From Syntrophorhabdus sp. (lineage in GTDB: Bacteria; Desulfobacterota; Syntrophorhabdia; Syntrophorhabdales; Syntrophorhabdaceae): a DNA stretch of 44,786 bases. The stretch's first letter is position 1, and each line of letters starts with the position of its first letter. The position numbers and the translations under genes are program-made. Below are positions 1 through 44,786 of the stretch, one piece after another. The DNA lies in contig JAAYAK010000313.1 of NCBI GenBank assembly GCA_012719415.1, positions 1 to 44,786 of the forward strand, written 5' to 3'. Under the pieces are notes generated by a model. That model was not told where the DNA came from. It worked only from the letters and a program-made list of their open reading frames with translations, and ran no database searches.

Positions 1-230
1 CAGCACGCCTGGAAGATCTTCGGCGTGTGCTTGCCCATGTGTGTCAGGACCTTGAGGGCCTTGTGGATACGCTGCCCCGTCGGAAGGCCCGTATGGGTGT
101 CCCTCGGTATCTCCACCGTGTGGTCGAGACCGTAGAGGATTATCGTGTTCTCACGCCCCTGCTGAGTGCAGTCGCCCTGGATGTCGCCCTGGTTCTTTGC
201 CTTGATGGTCATGTAGCATGTCATTGCCAT
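1..230 (-). CDS. hcp: Hcp, type VI secretion tube protein (partial, 3' end outside window)
   Basis: Hcp hexamers stack into the inner tube of the type VI secretion needle and are also secreted. The visible 76 residues begin MAMTCYMTIKAKNQGDIQGD, matching the Hcp N-terminus (short beta strand, then the G-D-I-x-G-D/C turn), followed by a VEIPRDTHTGLPTGQRIHK stretch that fits the family's conserved core. The start at 230 is preceded by an excellent Shine-Dalgarno (AGGAGGGA on the minus strand). The gene runs off the left edge, so no stop is seen. It lies 46 bp downstream of tssC in the same direction and probably shares the tssB promoter. Family assignment is firm; whether it is secreted here is inference. 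Confidence 0.88.
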   Translation of the reverse strand, partial: MAMTCYMTIKAKNQGDIQGDCTQQGRENTIILYGLDHTVEIPRDTHTGLPTGQRIHKALKVLTHMGKHTPKIFQAC

Positions 231-276
231 AACATTTCCCTCCTTTATTGGACTTAACTGCTAAACTCGATCCTTT

Positions 277-1752
277 CTACTCCTTGTCGAGTTTACCTAC
301 CAGGGATAGCGTGAAGGATGCCCCCATGTACTTGAAATGGGGCTGTACCTGCATGTTGACCCTGTACCAGCCGGGTTCGCCTTCCACGTCGGTGACGGTG
401 ATGCTCGCTTTCCTCAAGGGGCGCCGCGAACGGACGCCCGGTGAAGGATTGTCCTGGTCGGCGACGTACTGGCGGATCCAGTTGTTGAGCTCCGTTTCGA
501 GGTCTCCCCTCTCCTTCCAGGTGCCGATGTTCTCGCGCTGGATGACCTTGATGTAATGGGCGAGACGGCTCACGATGAAGGTGTAGGGAAGCTGTGTGCC
601 GAGCTTGTAGTTGAGCTCCGCCTGCTTGCCCTCGGGCGTGTTGGCGAAGACCTTCGGTTTCTGCGTGGAATTGGCGGAGAAGAAGGCCGCGTTGTCACTC
701 CCCTTGCGCATCGTCAGGGCGACGAAGCCCTCTTCGGCTAGCTCGAACTCCCGGCGCTCGGAGATGAGGACCTCCGTGGGTATCTTCGTCTGGAGCTCAC
801 CCATCGCCTCATACTGGTAGATGGGGAGATCTTCGACGGCACCGCCGCCCTGGGGCCCTATGATGTTGGCGCACCAGCGGTACTTGGCGAAGCTGTCCGT
901 TATCCGCGACGCAAAGGCGAAGGCCGCGTTGCCCCAGAGGAAGTTGCCGTCACCGGCGGTCGTGTCTTCCCTGTAGTTGAAGCCCTTCACCGGTTTCGTG
1001 TCCGGGCCGTAGGGTATGCGAAGGAGAAAATGGGGCAGGGCCAGTGCCACGTTGCGTGAATCCTCGGATTCCCGGAAGGACTGCCACTTGATGTACTGGG
1101 GCATCTCGAAGATGGACTTCAGGTCTTTGAGGTTGGGAAGGCCTGTGAAGCTGTCTATGCCGAAGAACTGCGCGCCCGCGGCCGCGACGAAGGGCGCGTG
1201 GGACATGGTGGCGACGCTCGCCAGGTTCTGGAGGAGCTTGATGTCCGGCGCCGAGGGGCCGAACTCGAAGTTTCCCACCATGAGGCCGTATGGCTTGCCG
1301 CCGAACTGGCCGTATTCCTGGGTGTACGCGAGCTTGTACAGGCCGCTCTTCGTGATCTCCGGGGCGTCCTCGAAATCGTCGAGGAGGTCCGTCTTGGTCA
1401 CGTTCATCACCTCGACCTTGATGTTCTCGCGGAAATTGGTCTTGTCGACGAGGAACTTGAGGGACGTCCACGCCGCCTCGAGCTGCTGGAAGTCCTTGTT
1501 GTGGAGGATGACATCCACCTGCTTCGACAGTTTCTGGTCGAGGTTGGCGATCATCTCGTCCACGGCGGAGGCCGTCACGCGGATCTCCTTGCCGGGCTTG
1601 AGCATCTCGTCGATAAAGGCCTGGAGGCCCTGCTTCGTGATGGAGTACGCCTCTTCGGACGGTTTCAGACGCGTGGCGGCGACGATCTCGTCGAGGAGGG
1701 ACGTTTGCCCCTCGGCCTCTCGCTGTTGAGCTTCTTTCTTTTCTTCAGCCAC
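277..1752 (-). CDS. tssC: TssC, type VI secretion contractile sheath large subunit (VipB/EvpB family)
   Basis: TssC pairs with TssB to build the contractile sheath around the Hcp tube. The 491-residue product has the usual length for the family. It shows the expected N-terminal helix region, the central ExYGQFGGKPYGLMVGNFEFG segment and the conserved C-terminal part with EGEPGWYRVNMQVQPHFKYMG. The start follows tssB by 10 bp, with GGGGGTG-like bases ahead of the ATG. Gene order tssB-tssC-hcp is the common T6SS order. Nothing suggests decay: no frameshift, and the protein ends in the typical charged tail. Confidence 0.95.
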   Translation of the reverse strand: MAEEKKEAQQREAEGQTSLLDEIVAATRLKPSEEAYSITKQGLQAFIDEMLKPGKEIRVTASAVDEMIANLDQKLSKQVDVILHNKDFQQLEAAWTSLKFLVDKTNFRENIKVEVMNVTKTDLLDDFEDAPEITKSGLYKLAYTQEYGQFGGKPYGLMVGNFEFGPSAPDIKLLQNLASVATMSHAPFVAAAGAQFFGIDSFTGLPNLKDLKSIFEMPQYIKWQSFRESEDSRNVALALPHFLLRIPYGPDTKPVKGFNYREDTTAGDGNFLWGNAAFAFASRITDSFAKYRWCANIIGPQGGGAVEDLPIYQYEAMGELQTKIPTEVLISERREFELAEEGFVALTMRKGSDNAAFFSANSTQKPKVFANTPEGKQAELNYKLGTQLPYTFIVSRLAHYIKVIQRENIGTWKERGDLETELNNWIRQYVADQDNPSPGVRSRRPLRKASITVTDVEGEPGWYRVNMQVQPHFKYMGASFTLSLVGKLDKE

Positions 1753-1762
1753 TTTTCACCCC

Positions 1763-2248
1763 CTACCCTTCGATCCCGAGTTCTTTCAGGAGACGGGCCT
1801 TCACTTCCTCGTCCTTCACGATGTCCTGGATCTTCTTCCTGAATTCAGGGATGTTCCCCAGGGGACCTTTGAGGGCCTTGAGGGCGTCCCTGAGCTCCAT
1901 GAGCTTCTTGAGCTCCGGTATCTTCTGTATGATGGTATCGGGCTCGAAGTCCTTCATCTTCTTGAAATCGAGGTTGATGCTCATCTGCGCGTCGGGCTCA
2001 TCGGAAAGCTTGTTGTCCACCACCGTCTCCAGCCGGATGTTTTGGGCGCCGAGGACGTCGTTGAAGTTGTCCTTGTCGATGTTGATGGGCTGCCGGTCTT
2101 CGACGCTCCTCGAATCCTTCTGGAGCGTGAAGTCACCCATGACGAGGACCTTGAGAGGAAGCTCGATCTCTTCTTTCGCATCGCCTGTTGCCGGCCGATA
2201 GACGATATTCACACGTTCTTTCGGTGCAACGGAACCTTCTTTAGCCAT
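1763..2248 (-). CDS. tssB: TssB, type VI secretion contractile sheath small subunit (VipA family)
   Basis: TssB forms the sheath heterodimer with TssC. I place the start at 2248 (MAKEGSVAPKERVNIVYRP...), giving 161 residues, because an AAGGAGGGA ribosome site lies just upstream; an in-frame start 23 codons earlier lacks one. The sequence has the family hallmarks: RVNIVYRPATGDAKEEIELPL near the N-terminus, the LKVLVMGDFT strand, then a DRQPINIDKDNFNDVL segment, and a helical C-terminal half rich in Lys and Glu. It opens the second part of the T6SS cluster, with a 147-bp gap after tssA that carries a possible promoter. Confidence 0.94.
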   Translation of the reverse strand: MAKEGSVAPKERVNIVYRPATGDAKEEIELPLKVLVMGDFTLQKDSRSVEDRQPINIDKDNFNDVLGAQNIRLETVVDNKLSDEPDAQMSINLDFKKMKDFEPDTIIQKIPELKKLMELRDALKALKGPLGNIPEFRKKIQDIVKDEEVKARLLKELGIEG

Positions 2249-2334
2249 TTCAATCCCTCCTTCGCAAGGAATAGTGTTTCCACTTACATTGTATGAAGCG
2301 TATGCATTCCGTGACAAATATTCGGAATCAAACT

Positions 2335-2340
2335 ATTATA
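2335..2340 (-). promoter_or_regulatory. Possible sigma70 -10 box ahead of tssB-tssC-hcp
   Basis: The minus strand carries a perfect TATAAT about 87 bp upstream of the tssB start, in the AT-rich gap between tssA and tssB. The -35 region at the right distance (around 2358-2363, TTTTAT) is poor, so this is a suggestion only. A separate promoter for the sheath and tube genes would make sense because they are needed in large amounts. Confidence 0.35.
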
Positions 2341-2395
2341 TTGCAAATCACGGCAAAATAAAACCATCACTTTCACGTGTATAACGAAACCGGCA

Positions 2396-3913
2396 TCAGG
2401 CGTACTCCATGGCCTTGACGGGATCGATAAGGCTCAGGCGCCTGAAGACATCGGGAACGAGGTCCTCGAGCCCCTGTCCTCGAGCCCCCGCCAGTATCAC
2501 CTCGCAGGCCTCAGCGGCCAGGGCGGGCTCCCACTCACCCAGCCTGTAGGCGTCCATGAGCGTGACGAGCTCGCGGAAATGCGAGCCTGACACCCTGGTC
2601 TGGTCGTTCTCGCTGAGGAACCGGCACAGGTGGACCTGGCGCAGGAAACGCTCCCGCACCGACGGCGACCTCGTAAGGGCGTCCCTCAGCGATGCCACCG
2701 CCGCGGGCAGGTTGCCCGCCTGGGCCATGGCCCTCGCCTTGCCCGTGTCGTCCTCCACCTGTTTCACGAGACCCTCGGAGTCACCCTGCGCCGGGGCCGA
2801 GTCCGCCTCGGCGAGCCACCTTTTCGTGTCCGGATCGGCAAAGGGTGTGCCGTCGGAGAAGGTGAGCCTCTCGACACCGGGCAGGCGTTTCACGTAGAGG
2901 ACCGTGAGGCCCGTGACCTCGGCGGAGGCCGCCTTCATCCCCAGGTTCTCGAGGGCCTCGGCCGCGTAGCGGCTGAGGTCGAGCCAGAAGAGGAACTGCG
3001 CTACCCGGGATTCACAGGCGGAAAGGAGGTTCTTCCAGCTGCCGGAACGGTGCATGCTCTTTATGGAATCCCGGACTTCCTCGTCCGGGGATTCAATCAT
3101 CGTCCTGCCGCCGTGGCTCGGCGGCGGCGCCGTGACGGTCATCCATGCCACGGTCCTGTTGACGCGGAAGTACAGGTTGTCGGCGCCATTCTTCTCCACA
3201 AGGAGCCCCGCGGCGGCCCTCAGCGTTTCAATGGCGTGCCTGATGAGCGGGTCGGGATCGTCCCCCGCGGGGACGGGTCCCGGATCGGCCGCAGGCCTTG
3301 AAGTGGACGGCGGCGCGGCTGGCTGCCTGGGTTCGGGGGTTTTCGGCGGCGGCGCTTCAGGCGCCGGTTTCTCCTCGACGGGGGCCAGGACGGAGCCGAT
3401 GATGGACATGAGCGGTCCCACCGCCGGCGCCTCTTCCATGTTGTTCCTGAGGAATGTGTCGATTGCGTCGAGATCGGTATAAAGGGAATCTATATCCTCT
3501 TTCTTCCATTGTTCCGGCTTGAGGTCCCTGACCGTCGAGGAGACCTTCTCCGCCCACCACTCAATGGCGTTGCGGCGCCCTCTCATGCGGGACTTCGCGG
3601 GGAAAAGGCTGTCCCAGTATGTGGAGAGCATGTCCCGCCATATGTGCACCCCCGTCCGGAGACCCGCGAGGCCGTCGGTCTTGAGGAGCGCCACGGATAG
3701 GTAGCCGGCCACGAGGAGGTCCTTGGAACTGCCGCCGAGGATGTCGGCGCAGATGGTCTTGACCCTCTCCCAGTCGATGGCGCCTGCCGCGGACGGTGAG
3801 GACATCTTCTCGATCTCCGTGGAGAGCTTGTCGAATATCTCCTCGGACCGCACGTCGGCGCCGGCGGCCGAAGCTCCCGGTATTGGTGTGATCCCCAGTT
3901 CGTTAAGTTCCAT
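2396..3913 (-). CDS. tssA: TssA-type type VI secretion protein (ImpA N-terminal domain)
   Basis: TssA proteins cap the growing sheath/tube or organise baseplate assembly. The 505-residue product starts MELNELGITPIPG and has an ImpA-type N-terminal domain (about 10-130; W-x-DMLSTYWDSLFP and RGRRNAIEWWAEKV are typical). A proline/alanine-rich linker (about 180-235) follows, then a C-terminal VasJ/ImpA-like helical domain ending PDVFRRLSLIDPVKAMEYA. The linker explains the long length. It lies 26 bp downstream of tssM and likely belongs to the tssJKLMA transcript. The family is clear; the TssA subclass cannot be fixed from reading alone. Confidence 0.85.
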   Translation of the reverse strand: MELNELGITPIPGASAAGADVRSEEIFDKLSTEIEKMSSPSAAGAIDWERVKTICADILGGSSKDLLVAGYLSVALLKTDGLAGLRTGVHIWRDMLSTYWDSLFPAKSRMRGRRNAIEWWAEKVSSTVRDLKPEQWKKEDIDSLYTDLDAIDTFLRNNMEEAPAVGPLMSIIGSVLAPVEEKPAPEAPPPKTPEPRQPAAPPSTSRPAADPGPVPAGDDPDPLIRHAIETLRAAAGLLVEKNGADNLYFRVNRTVAWMTVTAPPPSHGGRTMIESPDEEVRDSIKSMHRSGSWKNLLSACESRVAQFLFWLDLSRYAAEALENLGMKAASAEVTGLTVLYVKRLPGVERLTFSDGTPFADPDTKRWLAEADSAPAQGDSEGLVKQVEDDTGKARAMAQAGNLPAAVASLRDALTRSPSVRERFLRQVHLCRFLSENDQTRVSGSHFRELVTLMDAYRLGEWEPALAAEACEVILAGARGQGLEDLVPDVFRRLSLIDPVKAMEYA

Positions 3914-3939
3914 GAACAGAGCCTCTCACGTTCTGTTGC

Positions 3940-6900
3940 CTATTTGAAGGTGCAGTCCGCAACGACCGCAGGGGCCTTCTTCGAGCTCTTCTTGAGCCCG
4001 GCGATGACCGGCTGAGCGTTGTCGATCTTGTACCGTACCTTTATCCATGTGACGCCGGCCTTCGCGAGGCCCGTCTTGTCCGCGGGGAAATCACCCGCTT
4101 TGAAGGTCTTCGCGCCCGAGGAAAAATCGGTAAGGAAATTGGCGAAGGCCGTAGACCCTTTGTAGACCTTTGTAAGCGTGAAGTCGGGGAACATGATCTT
4201 CAGAACAGTGTTGCCGCATTTCTCGGGCGACCACGTGAAGGACCTGGAGTCGGGGTAGTTATAATTGTTAAGCACCACCGTTCCATCGGCGCACTGCAGC
4301 GACAGGGTGTTCCCCAGCGGTTTCACGGCGGCCTCGGCGTTGACCTCGATGGGCACCGTCTGAATGGGCACGACATGGTCCGACTGGAATTCCACCGGCG
4401 CCGAAGGAGCCGCGTTGAGGAATTTCAGAAAGTCCGGCTTGAAGGGTATGCTGTGCTGGAACACCGTGTTCTCGTAAGCCTTCCTCGGTGTGTATCCCAC
4501 CCTGGCCTGCACGAGGAAGGGTTTTGCCGTATCGTCCCGGTACTTGACCACGACACCGTCGGTCTTGTCGAAGAGGGATTTCAGGACCTTGTCTTTGGGG
4601 ACGCCGTCCATCTTGCGGATAACGTCACCCTCCCACCTGTCCTGGAGGGAGCATGATGTCTTTGCAACGCCGTAGTCGACGAGGTAGTTGAGGGGGCCGC
4701 CGACGAGGGCCCAGAGGAAATCGGAATCGCCGTAGTCGTCCTCTTTCATCATGTTCTTGAGCGCGAGGTACTGTGTATATGCCTGGTTGAAGGGGGATTT
4801 GTCCTCGGCGAGCGCCGCCTGGCCGGCAAAGAGGTCGGAGATCATGCGCATCGCCGTGTCTCCCGATGAGGCCATGGGGGCCGTCAGGCCAAGGGCCTTC
4901 ACGTATTCGGCGTACACCTTTGCCCTCGAGGAGCGCTGCTCGGCTCTTTGCATCATTTGGGGATCCAGCTTGTCCAGTTTCGCCTCGGCCGAGGTCTCCG
5001 CCTTCTTCAGTCTCTCGCCTATCCTGGTCACAAGGCTCTCATTCTTGGCGGCCTTCTTGTCGCCCGCGCCAGAGAGCATGGCGATGTTCACGAGCTCCGT
5101 CGGAAGCTCCGCCCATTTCGGGGGCTTTGTCTTCGAATCCGGCAGTGTCAGCTCGACGCTCATACGCGAGATGAGCTTCCAGTAAGGATTGCGGTCCGTG
5201 CCCATGAGGACGGCCATGTTGCGCCGCGCAGTCTCCGTCTGATACGCGTCCGCCCCTTTGTGGAAGTTATCGGCGAAATCATACCAGGCTTTATAGTATT
5301 CCCCATGGTACCATTGCCAGAACGACGGGGTCATGGCCGCGATGGCGTTGTCCTCCTTCAACACGCCCTCAAGGTGGTCGATGAAATCGGAGATGTGTTT
5401 CCGGCCCGCCTTTGTGTACGCCCCGGGAATGAGGACGGTGTCATCATGTTCCCCCACCTCGGCGCTCCCCCAGAAATCGACGAGCGTCACGTCGGAGGCG
5501 TCCGGGATGGATTTGCGGACCAGCCAGTCCAGGCTCTTGTGCCTCGTGACGAGAGAGACAAGGCCGGCCTGGAGAAGCTCGCGGTTTCGTTCAAGCTCGG
5601 CCCAGTTGTCGTGCCACAGGAGATAATCGCGGTAGACGTTCCCGAATACCTGGGCCGCCTCATAGGGCAGGGTGGAATAGTGGAGGTCTATCGCCGCCGC
5701 CGCCACCCGGTCGAAACCCTTCATGTCCGGGAACTTTCCCTTGTCCAAAAGGCCGTTCTCGAGCCCCGTGCGCATGACGTAGAAATCGGCGTAGGTGGCG
5801 ATCGCGTCGGGATCGGAATCGGTGTTCACCGTGTTGAGCTTGCGGGAAACCTCCTTGTCGAAGTCCCAGAGGAAACCCTTATTGACGAGAATGATGTAGT
5901 GCTTCTTCGCCCGCCTCTCAGCCGCGCGGGATGCGGCAAGGCCGAATGAGGGCAGGAACCATCGCGAATTGTTCCTTTGCAGCTCGTCGATCTCGAACCT
6001 GAACTTCTCGATGGTCAGAAGGTTCGGCCCCGGATCTCCGGGAAGGGCGGGCAGGCTCCTGAAGACGTCGGTGAACTCCTTCAGGGTGCTTATGTTGTGG
6101 AAGAAGCTGAAGGAGAGAAGCCCGATGAGGGCAACCCAGAGAAAGAGCCATGAGGTGAAGCCGAGGCTGCGAATGATGCGCCTCCAGCGCAGGAAGTCAT
6201 GGGTGTGCGTGTACAGGGATCGGTCGTCGGGGAGGACCCGGGCGAATATGTCGCTCAGGAACATGCCTCTTTCAGGGGCAGGGGCGTCCTTCGACGAGGG
6301 GACGAACCCTGCCGCGTCGAGGAACTCCGACGACGGCGCGCCGTCCTGCCTGCCGCTGGAAAAGAAGATGCCCCGCATGAGCGGAGTCTCCTGATAGGGG
6401 TTGTCTCCGAAAACCGCCTTCAGGAACTCTATCATGCCGGCCTTAAGCCTCAGGAACTCCTCCCGGAACACTATCGTACCGGGCTTCACGGCCCTCTTCT
6501 CCCGTATTGCCGTGAGGGATGCCTCACCGATGCGACCCGATACGCTTTCGAAGGCCTCCTCGAGGAGGGTGTCCCAGTGGGGTCTTGTGTCCCTGTTGAG
6601 GTACCCCATGGCCTGCGCCGCGTCTTCCGGGGCAAGGCCCTCGAAGATGTCATTGAAGCCGTAAACCTTGTCCATCTTGGTCACCAGGACGTACACGGGG
6701 AAACGGGCGCCCACGACGCGCATGAGCTGGTCGACCCTCTTGCGTATGTTCTGGCCGTCCTCCCTGAGGACGCTCCTGTCGGACCCGAGAAGCTTGTCCG
6801 CGGGGACCGTGATGATGACCCCGTTTATAGGTTCCCTGCGGCGGTATTTCGCGAGAAGGGTGAGGAACCTCTCCCATTCTTCCCTGTCGGGGACCTCGTC

Positions 6901-7437
6901 GAGGGGGATGGTATAGCGTCCCGCCGTGTCGAGGACGATGGAATCCTCGAAGAACCACCAGTCGCAGTTTATCGTGGCGGAGATGGTGGCCGCGCGGTCG
7001 GGGTAGGCTACGGGGGACTCAAGCCTCGAGTTCCGTATGGCCGTCGTCTTGCCCGAACCCGATTCCCCTATGACGACGAACCATGGCAGGGCGTAGAGAG
7101 GGTTGCCGCGTTTCCTGAGGGAAGATCTCTTAAGGAGGCCCAAGGACTCCTTCCAGTGTTCCTGGAGGTCCTGAAGCTCACGCCTTTCGTGGAGGGGGGC
7201 GCCCCGTATGGCGCTTTCATCGAGCTGCACCACCCTCTCGACGAATTTCTTCTCCCTGCGCCGCAGGAGATACTTCTTGAGGAAGATGATGCCCACGAAG
7301 ATGCCGATGACCCCCGCGAAGATGGCGCCTCCCACCCAGGGGGGCCAACCTTTCTTCCAGACGAGCCAGGCGTCGAGCGCGGCAAGGACGGCCAGAAGGA
7401 GAACGATGAGCACTACCTTGAGTATCTTCTTAATCAT
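3940..7437 (-). CDS. tssM: TssM (IcmF family), inner-membrane core protein of the T6SS membrane complex
   Basis: TssM spans the inner membrane and, with TssL and the lipoprotein TssJ, anchors the T6SS. The 1165-residue product has two N-terminal membrane segments (about 5-25 and 35-53), a cytoplasmic NTPase-like domain with an intact Walker A GESGSGKT (124-131) and a Walker B-like IVLDTAGRY, then a third membrane segment (about 423-447, FTSWLFLWVALIGLLSFSFF) and a long periplasmic part with the C-terminal beta-rich IcmF domain. I chose the ATG at 7437 (MIKKILKVV) over an in-frame TTG seven codons upstream because it starts just ahead of the first membrane helix. The intact Walker A is notable, since many TssM proteins lack it. 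Confidence 0.95.
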   Translation of the reverse strand: MIKKILKVVLIVLLLAVLAALDAWLVWKKGWPPWVGGAIFAGVIGIFVGIIFLKKYLLRRREKKFVERVVQLDESAIRGAPLHERRELQDLQEHWKESLGLLKRSSLRKRGNPLYALPWFVVIGESGSGKTTAIRNSRLESPVAYPDRAATISATINCDWWFFEDSIVLDTAGRYTIPLDEVPDREEWERFLTLLAKYRRREPINGVIITVPADKLLGSDRSVLREDGQNIRKRVDQLMRVVGARFPVYVLVTKMDKVYGFNDIFEGLAPEDAAQAMGYLNRDTRPHWDTLLEEAFESVSGRIGEASLTAIREKRAVKPGTIVFREEFLRLKAGMIEFLKAVFGDNPYQETPLMRGIFFSSGRQDGAPSSEFLDAAGFVPSSKDAPAPERGMFLSDIFARVLPDDRSLYTHTHDFLRWRRIIRSLGFTSWLFLWVALIGLLSFSFFHNISTLKEFTDVFRSLPALPGDPGPNLLTIEKFRFEIDELQRNNSRWFLPSFGLAASRAAERRAKKHYIILVNKGFLWDFDKEVSRKLNTVNTDSDPDAIATYADFYVMRTGLENGLLDKGKFPDMKGFDRVAAAAIDLHYSTLPYEAAQVFGNVYRDYLLWHDNWAELERNRELLQAGLVSLVTRHKSLDWLVRKSIPDASDVTLVDFWGSAEVGEHDDTVLIPGAYTKAGRKHISDFIDHLEGVLKEDNAIAAMTPSFWQWYHGEYYKAWYDFADNFHKGADAYQTETARRNMAVLMGTDRNPYWKLISRMSVELTLPDSKTKPPKWAELPTELVNIAMLSGAGDKKAAKNESLVTRIGERLKKAETSAEAKLDKLDPQMMQRAEQRSSRAKVYAEYVKALGLTAPMASSGDTAMRMISDLFAGQAALAEDKSPFNQAYTQYLALKNMMKEDDYGDSDFLWALVGGPLNYLVDYGVAKTSCSLQDRWEGDVIRKMDGVPKDKVLKSLFDKTDGVVVKYRDDTAKPFLVQARVGYTPRKAYENTVFQHSIPFKPDFLKFLNAAPSAPVEFQSDHVVPIQTVPIEVNAEAAVKPLGNTLSLQCADGTVVLNNYNYPDSRSFTWSPEKCGNTVLKIMFPDFTLTKVYKGSTAFANFLTDFSSGAKTFKAGDFPADKTGLAKAGVTWIKVRYKIDNAQPVIAGLKKSSKKAPAVVADCTFK

Positions 7438-7481
7438 ATCAAAAACCCCGGCCGGCAAGGACGGCCCCGTATCGCCGCCGG

Positions 7482-8138
7482 CTAATGGAAGTAGCCGGCG
7501 AGGATACCCTTAAGAACACTGCTGTAAAAGCCAAAAAGTATCAGGAAGACGAGGACGGGCACGATGCCCGCGAGCACCATGAAGGCGACGGTAGCTCCCA
7601 TACCCTTCCTGCGTCTTTTTCCCTCGGCGCCGTAAGCGTCGGGAAACATATGCGGGATGTCCTCTTCCAAGAGGCGCCTTCCGGAAAGGTCGAGGTTGGC
7701 CCCTGTGATACTTTCGAGCTCTCTGGCATCCTCAGGCCTGAAATAGGCGCCCTTGAACCCCATGGCAAGGCACCACCCGTAGACCTCCCGGACCCCGTCC
7801 TCGTCGGGGGTGAGGGCCTTGAGGCGGTCGAAGAACTCCGTCCCGGCGTTGGTGGTATTGAAGAAATGGTGCTGGAGCTGGTTGAGCTGCCATTTGTCCC
7901 TTCCCGGCCAGGCGCTGCAGAGTATCATCTCGTCGATGAGGGCGCATACGGCGAAGAGCCCTTCGCGCCAATCCTTTTCGGAGATCTCGCCGCTGACCCT
8001 TGTGGCCTCGGCGCGCCCGCACAGGCCTTCATAGCGCCCCCGCGCTTCTTCATAGGACACCGTGGCCGCCGACGGTTCGGAACCCGTGAGATAGACCGTG
8101 TAAGCCAGGAGTTCGGAATAGCAGTCAACAAGTCTCAT
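7482..8138 (-). CDS. tssL: TssL (DotU family), T6SS inner-membrane protein
   Basis: TssL is tail-anchored in the inner membrane and binds TssM and the baseplate. The 218-residue product has the DotU helical domain (LVDCYSELLAYTVYLT at the N-terminus; EGLFAVCALIDEMIL and the W-x-LNQLQHHFFNTTNAGTEFFDRL segment are family signatures) and one C-terminal membrane helix (about 188-212). It has no OmpA-like peptidoglycan-binding extension, so cell-wall anchoring would need another protein. It lies between tssK (10-bp gap) and tssM. Confidence 0.93.
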   Translation of the reverse strand: MRLVDCYSELLAYTVYLTGSEPSAATVSYEEARGRYEGLCGRAEATRVSGEISEKDWREGLFAVCALIDEMILCSAWPGRDKWQLNQLQHHFFNTTNAGTEFFDRLKALTPDEDGVREVYGWCLAMGFKGAYFRPEDARELESITGANLDLSGRRLLEEDIPHMFPDAYGAEGKRRRKGMGATVAFMVLAGIVPVLVFLILFGFYSSVLKGILAGYFH

Positions 8139-8148
8139 AAGCGCCCGC

Positions 8149-9528
8149 TCATGGTTTCAGGATCGCAAGTTCGATGATCATGTCCTCCGGCGCGTCCGGC
8201 CAGTACAGGGCGATCTTCCCGTTTTTCAGGACGTCATGCCAGTACCGGTTCGTCTTGTCTATTTCGAAGCAAAGCATGCCCGGCTTCTTCGGCAATCCCG
8301 GGGGCATCTCCAGTTTCTGCTCCAGCGGGATGCCGGGCAGGGCCCTCGTGATGAGTACCGGGACCTCTTCCTCGCACCCGAGCTTCACGATGTGTCTCAC
8401 CATATCACAGATACTGTCGGGTTCGGCCGCCGACTTGACGATGAGATAGAAGAAATTCCTGTTGTCAAGGAGCTCCTGGGGCAGCCGACCGCGGAAATAA
8501 TGGTTGTCCCTCTCGAAATGGATGACGTTCTCCATCCCGAGGATCATGGAGGCGATGATCTCCTCGATGAGCAGCTGCACCTGGCGGAAGCAGAACAGGA
8601 GGTTCTCGTGATCGTAGGGGGGAATGAGCTCCGTGCCGTTGGCGAGCCTGCCCAGGGCGTCGACGCGGTCCGTGAAGGAGCTGAGCTCGCCTGCGCACTG
8701 CCTGAGCATGCCGTATACCGTCCAGGGATGGACCGTCGAGACCTCGGTAAAATGCTCGAAAAGCGGGACATACCGGTTGAGTGTATGGAGGGCGAGGAAG
8801 AAATTGAGGTATGCCGCCTGGAGGTCGGCCTTCTGGAAGCCCCGCGGGTTTTTGTACTCCTCAAGGATGCGGCAGCGGGAGAGGACGAGCTCCCGTATGT
8901 TTCGCGTGATCTTAAGGAGCGGCTCCGCCGCCGCGACGGTGACGGCGGGAGGGACGAAATCCCGGGAAAGGACCACGTCCTGACCGTTGAAGGTGAGGAC
9001 AGCCAGCGGGATGAGATGGTAGTCCGCGGCATCGCCGATCTCGTCCTCCCAGAAGAACCTGAGCAGGTGGTCGAGGAGCTTGACCTCCGCGATGTTGTCG
9101 CCCACGTGGATGTCCCTCGTCCCGCCCGTCGGTTCGCCTTCTATGTACCGCCGCCGTTCCATGTGATCGCCCGGTTCGGCGACGTTCTTCCCCGTCTGGT
9201 CCCATCGGCGCAGCCCCAGGAAGATCTTGAAGGACTTCTCCATGTTGGTCCAGGCATCCTTGAAGGACCGCGCCTCGAGCTTCGCGTTCTGAGTGGTCTT
9301 GACCCAGGTCCCGTCCTGGAAGAGGAATTCGCCGTCGGCAAGGTTGAAGACCATCTCCCTCAAGGCCCCCTCGTCGATGGTGTGACCGCAGGTCCCGTAG
9401 AAGAAGGGCTGAAGGTGCTCCTTCAAGGGGGCGAGGGCGGACTGATGGAAGAGGTCCGCCTGTTGCAGATGCTGGGGTTGCAGGAAAAGTCCCTGATACC
9501 AGAAAACCGGTTTCCTGGGTTCCGTCAT
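8149..9528 (-). CDS. tssK: TssK, T6SS baseplate-to-membrane connector
   Basis: TssK trimers link the baseplate to the TssJLM membrane complex. The 459-residue protein has the standard length and the diagnostic N-terminus PVFWYQGLFLQPQHLQQAD, close to the family pattern W-x-x-G-(L/M)-F-L-x-P-Q-H-x-Q-x-x-D. The C-terminal receptor-binding domain includes FYLIVKSAAEPDSICDMVRHIVKLG, also typical. Its start overlaps the end of tssJ by 4 bp, indicating translational coupling. Confidence 0.95.
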   Translation of the reverse strand: MTEPRKPVFWYQGLFLQPQHLQQADLFHQSALAPLKEHLQPFFYGTCGHTIDEGALREMVFNLADGEFLFQDGTWVKTTQNAKLEARSFKDAWTNMEKSFKIFLGLRRWDQTGKNVAEPGDHMERRRYIEGEPTGGTRDIHVGDNIAEVKLLDHLLRFFWEDEIGDAADYHLIPLAVLTFNGQDVVLSRDFVPPAVTVAAAEPLLKITRNIRELVLSRCRILEEYKNPRGFQKADLQAAYLNFFLALHTLNRYVPLFEHFTEVSTVHPWTVYGMLRQCAGELSSFTDRVDALGRLANGTELIPPYDHENLLFCFRQVQLLIEEIIASMILGMENVIHFERDNHYFRGRLPQELLDNRNFFYLIVKSAAEPDSICDMVRHIVKLGCEEEVPVLITRALPGIPLEQKLEMPPGLPKKPGMLCFEIDKTNRYWHDVLKNGKIALYWPDAPEDMIIELAILKP

Positions 9529-10184
9529 GGGCCTGGCACCTCCTGAATGCTGGTGGGACCGAAATAGAGGTTCATCCCCAACAGCCCCATTTTGGCTTCA
9601 TTGGTCTTGAAGATCATCCCTTTTGTGTCGATGAGCACGGGCATCTCATAGCTCCGCGTGACCTGCCCCGGCGTGAGGTCGTAATACCCTGCCACGATGC
9701 CCACCCATTTTACGTTCTCGTAACGGTCTATGTCAAGGCGGTTGGTGCTGCCCGGCTCGATAAAGAAACGGTTCACCGCCATGACGGTCTTGTCGAAGGC
9801 CTCTCCCTTGAGAAGGGTTGTGAGCCCGGCGGCATCCTTCGTGAGGTTGGTGAAGGGATTGATGTCGGAGAGCTGGTAGACCACGAAGGCAAGGGTGTGC
9901 GGCTTGTCCTGGTAGAGGTTCAGGTTCGGGTCCGCCCGGTACTCGATCTGGATGGCCTTCGCGGCATACGGCCGCGAGGGGTCGAGGCCGAGGCTTTTAA
10001 GCTTCTCGTCCTGCTGCGGCTGCGGCCCGCTTTGTTGCACCGGCGCCTGCGCCTGTGATCCACCCTGCTGTCCTCCTCCCCCCTGTGCCTTATTGCCCGA
10101 GGAGCAGGACATGGCCGAAAGTACAAGGACGCACAGGGCCATCACGAGGCCGATGGAAAATTGTCTGTCAATCTGCAATCTCAT
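9525..10184 (-). CDS. tssJ: TssJ, T6SS outer-membrane lipoprotein
   Basis: TssJ sits in the outer membrane facing the periplasm and binds TssM. Starting at ATG 10184 gives 219 residues with a signal peptide (MRLQIDRQFSIGLVMALCVL) and a lipobox around AMS-C with Cys27 as the lipidated residue. A low-complexity Gln/Gly/Pro linker follows (about 32-60), then the beta-sandwich domain (IEYRADPNLNLYQDKPHTLAFVVYQLSD matches TssJ). An in-frame TTG 14 codons upstream would put polar residues before the signal peptide, so I reject it. The lipobox is slightly unusual (Ala at -3). First gene of the T6SS operon seen here. Confidence 0.9.
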   Translation of the reverse strand: MRLQIDRQFSIGLVMALCVLVLSAMSCSSGNKAQGGGGQQGGSQAQAPVQQSGPQPQQDEKLKSLGLDPSRPYAAKAIQIEYRADPNLNLYQDKPHTLAFVVYQLSDINPFTNLTKDAAGLTTLLKGEAFDKTVMAVNRFFIEPGSTNRLDIDRYENVKWVGIVAGYYDLTPGQVTRSYEMPVLIDTKGMIFKTNEAKMGLLGMNLYFGPTSIQEVPGP

Positions 10185-10365
10185 CTGTCTGCCGCTTGCA
10201 TGGCCCCCCACCTGTTTATCGCACAAGAGAGACTATCATAGACCCGGGCTTTCCCTCAAACCCTGCCCGATGATGCAATCTGCCGACGGAACAGCCAGTA
10301 AGCGGTCTGAACCGGGCAGGAACTATCTCAATAAGATAAGGCACATAGCGAACATTTTCCGTTAG

Positions 10366-10394
10366 ATAATATGGGGATGTGGGGATAAAGTCAA
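10366..10394 (-). promoter_or_regulatory. Sigma70-type promoter for the tssJKLMA operon
   Basis: On the minus strand the elements read TTGACT, a 17-bp spacer, then TATTAT. Each hexamer matches consensus at five of six positions and the spacing is ideal. Transcription would begin near 10359, giving a leader of about 175 nt before tssJ. No sigma54-type -24/-12 element is seen on this strand, so the T6SS appears to be outside the sigma54 regulon next door. Confidence 0.6.
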
Positions 10395-10426
10395 GGGAAA
10401 ACGGGGTGAAGAACAGGGTAAAGAAA

Positions 10427-10515
10427 GTTCAAGGGTTCAAAAGTTCAAGAGTTCAAGAGCAGGAGACAAAAGAACAACCTTTCCCTTGAACTCTTGAACT
10501 TTTGAACCCTTGAAC
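10427..10515. repeat. Perfect 31-bp inverted repeat built of TTCAAG units
   Basis: The arms 10427-10457 and 10485-10515 are exact reverse complements of 31 bp, separated by 27 bp. Each arm is a run of degenerate GTTCAAG units at 7-9 bp spacing. Similar TTCAAG/CTTGAA runs recur in other intergenic gaps of the window (16807-16838, 20011-20050, 31927-31962, 32060-32128, 33523-33560). It sits between the divergent T6SS and sigma54 promoters. Function unknown. Confidence 0.85.
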
Positions 10516-10542
10516 GGGAAGCGGTCCGGGGGACCGCTTCCC
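10516..10542. other. 12-bp perfect hairpin between divergent promoters
   Basis: GGGAAGCGGTCC (10516-10527), a 3-base loop and GGACCGCTTCCC (10531-10542) form a strong stem. It directly abuts the 31-bp inverted repeat and lies just upstream of the sigma54 promoter. No T-run follows on either strand at the right place, so it may insulate the two divergent units or be a repeat remnant rather than a classical terminator. Confidence 0.6.
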
Positions 10543-10545
10543 TTC

Positions 10546-10560
10546 TGGCACCTTTTTTGC
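10546..10560 (+). promoter_or_regulatory. Sigma54 (-24/-12) promoter of the kinase/activator operon
   Basis: The sequence TGGCAC-CTTTT-TTGC has both conserved blocks (GG and GC) with the exact 5-bp spacer of the RpoN consensus TGGCAC-N5-TTGC. Transcription would begin near 10571, only a few bases before the ATG at 10575. No clear TGT-N11-ACA palindrome was found upstream, unlike the three promoters further downstream. A sigma54 promoter ahead of a sigma54 activator suggests autoregulation. Confidence 0.75.
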
Positions 10561-10574
10561 TATCCTATGTCGTC

Positions 10575-12074
10575 ATGGCCGAGATGAATTCCCGGAAGAG
10601 TTCCTCAACCCTCCAGTCGATCATGCGCCTTTTGTGCGGGGGGTCCTTCCTCATCAGCCCCGACCTCAGGATCGAATGGGTAGGGTCCGTGAGCCGCCGG
10701 TGGTCGGGAGGCAAGGGTGCCGGGGAGCTTGAGGGAAAGCACTGCTATTCCGTGATCATGGGGAGGCGCAAGCCCTGTGAAGGCTGTCCTGTCATGCGGT
10801 GCTACGAGAGCGGCAGGATGGAAGAGCTGGAGATGAAGATCGGTAAGGGCGGCAGCGCCGAGTACTTTGTCCTCACCGCGTCCCCTCTCGAGGGCAATGA
10901 GGGAGACGGCCTCATGGGGGTCGTCGAGATCATACGGGACGTCACGGCCTTCCGCAGGACCGAGGAAGACCTTCGCCAACTCGGGGAGTTCAATTATGAG
11001 ATCGTGGAGAACGCCCCGGTGGCGATCTTTACCATTAATAGAAAGGGGGAGTTCTCCAGCGTCAACCCGGCTCTCGCCACCCTGTCGGGATTCGAGAACA
11101 TGGCGAAGGCGAAGGAGAAGCTCCTCGGGTTCAACTGGATAAAGAACCCCTACACGAAGAAATGCGGCATGTCTAACCATATAAAAGAGGGTCTCAAGGG
11201 CAAGCCCTTTCAGCTCTGGGATTTCCCCTTTATCGATTACTGGGGGGTGCCGCAGTACATCTACTTCAAGGGTGTTCCCATCAAGGACAAGGATGGCCGT
11301 GTGGAAGGCCTCCTGTGCATCATCGAGGAGACGACGGAGCGCGTCAGGGCGCGGGACCAGTTGATGCAGGAAGCCAAGATGTCCATGATAGGGAGGCTTA
11401 CGACGGGCATCGCCCACGAGCTCAACAATCCCCTCGCCACCATAACGGCCAACGCGGAGCTTGCTCTGGAATCCCTTGAGAACCTCGAGGGGGGAAAGTT
11501 CAGCAGGAGGGACCTGGAGGAGTTCAAGGAAAGTCTGAGGGTGATCGAGGAGCAGGCGTTCAGGTGCACCAAGACGATCAAGAGCCTCCTCGACGTGACG
11601 AGGAAAAAGGACCTGGGGAAGACGAGCATCGACCTCACCGGGCTCCTCGATGAGATCCTGGACCACATCAATTTCCAGAGGCTCCCGGTGAGGTTCGTTC
11701 AGGATGTGCCCTCGCCCCTGCCGGCGGTAAAGGGCGATTTCGACGCGGTGCGGCAGGTCTTTCTCAACGTCATTGTCAATGCCGTCGATGCCGTCGAGGG
11801 GCAGAAGAACGCGGCCATATGGATAAAGGCCCGGCAGGTGTCCGGCAACACTCTCGAGGTTGCGATAGAGGACAACGGTCCGGGGATCCCCGAGAAGATG
11901 CGCGAGCTCATCTTCGAGCCCTTCTTCACGACGAAGGGGATAAAGAAGGGCACGGGTCTGGGGCTCACGCTGTGCTATGATTTTCTGCAGAGGATGGGGG
12001 GCGGCATCGAGGTGGGGCAGCGCCTCGATGGAGGGAGCGTCTTCAGGATCTCCCTTCCCCTCTACGCCAGGTAA
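10575..12074 (+). CDS. PAS-domain sensor histidine kinase (NtrB-like), cytosolic
   Basis: The product is the probable partner kinase of the adjacent NtrC-type activator. It has no membrane segments. There are two PAS regions (about 10-110 and 125-245); the first carries a GKHCYSVIMGRRKPCEGCP cysteine cluster seen in many PAS sensors of anaerobes. Next comes a HisKA domain with the phospho-acceptor His281 in GIAHELNNPLATI, and an HATPase domain with N box NAVDA, G1 box DNGPGIPE and G2 box GTGLGL. I place the start at ATG 10575 (MAEMNSRKSS), since a TTG further upstream would lie inside the -12 promoter element. No good ribosome site is visible, so ATG 10584 is an alternative. The signal is unknown; context suggests a carboxylic acid or redox cue. 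Confidence 0.88.
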   Translation: MAEMNSRKSSSTLQSIMRLLCGGSFLISPDLRIEWVGSVSRRWSGGKGAGELEGKHCYSVIMGRRKPCEGCPVMRCYESGRMEELEMKIGKGGSAEYFVLTASPLEGNEGDGLMGVVEIIRDVTAFRRTEEDLRQLGEFNYEIVENAPVAIFTINRKGEFSSVNPALATLSGFENMAKAKEKLLGFNWIKNPYTKKCGMSNHIKEGLKGKPFQLWDFPFIDYWGVPQYIYFKGVPIKDKDGRVEGLLCIIEETTERVRARDQLMQEAKMSMIGRLTTGIAHELNNPLATITANAELALESLENLEGGKFSRRDLEEFKESLRVIEEQAFRCTKTIKSLLDVTRKKDLGKTSIDLTGLLDEILDHINFQRLPVRFVQDVPSPLPAVKGDFDAVRQVFLNVIVNAVDAVEGQKNAAIWIKARQVSGNTLEVAIEDNGPGIPEKMRELIFEPFFTTKGIKKGTGLGLTLCYDFLQRMGGGIEVGQRLDGGSVFRISLPLYAR

Positions 12075-12095
12075 GCTGCCGCCGAGGAGGCAGAG

Positions 12096-13445
12096 GTGAT
12101 CCGGATATTGATCGTCGACGACGAGGAACAGCTTGTTGAGGCCTTCAAGAAGAAGCTCTCCCGAGAAGGTTTCTCGGTGTCCGTCGCGTCCACAGCGCGC
12201 GACGCCCTCGCCCTGATGAAGAAGCAGACCTTCGATGTCTGCGTCCTCGACATCAGGCTGCCCGACATGGATGGGGTGGAACTCCTCGAATCGGTCAAGA
12301 AGAACGAACCCAACCTCGAGATCATCATGCTCACGGGCCATGCCTCCGTCGACACGGCCATCCAGTCGATGAAGCTCGGTGCCTACGACTACCTCAGCAA
12401 GCCCTGCAAGCTGACGGAACTCTCCAACGTCATCCAGAAGGCCTACGAGAAAAAGGCCCTCCGGGAGAGGAACATCGTCCTCCAGGAGCAGCTCCAGAGG
12501 GTGGAGGCGCACGACTCCTTCATCGGCGGCTCGGAGCCCATGAACGAGGTGAAACGCCTCATCCGCCTTGTCGCGCCCTCGGAGGTCCCCGTCCTCGTGC
12601 TCGGGGAGACGGGTACGGGAAAGGAGCTGGTGGCACGGGCCATCCACAATCTGAGCCCCCGGCAGCCCAGCCAGTTCGTGGCCGTCAATTCGAGCACGCT
12701 CCAGGAGAGCATCCTGGAGAGCGAGCTTTTTGGATACAAGAAGGGCGCCTTCACGGGTGCCCAGGCAGACAAGATGGGCCTTCTCGAGCTCGCCGACAAG
12801 GGCACCTTTTTCATCGACGAGATAGGCGACATGGGCATGGCCATCCAGGCCAAGTTCTTAAGGACCCTCGAGACGGGTATCTTCCGCCGCCTTGGCGACA
12901 CGCGGGAGTCCAGGGTGGACGTGAGGTTCATATTCGCCACCAACAAGTCCCTCGAGGCGGAGGTGAAGGAAAAAAGGTTTCGCAAGGACCTCTTCTTCCG
13001 GCTCAACACCTTCATCATCACCCTGCCTCCCTTAAGGGAGCGCAAGGACGACATACCTCTTCTCGCCGACTACTTCCTGGGGAAGTTCGCCCGCGGCGGG
13101 GCGAAGAAGGCCCTCTCCCCCGAGGCCATGGAGCTCCTCAAGGACTACCGCTGGCCCGGCAACGTCCGCGAGCTGGCGAACGTCATGGAACGGGCGGTCC
13201 TCCTTAGTGCCTCCCGGGAAACCATCCTGCCCGAAGACCTTCCCCAGAGCATGATGGAAAGCCGTCTCGCGGACCGGGAAGCGCAGGGGTGGGAGCTCAC
13301 CTCCGCCGACGAGCTGAGCCTCCAGCACATCGAACAGGAACACATCGAACGCGTCCTGACCCTCGCAAAGGGCAACAAGAGCAAAGCCGCCCGTCTCCTG
13401 GGGATAAGCAGAAGGAAGCTGTACCTGAAAACACAGGAAAAGTAG
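12096..13445 (+). CDS. NtrC-family sigma54-dependent response regulator
   Basis: Enhancer-binding activator of RNA polymerase-sigma54. The 449-residue protein has a receiver domain with acidic residues D8-D9, phospho-acceptor Asp52 (VLDIRLPDMDG), T80 and K102. The AAA+ domain has Walker A GETGTGKE (170-177), the sigma54-contacting GAFTGA loop (217-222) and FFIDEIGDM, and a C-terminal Fis-type HTH (about 420-449, NKSKAARLLGISRRKLYLK) follows. The start is GTG at 12096 behind GAGGAGG. It follows the kinase gene by 21 bp as a two-component operon. Nearby sigma54 promoters and shared palindromes mark the TRAP, acyl-CoA and Etf-Hdr operons as likely targets. Confidence 0.94.
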   Translation: MIRILIVDDEEQLVEAFKKKLSREGFSVSVASTARDALALMKKQTFDVCVLDIRLPDMDGVELLESVKKNEPNLEIIMLTGHASVDTAIQSMKLGAYDYLSKPCKLTELSNVIQKAYEKKALRERNIVLQEQLQRVEAHDSFIGGSEPMNEVKRLIRLVAPSEVPVLVLGETGTGKELVARAIHNLSPRQPSQFVAVNSSTLQESILESELFGYKKGAFTGAQADKMGLLELADKGTFFIDEIGDMGMAIQAKFLRTLETGIFRRLGDTRESRVDVRFIFATNKSLEAEVKEKRFRKDLFFRLNTFIITLPPLRERKDDIPLLADYFLGKFARGGAKKALSPEAMELLKDYRWPGNVRELANVMERAVLLSASRETILPEDLPQSMMESRLADREAQGWELTSADELSLQHIEQEHIERVLTLAKGNKSKAARLLGISRRKLYLKTQEK

Positions 13446-13453
13446 CGGCCTCA

Positions 13454-13532
13454 GGACGGGTCTGCCCTCCGGGCAAACGGGTCGCCGCTTCGCGTCTAAC
13501 GGGTGGACGGGTCTGCCCTGCGGGCAAACGGG
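13454..13532. repeat. Direct repeat of a 28-bp GC-rich hairpin unit
   Basis: Two copies (13454-13481 and 13505-13532) of GGACGGGTCTGCCC-TSC-GGGCAAACGGG differ at one base. Each contains a TGCCC/GGGCA stem. They follow the activator gene stop by 9 bp, so the first may help end transcription. The following bases to about 13640 hold further fragments (CGTATGCCCGT twice) and no gene. Confidence 0.7.
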
Positions 13533-13645
13533 GGGGGAAGATATCTGTCGGAACGAAATATCCGTGGCCCGCCACCCTGGTCTTTTGTCTTTACCTCGTA
13601 TGCCCGTTAGGCGCGCTCGCGCGCCGACCCGTATGCCCGTACACG

Positions 13646-13671
13646 TTTTGACCGGTTGAAACTGGTCAAAA
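13646..13671. promoter_or_regulatory. Near-perfect 26-bp palindrome upstream of the TRAP operon
   Basis: TTTTGACCGGTT-GA-AACTGGTCAAAA has 12-bp arms with one mismatch. It lies about 95-115 bp upstream of the -24/-12 element of the TRAP operon and 12 bp before the 17-bp TGT-N11-ACA site. It could be a second regulator site or a terminator for the activator gene (T/A-flanked stem). The sequence does not decide. Confidence 0.5.
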
Positions 13672-13683
13672 GATGCACACCCA

Positions 13684-13700
13684 TGTATCATTTATGCACA
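13684..13700. promoter_or_regulatory. Candidate enhancer (UAS) of the sigma54 activator, TRAP operon
   Basis: TGTATCATTTATGCACA fits the 17-bp pattern TGT-N11-ACA with half-sites TGTATC and TGCACA. Its centre is about 71 bp upstream of the -24 element. The same pattern occurs upstream of two other sigma54 promoters in this window (16961-16977 and 20191-20207). The binding protein is inferred to be the NtrC-type regulator at 12096-13445. Confidence 0.55.
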
Positions 13701-13761
13701 CCATTGCCGGGAAGGTGGGGTGTGGTATACTGATTTCAGGGTTTTACGGGGGTTTCGGGGG

Positions 13762-13776
13762 TGGCATCAAAATTGC
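13762..13776 (+). promoter_or_regulatory. Sigma54 (-24/-12) promoter of the TRAP transporter operon
   Basis: TGGCAT-CAAAA-TTGC followed by TTTT has exact RpoN spacing. Predicted transcription start is near 13788, giving a 30-nt leader with an AAGGGGG ribosome site before the dctP ATG at 13818. A GTG in this promoter is in frame with dctP but would start translation inside the promoter and ahead of the signal peptide, so it is not the start. Confidence 0.8.
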
Positions 13777-13817
13777 TTTTCAAAAGCATCAACAAATCCA
13801 AGATCAAGGGGGTTTTT

Positions 13818-14834
13818 ATGAAACGGTGTGTGAGTATCGTGTCCGTTGTCCTTATCCTTGCGGTGGCTTTCTGTTTTACGTCGGTGCCGGCGAGCGCCCA
13901 GGTGAAGCTTCGTTTCGCCACCTTCTTTCCCGTGAGCCATCCGAACGCGGCCATCACGGCGGAGTGGTGCAAGGAGGTGGAGAAGAGGACGAACGGGAAG
14001 GTGAAGGTGCAGCATTTCCCGGGCGCGACCCTGACGTCGCCCCAGTCCCAGTATGACAGCATCCTGACTGGCGTCGTGGACATCGCGAACTGTGTCCTCG
14101 GGTACACGATGGGGAAATTCCCCCTCTCCGAGATCCTGGACTACCCGCTGGGTTATCCGAGCGGCGCCGTCGCGACGAGACTCGGCAACGAGTTCTATAA
14201 ACAGTTCAAGCCGAAAGAATTCGATGACGTGAAGGTCATGTACTTCCACGCCCAGGGCCCGGGCATACTCCACACGAGAAAACCCGTGAAGAACCTCGAT
14301 GACCTGAAGGGTATGAAGATACGGACCTTCGGCTCCAACGCGAAGATGATGTCCATGCTCGGCGGTTCGCCGGTTGCCATGCCCATGGGCGACGCCTATG
14401 ACGCCCTGTCCAAGGGTGTCGCCGACGGCCTCCTGTGCGGCTACGAGGCCCTGAAGGGCTGGAAGCTCGGCGAGGTCGTCAAGTCGACGACGGAGAACTA
14501 CGGCACCGCTTACACCGCGACCTTCGTCATCGCCATGAACAAGGCGAAATGGAACAGCATTCCCCCCGACGCCCAGAAGGTGATCGAGGCGATCAACCAG
14601 GAGTTCATCGAGAAACAGGGCAAGCTCTGGGACAAGATGGATCAGGACGGAAAGGAATTCTCCACGAAGAGGGGAAACCAGGTGGTCAAGCTCTCCGCCG
14701 AAGAGAACCAGAAATGGGTCACCAAGATCGAGCCGCTCTTCGCCGAGTATGTCAAGAAGATGAAAGAGAAGAACCTTCCCGGTGACAAGGCGCTCAAGTT
14801 CGTCCGCGAGTACATAAAGAAGAACACGAAATAG
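13818..14834 (+). CDS. dctP: TRAP transporter solute-binding protein (DctP family)
   Basis: Periplasmic binding protein that captures an organic acid and delivers it to the DctQM membrane proteins. The 338-residue product has a signal peptide (MKRCVSIVSVVLILAVAFCF...) with a likely cleavage after ASA (before QVKLRFATFFP). The mature part has the DctP fold signatures, including RTNGKVKVQHFPGATL, the DLKGMKIRTFGSN strand with the conserved arginine that pairs with a substrate carboxylate, and a Lys-rich C-terminal helix. A strong hairpin follows the gene. The substrate is not readable from sequence; the acyl-CoA ligase next door suggests an aromatic or fatty acid. Confidence 0.92.
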   Translation: MKRCVSIVSVVLILAVAFCFTSVPASAQVKLRFATFFPVSHPNAAITAEWCKEVEKRTNGKVKVQHFPGATLTSPQSQYDSILTGVVDIANCVLGYTMGKFPLSEILDYPLGYPSGAVATRLGNEFYKQFKPKEFDDVKVMYFHAQGPGILHTRKPVKNLDDLKGMKIRTFGSNAKMMSMLGGSPVAMPMGDAYDALSKGVADGLLCGYEALKGWKLGEVVKSTTENYGTAYTATFVIAMNKAKWNSIPPDAQKVIEAINQEFIEKQGKLWDKMDQDGKEFSTKRGNQVVKLSAEENQKWVTKIEPLFAEYVKKMKEKNLPGDKALKFVREYIKKNTK

Positions 14835-14848
14835 CCCCCATAAGGCCA

Positions 14849-14881
14849 GGCTGCCGGGGAGAATAAACGGCCCCGGCAGCC
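14849..14881 (+). other. Intercistronic hairpin between dctP and dctQ
   Basis: An 11-bp perfect stem (14849-14859 with 14871-14881, GGCTGCCGGGG/CCCCGGCAGCC) with an 11-nt loop lies between the dctP stop and the dctQ ribosome site. No T-run follows. Such stems often protect the 3' end of the binding-protein mRNA or partly stop transcription, so that the binding protein is made in excess over the membrane subunits. Confidence 0.65.
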
Positions 14882-14903
14882 GGCTCCCTAAGGAGGATGA
14901 TCG

Positions 14904-15392
14904 ATGAACAGCGTCGTCGGTGCCGTCAGGAGGTTTAGCGGCTGGATGAACGGGTTGAGCGGCATCGTTCTGTTCCTGATGATGATGCTCACGGTGGTGG
15001 ATGTTGCCCTTCGGATCTTCTGGAAACCCATCACGGGGACCTATGAGCTCGTTGCGATGGCAGGGGCCGTCGTCGTGGCCTTTGCCATACCGCAGACCTC
15101 CTGGGACAATGCCCATATATTCGTGGACTTTTTACTTGAGAAACGTTCCCGGGGGGTAAAGACGGCCTTCGGCTGCTTCACGAAGGTCCTCGGGGTGATA
15201 CTTTTCGTGATGTTGGGCTGGTACCTCCTCACAAAGGCGAACCACCTTTTCCGAGCCGGGGATGTCTCCCTCACCTTGGGAATACCCTACTATCCCGTAG
15301 CCTATGGGCTGGCGTTCTGTGCCTTCATGGAGGTCCTCGTCCTCGTCCTGCACATCGTAATGCTGTTCAAGGGTGGTGAGAACAATGGATGA
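14904..15392 (+). CDS. dctQ: TRAP transporter small membrane subunit (DctQ family)
   Basis: The 162-residue integral membrane protein has four predicted membrane helices (about 15-37, 45-65, 88-110, 128-150), the standard DctQ layout. FWKPITGTYELVAMAGAVVVAFAIPQ is typical of the family. Translation starts at ATG 14904 after an AGGAGGATG ribosome site. Its 3' end overlaps dctM by 8 bp, so both are probably translated in a coupled way. Confidence 0.92.
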   Translation: MNSVVGAVRRFSGWMNGLSGIVLFLMMMLTVVDVALRIFWKPITGTYELVAMAGAVVVAFAIPQTSWDNAHIFVDFLLEKRSRGVKTAFGCFTKVLGVILFVMLGWYLLTKANHLFRAGDVSLTLGIPYYPVAYGLAFCAFMEVLVLVLHIVMLFKGGENNG

Positions 15393-16686
15393 AATAACCA
15401 TAGGGGTCATCGGTATCTTTGTCCTGCTGGCACTCTTCCTGACCGGCTTGGAGCTGGCCTTCGGCATGGCGCTCATCGGTGTGGCGGGGTACGCTTACAT
15501 CGTCGGGCCCGCACAGGCAATGAACATGCTGGCCAACGATTTCTACGACTCTCTCGAGTCATACAGTCTCACGGTGGTGCCGCTCTTTGTCCTCATGGGG
15601 CAGATCGCCTTCAACGCCGGGGTGGCAAAGCGTCTCTACGATTGTTGCCACAAGTTCCTGGGGCACATCCCCGGAGGCCTGGCGATGGCCACCGTTGCCG
15701 GAGCGACGATCTTCAAGGCCATATGCGGCTCCATCGTGGCGACGAGTGCCACCTTCGCGAGCGTCGCCGTGCCCGAGATGGACAGGTTCAACTACAGCAA
15801 GAAGCTCTCCACGGGTATCGTGGCCACCGTCGGGACCCTTGGTGTTCTTATCCCCCCCAGCGTGACGCTCATCCTCCTCGGCCTCATTACGCAGGTCTCC
15901 ATAGGTAAGCTCTTCATGGCGGGATTGATCCCGGGCCTCATGATCTCCTTCTTCTTTGCCGTCGTCATCTTCGGGTGGGCCCGCATCAACCCGGAGATAG
16001 GACCAAAGAGCGAGAAATACTCCTGGCCGGCCCGTGTGAAGACCCTTCCCGATGTCATGTGGCCGGTGCTGATCTTCCTCGTCATCATCGGCGGGTTGAT
16101 GAACGGTTTCTTCACGCCCACCGAGGCAGGCTCGATCGGCACCTTCGCTGTCCTCGTGCTGTGCGTCCTGAAGGGTGACATCAAGTTCCAGGGTATCCGG
16201 CAGTCGATCAAGGAGGCCCTCCGGACCTCCTGTATGGTCCTTGTCATCGTGGCGGCCTCGACGGTGCTGGGCCACTTCATCGCCGTCACGAACATCCCCA
16301 ACGGTGTGGCGGAATGGGTGGTGAGCCTACCGGTCCATCGCCACATCATCATGATCTTCATCTTCCTGATCTACCTCATCGGTGGTTCCTTCATCGACGA
16401 CCTCGCGTTCCTCATCCTCGCGACACCGATATTCTACCCTGCGATCACGAACATGGGATATGACCCGATCTGGGCGTGCATCATGCTCTCCCTTACCGTC
16501 TGCGTGGGTTCCGTCATCCCGCCGGTCGCCATGTGCGTCTTCGTGGTGAAGAACATAACCAAGGTCCCCATGGGTGTCATCTACAAGGGCGTGTACCCCT
16601 TCCTTCTCGCGCTTTTCCTCTGCGTGGCGCTCCTTTTTGTCTTCCCCGAACTGACGCTGTATCTGCCGTCGGTTCTCATGAAATAG
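15385..16686 (+). CDS. dctM: TRAP transporter large membrane subunit (DctM family)
   Basis: DctM is the sodium-coupled transport channel. From ATG 15385 the product has 433 residues and about 12 membrane helices. Family motifs include the N-terminal GLELAFGMALIGVAGY, the IFKAICGSIVATSATFASVAVPEM segment, IPPSVTLILLG, and TPTEAGSIGTFAVLV (the conserved T-E-A-(A/G) loop). GTG 15373 is an in-frame alternative adding four residues. A hairpin follows the stop at 16715, closing the operon. Confidence 0.94.
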   Translation: MDEITIGVIGIFVLLALFLTGLELAFGMALIGVAGYAYIVGPAQAMNMLANDFYDSLESYSLTVVPLFVLMGQIAFNAGVAKRLYDCCHKFLGHIPGGLAMATVAGATIFKAICGSIVATSATFASVAVPEMDRFNYSKKLSTGIVATVGTLGVLIPPSVTLILLGLITQVSIGKLFMAGLIPGLMISFFFAVVIFGWARINPEIGPKSEKYSWPARVKTLPDVMWPVLIFLVIIGGLMNGFFTPTEAGSIGTFAVLVLCVLKGDIKFQGIRQSIKEALRTSCMVLVIVAASTVLGHFIAVTNIPNGVAEWVVSLPVHRHIIMIFIFLIYLIGGSFIDDLAFLILATPIFYPAITNMGYDPIWACIMLSLTVCVGSVIPPVAMCVFVVKNITKVPMGVIYKGVYPFLLALFLCVALLFVFPELTLYLPSVLMK

Positions 16687-16714
16687 GCCGTTCGTATACA
16701 CTCCTTCAATGCCC

Positions 16715-16743
16715 GGGCCGGATGGAGCGCTGCCATCCGGCCC
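16715..16743 (+). terminator. Hairpin at the end of the TRAP operon
   Basis: GGGCCGGATGG (16715-16725), a 7-nt loop and CCATCCGGCCC (16733-16743) form a perfect 11-bp GC-rich stem 28 bp after the dctM stop. The following bases (AAAGCTTG) lack a proper T-run, so it may need Rho or act as an mRNA 3' stabiliser. Confidence 0.6.
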
Positions 16744-16753
16744 AAAGCTTGTA

Positions 16754-17156
16754 AAGACGGTCTCAGGTTTCAGGTCTCAGGTTGCAGGTTAAAGACCTGA
16801 GAGGCGGTTCAAGAGTTCAAGGGGTCAAGAGTTCAAGGGAAGAACCATCGGAGTGAGAGGGCGGGCAGAGTAGGTTCGGCAATTGTGTTGACAATTGAGG
16901 GGGGTCGGCGCTTTGCCGGACCTCCTGCCCTGTCAGACCTCTGTAATGAAATTGAACAGGTGTGCAGAAAATGCACAGGCGGGAGACAGACAGGGTTACC
17001 GGGGTCCCGTGCGTGCCCGTCCCGCCGTTCTTTATCGTTTCCATCACATCCACGTAACAGCCCGAAATCAATCGTATAGCGAGAGCCCGCCCCCACCAGT
17101 CGGTTCTCTTGTCTTCAACCTGAGACCTGCAACCTGCGACCTGCAACCGTCTTTTC
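16754..17156. repeat. Intergenic region bounded by inverted heptamer arrays
   Basis: At 16754-16800 a run of CAGGTCT/CAGGTTT/CAGGTTG units repeats every 7 bp, starting with AAAGACGG. At 17115-17156 the reverse complement of a similar array ends with CCGTCTTTT, so the arrays face each other. Inside lie a TTCAAG array (16807-16838), a CAATTG-N6-CAATTG palindrome near 16880-16897 and the enhancer-like palindrome at 16961-16977. I see no gene in this gap of about 540 bp. Confidence 0.7.
16961..16977. promoter_or_regulatory. Candidate enhancer (UAS) upstream of the acyl-CoA ligase operon
   Basis: TGTGCAGAAAATGCACA is a perfect palindrome of two TGTGCA half-sites around five bases, matching the TGT-N11-ACA pattern at 13684-13700 and 20191-20207. 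Its centre is about 190 bp upstream of the -24 element at 17159, a usual distance for NtrC-type enhancers. Confidence 0.6.
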
Positions 17157-17158
17157 AG

Positions 17159-17173
17159 TGGCATGCTAATTGC
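17159..17173 (+). promoter_or_regulatory. Sigma54 (-24/-12) promoter of the acyl-CoA ligase/dehydrogenase operon
   Basis: TGGCAT-GCTAA-TTGC has the exact RpoN spacing and differs from the TRAP promoter only in the spacer. Transcription would start near 17185, leaving about 43 nt of leader before ATG 17228. Confidence 0.8.
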
Positions 17174-17227
17174 TCATGATGATGTGCGAATCTCACTCTA
17201 TTACTGCACTTCAGGAGGCGACTGGAA

Positions 17228-18808
<1,581 letters not shown>

Positions 18809-18864
18809 AGGGACAGACGGGTCAGCGGCACAGATGCCGGGAATAACCTTTTGGAGGAAGACAG

Positions 18865-20010
18865 ATGGAACTGACAACGGAACAGAAGGACATATGCAAG
18901 GCGGCACGTGAATTCGCCGAGAAGGAGTTCAGGGACAAGGCGAAGGATTTCGATGAGAAAGAGGAGTTCGACCTCTCCATCGTGAAGCGCGCAGCCGAGA
19001 ACGGCTTCATCGGGGTCTTCATCAAGGAAGAGTACGGGGGAGCGGGCCTCGGGTTCCTCGAGCATTCGCTCATCACCGAGGAGGTGTGGCGTGTCGATCC
19101 CGGCTGCGGCCAGAACATCTGCTCCGCCGGTTTCGGCGCCGAGATGATCCAGACCTTCGGAACGGAGGACCAGAAGCGGTTCTACCTCCCGAAGATCGCG
19201 TCCGGCGAGGCCATCATCGGCACGGCGATAACGGAGCCCGACGCGGGCAGTGACGTGACGATGGTGAAGACCCGCGCCGAGAAGAAGGGCGACACATATG
19301 TCATCAACGGCGCGAAGATGTTCATAACGAACGGGTGCAACGCGAAGTACCTCCTCGTTTACGCCGTCACCGACCCCGAGGCGAAGGACGTGCACAAGAG
19401 ATGCAGCGTCATACTCCTCGACACGGCGACCCCGGGCTTCACGGCGACGAAGATCTACGGCAAGATGGGCATCAGGGCCTCGAACACGGCGGAGGTGAGC
19501 TTCGACAACGTGGAGGTTCCCGCCGAGAACCTCATCGGCAAGGAGGGCCGGGGTTTCTACCAGCTCATGGAGTTCTTCAACATGACCCGCAACCACGTCG
19601 CCGCGCAGGGCGTGGGCGTCGCCCAGGGGGCCCTCGAGATGGCCATCTCCTACGTGAAGAAGAGAAAGGCCTTCGGCGGATATCTGTCGCGGCTCCAGGG
19701 CGTGCAGTTCAAGATAGCCGAGATGGCGACCCGCATCGAGGCCGCCCGCAGCCTCTATTGGAGGGCCGCGTACCTCCTCGACAACGGCAAGCTCGACCCC
19801 GCGCTCGTTTCCATGGCGAAGTGGTTCGCCGGCGAGACCGCTGTTTACGTGGCCAACGAGGCCCTGCAGCTCCACGGCGGCTACGGCTACATAATCGAGT
19901 ACGATATTCAGCGGTTCTACCGCGACGCGAAGATAGTCGAGATCTACGAAGGCTCCAAGGAGGTCGAAAAGGCGGTCATCGCCAGCGAACTGCTGAAACG
20001 TGTCTTCTAG
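18865..20010 (+). CDS. Acyl-CoA dehydrogenase
   Basis: FAD enzyme that introduces a double bond alpha-beta to a CoA thioester and passes electrons to ETF. The 381-residue product has the full three-domain fold: the N-terminal helices, the beta domain with GTAITEPDAGSDVTMVKTRAEK and the KMFITNG motif, and the C-terminal helices with QLHGGYGYIIEYDIQRFYRDAKI. The probable catalytic base is Glu362 in IYEGSKE, the usual place in medium-chain-type enzymes. The start follows GGAGG. The electron acceptor is probably the EtfAB encoded 1.5 kb downstream under a similar promoter. Confidence 0.94.
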   Translation: MELTTEQKDICKAAREFAEKEFRDKAKDFDEKEEFDLSIVKRAAENGFIGVFIKEEYGGAGLGFLEHSLITEEVWRVDPGCGQNICSAGFGAEMIQTFGTEDQKRFYLPKIASGEAIIGTAITEPDAGSDVTMVKTRAEKKGDTYVINGAKMFITNGCNAKYLLVYAVTDPEAKDVHKRCSVILLDTATPGFTATKIYGKMGIRASNTAEVSFDNVEVPAENLIGKEGRGFYQLMEFFNMTRNHVAAQGVGVAQGALEMAISYVKKRKAFGGYLSRLQGVQFKIAEMATRIEAARSLYWRAAYLLDNGKLDPALVSMAKWFAGETAVYVANEALQLHGGYGYIIEYDIQRFYRDAKIVEIYEGSKEVEKAVIASELLKRVF

Positions 20011-20190
20011 ACGCGGCTTGAACCACTTGAATGACGTGAGCGGTTTGAGGGGCATAGACGGAAAGATCTTTCCCCGGTTCCTGGGGATATCGTTTCCGGC
20101 CCTCAAGCCGCTCTCGCCGCATTGTTGTTCCGGCCATTCCTCTCGCTCCAACAGTTCCGACAATCAAAGCCGCTCACGCCACCATATGCC

Positions 20191-20207
20191 TGTATCAAAA
20201 GTATACA
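20191..20207. promoter_or_regulatory. Candidate enhancer (UAS) upstream of the Etf-Hdr operon
   Basis: TGTATCAAAAGTATACA fits TGT-N11-ACA with half-sites TGTATC and TATACA, like the sites at 13684-13700 and 16961-16977. Its centre lies about 104 bp upstream of the -24 element at 20302. Confidence 0.55.
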
Positions 20208-20301
20208 CCTGTTCCATAGCGAACACGCGGGGGGTGTTGCATCCTGTGCCGCGTTTGGGCTAACATACCATAATAATTGGCGAAGGGTTACCCGGCTTTT
20301 T

Positions 20302-20316
20302 TGGTATCCCCATTGC
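20302..20316 (+). promoter_or_regulatory. Sigma54 (-24/-12) promoter of the Etf-Hdr operon
   Basis: TGGTAT-CCCCA-TTGC keeps the invariant GG and GC with exact spacing. It deviates from consensus at the fourth base of the -24 block. Transcription would begin near 20328, about 62 nt before ATG 20390. The gap 20011-20389 otherwise holds CTTGAA-type repeat units (20011-20050) and no gene. Confidence 0.7.
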
Positions 20317-20389
20317 ATATGTCCTTGCACCGGAACATGGAAAATAATTACCGTCATACATATGGAATCACCATCGGGGGTTACGTGTA

Positions 20390-21484
20390 ATGGTTGAACA
20401 AGCCGCGACCAGGGTATTGACATGCATCCAGTGCGGGAAGTGCACGGGGAGTTGCCCCGAATCGGGCAGGACGCCCTTCAACGTGAGGATGCTCGTCAGG
20501 AAGAAGCAGTTCCAGTCCGCCATCGACGAGGCCCTTCCGTGGTACTGCACCTCCTGCGGCGCCTGTACCATACGGTGCCCGAGGGACGTGAAGCCTTCGG
20601 AGGTCATCATCGAGCTTCGCGCGAAGCTCGTGGAGGACGGCGACATCCCCGTCGCGCTCCAAAAGGCCCTGGAGAACACTTTCGTGCAGAAGAACCCCTG
20701 GGGACGTTCCCGCAACAAGCGCGCCGACTGGGCGCAGAAACTCGATTTCGAGGTTCCCCACGTGTCGGAGACCCAGAGTAAGAGGCTGCTCTTCGTCTGC
20801 TGCATACAGGCCTACGACCCGAGGTGCATGGTCATTCCCGTGAATGTCGCGCGGCTCTTCAACGCCGGTGGTTTGGAGTTCGGCATCCTCGGCGAGGAGG
20901 AGGCGTGCTGCGGCAACGAGATCCGGCGCATCGGGGAGGCGGGTCTTTTCGAGGAGCTCATGGAGGAGAACAAGGCGGCCTTCGAGGAGTACGGCGTCAA
21001 GGAGATCGTCGCCCTCTCGCCGCACTGCATGAACGTCCTGAAGAAAGAGTACGGGGACCTGGGCATCAAGGTCGTCCATTACACGGAGCTTCTCGCACCC
21101 CTCGTCGAAGAGGGTGCGATCAAGCTGCCGGGGTCTTTCGGGAAGAAGGTCATCTACCACGACCCCTGTTTTCTCGGGAAACAGAACGGTGTCTTCGATG
21201 AGCCGCGCTCGATCCTCGGCGCCGTCCCCGACCTCGAGCTTCTCGAGTTCTCCCGGTCGAGGGAAATGTCCCTGTGCTGCGAAGGCGGCGGCGGAAGGAT
21301 GTTCTTTGAGGTCGAGGCGACGTACCAGCGGAACGCCGAGGTCCGCGTCCTCGACGCCGTCAGCAGGGGTGCCGAGATCATCGCGACGGCATGCCCCTTC
21401 TGCGTCATGACCCTGGAAGACCCGGCCACAGAAAAAGGTCTCGCCGTGAAGGAGCTTTCAGAAATACTTACGGAGGTCTTATAA
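20390..21484 (+). CDS. HdrD-like iron-sulfur oxidoreductase (two 4Fe-4S, two CCG domains)
   Basis: Resembles HdrD/GlpC-type proteins that pass electrons between ETF or quinone and other carriers. The 364 residues contain two 4Fe-4S motifs at the N-terminus (C12-C22 and C53-C63), then two cysteine-rich CCG domains. The second is complete (DPCFLGKQN ... CCEGGGGRMFF ... CPFC). The first has CC at FVCCIQAYDPR, EACCGNE and then S-P-H-C where CxxC is expected, so it lacks one cysteine and may not hold the special HdrB-type cluster. It lies 1 bp ahead of etfB and is first in its operon, so an ETF:acceptor oxidoreductase role is likely. Heterodisulfide reduction itself is not implied. Confidence 0.85.
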   Translation: MVEQAATRVLTCIQCGKCTGSCPESGRTPFNVRMLVRKKQFQSAIDEALPWYCTSCGACTIRCPRDVKPSEVIIELRAKLVEDGDIPVALQKALENTFVQKNPWGRSRNKRADWAQKLDFEVPHVSETQSKRLLFVCCIQAYDPRCMVIPVNVARLFNAGGLEFGILGEEEACCGNEIRRIGEAGLFEELMEENKAAFEEYGVKEIVALSPHCMNVLKKEYGDLGIKVVHYTELLAPLVEEGAIKLPGSFGKKVIYHDPCFLGKQNGVFDEPRSILGAVPDLELLEFSRSREMSLCCEGGGGRMFFEVEATYQRNAEVRVLDAVSRGAEIIATACPFCVMTLEDPATEKGLAVKELSEILTEVL

Positions 21485-21485
21485 G

Positions 21486-22262
21486 ATGAATATCCTTGTA
21501 TTTACGAAGAGGGTTGCCGCAACCCAGGAAGAAGAGCTGCGCATCACCGGGGAAGGGCAGGCCGTCGATCTCTCGAAGGTGCCCTTCAAGGTCAATGACT
21601 GGGACAACTACAGCGTGGAAGAGGCGGTGCGCATCGTCGACAAGGCGGGCGGTTCGGTGACGGCCATTTCCATCGGTGACGCCGAATCCGACGAGGTTCT
21701 GCGGCGCGCCATCGCCATGGGGGCGAAGGACGGCTTTCTCGTGGAAACGGGGGATGTCCTCAACGACCCCTTCATGAGGGGCGAGCTCATCCGCAGCTTC
21801 ATCGACAAGGAGAAGGTCCCCTTTGATATCATCCTGACGGGTGTGCAGTCGGAAGACGACCAGTTCGGGGCCGTCGGAGGTATCGTTGCCGCCCTGATGG
21901 GTCTTCCCTACGCGTCCATGGTGATCGGCATCGACGCCGTCGAGGCTGACCATGTCATGATCCGCAGGGAGCTCGAGGGAGGCCTCCAGGAGAAGGTGAA
22001 GGTGGCAACCCCCTGTGTCCTTTCGATACAGAGCGGCATCAATGAGCCCCGGTACGTTTCCATCATGGGTATCCGCAAGGCCTCGAAGGTGGAACGCAAG
22101 GTCTTCAAGGCAGATGGATATGAAAAGGGCTCCCCTAAGATCGAGCTCACGAAGTGGGTCTATCCCGAGAAAAAGGGCGGGGCGACGATGCTCGAGGGAG
22201 AGCTCGCCGATGTGTGCGGCCAGCTCCTCGGCATTCTCAAGGAGAAGGGGGTGTGCCAATGA
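21486..22262 (+). CDS. etfB: Electron transfer flavoprotein beta subunit
   Basis: ETF accepts electrons from the acyl-CoA dehydrogenase. The 258-residue beta subunit begins MNILVFTKRVAATQEEELRI and contains the NDWDNYSVEEAVRI segment, ILTGVQSEDDQFGAVGGIVAALMGLPY (AMP/FAD-binding loop region) and LEGGLQEKVKVATPCVLSIQSGINEPRY, the ETF-beta recognition-loop region. Ribosome site GGAGGTC is 8 bp upstream. It overlaps etfA by 4 bp (ATGA). Whether this ETF bifurcates electrons (two FADs) or is the simple kind cannot be decided by reading. Confidence 0.95.
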   Translation: MNILVFTKRVAATQEEELRITGEGQAVDLSKVPFKVNDWDNYSVEEAVRIVDKAGGSVTAISIGDAESDEVLRRAIAMGAKDGFLVETGDVLNDPFMRGELIRSFIDKEKVPFDIILTGVQSEDDQFGAVGGIVAALMGLPYASMVIGIDAVEADHVMIRRELEGGLQEKVKVATPCVLSIQSGINEPRYVSIMGIRKASKVERKVFKADGYEKGSPKIELTKWVYPEKKGGATMLEGELADVCGQLLGILKEKGVCQ

Positions 22263-23191
22263 GTTACACGCTGATCGTTGCAGAGGTGAGGCGCGGCGTC
22301 TTCGAGGAGAGGAACCTCGACTCGCTGGGTCTTGGCGCCCTTCTCGGAGGGCAGTCGGTCCTTCTCGTCCCGGACGGGGCCTATGAGGTGGCGGACAAGC
22401 TCGTCGACGCCATCGTGAAGGTCACGGCAGCCGAAGAGGTGTACCTCAATCCCATGAACATGGGGAAGATACTGGAAGCCCTCTTTGCCGCGAAAGGCAA
22501 GCCGGACCACATCCTCTTCACCCAGTCCTCATCGGGGATGGAAGCTGCGGCATACGCCGCGGGCCTTTTCGGAATGCCCGTGATAACAGATGTGAGCGGT
22601 TATGACAGGGATGCCGGCATCTTCCTGAAGAGCTACTACTCCGATAAGGTCTTCGGGCAGTTCAAGGCCGCGGGCTCTCCCGCCATACTCACCGTGAGGA
22701 GCGGGAGCTTCCGGGAGTTCGCGGTGGAAAAGGCCGCCGCTCCCGCGGAGACCATCGAAGCCGTCCCCGCCGTCGAGACCCGTACATTCGTGGAATACGT
22801 CGAGGAAGAGAAGGCGGACATCGACATCACCAAGGCGGAGTTCCTCCTTTCCGTGGGAAGGGGTGTCGGGAACCAGGACGAGGTCTCCGGCTACGAGGAG
22901 CTTGCGGGCATCCTGAAGGCGGTCCTTTCCGGATCGCGCCCCGTCATCGACAAGATGTGGCTGCCCAAGGCGCGGCAGGTGGGAACGTCGGGCAAGACGG
23001 TGAAACCGAAGGTATACCTTGCCATGGGCATATCGGGCGCCTTCCAGCACATCGCGGGCATGAAGGACTCGGACTGCATCATCGCCGTCAACAAGGACCC
23101 GGAGGCCCCCATTTTCCAGTATGCCCATTACGGCATCGTCGGGGACATCCACAAGGTGCGTGACAAACTCAAAGAGCTGGCAAAGGGCTGA
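22259..23191 (+). CDS. etfA: Electron transfer flavoprotein alpha subunit
   Basis: The start is ATG 22259 within the ATGA overlap with etfB (MSYTLIVAEVRRGVFEERNLDSLGLG), giving 310 residues. The C-terminal FAD domain is clear: SRPVIDKMWLPKARQVGTSGKTVKPKVYLAMGISGAFQHIAGM and NKDPEAPIFQYAHYGIVGDIHKV are the ETF-alpha FAD signatures. No N-terminal ferredoxin domain is present. Translation of the next gene begins on the last base of the stop codon. Confidence 0.95.
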   Translation: MSYTLIVAEVRRGVFEERNLDSLGLGALLGGQSVLLVPDGAYEVADKLVDAIVKVTAAEEVYLNPMNMGKILEALFAAKGKPDHILFTQSSSGMEAAAYAAGLFGMPVITDVSGYDRDAGIFLKSYYSDKVFGQFKAAGSPAILTVRSGSFREFAVEKAAAPAETIEAVPAVETRTFVEYVEEEKADIDITKAEFLLSVGRGVGNQDEVSGYEELAGILKAVLSGSRPVIDKMWLPKARQVGTSGKTVKPKVYLAMGISGAFQHIAGMKDSDCIIAVNKDPEAPIFQYAHYGIVGDIHKVRDKLKELAKG

Positions 23192-25905
23192 TGGACGAAA
23201 AAGAAACAAAAGTTCTCGTTGTGGGTGGAGGGATAGGCGGCATCACCGCCGCCCTGGAGATCGCCTCCTGCGGCATCAATGTGACCATGGTGGAAGAGAG
23301 TCCCTCCATCGGGGGCAGGATGATACAGCTCGACAAGACCTTCCCCACCCTCGACTGTTCCACCTGTGTCCTTTCACCGAAGATGGTGGAGGTCGCGCTG
23401 AACCAGAAGATAGACCTCCTGTCGTGGGCGAAGGTGATGGCCGTGAAGAAGGAGGGCAGGGGGTTCACGGCCACCATCCTGAAAAGGTCCCGGTACGTGG
23501 ACCTGAAGAAATGCACCGCCTGCGGCGTCTGTTCCGGAGGCTGTCCGGTGGTGATGAAGAACGAGTTCAACGTGGGAACGGGACCGCGGAAGGCCGTCTA
23601 CATCCCCTTCCCCCAGGCCATTCCCAACAAGGCCCTCATAGACAAGCGGGAAGAGCGCCTGTGCAACATGGCCTGCATGGATGCCTGTCCCGTCAACACC
23701 AATGTGCCCGGCTACCTGAAGCACATCAGTGAGGGGAGGTTTGCCGACGCCTACAGGCTCATCAGGGCGACGAACCCCTTCCCGTCGGTCTGCGGCAGGG
23801 TCTGTTACGCCCCCTGCGAGAGGGTGTGCAACAGGGGCGAGATCGACGAGCCGCTGGCGATCCGGGACCTCAAGCGCTTCGCCGTCGATAACTTCGACAT
23901 CGCCTCCCTGGAGGTCCCCCAGGTGCAGAGGACGGGCAGGAAGGTGGCCGTGATCGGCGCCGGCCCGGCGGGGCTTGCCTGCGCCAACGACCTCGCCCTG
24001 GAAGGCCACGACGTGACCGTGTACGAGGCGCTCCCCGAGCCGGGCGGCATGCTCCGGTATGCCATTCCCGAATACAGGCTCCCGAAGGAGGAGTTGAAGG
24101 GCGAGATCGACTATATCCGCAGGCTCGGGGTGGAGATCCTCTGCGGCGTGGATGTTGGCGGAGAAAAGACCGCCGCCGTGATCCGGGACGCCTGTGATGC
24201 CCTCTTCGTGGCGACGGGTGCCCCGAAGGGTCTTCCCCTCGGTGTGGAAGGCGAAACGCTTGAAGGGATCGTCGACGGCATCAGGTTCCTGCGTGGTGTC
24301 AACAGGGGCGAGCACGTGTCCCCTGGCGACCGTGTCGCGGTCATCGGCGGCGGGAACACGGCCGTCGATTGCGCGCGGACGGCAAAGAGGCTGGGCAGCG
24401 CGTCCGTCACCGTCGTCTATCGCCGCACCCGGGAGGAGATGCCCGCGGCCGGCGAAGAGATAGACGCCCTGCTTCACGAAGGGATAGGCATCGAGTTCCT
24501 CGCCGCGCCGGTCCGTTTCCGGGGGGATGGCGGAAAGGTCGCGGAGATGGAGTGCGTTCGCATGGAGCTGGGCGAGCCCGATGAGAGCGGCCGCCGCCGG
24601 CCCGTGCCGAAGGCCGGTTCGGAGTTCACGATGCCCGTGGACTCGGTCATAACCGCCCTGGGCCAGGCCGTGGAGACCTCTTTCCTCGAATCCCTTGGCG
24701 TCGCCCTGGGCAGGGGGGGCACGGTGACGATAGACCCCGCGACGGGTGCCACCAACATCGAAGGGGTGTTCGCGGGCGGGGACGTGGTCACCGGGCCCGC
24801 GTACGTCATCGATGCCATAGCCGCCGGAAGGAAGGCGGCGTGGTCGATCGGCTCCTACCTCAGGGGCGAGGCCCCGGCGGGCGATGAGGAGCGCGGCACG
24901 CCACAGAGGCTTTCGGAAGAGCAGCGTGAGGTCCTCACCGGCAGGATCGAGCACCTGCCGCGGATAGCAATGCCCGAAGAGCCGGTGGGCGAGAGGGTTA
25001 CCGATTTTCGCGAGGTGGGGCTCGGCTACCCGAGCGCGGACGCCATGGCCGAGGCACGACGGTGCATCGCCGGCCAGGTCGAGGGATGCATAGGGTGCGG
25101 GGAATGCCTCCGTCGCTGCGAGGCAAAGGCAATAGACTACTCCATGCGGGACGAACTGGCGGAGATGTACTTCGACGGGATCGTCGTCGCCCCCGGTTTC
25201 GACCTCTATGACCCAACGGAGAAGACGGAGTTCGGCTACGGCAGGCTGAAAGGTGTCATAACGGGGATGGAGTTCGAGAGGCTCACCTCGGTGACGGGGC
25301 CGACGGGTGGGGACATCGTCATGAACGGGAAGACGCCGAAGCGCTTCTACTTCATCCAGTGCGTCGGCAGCCGCGACCGCCAGAGCGGTGCCCGATTCTG
25401 TTCCCGGGTCTGCTGCATGTACACGGCAAAGCACGCGTGCATCGTGAAGGACAGGATCAAGGATGCCACGATCTATATCTCCTACATCGACGTGAGGACC
25501 TACGGCAAGGGCTACGAAGAGTTCTACAAGAGCACCCAGGAGAACGGCGCCATGTACATCCGCGGCATCCCCGGAGAGGTGACGCAGGGCGAGAACGGCC
25601 TCCTGGTGCGTGTCGAGGACATGCTCTCCGGCGAGCTCCACGAGATAGAGGTGGATGTGGTCGTCCTCGCGACGGGGGTGAGGCCCCGGGCGGGTACCAG
25701 GGAGATGTGCGAGATGATGTCCCTCGAGAGGGACGAGTACGGTTTCATAAGCACCAGCGTGGTGGAGCCTTCGAGAACGAGCGTGGACGGCATTTTCGTC
25801 TGCGGCATGGCATCGGGGCCGAGAGACGTCCCCGACACGGTGGCCTCGGGAGGGGAAGCGGCGTCGCGGTGCATGGAATACGTGAAGGAGAGTGCCTCTT
25901 CATGA
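23191..25905 (+). CDS. HdrA-type flavoprotein with an inserted GltD-like NAD(P)H module
   Basis: Large 904-residue redox protein. The N-terminal HdrA part has a GGGIGG FAD motif (12-17), the LDCSTC cysteines (about 55) and a ferredoxin-like cluster (CTACGVCSGGCP, about 108-119). A glutamate-synthase-small-subunit (GltD/NfnB-like) domain is then inserted (about 150-570): the N-terminal iron-sulfur domain (CNMACMDACPVN ... CYAPCERVCNRG), an FAD motif GAGPAG near 256 and an NAD(P) motif GGGNTA near 387. After it come a 4Fe-4S motif (CIGCGECLRRCEAKAI, about 633) and the C-terminal HdrA half with QCVGSRDRQ and FCSRVCCM. The build suggests electron exchange between NAD(P)H and an Hdr complex. It is tightly coupled to etfA. 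Confidence 0.88.
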   Translation: MDEKETKVLVVGGGIGGITAALEIASCGINVTMVEESPSIGGRMIQLDKTFPTLDCSTCVLSPKMVEVALNQKIDLLSWAKVMAVKKEGRGFTATILKRSRYVDLKKCTACGVCSGGCPVVMKNEFNVGTGPRKAVYIPFPQAIPNKALIDKREERLCNMACMDACPVNTNVPGYLKHISEGRFADAYRLIRATNPFPSVCGRVCYAPCERVCNRGEIDEPLAIRDLKRFAVDNFDIASLEVPQVQRTGRKVAVIGAGPAGLACANDLALEGHDVTVYEALPEPGGMLRYAIPEYRLPKEELKGEIDYIRRLGVEILCGVDVGGEKTAAVIRDACDALFVATGAPKGLPLGVEGETLEGIVDGIRFLRGVNRGEHVSPGDRVAVIGGGNTAVDCARTAKRLGSASVTVVYRRTREEMPAAGEEIDALLHEGIGIEFLAAPVRFRGDGGKVAEMECVRMELGEPDESGRRRPVPKAGSEFTMPVDSVITALGQAVETSFLESLGVALGRGGTVTIDPATGATNIEGVFAGGDVVTGPAYVIDAIAAGRKAAWSIGSYLRGEAPAGDEERGTPQRLSEEQREVLTGRIEHLPRIAMPEEPVGERVTDFREVGLGYPSADAMAEARRCIAGQVEGCIGCGECLRRCEAKAIDYSMRDELAEMYFDGIVVAPGFDLYDPTEKTEFGYGRLKGVITGMEFERLTSVTGPTGGDIVMNGKTPKRFYFIQCVGSRDRQSGARFCSRVCCMYTAKHACIVKDRIKDATIYISYIDVRTYGKGYEEFYKSTQENGAMYIRGIPGEVTQGENGLLVRVEDMLSGELHEIEVDVVVLATGVRPRAGTREMCEMMSLERDEYGFISTSVVEPSRTSVDGIFVCGMASGPRDVPDTVASGGEAASRCMEYVKESASS

Positions 25906-27572
25906 AAACAGGGATCTTCATCTGCCACTGCGGGCACAACATCAAGCACACGGTGGACGTCAAGAGGTTGAGCGAGTTCTTCGGGAAACTGCCGAATGTG
26001 GTCGTTTCCCAGGATTACCCTTTCGTGTGCTCCGAGCCGGGGCAGGACTTGATCAGCGAGAGCATCGAGAAGTACGGCCTCGACCGCGTCATCGTAGCGT
26101 CCTGCACCCCGTCCCTCCACGGCGAGATGTTCAAGGATGTGCTGAGAAAGAAAGACCTCAACCCCTTCCTGCTGCGCAGGGTGAGCATCAGGGAGCACTG
26201 CTCGTGGGTGGGCGACGACATAGAAGAGAACACGGAAAAGGCGAAGAGGCTTATCCTGTCGGGTCTCTACGGCGTGGCGCACCAGGTTCCCCTCGAGGAA
26301 AAGATCGTGGAGGTCAACAAGACGGCCCTCGTCATCGGGGGCGGTGTTTCGGGTCTCTCCGCGGCGCTTTTCCTGTCGAAGATGGGCATGCAGGTCTATC
26401 TCGTGGAAAAGGAGCCTGAGCTCGGCGGGGTCGTGCGGGAGATAAGGAACATCTGGCCGGCGAGGACGAGCGGCGCGAAGATAACGGGAGACATGGAGAA
26501 GGAGCTCAGGAGCAGGCAGAACGTGGAGATCCTGACGTCCTCGGAGCTTAAGGCCTTCGAAGGCTTCTTCGGCAACTACCAGGCGACCCTCGACACCCCG
26601 GCGGGGGAGAGGAAGATCATCATCGGCGGGGCGGTCGCGGCCATAGGCTTCGCGCCCTTCGATCCCGCGATAAAGCCCGAGCTGCAGTACGGGAAGGACC
26701 CGCGGATCGTGACGACACTCGACCTCGAGCGCGCGGGCGAGCTTGCCCTGCCCGAGAATCCCCGGGTCGCGATCCTCCACTGCATCGGTTCCCGGGACGA
26801 GCAGATCGGCAGGCCCTATTGCTCGCGTATCTGCTGCATCAACGCCCTGCGCGTGGGAGAAGCCGTCAGGGAAAGGTACGCCGATTCCTACGTGGAGTCC
26901 TTCTACATGGACATGAGGGCCCATCCGCGGGGGGCCGAGGAGTTCTTCGAAGACACCCAGGAAAAGGGAGTTCTCTTCACCCGGGGGAATATCGGGGAGA
27001 TCGTGCCCGCGCCGACGGGGATCCTCCTGAGGGGTGAGGACACGCTTCTCGGCGAGACCTTCGAGCGCGAGTTCGACCTCGTGGTCCTCTCCATCGGGAT
27101 GTCCTATCCCGTGGACAGCCAGAAGCTCGCCACGCTTCTCAAGATCAGCCTCGACAAGGACAGGTTCTTCCTTGAGGCCCACATCAAATTGAGGCCTTTC
27201 GATACCGCCGTCAAGGGTATCTTCATCGCCGGTTCCTGTTCCGGGCCCAAGGACATGGAGGAGTCGATCAACCACGGCAGGGCCTCGGCCCTGAAGTTGT
27301 ATGGCCTTTTGAACCTGGGCTACGCCTTCGTGGACCCCTTCATCTCCTTCGTGGACCCCAAGCGGTGCAGCGGCTGCCGCATGTGCGAGCAGGCGTGCTT
27401 CTCGAAGGCGATAAAGTACGATGAGGACAAACGGGTCGTTCACGTCGAGGAGGCCGCCTGTCAGGGCTGCGGGCTCTGCAACGCCACCTGCCCGTCATCG
27501 GCGATCAGCCTGAGGGGCTATTACGACGCCATCCTCGATGATGAGATAAGCGCATTTTTGGAGGCAATATGA
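25902..27572 (+). CDS. hdrA: HdrA-type flavin/iron-sulfur protein
   Basis: Begins at ATG 25902, overlapping the previous stop by 4 bp (ATGA), and has 556 residues. It shows the canonical HdrA N-terminus (GIFICHCG with the C-x-C-G pair), the SCTPSLHGEMFKDV region, an FAD motif GGGVSG (about 146), HCIGSRDEQIGRPYCSRICC, and two C-terminal ferredoxin motifs (CSGCRMCEQAC near 488 and CQGCGLCNATC near 522). HdrA carries the bifurcating FAD in Hdr complexes. As the most complete HdrA of the three in this operon, it is the best candidate partner of the MvhD, HdrC and HdrB that follow. Confidence 0.93.
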   Translation: MKTGIFICHCGHNIKHTVDVKRLSEFFGKLPNVVVSQDYPFVCSEPGQDLISESIEKYGLDRVIVASCTPSLHGEMFKDVLRKKDLNPFLLRRVSIREHCSWVGDDIEENTEKAKRLILSGLYGVAHQVPLEEKIVEVNKTALVIGGGVSGLSAALFLSKMGMQVYLVEKEPELGGVVREIRNIWPARTSGAKITGDMEKELRSRQNVEILTSSELKAFEGFFGNYQATLDTPAGERKIIIGGAVAAIGFAPFDPAIKPELQYGKDPRIVTTLDLERAGELALPENPRVAILHCIGSRDEQIGRPYCSRICCINALRVGEAVRERYADSYVESFYMDMRAHPRGAEEFFEDTQEKGVLFTRGNIGEIVPAPTGILLRGEDTLLGETFEREFDLVVLSIGMSYPVDSQKLATLLKISLDKDRFFLEAHIKLRPFDTAVKGIFIAGSCSGPKDMEESINHGRASALKLYGLLNLGYAFVDPFISFVDPKRCSGCRMCEQACFSKAIKYDEDKRVVHVEEAACQGCGLCNATCPSSAISLRGYYDAILDDEISAFLEAI

Positions 27573-27605
27573 CCTCGAACGACGTCAAGGGTAGAGGGGA
27601 AGTAC

Positions 27606-28013
27606 ATGGAAGATAGAACGGCAAAGAACCCGGAGATCGTGGGTTTTGCGTGTACCTACTGTACATTCAAGGCCTCGGAGATGGCGGGAAGCCTGAGGAT
27701 GAAGTACCCGGAAGGGGTGAAGGTGATCCAGGTTCCCTGTTCCAGCAGGGTCGACCCGGCCTTTGTGATAAAGGCCATCTTCGAGGGGGCCGACGGCGTT
27801 TTCGTCGCGGGCTGTCACCCGGGGGACTGTCACTTCATCAAGGGCAACTACTATACCCGCCGGAAGATAGCGGCCCTGAAGGAGCTTTTCGACGCCTTCG
27901 GCATGAAGGACAGGCTCCGGCTCTTCTGGGTGAGCGCCTCGGAGGCGCGGCGGTTCGTTGAAAAGGTGACGGAATTCTACAACGACATAAAGGAAAAGAA
28001 AAATGCAGGGTAA
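27606..28013 (+). CDS. mvhD: MvhD/FlpD-like iron-sulfur subunit
   Basis: MvhD-type proteins carry a 2Fe-2S cluster and link HdrA to a hydrogenase or formate dehydrogenase. The 135-residue product has the usual length and cysteine pattern: FACTYCTFKASEMAG, VPCSSRVDPAFVIKA and AGCHPGDCHFIKGNYY. A ribosome site (AGGGGAA) precedes ATG 27606. Its end overlaps the next gene by 11 bp. No hydrogenase large subunit is in the window, so the electron source or sink is the FrhB/FdhB-like subunit next to it or something encoded elsewhere. Confidence 0.92.
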   Translation: MEDRTAKNPEIVGFACTYCTFKASEMAGSLRMKYPEGVKVIQVPCSSRVDPAFVIKAIFEGADGVFVAGCHPGDCHFIKGNYYTRRKIAALKELFDAFGMKDRLRLFWVSASEARRFVEKVTEFYNDIKEKKNAG

Positions 28014-29007
28014 GAAGATAAAGAACGGCGCACTCGAAAGCGCTCTCGACACGTTCCTCGCGGAGAAGGAATACCTGGTGATGGGGTTCGAGAAGGACGC
28101 GAGCAACGTCTACCACCGGGTCTTCAAGGACAGACTGGACAACTACGCCCTCATGAGCCCCGTCTTCGCCATGAACGGCGCCCTCTACCTGAGAAGACTC
28201 TTCGCGAAGGGGGCGCAGATCATCCTCATGCTCCGGCCCTGCGAGATACGGTCCTACGTGGAGCTCGTCAAGCTGACGCAGATAGAACCCGAGAACATCA
28301 TCGCCGTGTCCGTCGATTGCTTCGGGACGGTCTCGTCGAAGAAGGAGGGCGACATCCCGGCCGGAGAGGAGCTTAAAGGGCTCACGAAGGATGCCGAAAA
28401 GGCGCGCTGGGCCTGCGCGAACTGCCGCGAGCGGCGCGGTGTCGTCGGTGACGCGGGGATACGCGTCGACGCGAACGGGGACTACTGGGCCTTTCCCTAC
28501 ACGGACAAGGGACAGGCGTTCTTCTCCCTTCTCGAAGGCGAGGCCGCCGAAGCGCCCGCGCAGATGGCAATAGGACCTGCCGAACCCCGGCCGGCGTTCC
28601 AGATCGACATGAAGGAGTTCGCCAAAGACTTCTCGAAGTGTATCATGTGCATGAACTGCCGCGATATGTGTCCCGTGTGCTACTGCGTTGACTGCGTCTT
28701 CAACGGCGACGAATACCTGCCAAAGGGTGACGCGCTCTTCAACAAGGTCTTCCGCGCCGGGTCGACGGGGATGCCCCGGGGCAAGGAACTCTTCCACCTC
28801 ATCCGCATGTACCATGTCTCCCAGACCTGTGTGGGATGCGGTGCCTGCGAGGAGGCCTGCCCTCAGGGGATACCGCTGACGAAGTACTTCAAGGGCGTCT
28901 CCGAGAGGCTCCAGGGGATGTTTTCCTACATGTCGGGACGCAGCAAGGACGAGATCATACCTTACCTTACCTTTATAGAGGAAGAACTGAAAGATGCCGA
29001 AGACTGA
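28003..29007 (+). CDS. FrhB/FdhB-like iron-sulfur flavoprotein
   Basis: Belongs to the broad coenzyme F420 hydrogenase / formate dehydrogenase beta-subunit group, usually FAD and 4Fe-4S proteins that join Hdr to a reducing partner. The 334 residues show MSPVFAMNGALYLRRLFAKG, LRPCEIRSYVELVKL and VDCFGTV in the FrhB-like domain. Two cysteine-rich ferredoxin motifs follow (CIMCMNCRDMCPVCYC near 212 and CVGCGACEEACPQG near 277). The order mvhD-fdhB-like-hdrC-hdrB suggests an Hdr complex that exchanges electrons with formate, NADH or ferredoxin. Substrate assignment is inference. Confidence 0.82.
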   Translation: MQGKKIKNGALESALDTFLAEKEYLVMGFEKDASNVYHRVFKDRLDNYALMSPVFAMNGALYLRRLFAKGAQIILMLRPCEIRSYVELVKLTQIEPENIIAVSVDCFGTVSSKKEGDIPAGEELKGLTKDAEKARWACANCRERRGVVGDAGIRVDANGDYWAFPYTDKGQAFFSLLEGEAAEAPAQMAIGPAEPRPAFQIDMKEFAKDFSKCIMCMNCRDMCPVCYCVDCVFNGDEYLPKGDALFNKVFRAGSTGMPRGKELFHLIRMYHVSQTCVGCGACEEACPQGIPLTKYFKGVSERLQGMFSYMSGRSKDEIIPYLTFIEEELKDAED

Positions 29008-29452
29008 GCACGCCCTGGAACTCACCGATTACGGAAGGCAGGACTTCGCCGTGTGCCTGGGATGCAAGATCTGCGCCTCGGTGTGCACCGTGAACGACCT
29101 GTCTCCCGGCACGAACCCCCAGGAGATGCTCCAGAGGCTCTTCCTGGGACAGGACGTGGCCGCCGACGAGCCGCTGGTGCGCTTCTGCACGGGATGCTAC
29201 CGCTGCACCGGCGCCTGCCCCTGGGAGATACGCATACCCGAGGTGGTAAGGGCCCTGCGCCATGAGCTCGGGACGGAATCTCCCTTCGAAAAGGCCTTCA
29301 AGGGGTCGGTCTCTCTCTTCGGCAGGGTCTACGAGCCCTACGTGCTCATGAAGGCCGTGCCCTTTCTCCTGAAGGGAGGGTACATGAAGCACATGACGCG
29401 GTGGATGGAATACATGGGTTTCCACCTGCCCCACAAGGTAAAGGGGATGTAA
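28994..29452 (+). CDS. hdrC: HdrC-type ferredoxin subunit
   Basis: The 152-residue product has two 4Fe-4S motifs with HdrC spacing (CLGCKICASVC near 21 and CTGCYRCTGACPWEIRIPEVVRALR near 65), the second being the HdrC hallmark. HdrC relays electrons from HdrA to HdrB. The start overlaps the previous gene by 14 bp and the stop is 1 bp ahead of hdrB. Confidence 0.9.
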   Translation: MPKTEHALELTDYGRQDFAVCLGCKICASVCTVNDLSPGTNPQEMLQRLFLGQDVAADEPLVRFCTGCYRCTGACPWEIRIPEVVRALRHELGTESPFEKAFKGSVSLFGRVYEPYVLMKAVPFLLKGGYMKHMTRWMEYMGFHLPHKVKGM

Positions 29453-29453
29453 G

Positions 29454-30134
29454 ATGGAATACGGCTACTATCCCGGCTGCTCGCTGACAGGCTCGGCGCA
29501 CAGGCTCGACAAGGGCATCAAGAAGGTCTTCGCGAAACAGGGCCACACCTTGAGGGAGATACCCGACTGGAACTGCTGCGGGGCCTTCGAGTACGGTGAC
29601 CGGAGGGAACTCGCGGGGCTTTCGAAAAAGAACCTCGAGAAGGCACGGGGGCATTTCAGCGAGATCGTCGCCCCCTGTCCGGCGTGCTACAAGAACCTGA
29701 AAGAGGCGGACGAGGAGCGGGAATTCGCGGTCACGCACCCTCTTGACCTCTTCGACGAGGCCTTCTTCGCCGCGATGAAGCAGGACCGCGACCTCACCGG
29801 CCAGGTCTTCACGCCTTACTATGGCTGCATCCTGCTGAGGCCCAAAGAGACGGCGATACGGAACACCACCGTCATGGAGGAGACCATCGCCCGCTTCGGC
29901 GGGGATGTGTCCGGCGAGGCGGTGAAGGACCGCTGCTGCGGCGGCAATCAGATCTTCATCAACAAGGACGTCACGGAGAAGCTCTCGCGTCTCGTCCTCG
30001 ACAGGTCGCAGGGGACGATCGTCGTTTTCTGTCCCCTCTGCCACATGGCGATGAAGACGTTCTCCGGGGAAAGGAAGGTCGTCTACTACACGGACCTTCT
30101 GCTCCACATCATGGGAGAAGGGGGTGCCCTGTGA
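29454..30134 (+). CDS. hdrB: HdrB-type CCG-domain subunit
   Basis: Catalytic-type Hdr subunit with two CCG domains (CxnCCGxmCxxC). First: YYPGCSLTGSA, WNCCGAFEYG, CPACYKNL. Second: YYGCILLRP, RCCGGNQIF, CPLCHMAM. Both cysteine sets look complete, so both non-cubane clusters could form. At 226 residues it is shorter than methanogen HdrB (near 290), the usual size of bacterial versions. The natural disulfide or other substrate in bacteria without coenzyme M/B is unknown. ATG 29454 follows AAGGGG; the end overlaps the next gene by 4 bp. Confidence 0.92.
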   Translation: MEYGYYPGCSLTGSAHRLDKGIKKVFAKQGHTLREIPDWNCCGAFEYGDRRELAGLSKKNLEKARGHFSEIVAPCPACYKNLKEADEEREFAVTHPLDLFDEAFFAAMKQDRDLTGQVFTPYYGCILLRPKETAIRNTTVMEETIARFGGDVSGEAVKDRCCGGNQIFINKDVTEKLSRLVLDRSQGTIVVFCPLCHMAMKTFSGERKVVYYTDLLLHIMGEGGAL

Positions 30135-31930
30135 ACGTGCTGATACTTGGCGGGGGCATAAGCGGCGTATCGGCGGCCAAGGTCGTTCTGAAGGAAGGCC
30201 ACAGGGCGATCATCCTTGAGAGCACGCCGGAGCTGGGCGGCACCATGGCCCGCATCGCGAACTGCCGCATCGGGTTCAAGACATTCTTCGACGAGATAAA
30301 GGACCACCCCAACCTTGAGGTCATACGGGGCGCGTCCGTCACGGCGGCGCGCAAAGAGGCCGATGGGTTCTCGGTTACCTTGAGTGACGGCGAGGTGGTC
30401 GAGGCCCACCGGGTGATCGTGGCCGCCGGCCTTTCCCCCTATGACCCCGTCGAGTACAAGGGCAAGAGGGTCTTGACGAGCCTCGAGTACGACGCCCGCA
30501 TCGACCAGAAGAACGGCGAACTGCCGGAAGACTTCACCAAGATCGGGTTTTTCCTCTGCGTGGGCTCGCGCTCGAAGGAGTACCCCCTGTGTTCCTCGGT
30601 GTGCTGCTCCTACACGATCCGCGAGGTCAAGTGGACCCTGCAGAGGGCGAAACCGGAGATAGCGGTCTTCTACAACGACTTACGGCTCTTCGGTCAGGAA
30701 TTCTACCTCGAGAAGGTCTACCGCGACGCGGGCGTCCGCTTCGTGCGCGCCAATTCCCGCTACTTTGAAGAAGACGAGGAGGGTGTGACGGTCCGTTACT
30801 TCGTCGATGGAGTGCTCAGGGAGGAACGATTCAATTACATCGTCCTTGCCATCGGGCTGCGCCCCAACCCCGGGCTCAAGGACCTCTCCGCCCTCTTCGG
30901 ATTTTCCCTCAACGAATACGGCTTTGTCGTGGAGGAAGAGCCCCTCGTGACGGACGCCCCGGGCGTCTTCGCCTGCGGCGGCGCCCTGGAGCCCATGAAC
31001 ATCAAGGATTCCATCATGACAGGCTTTGGCGCCGGTGTCCTTGCCGTGAAGGACGCGGACCTCCTCCTGGCCGCCGCCAGGGAAGATGGTCTCATCAACG
31101 ACGAGGACCCCCCGGAGATCACCATGCCCGAGGGCGACTTCGGGTCCTGCGCCTTCTATCTCGGTACCGGCGACGCCGGCGACGCGATGTTCTACGAGTA
31201 CATGTCGGCCCGCTTCATCGAGGCCGCGCGGAAGCTGAACGAGGCGGACAAGACCGTCTACATTGTCACGAAGAACACCGTGATGCCCTCCTACGACGAG
31301 GTGACCTTCGAGAAAGCGAGACGCGAGGGCGTCATCATCATCAACCTCGAGGAAGGCGAGAACTTCAGCGCCTCCGACGGTGCCATCCACATAGGCGGGC
31401 CGGGACGGGACCTCACCCTGGCGGCGGACCGGGTGGTTTCCTTCGACGATTACACCGAGCATTTCAAGGGCAGGGAATTCCTCTGTGTCTATCGCTCCGA
31501 GCCCCAGCTGCGCTGGAACCCGACGCGGTGGAGCCGCAAAAAATACCACATCGGCTTCTTGCGTCATCCCCGTGACAGGCGCTGGAAGCCGCGCGAGGTC
31601 CTCGGAGCCCTCGGCGAGATCCTCCTCGACCGCGGCGAGGAACGCCTCTATCCCACGGTGGCGGAAGAGAGCTGCAGTGGTTGCGGCTCCTGCAAGAACG
31701 CGTGTCCCCAGCAGGCCATCGACATCATGATCAAGCAAAGAGATCTGTCCATCTTTGGTCTCTTAAGCTCAACGAGCGTCCCCATAGCGCACATAGACGA
31801 AGGTGCCTGCGTGGCCTGCGGCCTGTGCGTGTCAACGTGCCCGTCGGACGTCATCAAATTCCCGTCTGAGGAAGAGAAGCACAAGATCGAGGAATGCATG
31901 ACGCACGTGCCATCCGAAAAGACGGCTTGA
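30131..31930 (+). CDS. Third HdrA-like flavoprotein with C-terminal ferredoxin domain
   Basis: 599 residues starting with GTG at 30131 (GTGA overlap with hdrB). It has an N-terminal FAD motif GGGISG (about 7-12) but lacks the N-terminal C-x-C-G arm of standard HdrA. FLCVGSRSKEYPLCSSVCCSY matches the HdrA cysteine region. The second half holds a domain of unclear type (about 330-470, GDAGDAMFYEYMSARFIEAA), then two 4Fe-4S motifs (CSGCGSCKNACPQQAI near 515 and CVACGLCVSTCPSDVI near 559). It is last in the Etf-Hdr operon. A role as an extra flavin hub is inference. The 222-bp gap after it carries only TTCAAG/CTTAAG repeat units and the next promoter. Confidence 0.82.
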   Translation: MNVLILGGGISGVSAAKVVLKEGHRAIILESTPELGGTMARIANCRIGFKTFFDEIKDHPNLEVIRGASVTAARKEADGFSVTLSDGEVVEAHRVIVAAGLSPYDPVEYKGKRVLTSLEYDARIDQKNGELPEDFTKIGFFLCVGSRSKEYPLCSSVCCSYTIREVKWTLQRAKPEIAVFYNDLRLFGQEFYLEKVYRDAGVRFVRANSRYFEEDEEGVTVRYFVDGVLREERFNYIVLAIGLRPNPGLKDLSALFGFSLNEYGFVVEEEPLVTDAPGVFACGGALEPMNIKDSIMTGFGAGVLAVKDADLLLAAAREDGLINDEDPPEITMPEGDFGSCAFYLGTGDAGDAMFYEYMSARFIEAARKLNEADKTVYIVTKNTVMPSYDEVTFEKARREGVIIINLEEGENFSASDGAIHIGGPGRDLTLAADRVVSFDDYTEHFKGREFLCVYRSEPQLRWNPTRWSRKKYHIGFLRHPRDRRWKPREVLGALGEILLDRGEERLYPTVAEESCSGCGSCKNACPQQAIDIMIKQRDLSIFGLLSSTSVPIAHIDEGACVACGLCVSTCPSDVIKFPSEEEKHKIEECMTHVPSEKTA

Positions 31931-32059
31931 ACGAAGAGAAGACCGCTTGAGCCGCTCGAACGTTAAAAAATAGAAAATACTGCTGCTCGTATCTTTGACC
32001 TGGTGCGAATACGGTTGCTCCAGCCTGTCGGAGATGTGGAGGCTTATTCTTTGTTTCCC

Positions 32060-32108
32060 ACGCTTAAGCCGCTTAAGCCGCTCAAGCCATTCAAGCCATT
32101 CAAGCCAT
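32060..32108. repeat. Tandem 9-bp array of CTTAAGC/TTCAAGC units
   Basis: Five to six 9-bp units (CGCTTAAGC twice, CGCTCAAGC, CATTCAAGC twice, CAT) sit just upstream of the glycerate kinase promoter. They belong to the same TTCAAG-type family seen at 10427-10515, 16807-16838 and 33523-33560. Confidence 0.75.
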
Positions 32109-32117
32109 CTTTATGTC

Positions 32118-32145
32118 TTGAACTTGATCCTTTACGAGTTATACT
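32118..32145 (+). promoter_or_regulatory. Sigma70-type promoter of glycerate kinase
   Basis: TTGAAC, a 16-bp spacer and TATACT. Transcription would begin within a base or two of the ATG at 32153, and no ribosome site is visible, so the mRNA may be leaderless. Confidence 0.55.
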
Positions 32146-32152
32146 AGTTACT

Positions 32153-33484
32153 ATGACGCCGGAAAAGAGAAGAGACGCGATCGTTGATATTTTCAGGGCA
32201 GGGCTTCGGGCTGTTGATCCGGGGCGGTCCGTGAGGGAGCATATGCCTCATGTGTTCAACGTGTGCCGGGAGACGGGTGTCACGGAGGTGGAGGTCATCG
32301 CCCTCGGCAAGGGCGCGGCCACCATGGCGAAGGCGGCCATGGACGAACTCAACGACAAGGTCCACGCCAGGGGGATCGTCCTTACGAAGTACGGCCACGC
32401 CCATGGTGTTGTCTTTCACGGCAACGTGGAGGTCTTCGAGGCGGGACACCCCATACCGGACGAGGCGGGCCACGCGGCGGCGCAGAGGATCCTGAGGGTC
32501 CTTGAGGACGCCGACGAGACAATGCTTGCCCTCTTTCTCATCTCCGGAGGCGGCTCGGCGCTTCTCGCGTCCCCCGCGGAGGGCATGACCCTTGCCGACA
32601 AGCAGGCCGTGACGGACCTCCTGCTCAGATCCGGCGCCAGCATAGACGAGCTCAACACGGTGCGCAAGCACCTCTCCCGGGTAAAGGGCGGCAGACTGGC
32701 GAAGGCCGCCTACCCCGCCCACGGTATATCCCTTATCCTCTCCGATGTCATCGGCGACCGCCTGGACGTCATCGCCTCGGGCCCCACGGCGCCCGATCCC
32801 TCGACGTACGCGGAGGCCATCGATGTCCTCGGCAGGTACAACCTGAAGGACAAAGTCCCCGCCAATGTCATGAAGATACTCCTTGACGGCGCCGCCGGTA
32901 CCTTCCCCGAGACCCCGAAGAAGGGCGACCCCGTCTTCGCGAACTTCGAGAACATCATCATAGCCGGCAACCAGAAGGCCACAGCCGCCGCCGAAGCACG
33001 CGCGATCGAACTCGGCTTCAACCCCGTCGCCCCCGCCAACAACGTGGAGGGCGAAGCCAGCAAACTGGGCGCCCGCTACGCCCGCGCCGTCAGGTCCACC
33101 CAGAGATGGATAGGCAACGACCCCCAACGCCAGAGCATGTGCTTCATCTACGGCGGCGAACCGACGGTAACGGTGAAGGGGGACGGCAAGGGGGGGCGGA
33201 ACACGGAGCTGGCACTGGCCTTCGCCATCGCCGCTGACGGTATGGAGGGCGTCACGTTCCTCTCGGCGGGTACCGACGGAACGGACGGGCCCACGGATGC
33301 CGCGGGGGCCATAGTGGACGGGGGGACGGTGAAGCGAGGGAGAGAGAAGGGGCTCGACGCGCGGGAGTACCTGGAGAGGAATGATTCGTACAGCTTCTTC
33401 AAGGAAACGGGAGAGCTATTGATAACGGGGCCGACGGGGACGAACGTGATGGACCTCGAGATCGTCCTTATTGAGCGCCCTTGA
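32153..33484 (+). CDS. gck: Glycerate 2-kinase (GckA/TtuD, MOFRL family)
   Basis: Phosphorylates D-glycerate to 2-phosphoglycerate. From ATG 32153 (MTPEKRRDAIVDIFRAGLRAVDP) the product has 443 residues, normal for the family. The N-terminal domain has VIALGKGAATMAKAAMDEL, the conserved GHPIPDEAG loop and LISGGGSALLASPAEGMTLADK. The C-terminal MOFRL domain has IYGGEPTVTVKGDGKGGRNTELALAFAI and FLSAGTDGTDGPTDAAGAIVDG. An upstream in-frame start would run through the repeat array and promoter, so I reject it. The last 264 bp are duplicated as a fragment at 37451-37714. Confidence 0.92.
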   Translation: MTPEKRRDAIVDIFRAGLRAVDPGRSVREHMPHVFNVCRETGVTEVEVIALGKGAATMAKAAMDELNDKVHARGIVLTKYGHAHGVVFHGNVEVFEAGHPIPDEAGHAAAQRILRVLEDADETMLALFLISGGGSALLASPAEGMTLADKQAVTDLLLRSGASIDELNTVRKHLSRVKGGRLAKAAYPAHGISLILSDVIGDRLDVIASGPTAPDPSTYAEAIDVLGRYNLKDKVPANVMKILLDGAAGTFPETPKKGDPVFANFENIIIAGNQKATAAAEARAIELGFNPVAPANNVEGEASKLGARYARAVRSTQRWIGNDPQRQSMCFIYGGEPTVTVKGDGKGGRNTELALAFAIAADGMEGVTFLSAGTDGTDGPTDAAGAIVDGGTVKRGREKGLDAREYLERNDSYSFFKETGELLITGPTGTNVMDLEIVLIERP

Positions 33485-33522
33485 AGGGCGCGTTAGAGCC
33501 GTTGGAAGGTGGAAGAAAAGAC

Positions 33523-33625
33523 GGCTTGAATGGCTTGAGCCGTTTGAACAGCTTGAGCGTTAACAGATAGAAAGACTTGAAGACTTACCTCACGCCCTCG
33601 CGTCGCAGACGGGAATGAAAGACAC
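33523..33625. repeat. Intergenic repeat remnants between gck and the AbiE-like module
   Basis: Several CTTGA-type units (33523-33560) are followed by a short piece of the palindromic repeat family (CTCACGCCC ... GTCGCAGACGGGA, about 33590-33610). No gene is visible in 33485-33741. Confidence 0.6.
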
Positions 33626-33688
33626 CGCACAGAGACCCCGCGCAGGTTATCCTCCTGAACCCCGAGGTTTGATCTGTTTGGCTTGCTT

Positions 33689-33712
33689 TATAATACTCAA
33701 GTGTATTATACT
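33689..33712 (+). promoter_or_regulatory. Promoter with overlapping operator for the AbiE-like module
   Basis: TATAATAC (33689-33696) and GTATTATA (33703-33710) form an 8-bp inverted repeat over two possible -10 boxes, TATAAT and TATACT (33707-33712). TTGCTT at 33683 lies 18 bp before the second. An operator over the promoter is usual for self-regulated toxin-antitoxin modules. Confidence 0.5.
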
Positions 33713-33741
33713 GCAATCATCTGATGGTAATGGAGGGTGTG

Positions 33742-34656
33742 ATGGGAGTCAAATCGTTCGACGAGGGCAGGATCAAATCCGCTGAGGTTATCCAGCTCAT
33801 CACGCTCTACAACCTCTTTTCAAGGAAGGAAAGCAGGAATATCATCTTTCAGGGCGGCACCGCGTTGCGATGGTTTCATGGGAACGAAAGGTTTTCCGAG
33901 GACCTGGACTTCGTGACATCCCTTAGCATGACGGAGCTGACGGGTCTGCTTAATTCCCTTGCCGTCAGCATCGAAACAGGCATCAAGGCCCAATTCGGTC
34001 CCGGGGCCTTCACGCTGAGACAGAAGGACAGGGGGAGAGAAGGGTCTGTCACGGCTTTTGTCGAGTATGCTTCGGAAGGGCAGCGCGGGAAAACCATGGT
34101 GAAACTGGAGTTCGAGAGGCTGAAGGCGGGCGCCTCCCCCGGGCAGGAACAGGTGATCCTTTCCTCGGCGCCGGCGGTTTCGTATTTCATCAGGACCGGC
34201 CAGGTCATGTTCCCGCCCGGACGCGTCGTCAACATCGAAACGGTGGAGGAGATCTTTTCCGACAAGATCAGGGCCCTCCTGGAACGCCGCTACCTCAAAG
34301 GCAGGGATCTCTACGATATCTGGTTTATGACGAAGACGCTGAGCCTGACACCCGATATCGGGCTGGTGAAGAGGAAACTGGAGATGTACGAGCATCCTTT
34401 TGCGCTTACGAGGGAGCCGGGTTATTTCCCTCAACTGGCACAAAACCCCGAAAGTGACGAGGCGGCCAGGGCTCGCGCGGAGATCGACAGGGACCTCAGC
34501 CGGTTCATCCACGAAGACGTGATGAAGGTCCTCAGGAAGGACAGCTTCCAACCGATCCTCGCCGCAACCGGTGAAGCATTCGAGAAACTCCTCGGGGAGG
34601 GCCTCGATCTTGCCGGGTACCGAACCGTCGGCAATGAACGGGAAACGGGGTCATGA
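33742..34656 (+). CDS. AbiEii-like nucleotidyltransferase toxin (type IV TA)
   Basis: Member of the AbiEii/AbiGii nucleotidyltransferase family. The signature FQGGTALRWFHGNERFSEDLDFVT combines the GG-(S/T) loop with the metal-binding D-x-D pair. Further family features are the EEIFSDKIRALLERRYLKGRDLYDIWFM segment (K-x-R-A and R-D-x-x-D). I choose ATG 33742 (MGVKSFDEGR), behind GGAGG, which gives 304 residues; earlier in-frame ATGs exist at 33724 and 33730. It overlaps the next gene by 4 bp. The toxin comes before its antitoxin, opposite to the classical abiE order. Confidence 0.85.
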   Translation: MGVKSFDEGRIKSAEVIQLITLYNLFSRKESRNIIFQGGTALRWFHGNERFSEDLDFVTSLSMTELTGLLNSLAVSIETGIKAQFGPGAFTLRQKDRGREGSVTAFVEYASEGQRGKTMVKLEFERLKAGASPGQEQVILSSAPAVSYFIRTGQVMFPPGRVVNIETVEEIFSDKIRALLERRYLKGRDLYDIWFMTKTLSLTPDIGLVKRKLEMYEHPFALTREPGYFPQLAQNPESDEAARARAEIDRDLSRFIHEDVMKVLRKDSFQPILAATGEAFEKLLGEGLDLAGYRTVGNERETGS

Positions 34657-35228
34657 GCAGGCAGACGAGCTTCGCGGTACTGGAGAAACTGCCCAGGCTC
34701 TTCACCTACGCCGACGCCGGGCAGCTCACCGGCAACGCCAACGTCTTCCTGACCCGGGCGCTGAAGGTCGGATATGTGACCCGGCTGGCGAAAGGGTGCT
34801 ATTTCAACGCCCTGATCTTCAGGAGTGAGCCCCCCACCGTGGAGGAGGTGGCATGCTTCGTCCGGATGCCGACATATGTCTCCTGCGAATGGGCTATGAA
34901 CTACCACGGGCTCTTGCTCCAGGTTCCCCTGACATGCACGGCCGTCACGCTGCACTCCACGTACGGGGCACGCAACAGGATCAGCTACGGGAACCGCATG
35001 ATCGAGTTCTCCTCGATCGCCGACAAGCTGTTCTTCGGGTTCGACACGAGAGACGGGGTCAGCATCGCCACCGCCGAGAAGGCTCTCCTCGACGCCGTGT
35101 ACCTCAGGAAATATGTCCCCTTCAGGGACGAACTGGAAACGGATGTCCTCGACCCCGCAAAGCTCAAAGAAATGGCGGCTCCCTTCCCGTCCACAACCCG
35201 TAACATGGCACTTTCATTGATCCCATGA
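34653..35228 (+). CDS. AbiEi-like antitoxin / transcriptional regulator
   Basis: The 191-residue product begins with a winged-helix region (LPRLFTYADAGQLTGNANVFLTRALKVGYVTRLAKGCYFN), as in AbiEi antitoxins that repress their own promoter. A central EWAMNYHGLLLQVPLTCTAVTLHSTYG and TAEKALLDAVYLRKY match the AbiEi-type C-terminal domain. It overlaps the toxin gene by ATGA. The product probably neutralises the AbiEii-like enzyme and binds the palindrome at 33689-33710; both are inferences. Confidence 0.78.
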   Translation: MSRQTSFAVLEKLPRLFTYADAGQLTGNANVFLTRALKVGYVTRLAKGCYFNALIFRSEPPTVEEVACFVRMPTYVSCEWAMNYHGLLLQVPLTCTAVTLHSTYGARNRISYGNRMIEFSSIADKLFFGFDTRDGVSIATAEKALLDAVYLRKYVPFRDELETDVLDPAKLKEMAAPFPSTTRNMALSLIP

Positions 35229-35331
35229 AACGAACCGCTGGGAGGGACATATGCGAAACATCTCGAGAGACGCCATAGCCAGGTGCGGACGTGTTTGTGA
35301 TTCGGGGGAAGTGAACATTGGAGGCGAGTGA

Positions 35332-36120
35332 ATGGTTGGTGCTATCGCGGGTGATATTATTGGGTCGGTGTATGAGGCGCATCCTGTCAAGATGAAGGAT
35401 TTCCCTCTTTTTCACCCCCGGTGCCGTTTCACCGATGATTCCGTGCTCACCATCGCGGTGGCCGAGGCCATTTTGACGGACGGGGACTACCGCCGCTCAG
35501 TGTGGGAGTTGGGTCGCCGGTATCCGTATGCGGGGTACGGCGGCGACTTCAGACGCTGGCTGAACTCGAGTTCCCCCGAACCATACAACAGTTGGGGCAA
35601 CGGCTCCGCCATGCGGGTCAGTCCCGTGGGGTGGGCATTTAACAGCATCGACGAGGTCCTCACCGAGGCCGCCCGGACGGCGGAAATATCCCACAACCAC
35701 CCCGAAGGCATCAAAGGCGCACAGGCCGCAGCATTAGCCGTGTTCCTGGCCAGGACGACAGGGGACAAAGAGCTCATGAAGAAGGAAATATCCGAACGCT
35801 TCGGCTACGACCTCAACCGCACGGTCGACAGCATCCGCCCATCCTACGGCTTCGACGTATCCTGCCAGGGCACGGTACCGGAAGCCATCATCGCCTTCCT
35901 CGACGCCAACGACTACGAAGACGCCATCCGCAACGCCATTTCTCTTGGGGGTGATAGCGACACGCTTGCGTGTATCACAGGGGCGATTGCAGAAGCATAT
36001 TACGGGCCGGTTGCGCAGAGTATCTTCGATAAGGTTAAGGTGATTTTGCCGGGGGACCTGTGGGGGATTGCGGAGGGGTTTTGCGGAAAATACGGACCCG
36101 TGTATGTGTGGAAGGGCTAA
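35332..36120 (+). CDS. ADP-ribosylglycohydrolase family protein (copy 1)
   Basis: ARH/DraG-type enzymes remove ADP-ribose from proteins, nucleic acids or small molecules. The 262-residue product has the metal-site motifs GAIAGDIIGS near the N-terminus, FTDDSVLT (the T-D-D metal ligands, about 33-40) and GGDSDTLACITGAIAEA (D-S-D, about 208-212), all intact. The ATG follows GGAGGCG. It is about 87% identical by eye to the copy at 39829-40608, and some 45 bp upstream are also shared. Its neighbours are TA modules, one of which might ADP-ribosylate or otherwise modify targets, but I see no ADP-ribosyltransferase partner. Confidence 0.9.
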   Translation: MVGAIAGDIIGSVYEAHPVKMKDFPLFHPRCRFTDDSVLTIAVAEAILTDGDYRRSVWELGRRYPYAGYGGDFRRWLNSSSPEPYNSWGNGSAMRVSPVGWAFNSIDEVLTEAARTAEISHNHPEGIKGAQAAALAVFLARTTGDKELMKKEISERFGYDLNRTVDSIRPSYGFDVSCQGTVPEAIIAFLDANDYEDAIRNAISLGGDSDTLACITGAIAEAYYGPVAQSIFDKVKVILPGDLWGIAEGFCGKYGPVYVWKG

Positions 36121-36240
36121 GAGCTTGCCTCGCGCCCACCCGTCGCAGACGGGACCGATTTCGCAGAGGGCGCGAAGAGATGAAACGAGAGAGAACATTG
36201 ATGCTTCTTCGCTCGATCTCCTGTCCCTGCTCAGGCGAAG

Positions 36241-36283
36241 TTGACCGGCGCGCAAAACTGGTGTACGCTTTACGTGAGTACAC
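36241..36283 (+). promoter_or_regulatory. Promoter and operator of the TacAT-like module
   Basis: TTGACC (36241-36246), a 17-bp spacer and TACGCT (36264-36269) form a plausible promoter. Overlapping it, GTGTAC (36261-36266) and GTACAC (36278-36283) form an inverted repeat, a likely operator for the antitoxin. AGGAG lies 7 bp ahead of ATG 36300. Confidence 0.55.
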
Positions 36284-36299
36284 AAGATAGGAGACTGTC

Positions 36300-36578
36300 A
36301 TGCCAAGAGCTGTTGTTGAAGCTAGTGAAAGGATGAACCTCCGGGTCAAGCCGGAGGTGAAAGCACGCCTTGTCCGGGCAGCCGCGTTGCGCCACATGGA
36401 CCTGACGGAGTTTGTGACGCGGACCGCGTTGCACGAGGCGGAAGCCGTGATCGAGGAGGCAGAACACATCAAGCTGTCAGAGAGAGACAGCCTGCTTGTT
36501 CTCGATCTGCTCGAAAACCCGCCGCCGGCGAATGCCAGGCTTCGCGCCGCGATCGCGGCGATGCCGAAAAAGGCATGA
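36300..36578 (+). CDS. tacA: DUF1778 / TacA-like antitoxin
   Basis: 92-residue ribbon-helix-helix protein (MNLRVKPEVKARLVRAAALRHMDLTEFVTRTALHEAEAVI), followed by an acidic helix and the LSERDSLLVLDLLENPP segment that binds the acetyltransferase toxin in TacAT pairs. It overlaps the toxin gene by ATGA, a standard arrangement. It should bind its own operator at 36261-36283. Confidence 0.92.
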   Translation: MPRAVVEASERMNLRVKPEVKARLVRAAALRHMDLTEFVTRTALHEAEAVIEEAEHIKLSERDSLLVLDLLENPPPANARLRAAIAAMPKKA

Positions 36579-37102
36579 CCCTTCCGGGCTGGCACGAAGA
36601 GCCTGTTGCAAAAAAGCACGGTCGCAAGGATTTCGATTGCGGTGACGCAGACCTGAACGATTTTCTCTACCGTTATGCGCGCCAGAGTCACGATCTCGGC
36701 GCGGCAAAGACCATCCTCGCGATCGACGACGCTGACGACAGGACCGTTCTCGGTTTTTACAGCCTCGCGCCGGCGTCGCTCAGCTATGAGCGGGCACCGA
36801 AGACCCTGCGCCGCGGCCTCGCCCGCCACGATGTACCGGGTTTCAGACTCGCGCGCATCGCCACGCACGTAAACGTGCAAGGACGGGGGCTTGGCGGTCA
36901 ACTCATCGCCGCGGCCGGCCGGCGCTGCCTGCGCGCCGCAACTGAAGTCGGCGGCGTGATCCTCATCATCGACGGGAAGAACGACCGGGCCGCCAAATGG
37001 TATGCCGCCTATGGCGCGGTCCCACTGCTGGATGCGCCATTGACCCTCGTCATGGCCCTTGCCTCCCTTGAAGCCGAGTTAAAGAAGGCAGGCCGGCTTT
37101 AG
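36575..37102 (+). CDS. tacT: GNAT acetyltransferase toxin (TacT-like)
   Basis: TacT toxins acetylate aminoacyl-tRNA and stop translation. The 175-residue protein has the GNAT fold: an N-terminal KKHGRKDFDCGDADLNDFLYRYARQS segment, which is the TacT signature, the acetyl-CoA loop VQGRGLGGQLIAAA (Q-x-x-G-x-G/A), and the C-terminal DRAAKWYAAYGAVPLLDAPLTLVM. Length is normal. The tRNA target is not readable. After its stop, 37103-37450 has no gene I can support. Confidence 0.92.
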   Translation: MTLPGWHEEPVAKKHGRKDFDCGDADLNDFLYRYARQSHDLGAAKTILAIDDADDRTVLGFYSLAPASLSYERAPKTLRRGLARHDVPGFRLARIATHVNVQGRGLGGQLIAAAGRRCLRAATEVGGVILIIDGKNDRAAKWYAAYGAVPLLDAPLTLVMALASLEAELKKAGRL

Positions 37103-37450
37103 CGGTCGCGGAACAAAAAACGACCAACCCCGCGGGGTCACCTATTAGAGGGCACTCTGCCAACAAATTGGACTTTGGAGACACCCTCCGCATTTTCACA
37201 TTCTATCCTTTCGGTCAATTCTTTCGGCAGTCGCCGACGGTTGTGCCCTCTTCTTCAAGGTCTCTTCCCCATTTGTTCTGCCGCCATACCAATCGCTGCA
37301 GTACTGTTCTCTTCGTGGAACTGGGAGGACCCCCGCCGAGAAAGCACCCACCACGGGGACGTTAAGAAATTAAGCTATTCTTCAGAGCGCCTCAAGGCCC
37401 CGAAGAAACGCGCTTTCTTGGTTTCTTGGGGACGTCCCACTGGGCTCCCT

Positions 37451-37714
37451 TTTGCCATAGCTGGGGACGGGATGGAAGGCGTCACGTTCCTGTCGGCGGG
37501 TACGGACGGGACGGACGGTCCGACGGATGCGGCAGGGGCGATAGTCGACGGGGGGACGGTGAAGAGAGGGAAGGAGAAGGGGTTGGATGCAAGGGACTTT
37601 TTGGAGAGGAATGATTCGTATAGCTTCTTCAAGGAAACGGGGGAGCTATTGATAACGGGGCCGACGGGGACAAACGTGATGGACCTCGAGATCGTCTTGA
37701 TCGAGAGGCCGTAA
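37451..37714 (+). pseudogene. gck: Fragment of glycerate kinase (last 87 codons)
   Basis: The region encodes the C-terminal MOFRL part of glycerate kinase (FAIAGDGMEGVTFLSAGTD to the end EIVLIERP). It differs from 33221-33484 at only about 4 of 87 residues. Upstream of 37451 the homology stops abruptly at a GACGTCCCACTGGG sequence, and there is no start or N-terminal domain. It is a leftover of a segmental duplication that also copied the ARH gene. Confidence 0.88.
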
Positions 37715-37723
37715 GAGACGAAA

Positions 37724-37983
37724 AGACCTTATCTCACGCCCGCTTCGCTAGAGTCCGCAGAGGGCACAGAGAAATGCATAAAAGATTGCGGCCAGATCGC
37801 GGAACCTCCCACGATCTGGCCGCCTTTGCATCCCGTCTGCGACGGGAGGCAAGACATAGGGTCCTCTCTCCCGCCGAAGGGCGGGCCGAGAATGCCGCCT
37901 GATCCTGGGAGGCTTCGGGATCTGGCGGCGTCCTTTCTCTGCGCTCTCTGCGGTCTTGAGCGAAGCGGGCGAGAGGCAAGTCT
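37724..37983. repeat. MITE-like palindromic element, copy 1
   Basis: About 260 bp bounded by an imperfect inverted repeat of roughly 50 bp (37724-37773 with 37934-37983; GCCCGCTTCGCT ... AGCGAAGCGGGC). Inside is a 12-bp hairpin of GCGGCCAGATCG/CGATCTGGCCGC. A CCCGTCTGCGACGGG palindrome occurs inside and again at about 37999-38013. No transposase is encoded. Related copies lie at 39578-39762 and 40625-40755. Confidence 0.75.
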
Positions 37984-38099
37984 TTGATGCTTCGCATCCC
38001 GTCTGCGACGGGAGGGTAATGCACCACAAACGGGACTGCCTTTTTAGACGATGAAGGGCGTCTTCTTGGAATTATATTATATCATATGATAACTTATGA

Positions 38100-38127
38100 T
38101 TGATTATTTATCATAACGTGGTATAAT
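38100..38127 (+). promoter_or_regulatory. Promoter/operator of the MqsR-like/Panacea module
   Basis: TTGATT (38100-38105), 16 bp, and a perfect TATAAT (38122-38127). The region is AT-rich and palindromic: TATCATATGATA upstream, and TTATGAT/ATCATAA around 38094-38116, overlapping the -35. These are probable antitoxin binding sites. Confidence 0.6.
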
Positions 38128-38162
38128 GAATCTGTAGCAGGAATTCTATCAAGGGGCGGGTA

Positions 38163-38540
38163 GTGACTGAGGAGAAGCGGGAGGCAGTCAAGGCATTCCT
38201 GAGGGTTTTCAAGAAGGTTGCGCAGGAGCAGGGCATCTACTTTGTCACGCGAGAGGGTTTCATGGAAGCCATGGAATGGTTGGGTTTTACGAAAGCCAAC
38301 TGCCGTGATGAGATCTTGAACCTCACCGTCGACGATTACTGCGAGGGGCCGGGCCCAGACAGGGACATGCCCGGTGAAGTGTGGGTCTTTGGGATAAACA
38401 CGAGTGGTACAGACATATATATCAAGCTGAAACTGGCGCCGGTCAGGTCGCAAACCATAGCGAAGTGCCTGTCGTTTCACCCGGCAAAACATCCGCTTCG
38501 TTTCCCTTTCAGAGATGAAAAGAAAGGAGAGAAGAAATGA
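38163..38540 (+). CDS. MqsR-like toxin
   Basis: 125-residue protein starting at GTG behind AAGGGGCGG. The segment GFTKANCRDEILNLTVDDYCEGPGPDRD...GEVWVFGINTSGTDIYIKLKLAP and the end KCLSFHPAKHPLRFPF match the MqsR-type RNase-fold toxins often paired with a zinc-finger/HTH antitoxin. MqsR is a ribosome-dependent mRNA interferase; activity here is inferred. It overlaps the antitoxin gene by ATGA. Confidence 0.7.
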   Translation: MTEEKREAVKAFLRVFKKVAQEQGIYFVTREGFMEAMEWLGFTKANCRDEILNLTVDDYCEGPGPDRDMPGEVWVFGINTSGTDIYIKLKLAPVRSQTIAKCLSFHPAKHPLRFPFRDEKKGEKK

Positions 38541-39538
38541 GAATCATCTGCCCATACTGCGAAGACGTTAAGGACGTGGAGGTGGTCAACGCCACTGAAG
38601 AGATCAAGGTGAAAGGCGAGCGCATAGAAGTTCCCGTCACCTATTACAAGTGCTCGGCCTGCGGCGAAACTTTCGACGACCCCAAGGCTGGCGGGGATCC
38701 TCTGGAAAAGGCCTATACGGAGTACCGCTCCCGGCACGGGATGCTCCAGCCCTGGGAGTTCAAGGACTTTCGAAAGAGACATGGCCTGACCCAGAGTGAG
38801 TTCAGCAGGTTGCTTGGCTGGGGTCAGGTAACCCTCAATCGGTACGAGAACGGGGCATTGCAGGACGAGGCCCATGACAAGGAAGCCCGACTCGCGATGG
38901 ACCCTCGGAACCTGATCAATCTAGTAGAGAAGACGCCGTCCGCGCTCAGCGACCGGAAAAGGGAGCTGTTTCTCGAGAACCTCAGGAGAGAAGAAGAGGA
39001 GACGTTCTCCTTCGAGAGGATCTTCGAGGAGCGCTTCGGGAAGTACGAGGCGAACGAATTGAGCGGCTACAGGCATCTCGACGTGTCGAGGGTTCTGAAC
39101 GCGATACTCTTTTTCTGCAAGGGGGGGGATTTCAAAACGAAGGTGAACAAGCTCCTCTTCTATGCCGATTTCAGTCACTTCAGGGAAAAGACCACATCAA
39201 TAACGGGAGCCCGCTATGCGCATGCCACACATGGCCCCGTGCCTGACAACTACGAACGCTATTTCGCTGAACTCATCGGAAACAATTCACTGAAAGTCGA
39301 AGAAGTGCCCTGCGGATCGGACCATATAGCGGAGAAACTCATAACGATCAGGACCCCCGACCTGTTCTCATGGTTTTCCGAGAATGAAGTCAAGACACTG
39401 ATCACGGTCAAGGAGTTCTTCAAGGATTACACTGCGACGGCAATACGGGATTTCTCCCACAAGGAGAAAGGATACCAGGAAACAGCGGACGGCCAGTGTA
39501 TTTCGTATGGATATTCTGACGCCCTACAGATTCCGTGA
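38537..39538 (+). CDS. MqsA/YgiT-type zinc-finger HTH antitoxin fused to a Panacea (DUF4065) domain
   Basis: 333 residues. A zinc finger at the N-terminus (CPYC and CSACGE), then a Cro/XRE-type HTH (DFRKRHGLTQSEFSRLLGWGQVTLNRYENG, about 75-105), a linker, and a C-terminal Panacea domain (about 190-330: VNKLLFYADFSHFREKTTSITGARYAHATHGPVPDNYE). Panacea domains neutralise many unrelated toxins. The HTH likely represses the promoter at 38100-38127. The gene is preceded by AAAGGAGAGAAG and overlaps the MqsR-like gene. Confidence 0.85.
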   Translation: MRIICPYCEDVKDVEVVNATEEIKVKGERIEVPVTYYKCSACGETFDDPKAGGDPLEKAYTEYRSRHGMLQPWEFKDFRKRHGLTQSEFSRLLGWGQVTLNRYENGALQDEAHDKEARLAMDPRNLINLVEKTPSALSDRKRELFLENLRREEEETFSFERIFEERFGKYEANELSGYRHLDVSRVLNAILFFCKGGDFKTKVNKLLFYADFSHFREKTTSITGARYAHATHGPVPDNYERYFAELIGNNSLKVEEVPCGSDHIAEKLITIRTPDLFSWFSENEVKTLITVKEFFKDYTATAIRDFSHKEKGYQETADGQCISYGYSDALQIP

Positions 39539-39577
39539 GTGGAGACAGGTCCTGGGGGGGGGCGGAAAAGACGAAAA

Positions 39578-39762
39578 GACTCTATCTCTCGCCCGCTTCG
39601 CTCAAGACCGCAGAGGGCACAGAGAAATGCATAAAAGATTGCGGCCAGATTTCGGAGCCTACCAAAATCTGATCCTGGGAGGCTTCGGGATCAGGCGGCG
39701 TCCTTTCTCTGCGATCTCTGCGGACTTGATCCCGTCTGCGACGGGAGGGCGAGAGGCAAGTC
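39578..39762. repeat. MITE-like palindromic element, copy 2
   Basis: About 185 bp with the same outer arms (CTCGCCCGCTTCGCTCAAGACCGC ... GGGCGAGAGGCAAGTCTTT) and shared inner sequence (GAAATGCATAAAAGATTGCG) in the same orientation as copy 1. It contains a CCCGTCTGCGACGGG palindrome. With copy 1 it brackets the MqsR-like/Panacea module as direct repeats. Confidence 0.75.
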
Positions 39763-39828
39763 TTTGATACTCTTTATCCCGTCGGACGTGTTTGTGATTT
39801 GCAGGAAGTGAACGTCGGAGGTGGGTGA

Positions 39829-40608
39829 ATGGTTGGTGCTATTGCGGGTGATATTGTTGGGTCGGTGTATGAGGCGCATCCTATCAAGACGAAGGATTTT
39901 CCGCTTTTCCATCCCCGGTGCCGTTTCACCGATGACTCCGTTCTTACCATCGCGGTAGCTGAGGCCATCATGACGTACGGGGACTACCGCCGCTCAGTGT
40001 GGGAGCTGGGCCGCCGGTATCCGCACGCGGGGTACGGCGGCGACTTCAGGCGCTGGCTCAGCTCCAGTTCCCCCGAACCATACAACAGCTGGGGCAACGG
40101 CTCCGCCATGCGGGTAAGTCCCGTGGGGTGGGCATTCGATAGCGTCGACGAGGTCCTCACCGAAGCCGCCCGCACGGCGGAAATATCCCACAACCACCCC
40201 GAAGGCATCAAAGGCGCAGAGGCCGCGGCGCTGGCCGTGTTCCTGGCCAGAACAACGGGGGACAAAGAGCTCATCAAGAAGGAAATAACCGAACGATTCG
40301 GCTACGATCTCAACCGCACGGTGGATGGCATCCGCCCGTCGTACAGCTTCGACGTATCGTGCCAAGGGACAGTACCGGAAGCCATCATCTCCTTCGTGAG
40401 CGCCGACAACTACGAAGACGCCATCCGCAACGCCATTTCTCTTGGGGGTGATAGCGACACGCTCGCCTGCATCACGGGCGCCATCGCCGAAGCGTATTAC
40501 GGTCCGGTTGGGCAGGAGGTCTTTGACAAGGTGAAGGCGGTTTTGCCGGGGGAGCTGTGGGGGGTTGTGGAACGGTTTTGCGGGGAATACGGGCCGACGT
40601 ATTTGTAG
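39829..40608 (+). CDS. ADP-ribosylglycohydrolase family protein (copy 2)
   Basis: 259-residue paralogue of 35332-36120, roughly 87% identical by eye, with all metal-site motifs kept (GDIVGS, FTDDSVLT, GGDSDTLACI). The shared sequence begins about 45 bp upstream (CGGACGTGTTTGTGATT) and ends near the stop. The ribosome site is GGAGGTGGG. Differences cluster in the last 60 codons, so the copies have drifted under apparent constraint rather than decayed. Its parent pair partner is the gck fragment at 37451. Confidence 0.9.
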   Translation: MVGAIAGDIVGSVYEAHPIKTKDFPLFHPRCRFTDDSVLTIAVAEAIMTYGDYRRSVWELGRRYPHAGYGGDFRRWLSSSSPEPYNSWGNGSAMRVSPVGWAFDSVDEVLTEAARTAEISHNHPEGIKGAEAAALAVFLARTTGDKELIKKEITERFGYDLNRTVDGIRPSYSFDVSCQGTVPEAIISFVSADNYEDAIRNAISLGGDSDTLACITGAIAEAYYGPVGQEVFDKVKAVLPGELWGVVERFCGEYGPTYL

Positions 40609-40624
40609 GAAGACTGAAGACTGG

Positions 40625-40755
40625 AAGAATTATCTCACGTCCGCTTTGCTCGAGGGTGTGGAGGACACGAAGAGACGAAATAAAAGATCCCGGTCTGATG
40701 ATTCCGGAGCCCACCAGAATCAGGCCGCCTTCGCATCCCGTCTGCGACGGTAGGG
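40625..40755. repeat. MITE-like palindromic element, copy 3 (partial)
   Basis: Shares TATCTCACGTCCGCTTTGCTCGAG at the left, the TAAAAGAT segment, an inner hairpin around CGGTCTGATGATTCCGG ... CAGAATCAGGCCG and the CCCGTCTGCGACGG motif with copies 1 and 2. The right outer arm is missing. The rest of 40609-40919 shows no gene. Confidence 0.6.
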
Positions 40756-40919
40756 AGAGACGCCATAAGGAGACAGTTTTCCTGGAAGGAGAGTAAGCGC
40801 TGACGAGCATTGTTTTGGCAGTACCTATCATCATTCCTGGACTGCCATTGCCAACGGCACAGAGAACACGGGAGAATGTGAAAATCAGAAGGGCCCAAAG
40901 TCCCCTGCGCCCAGCGGAT

Positions 40920-41144
40920 CTAATCGATCTTCATGAGTTTTTCTCCAAGAACAATGGCCACGGCGTGGGTTCTGTTTTCGGCATCGAGTTTTTTCATAAT
41001 GTTGTCTATGTGAAACTTTATTGTTCTCTCGCTGACCTCGAGGATTGCAGCAATATCCTTTGTGCTCTTTCCACTCATCAAGCAACGAAGCATCTCTCGC
41101 TCCCGTACAGAGAGCGGAGGGAATTGCGCAGATGCTTTCTTCAT
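40920..41144 (-). CDS. Small LuxR/GerE-type HTH protein, possibly a truncated paralogue
   Basis: 74 residues consisting only of a LuxR-type DNA-binding domain (LSVREREMLRCLMSGKSTKDIAAILEVSERTIKFHIDNIMKKL). It closely matches the C-terminal domain of the LuxR protein at 41465-42226. A GAGGGAGG element is 12 bp upstream of the ATG. It could be a working GerE-sized regulator or the remnant of a full LuxR gene; no sensor-domain remnant is readable upstream. The region 41145-41420 has no other gene. Confidence 0.6.
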   Translation of the reverse strand: MKKASAQFPPLSVREREMLRCLMSGKSTKDIAAILEVSERTIKFHIDNIMKKLDAENRTHAVAIVLGEKLMKID

Positions 41145-41421
41145 AATGCCATGTACCCTCCCTCAGACGCATAACAATGAAACGAGGTTGCGGGGTGTTC
41201 TGGCTTCTCCTTTCAGGACATGTGTACCGGTATATGCTAATCGGCTTACGGCATCCAGACAACTGTCCGAAAGTACGGGTGAGGGAGACGCGTTTCAAGA
41301 AGTCACCCCTTTTCTCGAGAACACATTCTGAGCTGATCAAATGAAGTGCGGTTTTCTTCCACGCTGGTCCTATGGGTTAGTTGCCTGCCCGACAACTCTG
41401 CTCGACAACTAGTCAATTTGC

Positions 41422-41450
41422 TTGAACATATTCCGGAAATGGCTTAGAAT
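41422..41450 (+). promoter_or_regulatory. Sigma70-type promoter of the LuxR solo
   Basis: TTGAAC, a 17-bp spacer and TAGAAT. Transcription would begin near 41457, leaving a leader of about 8 nt before GTG 41465 and no room for a ribosome site. Confidence 0.55.
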
Positions 41451-41464
41451 TTTCTCACTCGATC

Positions 41465-42226
41465 GTGAAAATACAGGACCTGACAAAGAATGAAGCAGTC
41501 TCTTTGCTCGAATTGATACATGATGCCACACGATGCACTCAGGACAACGAGATCGAGATTCTCATTGGAAAACTGAATCGGCTTGTACCTTTTGAGAAAG
41601 CGGGTGCCATGCTGGGAAGGGTTAACCTGGCGGGCAAGATTACGGCCGTGAGCGTCAACCACAACTACCCGGACCAATTTGTAGATGAATATGTCAAGCA
41701 GAGGTTCCATGAAATTGACCCCTATGTAAAGGATAGCTTTGGAGTCTATGACCTGCAGTATTGGTCGGATATACTCAAGCGTTACGTTGAGCCCCGTGAA
41801 CTCTACAAGGGGGCGTTTGGATTGTGTCGGGATTTCGGTCTTGATGCTACGTGGGAGGGCAAGGGATACAGTTGTGGCATAAAGAACCTGAACGGCGATG
41901 AGAATGGTGTTTTGCATTATTACGGACTTTCCAAGAGAGAGCGGCACAAGACCATCTTATCACTGTTTTCCCCTCATCTCCATGAGGCGATGAGCCGGAT
42001 ACTGGGCAAGGCCCGTTCTGATCTGCCACCCCTGAGCAGCCGGGAGAAAGAGATCTTAAAATGGCTTATGGAAGGCAAAAGCACATGGGACATCTCGACC
42101 ATCCTGCAGATCAGCGAGCGGACGGTAAAGTTCCACATAGACAACACCATGAAGAAGCTTGATGCGGTCAACAGAACCCATGCCGTGGCCATCGCGCTGA
42201 GAGAGAAGCTTGTTGAGCTTTGCTAA
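41465..42226 (+). CDS. LuxR-family regulator with autoinducer-binding domain (LuxR solo)
   Basis: 253 residues: an autoinducer-binding-type domain (about 20-165), then a LuxR HTH (about 187-250, LSSREKEILKWLMEGKSTWDISTILQISERTVKFHIDNTMKKL). Conserved LuxR pocket positions are partly kept: Tyr in VDEY, the D-P pair in EIDPYV and Trp in YWSD. The usual first Trp (W57 of TraR/LuxR numbering) reads Phe in DQFVDEY. No LuxI synthase is in the window. It may sense an acyl-homoserine lactone from neighbours or another ligand. The start is GTG 41465 with a very short leader. Confidence 0.85.
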   Translation: MKIQDLTKNEAVSLLELIHDATRCTQDNEIEILIGKLNRLVPFEKAGAMLGRVNLAGKITAVSVNHNYPDQFVDEYVKQRFHEIDPYVKDSFGVYDLQYWSDILKRYVEPRELYKGAFGLCRDFGLDATWEGKGYSCGIKNLNGDENGVLHYYGLSKRERHKTILSLFSPHLHEAMSRILGKARSDLPPLSSREKEILKWLMEGKSTWDISTILQISERTVKFHIDNTMKKLDAVNRTHAVAIALREKLVELC

Positions 42227-42310
42227 GCTGCAGGAGCATCTTGGGGTCACAGGCCACAGGCCAGGAGGACTACAGGATATCCCCCTAGGCTCCCTAGTGA
42301 CCGGGGGAAC

Positions 42311-42483
42311 CCCTGGCCTCGCAGGGAACCCCCCGGTCCGTTCTCAATCCATATTGCTTTTCTTCAGGGAAAATGAGGTGTCTGATCCTTCTGTGGGTTG
42401 AGTTATTTTCTTGCTAACGATGTCCCACTGGGCCCCCTGGCCTCGCAGGGAACCCCCCCGGCCCGTTCTCAATCCGTATTGCT
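42311..42483. repeat. Two direct repeats of about 48 bp in the gap before the R-M pair
   Basis: 42311-42358 and 42435-42483 share CCCTGGCCTCGCAGGGAACC, then CCGG-Y-CCGTTCTCAATCC-R-TATTGCT, with few differences. The GATGTCCCACTGGG just before the second copy (about 42419) resembles the sequence at the gck fragment junction (37431). The gap 42227-42607 has no supported gene. Probable mobile-element debris. Confidence 0.65.
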
Positions 42484-42607
42484 CCCTAGGGTCCGCTGCT
42501 CTTTGGCCTTCCATTTTTTGACGCCTTAAGCTATGATAGACGTAGTAGCGGCTGTGGTGAGCCTCTATATATTACCTATGAGACAAACATTTGTCCGACA
42601 GAAAGAA

Positions 42608-43537
42608 ATGCCAACCTTCCTTGGCCAGCCCCAGCTTAATGGCACAAAATATTCTCTTGACACTAATACGATGAGCCCGGAAAAGCCCGAGTTATTTTAT
42701 AAACATCCAAATGGGGAGATTTGGATTGGCGACTCAGTGGCTTGGCTGAAATCATTGCCGAAAGACTCGGTGGACTTGGTCTTTGCCGATCCGCCGTACA
42801 ATATAAAAAAAGCCGATTGGGATAATTTTGAATCTCAACAAGAGTATATTGAGTGGTCTCTAAAATGGATCGAGCCCGCAGCGACGGTTCTGAAAGAAAC
42901 GGGAACACTCTATATATGTGGATTCTCGGAAATACTCGCGGACCTAAAAGCTCCTTCAATGAAGTTTTTCAAGAGTTGTCGATGGATTATTTGGAATTAC
43001 AAGAACAAGGCAAATTTAGGCAAAGACTGGGGCAGATCGCATGAGAGTATTTTGCTTTTTAGAAAATCGAAACAATTTACTTTCAATGTGGATCTGATTA
43101 GAATCCCGTATTCAAGGCACACCCTAAAATATCCGGACCACCCGCAAGCGTTGACGAGTCAATACGGCAATGGGAAAAATCATATTTGGAAACCACATCC
43201 GGGTGGTGCTAAGCCTCAAGATGTTATCGACATTCCGACGACCTGCAACGGTATGCACGAAAAAACCGCACACCCAACGCAAAAACCGGAAGAACTGTTG
43301 AGGAAGATAATTCTAGCGTCCTCAAATGTCGGCGACATGGTGTTAGATCCGTTTTTGGGTTCTGGGACGACGGCGGTTACCTCAGAACAACTGAAACGAA
43401 AATGGCTGGGTTGCGATACAAGCCGTGAATATCTTGATTGGGCCGTCAAGCGCATTGAATTAGTGGAGAATTGGCCCATAGAAAAATGGATTCAATATGA
43501 TTTGGGAAACATGCAAAGAAGAAACTCTATAAAATAA
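42608..43537 (+). CDS. DNA methyltransferase (N4/N6, beta-type motif order) of a type II R-M system
   Basis: Motif IV ADPPYN comes first and motif I DPFLGSGTT near the end, the beta-class order for N6-adenine or N4-cytosine methyltransferases. GDSVAWLKSLPKDSVDLVFADPPYNIKK and HPTQKPEELLRKII are typical. From ATG 42608, behind AGAAAGAA, it has 309 residues; earlier (42533, 42578) and later (42671) in-frame starts are possible. It is AT-rich compared with everything to its left, a sign of transfer. The recognition sequence is unknown. Confidence 0.85.
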   Translation: MPTFLGQPQLNGTKYSLDTNTMSPEKPELFYKHPNGEIWIGDSVAWLKSLPKDSVDLVFADPPYNIKKADWDNFESQQEYIEWSLKWIEPAATVLKETGTLYICGFSEILADLKAPSMKFFKSCRWIIWNYKNKANLGKDWGRSHESILLFRKSKQFTFNVDLIRIPYSRHTLKYPDHPQALTSQYGNGKNHIWKPHPGGAKPQDVIDIPTTCNGMHEKTAHPTQKPEELLRKIILASSNVGDMVLDPFLGSGTTAVTSEQLKRKWLGCDTSREYLDWAVKRIELVENWPIEKWIQYDLGNMQRRNSIK

Positions 43538-43547
43538 GGCTGAAATT

Positions 43548-44444
43548 ATGAGGCTGAGAGCCATCGTTGGTAAAGCTACCAATAAAGATAATTTCACCAA
43601 TTTGAAGGGATATGTTAATTTCTGTCGAACATATCTCGATTACATTGCAAGCAATCTCCAAGCAACCATCGTTTCCCAAAACGAAAACTACTACAATTTC
43701 TACCAATATGGCCGCGAAGGAGACTATCAGATAACGAGGCCAATTAATTCCAATTTGATGTACGACATCAAGTCTTTTCCTAAGAAGGGCGAAGAATTTC
43801 TCAGGCTCCTTAAGGTCGCAAGAGAGATTGGTTCAAAAGATGTCGAACAAAGAAACATTCTGTTACACTCGGTCTACACCATTCAACAATGTATTGGCGC
43901 CGCACTTGATGCGCTACCGGCCGGTAAATCCAACCGCGCAAGAAAATTAAACGGCGATTTATTTGAGAATTTTGTACGGTTGATCATCAAAGAAATAGGT
44001 ATTCCTTGTCGGGCCGGGGTGGTTCAAGTCCCTGTCCTTATGAACGGAGCAAAACTGTTCGATATGAGCTATCAACACGATCTTATAGTCCAGTACAAAG
44101 ACAGTATAAAGGTCATCGGGTCAATAAAGACATCAAGCAAAGACAGAATCGACAAAATATTCGTCGATAAATTTCTTTATAACAAACTGACAGAAACCGT
44201 AACTCCGCATATAGCCATTTTTCTCAACGATGTGCAACGCAAGAATACAAGCAGAGAGAACGAGTATGGAATAAACGCGACTTTTTTGCCAGGGCATTTC
44301 AAGGGGTATACAGTAAAGCTTAACCCTTTGGACGGAGTTTATTATTGCGATATTCGGCCCAATATGAAAACGGAAAACATACTAAAAGACCATATCAAAA
44401 CCTTTGATTACTTACTCTGTGAAGATATTTGGAGTTTCATCTAA
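43548..44444 (+). CDS. Probable type II restriction endonuclease
   Basis: 298 residues, starting 11 bp after the methyltransferase stop in the same direction. I do not recognise the exact family. A PD-(D/E)XK-like site is suggested by HDLIVQYKDSIKVIGSIKTSS (Asp, then the S-x-K strand at about 185-208) after GDLFENFVRLIIKEIG, a helix with the usual preceding Glu. Position next to the methyltransferase and equal AT-richness support a restriction role. Activity is not proven by sequence. Confidence 0.68.
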   Translation: MRLRAIVGKATNKDNFTNLKGYVNFCRTYLDYIASNLQATIVSQNENYYNFYQYGREGDYQITRPINSNLMYDIKSFPKKGEEFLRLLKVAREIGSKDVEQRNILLHSVYTIQQCIGAALDALPAGKSNRARKLNGDLFENFVRLIIKEIGIPCRAGVVQVPVLMNGAKLFDMSYQHDLIVQYKDSIKVIGSIKTSSKDRIDKIFVDKFLYNKLTETVTPHIAIFLNDVQRKNTSRENEYGINATFLPGHFKGYTVKLNPLDGVYYCDIRPNMKTENILKDHIKTFDYLLCEDIWSFI

Positions 44445-44449
44445 ATGAG

Positions 44450-44533
44450 TCAGGGCGGGAAAGGCAATTCTTGAGCACATGAAAAGGAGCCGATCTGAAG
44501 CCTTCTCAGGATATCGACAACATCGACCACCAT
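44450..44533 (-). pseudogene. Possible N-terminal remnant of an IS21-type transposase
   Basis: The minus strand reads MVVDVVDILRRLQIGS and soon stops. ATG 44533 is preceded by AAAGGAG. The opening residues resemble the start of some IS21-family transposases, but only about 16 residues are comparable. Low confidence. Confidence 0.25.
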
Positions 44534-44554
44534 GTACTCCTTTCTCGCCTGGTT

Positions 44555-44614
44555 GTGATAACCTAAAACTGACCCACCCAACGGGCAAATGATCACCGAA
44601 AATTGACCCACCCC
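44555..44614 (+). mobile_element. Left end of an IS21-family insertion sequence
   Basis: Two copies of AAAAYTGACCCACCC (44565-44579 and 44599-44613) lie 34 bp apart just ahead of the transposase gene. Repeated terminal motifs of this kind are typical of IS21-family ends. The exact tip (TG near 44554-44557) is uncertain, and the right end is beyond the window. Confidence 0.7.
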
Positions 44615-44683
44615 GGAGACGATCTCTGGTAAGTTTGGTCTTGAAGACAAGACCGACGGTACCGGAGGGAAAGGGTGATAACG

Positions 44684-44786
44684 ATGGATCAGTACGAGTA
44701 CATCAGGACGGCGCACCGGGTCTACGGGAAGAGCATCCGGCAGATACAGAAGGAGACGGGCCATTCCCGGGTAACTATAAGGAAGG
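44684..44786 (+). CDS. istA: IstA-type transposase of an IS21-family element (partial, 3' end outside window)
   Basis: The first 34 codons read MDQYEYIRTAHRVYGKSIRQ then IQKETGHSRVTIRK, the N-terminal HTH of IS21 IstA transposases. The start follows GGAGGGAAAGGG. The gene leaves the window at its right edge. The terminal motifs just upstream support the assignment. Confidence 0.88.
   Translation, partial: MDQYEYIRTAHRVYGKSIRQIQKETGHSRVTIRK

What the first reader, a model, noticed from the sequence alone, without database searches (positions are those of the whole stretch)
13684..20207. Shared 17-bp palindrome TGT-N11-ACA upstream of three sigma54 promoters
TGTATCATTTATGCACA, TGTGCAGAAAATGCACA and TGTATCAAAAGTATACA (13684, 16961, 20191) have equal length, matching TGTRYM/TRYACA-like half-sites and AT-rich centres. 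They sit about 71, 190 and 104 bp upstream of their -24 elements. This is the pattern expected of enhancer sites for one NtrC-family activator, most likely the one at 12096-13445. The site is absent upstream of the regulator's own promoter and of the T6SS promoter.
Basis: partly seen in the sequence, partly recalled or inferred. Interest (0 to 1): 0.8.

Follow-up and report, generated by a model that had tools for sequence, protein, structure and literature searches.

The report
Shared enhancer sites of one σ54 activator
Three neighbouring operons for taking up and oxidising an organic acid carry the same pair of 17-letter DNA landing sites upstream of their promoters, and comparison with about 30 related genomes indicates that these are the control sites of the two-component regulator encoded next door; this is a new regulator and site pair of a well-known kind.

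Summary
The three 17-bp palindromes are at the given coordinates, each upstream of a −24/−12 element. A matrix trained only on other genera ranks these three promoters 1-3 of 34 scored σ54-type elements in the genome; none of the other 30 outside the window reaches the threshold. In related loci (Syntrophorhabdaceae), TGT-N11-ACA is about 20-fold enriched upstream of σ54 elements (88 seen, 4.3 expected), with none at spacers N8, N10, N12 and N14. Sites usually come as tandem pairs 19-21 bp apart; each window promoter has a second, weaker copy (13663, 16942, 20210). The sites follow orthologues of the NtrC-type response regulator at 12096-13445. Best reading: tandem enhancers for this regulator, which with the PAS kinase at 10557-12074 activates a TRAP transporter, an acyl-CoA ligase/dehydrogenase and an FeS/ETF/HdrA-type electron-transfer operon. 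Binding is inferred, not shown. TGT-N11-ACA bEBP motifs are already reported in Desulfovibrio, so this is a new member of a known kind. Extra: the ligase enhancer pair is inverted and about 108 bp further upstream than in sister species.

The parts
10427..10515 (.). Perfect 31-bp inverted repeat with 8-bp-period (TTGAACNN) arms, a dispersed repeat upstream of the regulator promoter; context only, not part of the enhancer system
10546..10560 (+). σ54 −24/−12 element of the kinase-regulator operon; no enhancer palindrome upstream
   Evidence: element present in same-genus relatives
10557..12074 (+). PAS-PAS histidine kinase, no clear transmembrane segment (real start probably a little downstream)
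   Evidence: Pfam PAS_4, HisKA, HATPase_c; hydropathy
12096..13445 (+). NtrC-type response regulator: receiver, AAA+ with GAFTGA, Fis-type HTH; proposed binder of the sites
   Evidence: single copy of this HTH type in the genome
13663..13679 (.). Secondary (weak) enhancer site TGGTCAAAAGATGCACA, 21 bp upstream of the main site
   Evidence: relative G008 has TGTTTAAAAGATATACA here
13684..13700 (.). Main enhancer site 1, TGTATCATTTATGCACA
13762..13776 (+). σ54 element of the TRAP transporter operon
13818..16686 (+). TRAP transporter dctP (likely ATG at 13818, to 14834), dctQ (14904-15392), dctM (15373-16686)
16942..16958 (.). Enhancer site 2a, TGTAATGAAATTGAACA, 19 bp upstream of 2b
16961..16977 (.). 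Enhancer site 2b, TGTGCAGAAAATGCACA; the 2a-2b pair is inverted relative to sister species
17159..17173 (+). σ54 element of the acyl-CoA ligase / acyl-CoA dehydrogenase operon
17228..20010 (+). AMP-dependent acyl-CoA ligase (17228-18808) and acyl-CoA dehydrogenase (18865-20010)
20191..20207 (.). Main enhancer site 3, TGTATCAAAAGTATACA
20210..20225 (.). Secondary enhancer site TGTTCCATAGCGAACA; TGT-N10-ACA because one base is missing relative to relatives, which keep N11
20302..20316 (+). σ54 element of the FeS-CCG/ETF/HdrA-type operon
20390..31930 (+). FeS/CCG protein (20390-21484), EtfB, EtfA, HdrA-like flavoproteins and FeS proteins to about 31930 (operon extent inferred)

Best explanation
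The palindromes are upstream activating sites (enhancers) for the NtrC-type response regulator at 12096-13445. Proposed steps: (1) the apparently soluble PAS-PAS kinase at 10557-12074 senses an intracellular signal and phosphorylates the regulator (inferred from domains and operon). (2) Regulator dimers bind tandem 17-bp TGT-N11-ACA sites about two helical turns apart (sites shown; binding inferred). (3) The AAA+ ring, through its GAFTGA loop, remodels σ54-RNA polymerase at the −24/−12 element 70-220 bp away (inferred from the family). (4) This switches on together a TRAP acid importer, an acyl-CoA ligase/dehydrogenase pair and an ETF/HdrA-type electron-transfer operon (inferred). The kinase-regulator operon has its own σ54 element but no such site in this genus, so another activator would have to drive it here.
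For: Top 3 of 34 σ54 elements of the genome by a matrix from other genera. TGT-N11-ACA 88 vs 4.3 expected upstream of σ54 elements in related loci; N8, N10, N12, N14 at background. Second site at 19-21 bp in 50 of 101 offsets vs 6.6 for a flat distribution. Sites invariant or nearly so while flanks diverge. Same target genes carry them across genera. At the FeS-CCG promoter, 20 of 20 regulator-bearing genomes in which that gene heads its operon have the site; four genomes without the regulator lack both site and σ54 element (hand-computed p = 0.001 with G003 and G019 counted as exceptions). Sites between divergent regulator (or kinase) and target promoters in sister genera. GAFTGA and receiver Asp present. 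Only one HTH of this type in the genome.
Against: No binding or expression data. G003 and G019 have the site without a found regulator (draft assemblies: in G003 the gene is at a contig start, in G019 a transposase-like gene lies upstream). The genome has at least eight other NtrC-type regulators at 40-45% identity. The 16961 site scores only 12.6, and the secondary sites at 13663 and 20210 are degraded. The promoters compared are related by descent, so the enrichments overstate the number of independent cases. The same-genus regulator promoter lacks the site.
Confidence: 0.87

Rival explanations
1. The sites are real σ54 enhancers but are bound mainly by another NtrC-type regulator of the genome (or by several with the same code), while the adjacent two-component system controls something else or shares them.
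For: Other NtrC-type proteins exist; in G003 and G019 the site is present without the orthologue; several relatives have two related regulators of this family with the same targets.
Against: Only one HTH of this type in the genome; loss of regulator goes with loss of site and σ54 element in four genomes; sites lie between divergent regulator and target promoters in sister genera.
Confidence: 0.08
2. The sites belong to a non-EBP factor (for example a CRP/FNR- or GntR-type protein) that modulates these promoters from upstream.
For: CRP-like and other dimeric regulators also use TGT...ACA palindromes (own knowledge); distances of 70-220 bp do not exclude a repressor or co-activator.
Against: Strict tie to σ54 elements and to the EBP gene, tandem 19-21 bp pairs, distances varying from about 70 to 220 bp and natural inversion of one pair all fit an enhancer; a 16-bp CRP- or NifA-like TGT-N10-ACA spacing is not enriched.
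Confidence: 0.04
3. Chance similarity of AT-rich intergenic palindromes.
For: Bare TGT-N11-ACA occurs 560 times in the genome.
Against: Enrichment, conservation and spacing are far beyond chance.
Confidence: 0.01

Closest known systems
TGT-N11-ACA bEBP motifs of Desulfovibrio vulgaris (Kazakov et al. 2015, PMC4641369)
   Same: σ54-dependent promoters with NtrC-type regulator sites made of TGT and ACA half-sites 11 bp apart, in many cases near the regulator gene; many targets are acid-use and transport genes
   Different: Different lineage of the former Deltaproteobacteria and different target genes (TRAP, acyl-CoA ligase/dehydrogenase, ETF/HdrA); whether the regulators are close relatives was not tested
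E. coli AtoS-AtoC and its atoDAEB enhancer (PMC3118216)
   Same: Kinase + NtrC-type regulator beside a σ54 operon for short-chain acid use; enhancer in the regulator-target intergenic region; two sites 21 bp apart; best-scoring named NCBIfam model; HTH shares LGISRR
   Different: 42% identity (185 of 437 aligned residues); NCBIfam score 422 below cutoff 714; AtoC site GCTATGCAGAAATTTGCACA is not TGT-N11-ACA and is not found by the present matrix; kinase scores 180 vs cutoff 646 for AtoS
NifA upstream activating sequence TGT-N10-ACA
   Same: TGT/ACA palindrome upstream of σ54 promoters (own knowledge)
   Different: Spacer is 11, not 10 (N10 at background); the regulator has a receiver domain and scores below the NifA cutoff

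Membership tests
NtrC-type two-component σ54 activator (bEBP) | Receiver + σ54-interacting AAA+ + Fis-type HTH domains | tested here: met
   Pfam PF00072, PF00158, PF02954
NtrC-type two-component σ54 activator (bEBP) | GAFTGA loop, catalytic motifs, receiver Asp | tested here: met
   GAFTGA at residue 217, FFIDE at 238, Asp 52 in VLDI; GETGTGKE Walker A read by eye in the printed sequence
NtrC-type two-component σ54 activator (bEBP) | −24/−12 promoters at the targets | tested here: met
NtrC-type two-component σ54 activator (bEBP) | Binds upstream palindromic sites and activates at a distance | not testable with these tools
   Sites conserved; binding and activation need the bench
AtoC (acetoacetate regulator) equivalog | Score above the curated cutoff | tested here: not met
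   422.5 bits vs cutoff 714
AtoC (acetoacetate regulator) equivalog | AtoC-type binding site | tested here: not met
   Matrix of the present motif does not find the AtoC site in the atoC-atoD region
NifA | Score above cutoff and TGT-N10-ACA site | tested here: not met
   313 vs 528.85 bits; N10 at background
TGT-N11-ACA motif group of Desulfovibrio bEBPs | TGT/ACA half-sites 11 bp apart at σ54 promoters | tested here: met
TGT-N11-ACA motif group of Desulfovibrio bEBPs | Regulator related to those Desulfovibrio regulators | not tested
   Their sequences were not compared; the paper notes motif and DNA-binding-domain similarity need not agree

The most novel reading that the evidence does not exclude
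In the Syntrophorhabdales one family of two-component σ54 regulators, often present as two paralogues per genome, shares a single operator code, so that kinases for different acids all converge on the common ETF/HdrA electron-transfer operon while substrate modules are swapped; and its enhancer pairs can be moved and inverted naturally by dispersed inverted-repeat elements without loss of conservation.
Probability: 0.35. Interest if true: 0.55.

Novelty: new member of a known kind. Interest (0 to 1): 0.42.

Why it matters
It gives a concrete, testable regulon for acid uptake and acyl-CoA oxidation in a poorly cultivated group (Syntrophorhabdales), for which I found no described σ54 regulon in the papers searched. 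It links substrate modules to a shared electron-transfer operon by one operator, which helps to predict which unknown genes belong to the same pathway. The inverted, displaced enhancer pair is a natural case of orientation- and distance-independent enhancer action in bacteria, if it is functional.

Tried and rejected
(a) Bare TGT-N11-ACA as a genome-wide search: too frequent (560 places). (b) A seed search with TGTATCAWTTATGCACA and up to 3 mismatches found only scattered weak matches elsewhere. (c) High-scoring sites inside the ETF genes (22014 TGTGTCCTTTCGATACA, 22252 TGTGCCAATGAGTTACA): no σ54 element follows 22014 within 300 bp; similar TGT...ACA strings occur within the coding sequence of relatives near 22252, so both are treated as coding coincidence. 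(d) NifA/CRP-like 16-bp spacing: not enriched. (e) Filing as AtoC: cutoff not met. (f) A search of G003, G018, G019, G015, G021, G023, G040 for the regulator at E 1e-115 found none; the DNA-binding domain alone then revealed a truncated orthologue at a contig edge in G018. (h) Substrate identity: ligase and dehydrogenase match only general fatty-/aryl-acyl families, so the acid is not named. (i) The excess at spacers N9 and N13 (21 and 24) was not followed up; probably the N11 sites read with a TGTGT/ACACA two-base shift.

Full report
WHAT IS THERE. A fourth element, 10546, precedes the kinase-regulator operon. The genes are a PAS-PAS kinase (10557-12074), an NtrC-type response regulator (12096-13445), a TRAP transporter dctPQM, an acyl-CoA ligase with an acyl-CoA dehydrogenase, and an FeS-CCG/EtfB/EtfA/HdrA-like electron-transfer series. 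The nearest relatives of the regulator that carry organism names come from Syntrophorhabdaceae and unclassified Deltaproteobacteria.

IS IT MORE THAN CHANCE. Bare TGT-N11-ACA is common: 560 in the genome. The extended half-site is rare: 15 places genome-wide for TGTRNM-N5-KNYACA and 14 for TGTDYM-N5-KRHACA, with 5 and 4 in this 1.2% of the genome, and no place outside the window has a σ54 element within 300 bp downstream. Inspection of the other σ54 elements of the genome shows no comparable palindrome pair. The cleanest test is a matrix built only from other genera: it puts the three window promoters first, second and third among the 34 σ54 elements scored, with nothing else at 12 or more (Fisher p = 7e-4). 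In 3000 Markov simulations of the three upstream regions, 2906 gave no promoter with such a site, 93 gave one, 1 gave two and none gave three. The 16961 site itself scores 12.6 and its partner at 16942 14.1, so promoter 2 is the weakest of the three.

PHYLOGENETIC FOOTPRINT. About thirty loci around regulator orthologues (58-97% identity) were fetched. The same palindrome recurs upstream of σ54 elements of dctP, the ligase, the dehydrogenase and the FeS-CCG operon. Across 81 upstream regions TGT-N11-ACA occurs 88 times against 4.3 expected, while N8, N10, N12 and N14 are at background; N9 and N13 are raised (21 and 24), probably from TGTGT/ACACA ends shifted by two. In alignments the 17-mer stays while the flanks diverge (dctP promoter; FeS-CCG promoter). 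The sites are related by descent, so the counts should be read as strong support rather than exact probabilities.

TANDEM ARCHITECTURE. Around the best site of each of 56 promoters, second sites sit 19-21 bp away in 50 of 101 offsets, against 6.6 if flat; a few promoters show 39 bp, about four turns. Window copies: 13663 TGGTCAAAAGATGCACA (21 bp upstream, one degraded TGT; G008 keeps TGTTTAAAAGATATACA), 16942 TGTAATGAAATTGAACA (19 bp upstream), and 20210 TGTTCCATAGCGAACA (19 bp downstream; relatives have one more base, so the window copy has become N10). Two dimers on one face of the helix, 70-220 bp from the −24 element, is the expected layout of an NtrC-type enhancer.

WHICH PROTEIN. The adjacent regulator has receiver, AAA+ and Fis-type HTH domains, GAFTGA and a receiver Asp. 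Its DNA-binding domain type is unique in this genome, though at least eight other NtrC-type proteins exist at 40-45% identity. At the FeS-CCG promoter, all 20 regulator-bearing genomes in which that gene heads its operon have the site. In G025, G037 and G041 that gene appears to lie inside a larger operon; in G025 and G037 sites were seen at another σ54-like element of the same cluster. Four genomes without the orthologue (G015, G021, G023, G040) lack both site and σ54 element; G003 and G019 have the site without a found orthologue, both drafts with a contig start or a transposase-like gene upstream. G018, first counted as lacking the regulator, has it truncated at a contig edge. Counting G003 and G019 as exceptions, the one-sided probability is 15/14950 = 0.001; counting the three internal cases as lacking the site, 0.018 (hand calculation; not corrected for phylogeny). 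In several sister genera the sites lie in the divergent promoter region of regulator (or kinase) and target operon (L177, L179, L180; in genus mates L176, L178, L185), consistent with autoregulation in the former; at the window's own kinase-regulator σ54 promoter they are missing.

NATURAL ENHANCER INVERSION. The ligase promoter pair (16942-16977) aligns with the pair in G008 and G011 only as its reverse complement (scores 46 and 44; best of 200 shuffles 26 and 25; forward 18 and 16), with the same two-base linker in G008, and lies at −217/−198 instead of −109/−90. In the window the pair lies between arms of a long imperfect inverted repeat (16750-16802 / 17105-17157). How the inversion arose is not shown. 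If functional, it illustrates orientation- and distance-independent action.

COMPARISON WITH WHAT IS KNOWN. D. vulgaris bEBP motifs include groups with TGT and ACA half-sites 9, 11 or 12 bp apart (PMC4641369), so the motif class is known; the paper adds that motif likeness need not mirror DNA-binding-domain likeness. AtoC of E. coli is the closest named family and works in a similar setting, with two sites 21 bp apart in the regulator-target intergenic region (PMC3118216), but the regulator fails the AtoC cutoff and the sites differ. NifA is excluded by spacer and score. Verdict: a new regulator-operator pair of a known kind, well supported by comparison, not tested by experiment.

Noticed in passing
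window 10427-10515; genome-wide: Dispersed hairpin elements with 8-bp-period arms (TTGAACNN)n: a perfect 31-bp inverted repeat here, 74 + 67 matches to three units in the genome with 0 in the reversed control, often as minus/plus pairs roughly 100 bp apart. Several σ54 elements elsewhere (L027, L031, L033, L037) are preceded by similar short-period repeat arms. Origin and role unknown.
   Followed up: partly
window 16750-17157: Imperfect 53-bp inverted repeat of CCTGNRA units encloses the ligase enhancer pair, which is inverted relative to sister species.
   Followed up: partly
window 10546-10584: The −12 element of the kinase operon is so close to the possible start codons that the transcript would have almost no leader; no enhancer site of this type is upstream, so the activator of this promoter is unknown.
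   Followed up: no
G008 C21, G007 C73, G009 C76, G020 C20, G029 C12: Several relatives carry two regulators of this family on the same contig around the acid-oxidation cluster; the window's genome has only one.
   Followed up: partly
window 33724-34656 and 35332-36120: AbiEii-type nucleotidyltransferase (type IV toxin-antitoxin) and an ADP-ribosylglycohydrolase beyond the end of the cluster.
   Followed up: no
window 3940-7458 (minus strand): IcmF-related T6SS protein within a minus-strand gene series; no σ54-like element found upstream on that strand.
   Followed up: no

Follow-up and report, generated by a model that had tools for sequence, protein, structure and literature searches.

A LuxR solo and a divergent HTH-only paralogue in Syntrophorhabdus sp., a candidate signal-blind competitor

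In Syntrophorhabdus sp., a gene for a full-length LuxR-type receptor (P0002) lies beside a divergent gene (P0001) for a small protein with the HTH of the same family, which raises the question of whether the small protein could occupy the DNA sites of its neighbour. The window (the whole stretch of DNA that was analysed, 44,786 nucleotides) makes up the entire contig G000:C313, which belongs to a 3.7-Mb genome in 329 contigs that is 99.23% complete. Both ORFs were found, divergent and 320 bp apart, where an earlier note on this DNA had placed them:

40920..41144, minus strand: P0001, 74-aa HTH-only LuxR-family ORF (GerE, 79.2 bits, residues 10-64, equal to 40953-41117)
41145..41464, no strand: divergent intergenic region of 320 bp, which would carry both promoters (from the sequence)
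41157..41161, minus strand: GGAGG, possible ribosome-binding site 12 nt 5' of the P0001 ATG (read from the sequence)
41261..41280, plus strand: lux-box-like place, 10/12 bases of a V. fischeri-like consensus, a lead only
41422..41450, plus strand: sigma-70-like hexamers TTGAAC-17 nt-TAGAAT, 14 nt 5' of the P0002 GTG (pattern scan)
41465..42226, plus strand: P0002, 253-aa LuxR solo (Autoind_bind and GerE)
41573..41989, plus strand: Autoind_bind (sensor) of P0002 (domain match)
42029..42196, plus strand: GerE HTH of P0002 (domain match)

Five sigma-70-like sites were observed in the intergenic region compared to 1.5 in shuffles, and a dyad scan of 41145-41464 gave nothing exceeding shuffles. Five binding-site consensuses were scanned, of which the V. 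fischeri-like one alone gave a notable place (41261-41280; its score is tied with two other places, the three being the best in the window). P0002 starts with GTG, and no GGAGG-like stretch occurs within 40 bases 5' of it.

The pocket of P0002 and the search for luxI

P0002 matched Autoind_bind at 42.7 bits (cut-off 23) and GerE at 78.8 bits; its best solved relative is CviR (3qp5; 111 bits, residues 6-245), which is also the best solved relative of P0001 (56 bits). The pocket residues were read from alignments to CviR and 16 full-length relatives, with the TraR-numbered list of conserved residues taken from the accessible part of PMC4338825. Eight of the nine residues on that list (W57, Y61, D70, P71, W85, G113, E178, L182 and G188) are kept in P0002, the exception being W57, which is Phe (F72); in the pocket, Y61 corresponds to Y76, D70P71 to D85P86, W85 to W100 and G113 to G134. 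The earlier note's account of the pocket, with Phe for the first Trp and both D-P and one Trp retained, is borne out. A short insertion ahead of the G113 position is common to P0002 and its best match, L052. A predicted structure of P0002, built from a three-row alignment, was set aside (mean pLDDT 44.2).

Seventeen full-length members were aligned, leaving out two 260-aa ORFs that match P0002 in the HTH only (L068 and L069, both in the 47-row tree below); the W57 position is Trp in all 10 members adjacent to luxI. Among the seven members lacking an adjacent luxI, Trp is found in three (L045, L046 and L071, the last with a luxI elsewhere in its genome) and another aromatic residue in four (Phe in P0002; Tyr in L052, L059 and L061). 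The association of replacement with luxI adjacency gives a Fisher p of 0.015, which is not an independent test because the rows are related. CviR has a cognate AHL synthase. Unlike P0002, CviR (3qp5) carries Trp at the W57 position. The alignments support reading the altered pocket as a mild change, since W57F is conservative and has been recorded before in LuxR solos (PMC4338825). AvhR and the W57F groups of that paper, according to its accessible part, resemble P0002 in having Autoind_bind and GerE, no luxI in the genome and Phe at W57; AvhR, unlike P0002, has D70 and W85 changed too.

No match to luxI (PF00765) was found in the same genome, although, given its completeness and its 329 contigs, this absence is not absolute. 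In the initial search of this genome the control genomes had no match either, and the search was therefore repeated with positives: 18 of 395 genomes of the phylum gave matches (17 above the cut-off), and among 12 chosen genomes G147 and G217 matched, with none in G000, G001, G031, G156, G247, G169, G040, G077, G347 or G273. As the luxI search works in relatives and returns nothing here, P0002 can be called a LuxR solo, in agreement with the earlier note, whose further term “quorum-signal” decoy claims too much, since no synthase for a signal was found.

Relatives of P0002 are scattered. At E<=1e-12 they occur in 19 of 395 phylum genomes and at E<=1e-11 in 3 of the 46 genomes of the class, while Autoind_bind is present in 2 of the 12 genomes of the genus (the own genome counted each time); ten full-length relatives, across nine genomes, adjoin luxI. 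P0002 thus comes from a patchy, often luxI-linked subfamily and is itself without a synthase. The divergent pair turned up in none of the 45 other genomes of the class (E<=1e-11) and was seen in its own genome only. The two whole-phylum protein searches covered 395 genomes drawn evenly, with up to 6 (P0002 query) or 14 (P0001 query) candidates per genome. In named genomes, searched with patterns derived from the sensor, 46 stretches contained two confirmed loci; 600 pattern matches in viral contigs contained no confirmed relative of P0001; and 521 plasmid records matched P0002, all below 60% identity (25 of the 521 listed).

Origin and constraint of the small gene

As the earlier note had noticed, P0001 is without a sensor: GerE is its only domain, no sensor family was matched, and its frame (80 aa) is the sole short one among 16 GerE matches in the genome, the other 15 lying in frames of at least 170 aa. 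Its best match among the 395 phylum genomes is P0002 (95 bits; next 66.8), a score that takes the likeness of the two beyond chance, and the two agree at 48 of 71 aligned residues, with codon positions 1, 2 and 3 matching at 49, 61 and 30 of 71. The tree (47 rows, but 68 columns, few according to a program warning) grouped P0001, P0002 and a PAS fusion of G273 (96/96) and paired P0001 with P0002 weakly (90/28). Seven loci of the own genome (L004-L010) were tried, five of which (L006 to L010) had no ORF above the score limit and are not in the tree. This placement puts P0001 in the quorum-type HTH clade, nearest to the adjoining full-length LuxR, and a local origin through inverted partial duplication is likely.

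The two proteins are unevenly alike. In the recognition and dimerisation segment P0001 is identical to P0002 at 24 of 27 residues, the highest value of the rows compared (next 22/27) and inclusive of an identical NRTHAVAI, compared to 16 of 27 in the residues before the segment; the GKS and SERT stretches are also retained. The earlier description, “nearly the same HTH”, is therefore overstated. Residue differences number 3 of 27 inside the segment vs 20 of 44 elsewhere (Fisher 0.0036), and by Nei-Gojobori estimates the 35 codons preceding the recognition helix have pS 0.79 and pN 0.34, the corresponding values for the 27 codons that span the recognition and dimerisation helices being 0.70 (pS) and 0.05 (pN). 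With synonymous sites at or near saturation, the small gene was under constraint at the protein level for most of its life, and a fresh relic is an improbable reading of it. Gene conversion found no support as an explanation for the segment's conservation, synonymous differences being high in both parts. No sensor relic was found beside P0001 (the best tblastn match, E 0.064, overlaps P0001 itself), which argues against a half-decayed full copy. The segment identity lends support to a common DNA site and is not proof of it, other members of the subfamily reaching 22/27.

P0001 has changed faster than P0002: with G273 as the outgroup, 8 lineage-specific changes fall on P0001 and 3 on P0002 (p 0.23), and with six other outgroups 8-10 and 1-3. 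Of 25 quorum-type rows (excluding L064, a cut copy of L086 that duplicates the PAS row, though it is in the tree), 24 have Trp at one HTH position and 22 at a second, and P0001 is the sole row with both changed (W->C and W->K); the second is replaced also in L046 (Ser) and L067 (Leu). In the 21 NarL-type rows (counted likewise without L064) the second position, W201 of LuxR, is Lys in 17, Arg in 3 and Val in 1, and GerE has Lys there as well. Since Lys prevails in these rows, the change in P0001 may represent another activation mode and not a loss.

An accessory island and other detached HTHs

The LuxR pair sits on an accessory, defence-rich, low-GC island. GC is 0.45 in P0001 and 0.50 in P0002 vs 0.60 for bases 1-38000, and third-position GC is 0.53 and 0.61 vs 0.79-0.85 in seven backbone ORFs; the neighbours comprise an AbiE pair, an MqsR-like gene with an MqsA/Panacea-like partner, two ADP-ribosylglycohydrolases, and a type II methyltransferase with a restriction enzyme. 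The other 11 genomes of the genus have no match to the methyltransferase at E<=1e-40, and 9 of them have the MOFRL gene that lies left of the island (E<=1e-50). When the flanks of relatives were compared, AbiEii in G010 was the sole island gene found, MOFRL pieces aside. The low-GC methyltransferase and restriction enzyme (PDLC03436, 379 bits) occupy 42533-44444, 3' of the P0002 gene, and a direct repeat of about 50 bp (94%; 42310-42358 and 42434-42483) separates them from it. That the LuxR pair is tied to the restriction genes is only a thought.

The window also contains a segmental duplication (33221-36114 and 37451-40612; 87-88% DNA identity), with paired stretches 33221-33475/37451-37705 (87%) and 35286-36114/39783-40612 (88%). 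Each unit contains the 3' end of a MOFRL-domain gene and an ADP-ribosylglycohydrolase gene, and the toxin-antitoxin module enclosed by them differs: unit one has AbiE, unit two the MqsR/MqsA-Panacea-like pair. In the latter (38163-39538) an MqsR-like ORF, whose match of 22.1 bits falls short of the cut-off, precedes a gene for a 333-aa protein in which an MqsA-like part and HTH are joined to a SocA/Panacea domain. Noncoding repeats, some with a palindromic CCCGTCTGCGACGGG core, are interspersed around the toxin-antitoxin units (33591, 37707-38029, 39560-39762 and 40630-40768).

Detached quorum-type HTHs were found elsewhere in the phylum. Another genome of the genus (G001) encodes a 150-aa XRE (HTH_37)-GerE fusion (L044:1975-2427), the HTH of which groups as sister (99/97) with the HTH of that genome's full-length LuxR; this fusion, with its antitoxin-type HTH_37, lies about 540 bp after a HigB/HigA pair. 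In G273 the HTH ends a 988-aa protein with several PAS domains. HTH-only ORFs of 103 aa (G040) and 101 aa (G077), from one genus and grouped together (93/84), associate with the luxI-linked LuxRs of G217 (99/96), and G347 has a 140-aa ORF with GerE alone. In the phylum search with P0001, 4 of the 55 match rows fell in frames of at most 150 aa, its own counted. No full-length match at 1e-12 was found in G040, G077 or G347, so HTH-only proteins of this kind need no full-length partner. Sensor-only genes (Autoind_bind, no HTH) occur in three genomes of one family (G147, G222 and G398), directly 5' of a full-length luxR that is followed by a convergent luxI (L093:3375-3959, L094:2616-3260, L095:3483-4061); such genes are already known (accessible parts of PMC4338825; CerN, PMC11655674; TrlR, PMC3907764).

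What the small protein may do

We tentatively favour, at somewhat less than even confidence, a reading in which P0001 is a signal-blind paralogue that occupies the sites of P0002 and dampens it. An AHL-type LuxR would have lost its synthase partner and become a solo with a modified signal pocket, and a copy of its DNA-binding domain, or of that of a close relative, would now be the free-standing, divergently encoded protein of 74 aa, incapable of signal sensing as far as its domains tell. Because the recognition and dimerisation helices are kept, P0001 would most likely act as a dimer that needs no signal and bind the half-sites of P0002, those in the divergent promoter region between the two genes included. 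It would probably be a poor activator, since both quorum-type HTH tryptophans are lost, and so may lower or gate the output of the full-length solo. Competition for the same sites is compatible with the pattern of substitution, which is constrained and has left these helices best kept. LuxR and TraR mutants that bind DNA without activating are described as repressors in the accessible part of a review (PMC13043044). Several observations count against this reading: the pair is on record from a single genome, P0001 changes faster than P0002, the second Trp is replaced in other quorum-type rows too and is mostly Lys in NarL-type ones, HTH-only relatives occur in genomes lacking a full-length match, and the dyad scan found nothing exceeding shuffles.

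P0001 may instead be GerE-like and independent, regulating targets of its own, in which case its position beside P0002 would reflect origin and not function. GerE acts as both an activator and a repressor. This reading, which we consider rather unlikely, agrees with the match of the 74-aa GerE chain to P0001 (1fse; 45 bits), with the HTH-only relatives in the three genomes lacking a full-length match and with the Trp->Lys change shared with most NarL-type rows, but it leaves unexplained why the recognition segment hardly diverged from that of P0002 when the remainder of the protein did. It is improbable that the small gene is left over from a partial inverted duplication and has no function or lost it recently: the region is prone to duplication (the 87% and 88% pairs above), the small gene changes faster than P0002 and no relative carries the pair, yet the ORF is intact and preceded by GGAGG, 48 of 71 residues are retained at or near synonymous saturation, and no sensor relic lies beside it.

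Most doubtful of all is a constitutive, signal-independent activator of P0002 targets. The C-terminal domain of V. fischeri LuxR by itself has been reported as an activator (PMC7585371, in its accessible part), and the GKS and SERT stretches are kept in P0001, but both quorum-type tryptophans are lost. LuxR and TraR mutants that bind DNA without activating are described as repressors in the accessible part of a review (PMC13043044).

Much of this has precedents: W57F solos have been recorded before, as have LuxR proteins with an HTH alone and truncated antagonists of LuxR, the last being the mirror image of the present case. GerE of Bacillus subtilis (1fse), like P0001, has a GerE domain without a sensor; PedR (model NF052366) is also HTH-only, but P0001 scores 40.1 against its cut-off of 120 bits; and HTH-only LuxR-family proteins, one encoded upstream of a luxI/luxR locus, appear in the accessible part of PMC13136126. 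P0001 differs from all of these in belonging to the quorum-type clade and being closest to the adjoining full-length LuxR. In TrlR/TraR and CerN/CerM (PMC3907764 and PMC11655674, as far as accessible) a truncated paralogue blocks a full-length LuxR, which was tested there and is proposed here. P0001 is the reverse of that type: TrlR and CerN have a sensor, are without a DNA-binding domain and act by the heterodimer route, whereas P0001 is without a sensor and competition would take place on DNA. The solos in the accessible part of PMC4338825 include none described as paired with an HTH-only paralogue, unlike P0002. Among the titles and abstracts listed, a coverage that takes in few subscription papers, none on LuxR solos with truncated or HTH-only partners describes this pairing, and none of those on luxI/luxR in Syntrophorhabdus or Desulfobacterota does so; luxI/luxR have been reported in Syntrophaceticus (accessible part of PMC5113046).

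It is possible, though we consider it unlikely, that the pair is a mirror image of TrlR, in which a LuxR receptor is checked by its own stand-alone HTH competing at the divergent promoter, as one of several independent detachments of quorum-type HTHs in the phylum and perhaps gating defence-island genes beside the type II restriction-modification pair. The parts of the locus are ordinary apart from two points. If P0001 does compete, the LuxR receptor would be under a brake that is blind to the signal and acts via DNA and not by heterodimer formation, which would reverse the arrangement in TrlR and CerN. The replacement of W57 in 4 of 7 members without an adjacent luxI vs 0 of 10 luxI-adjacent ones defines a small testable set for the ligands of solos after the loss of the synthase.
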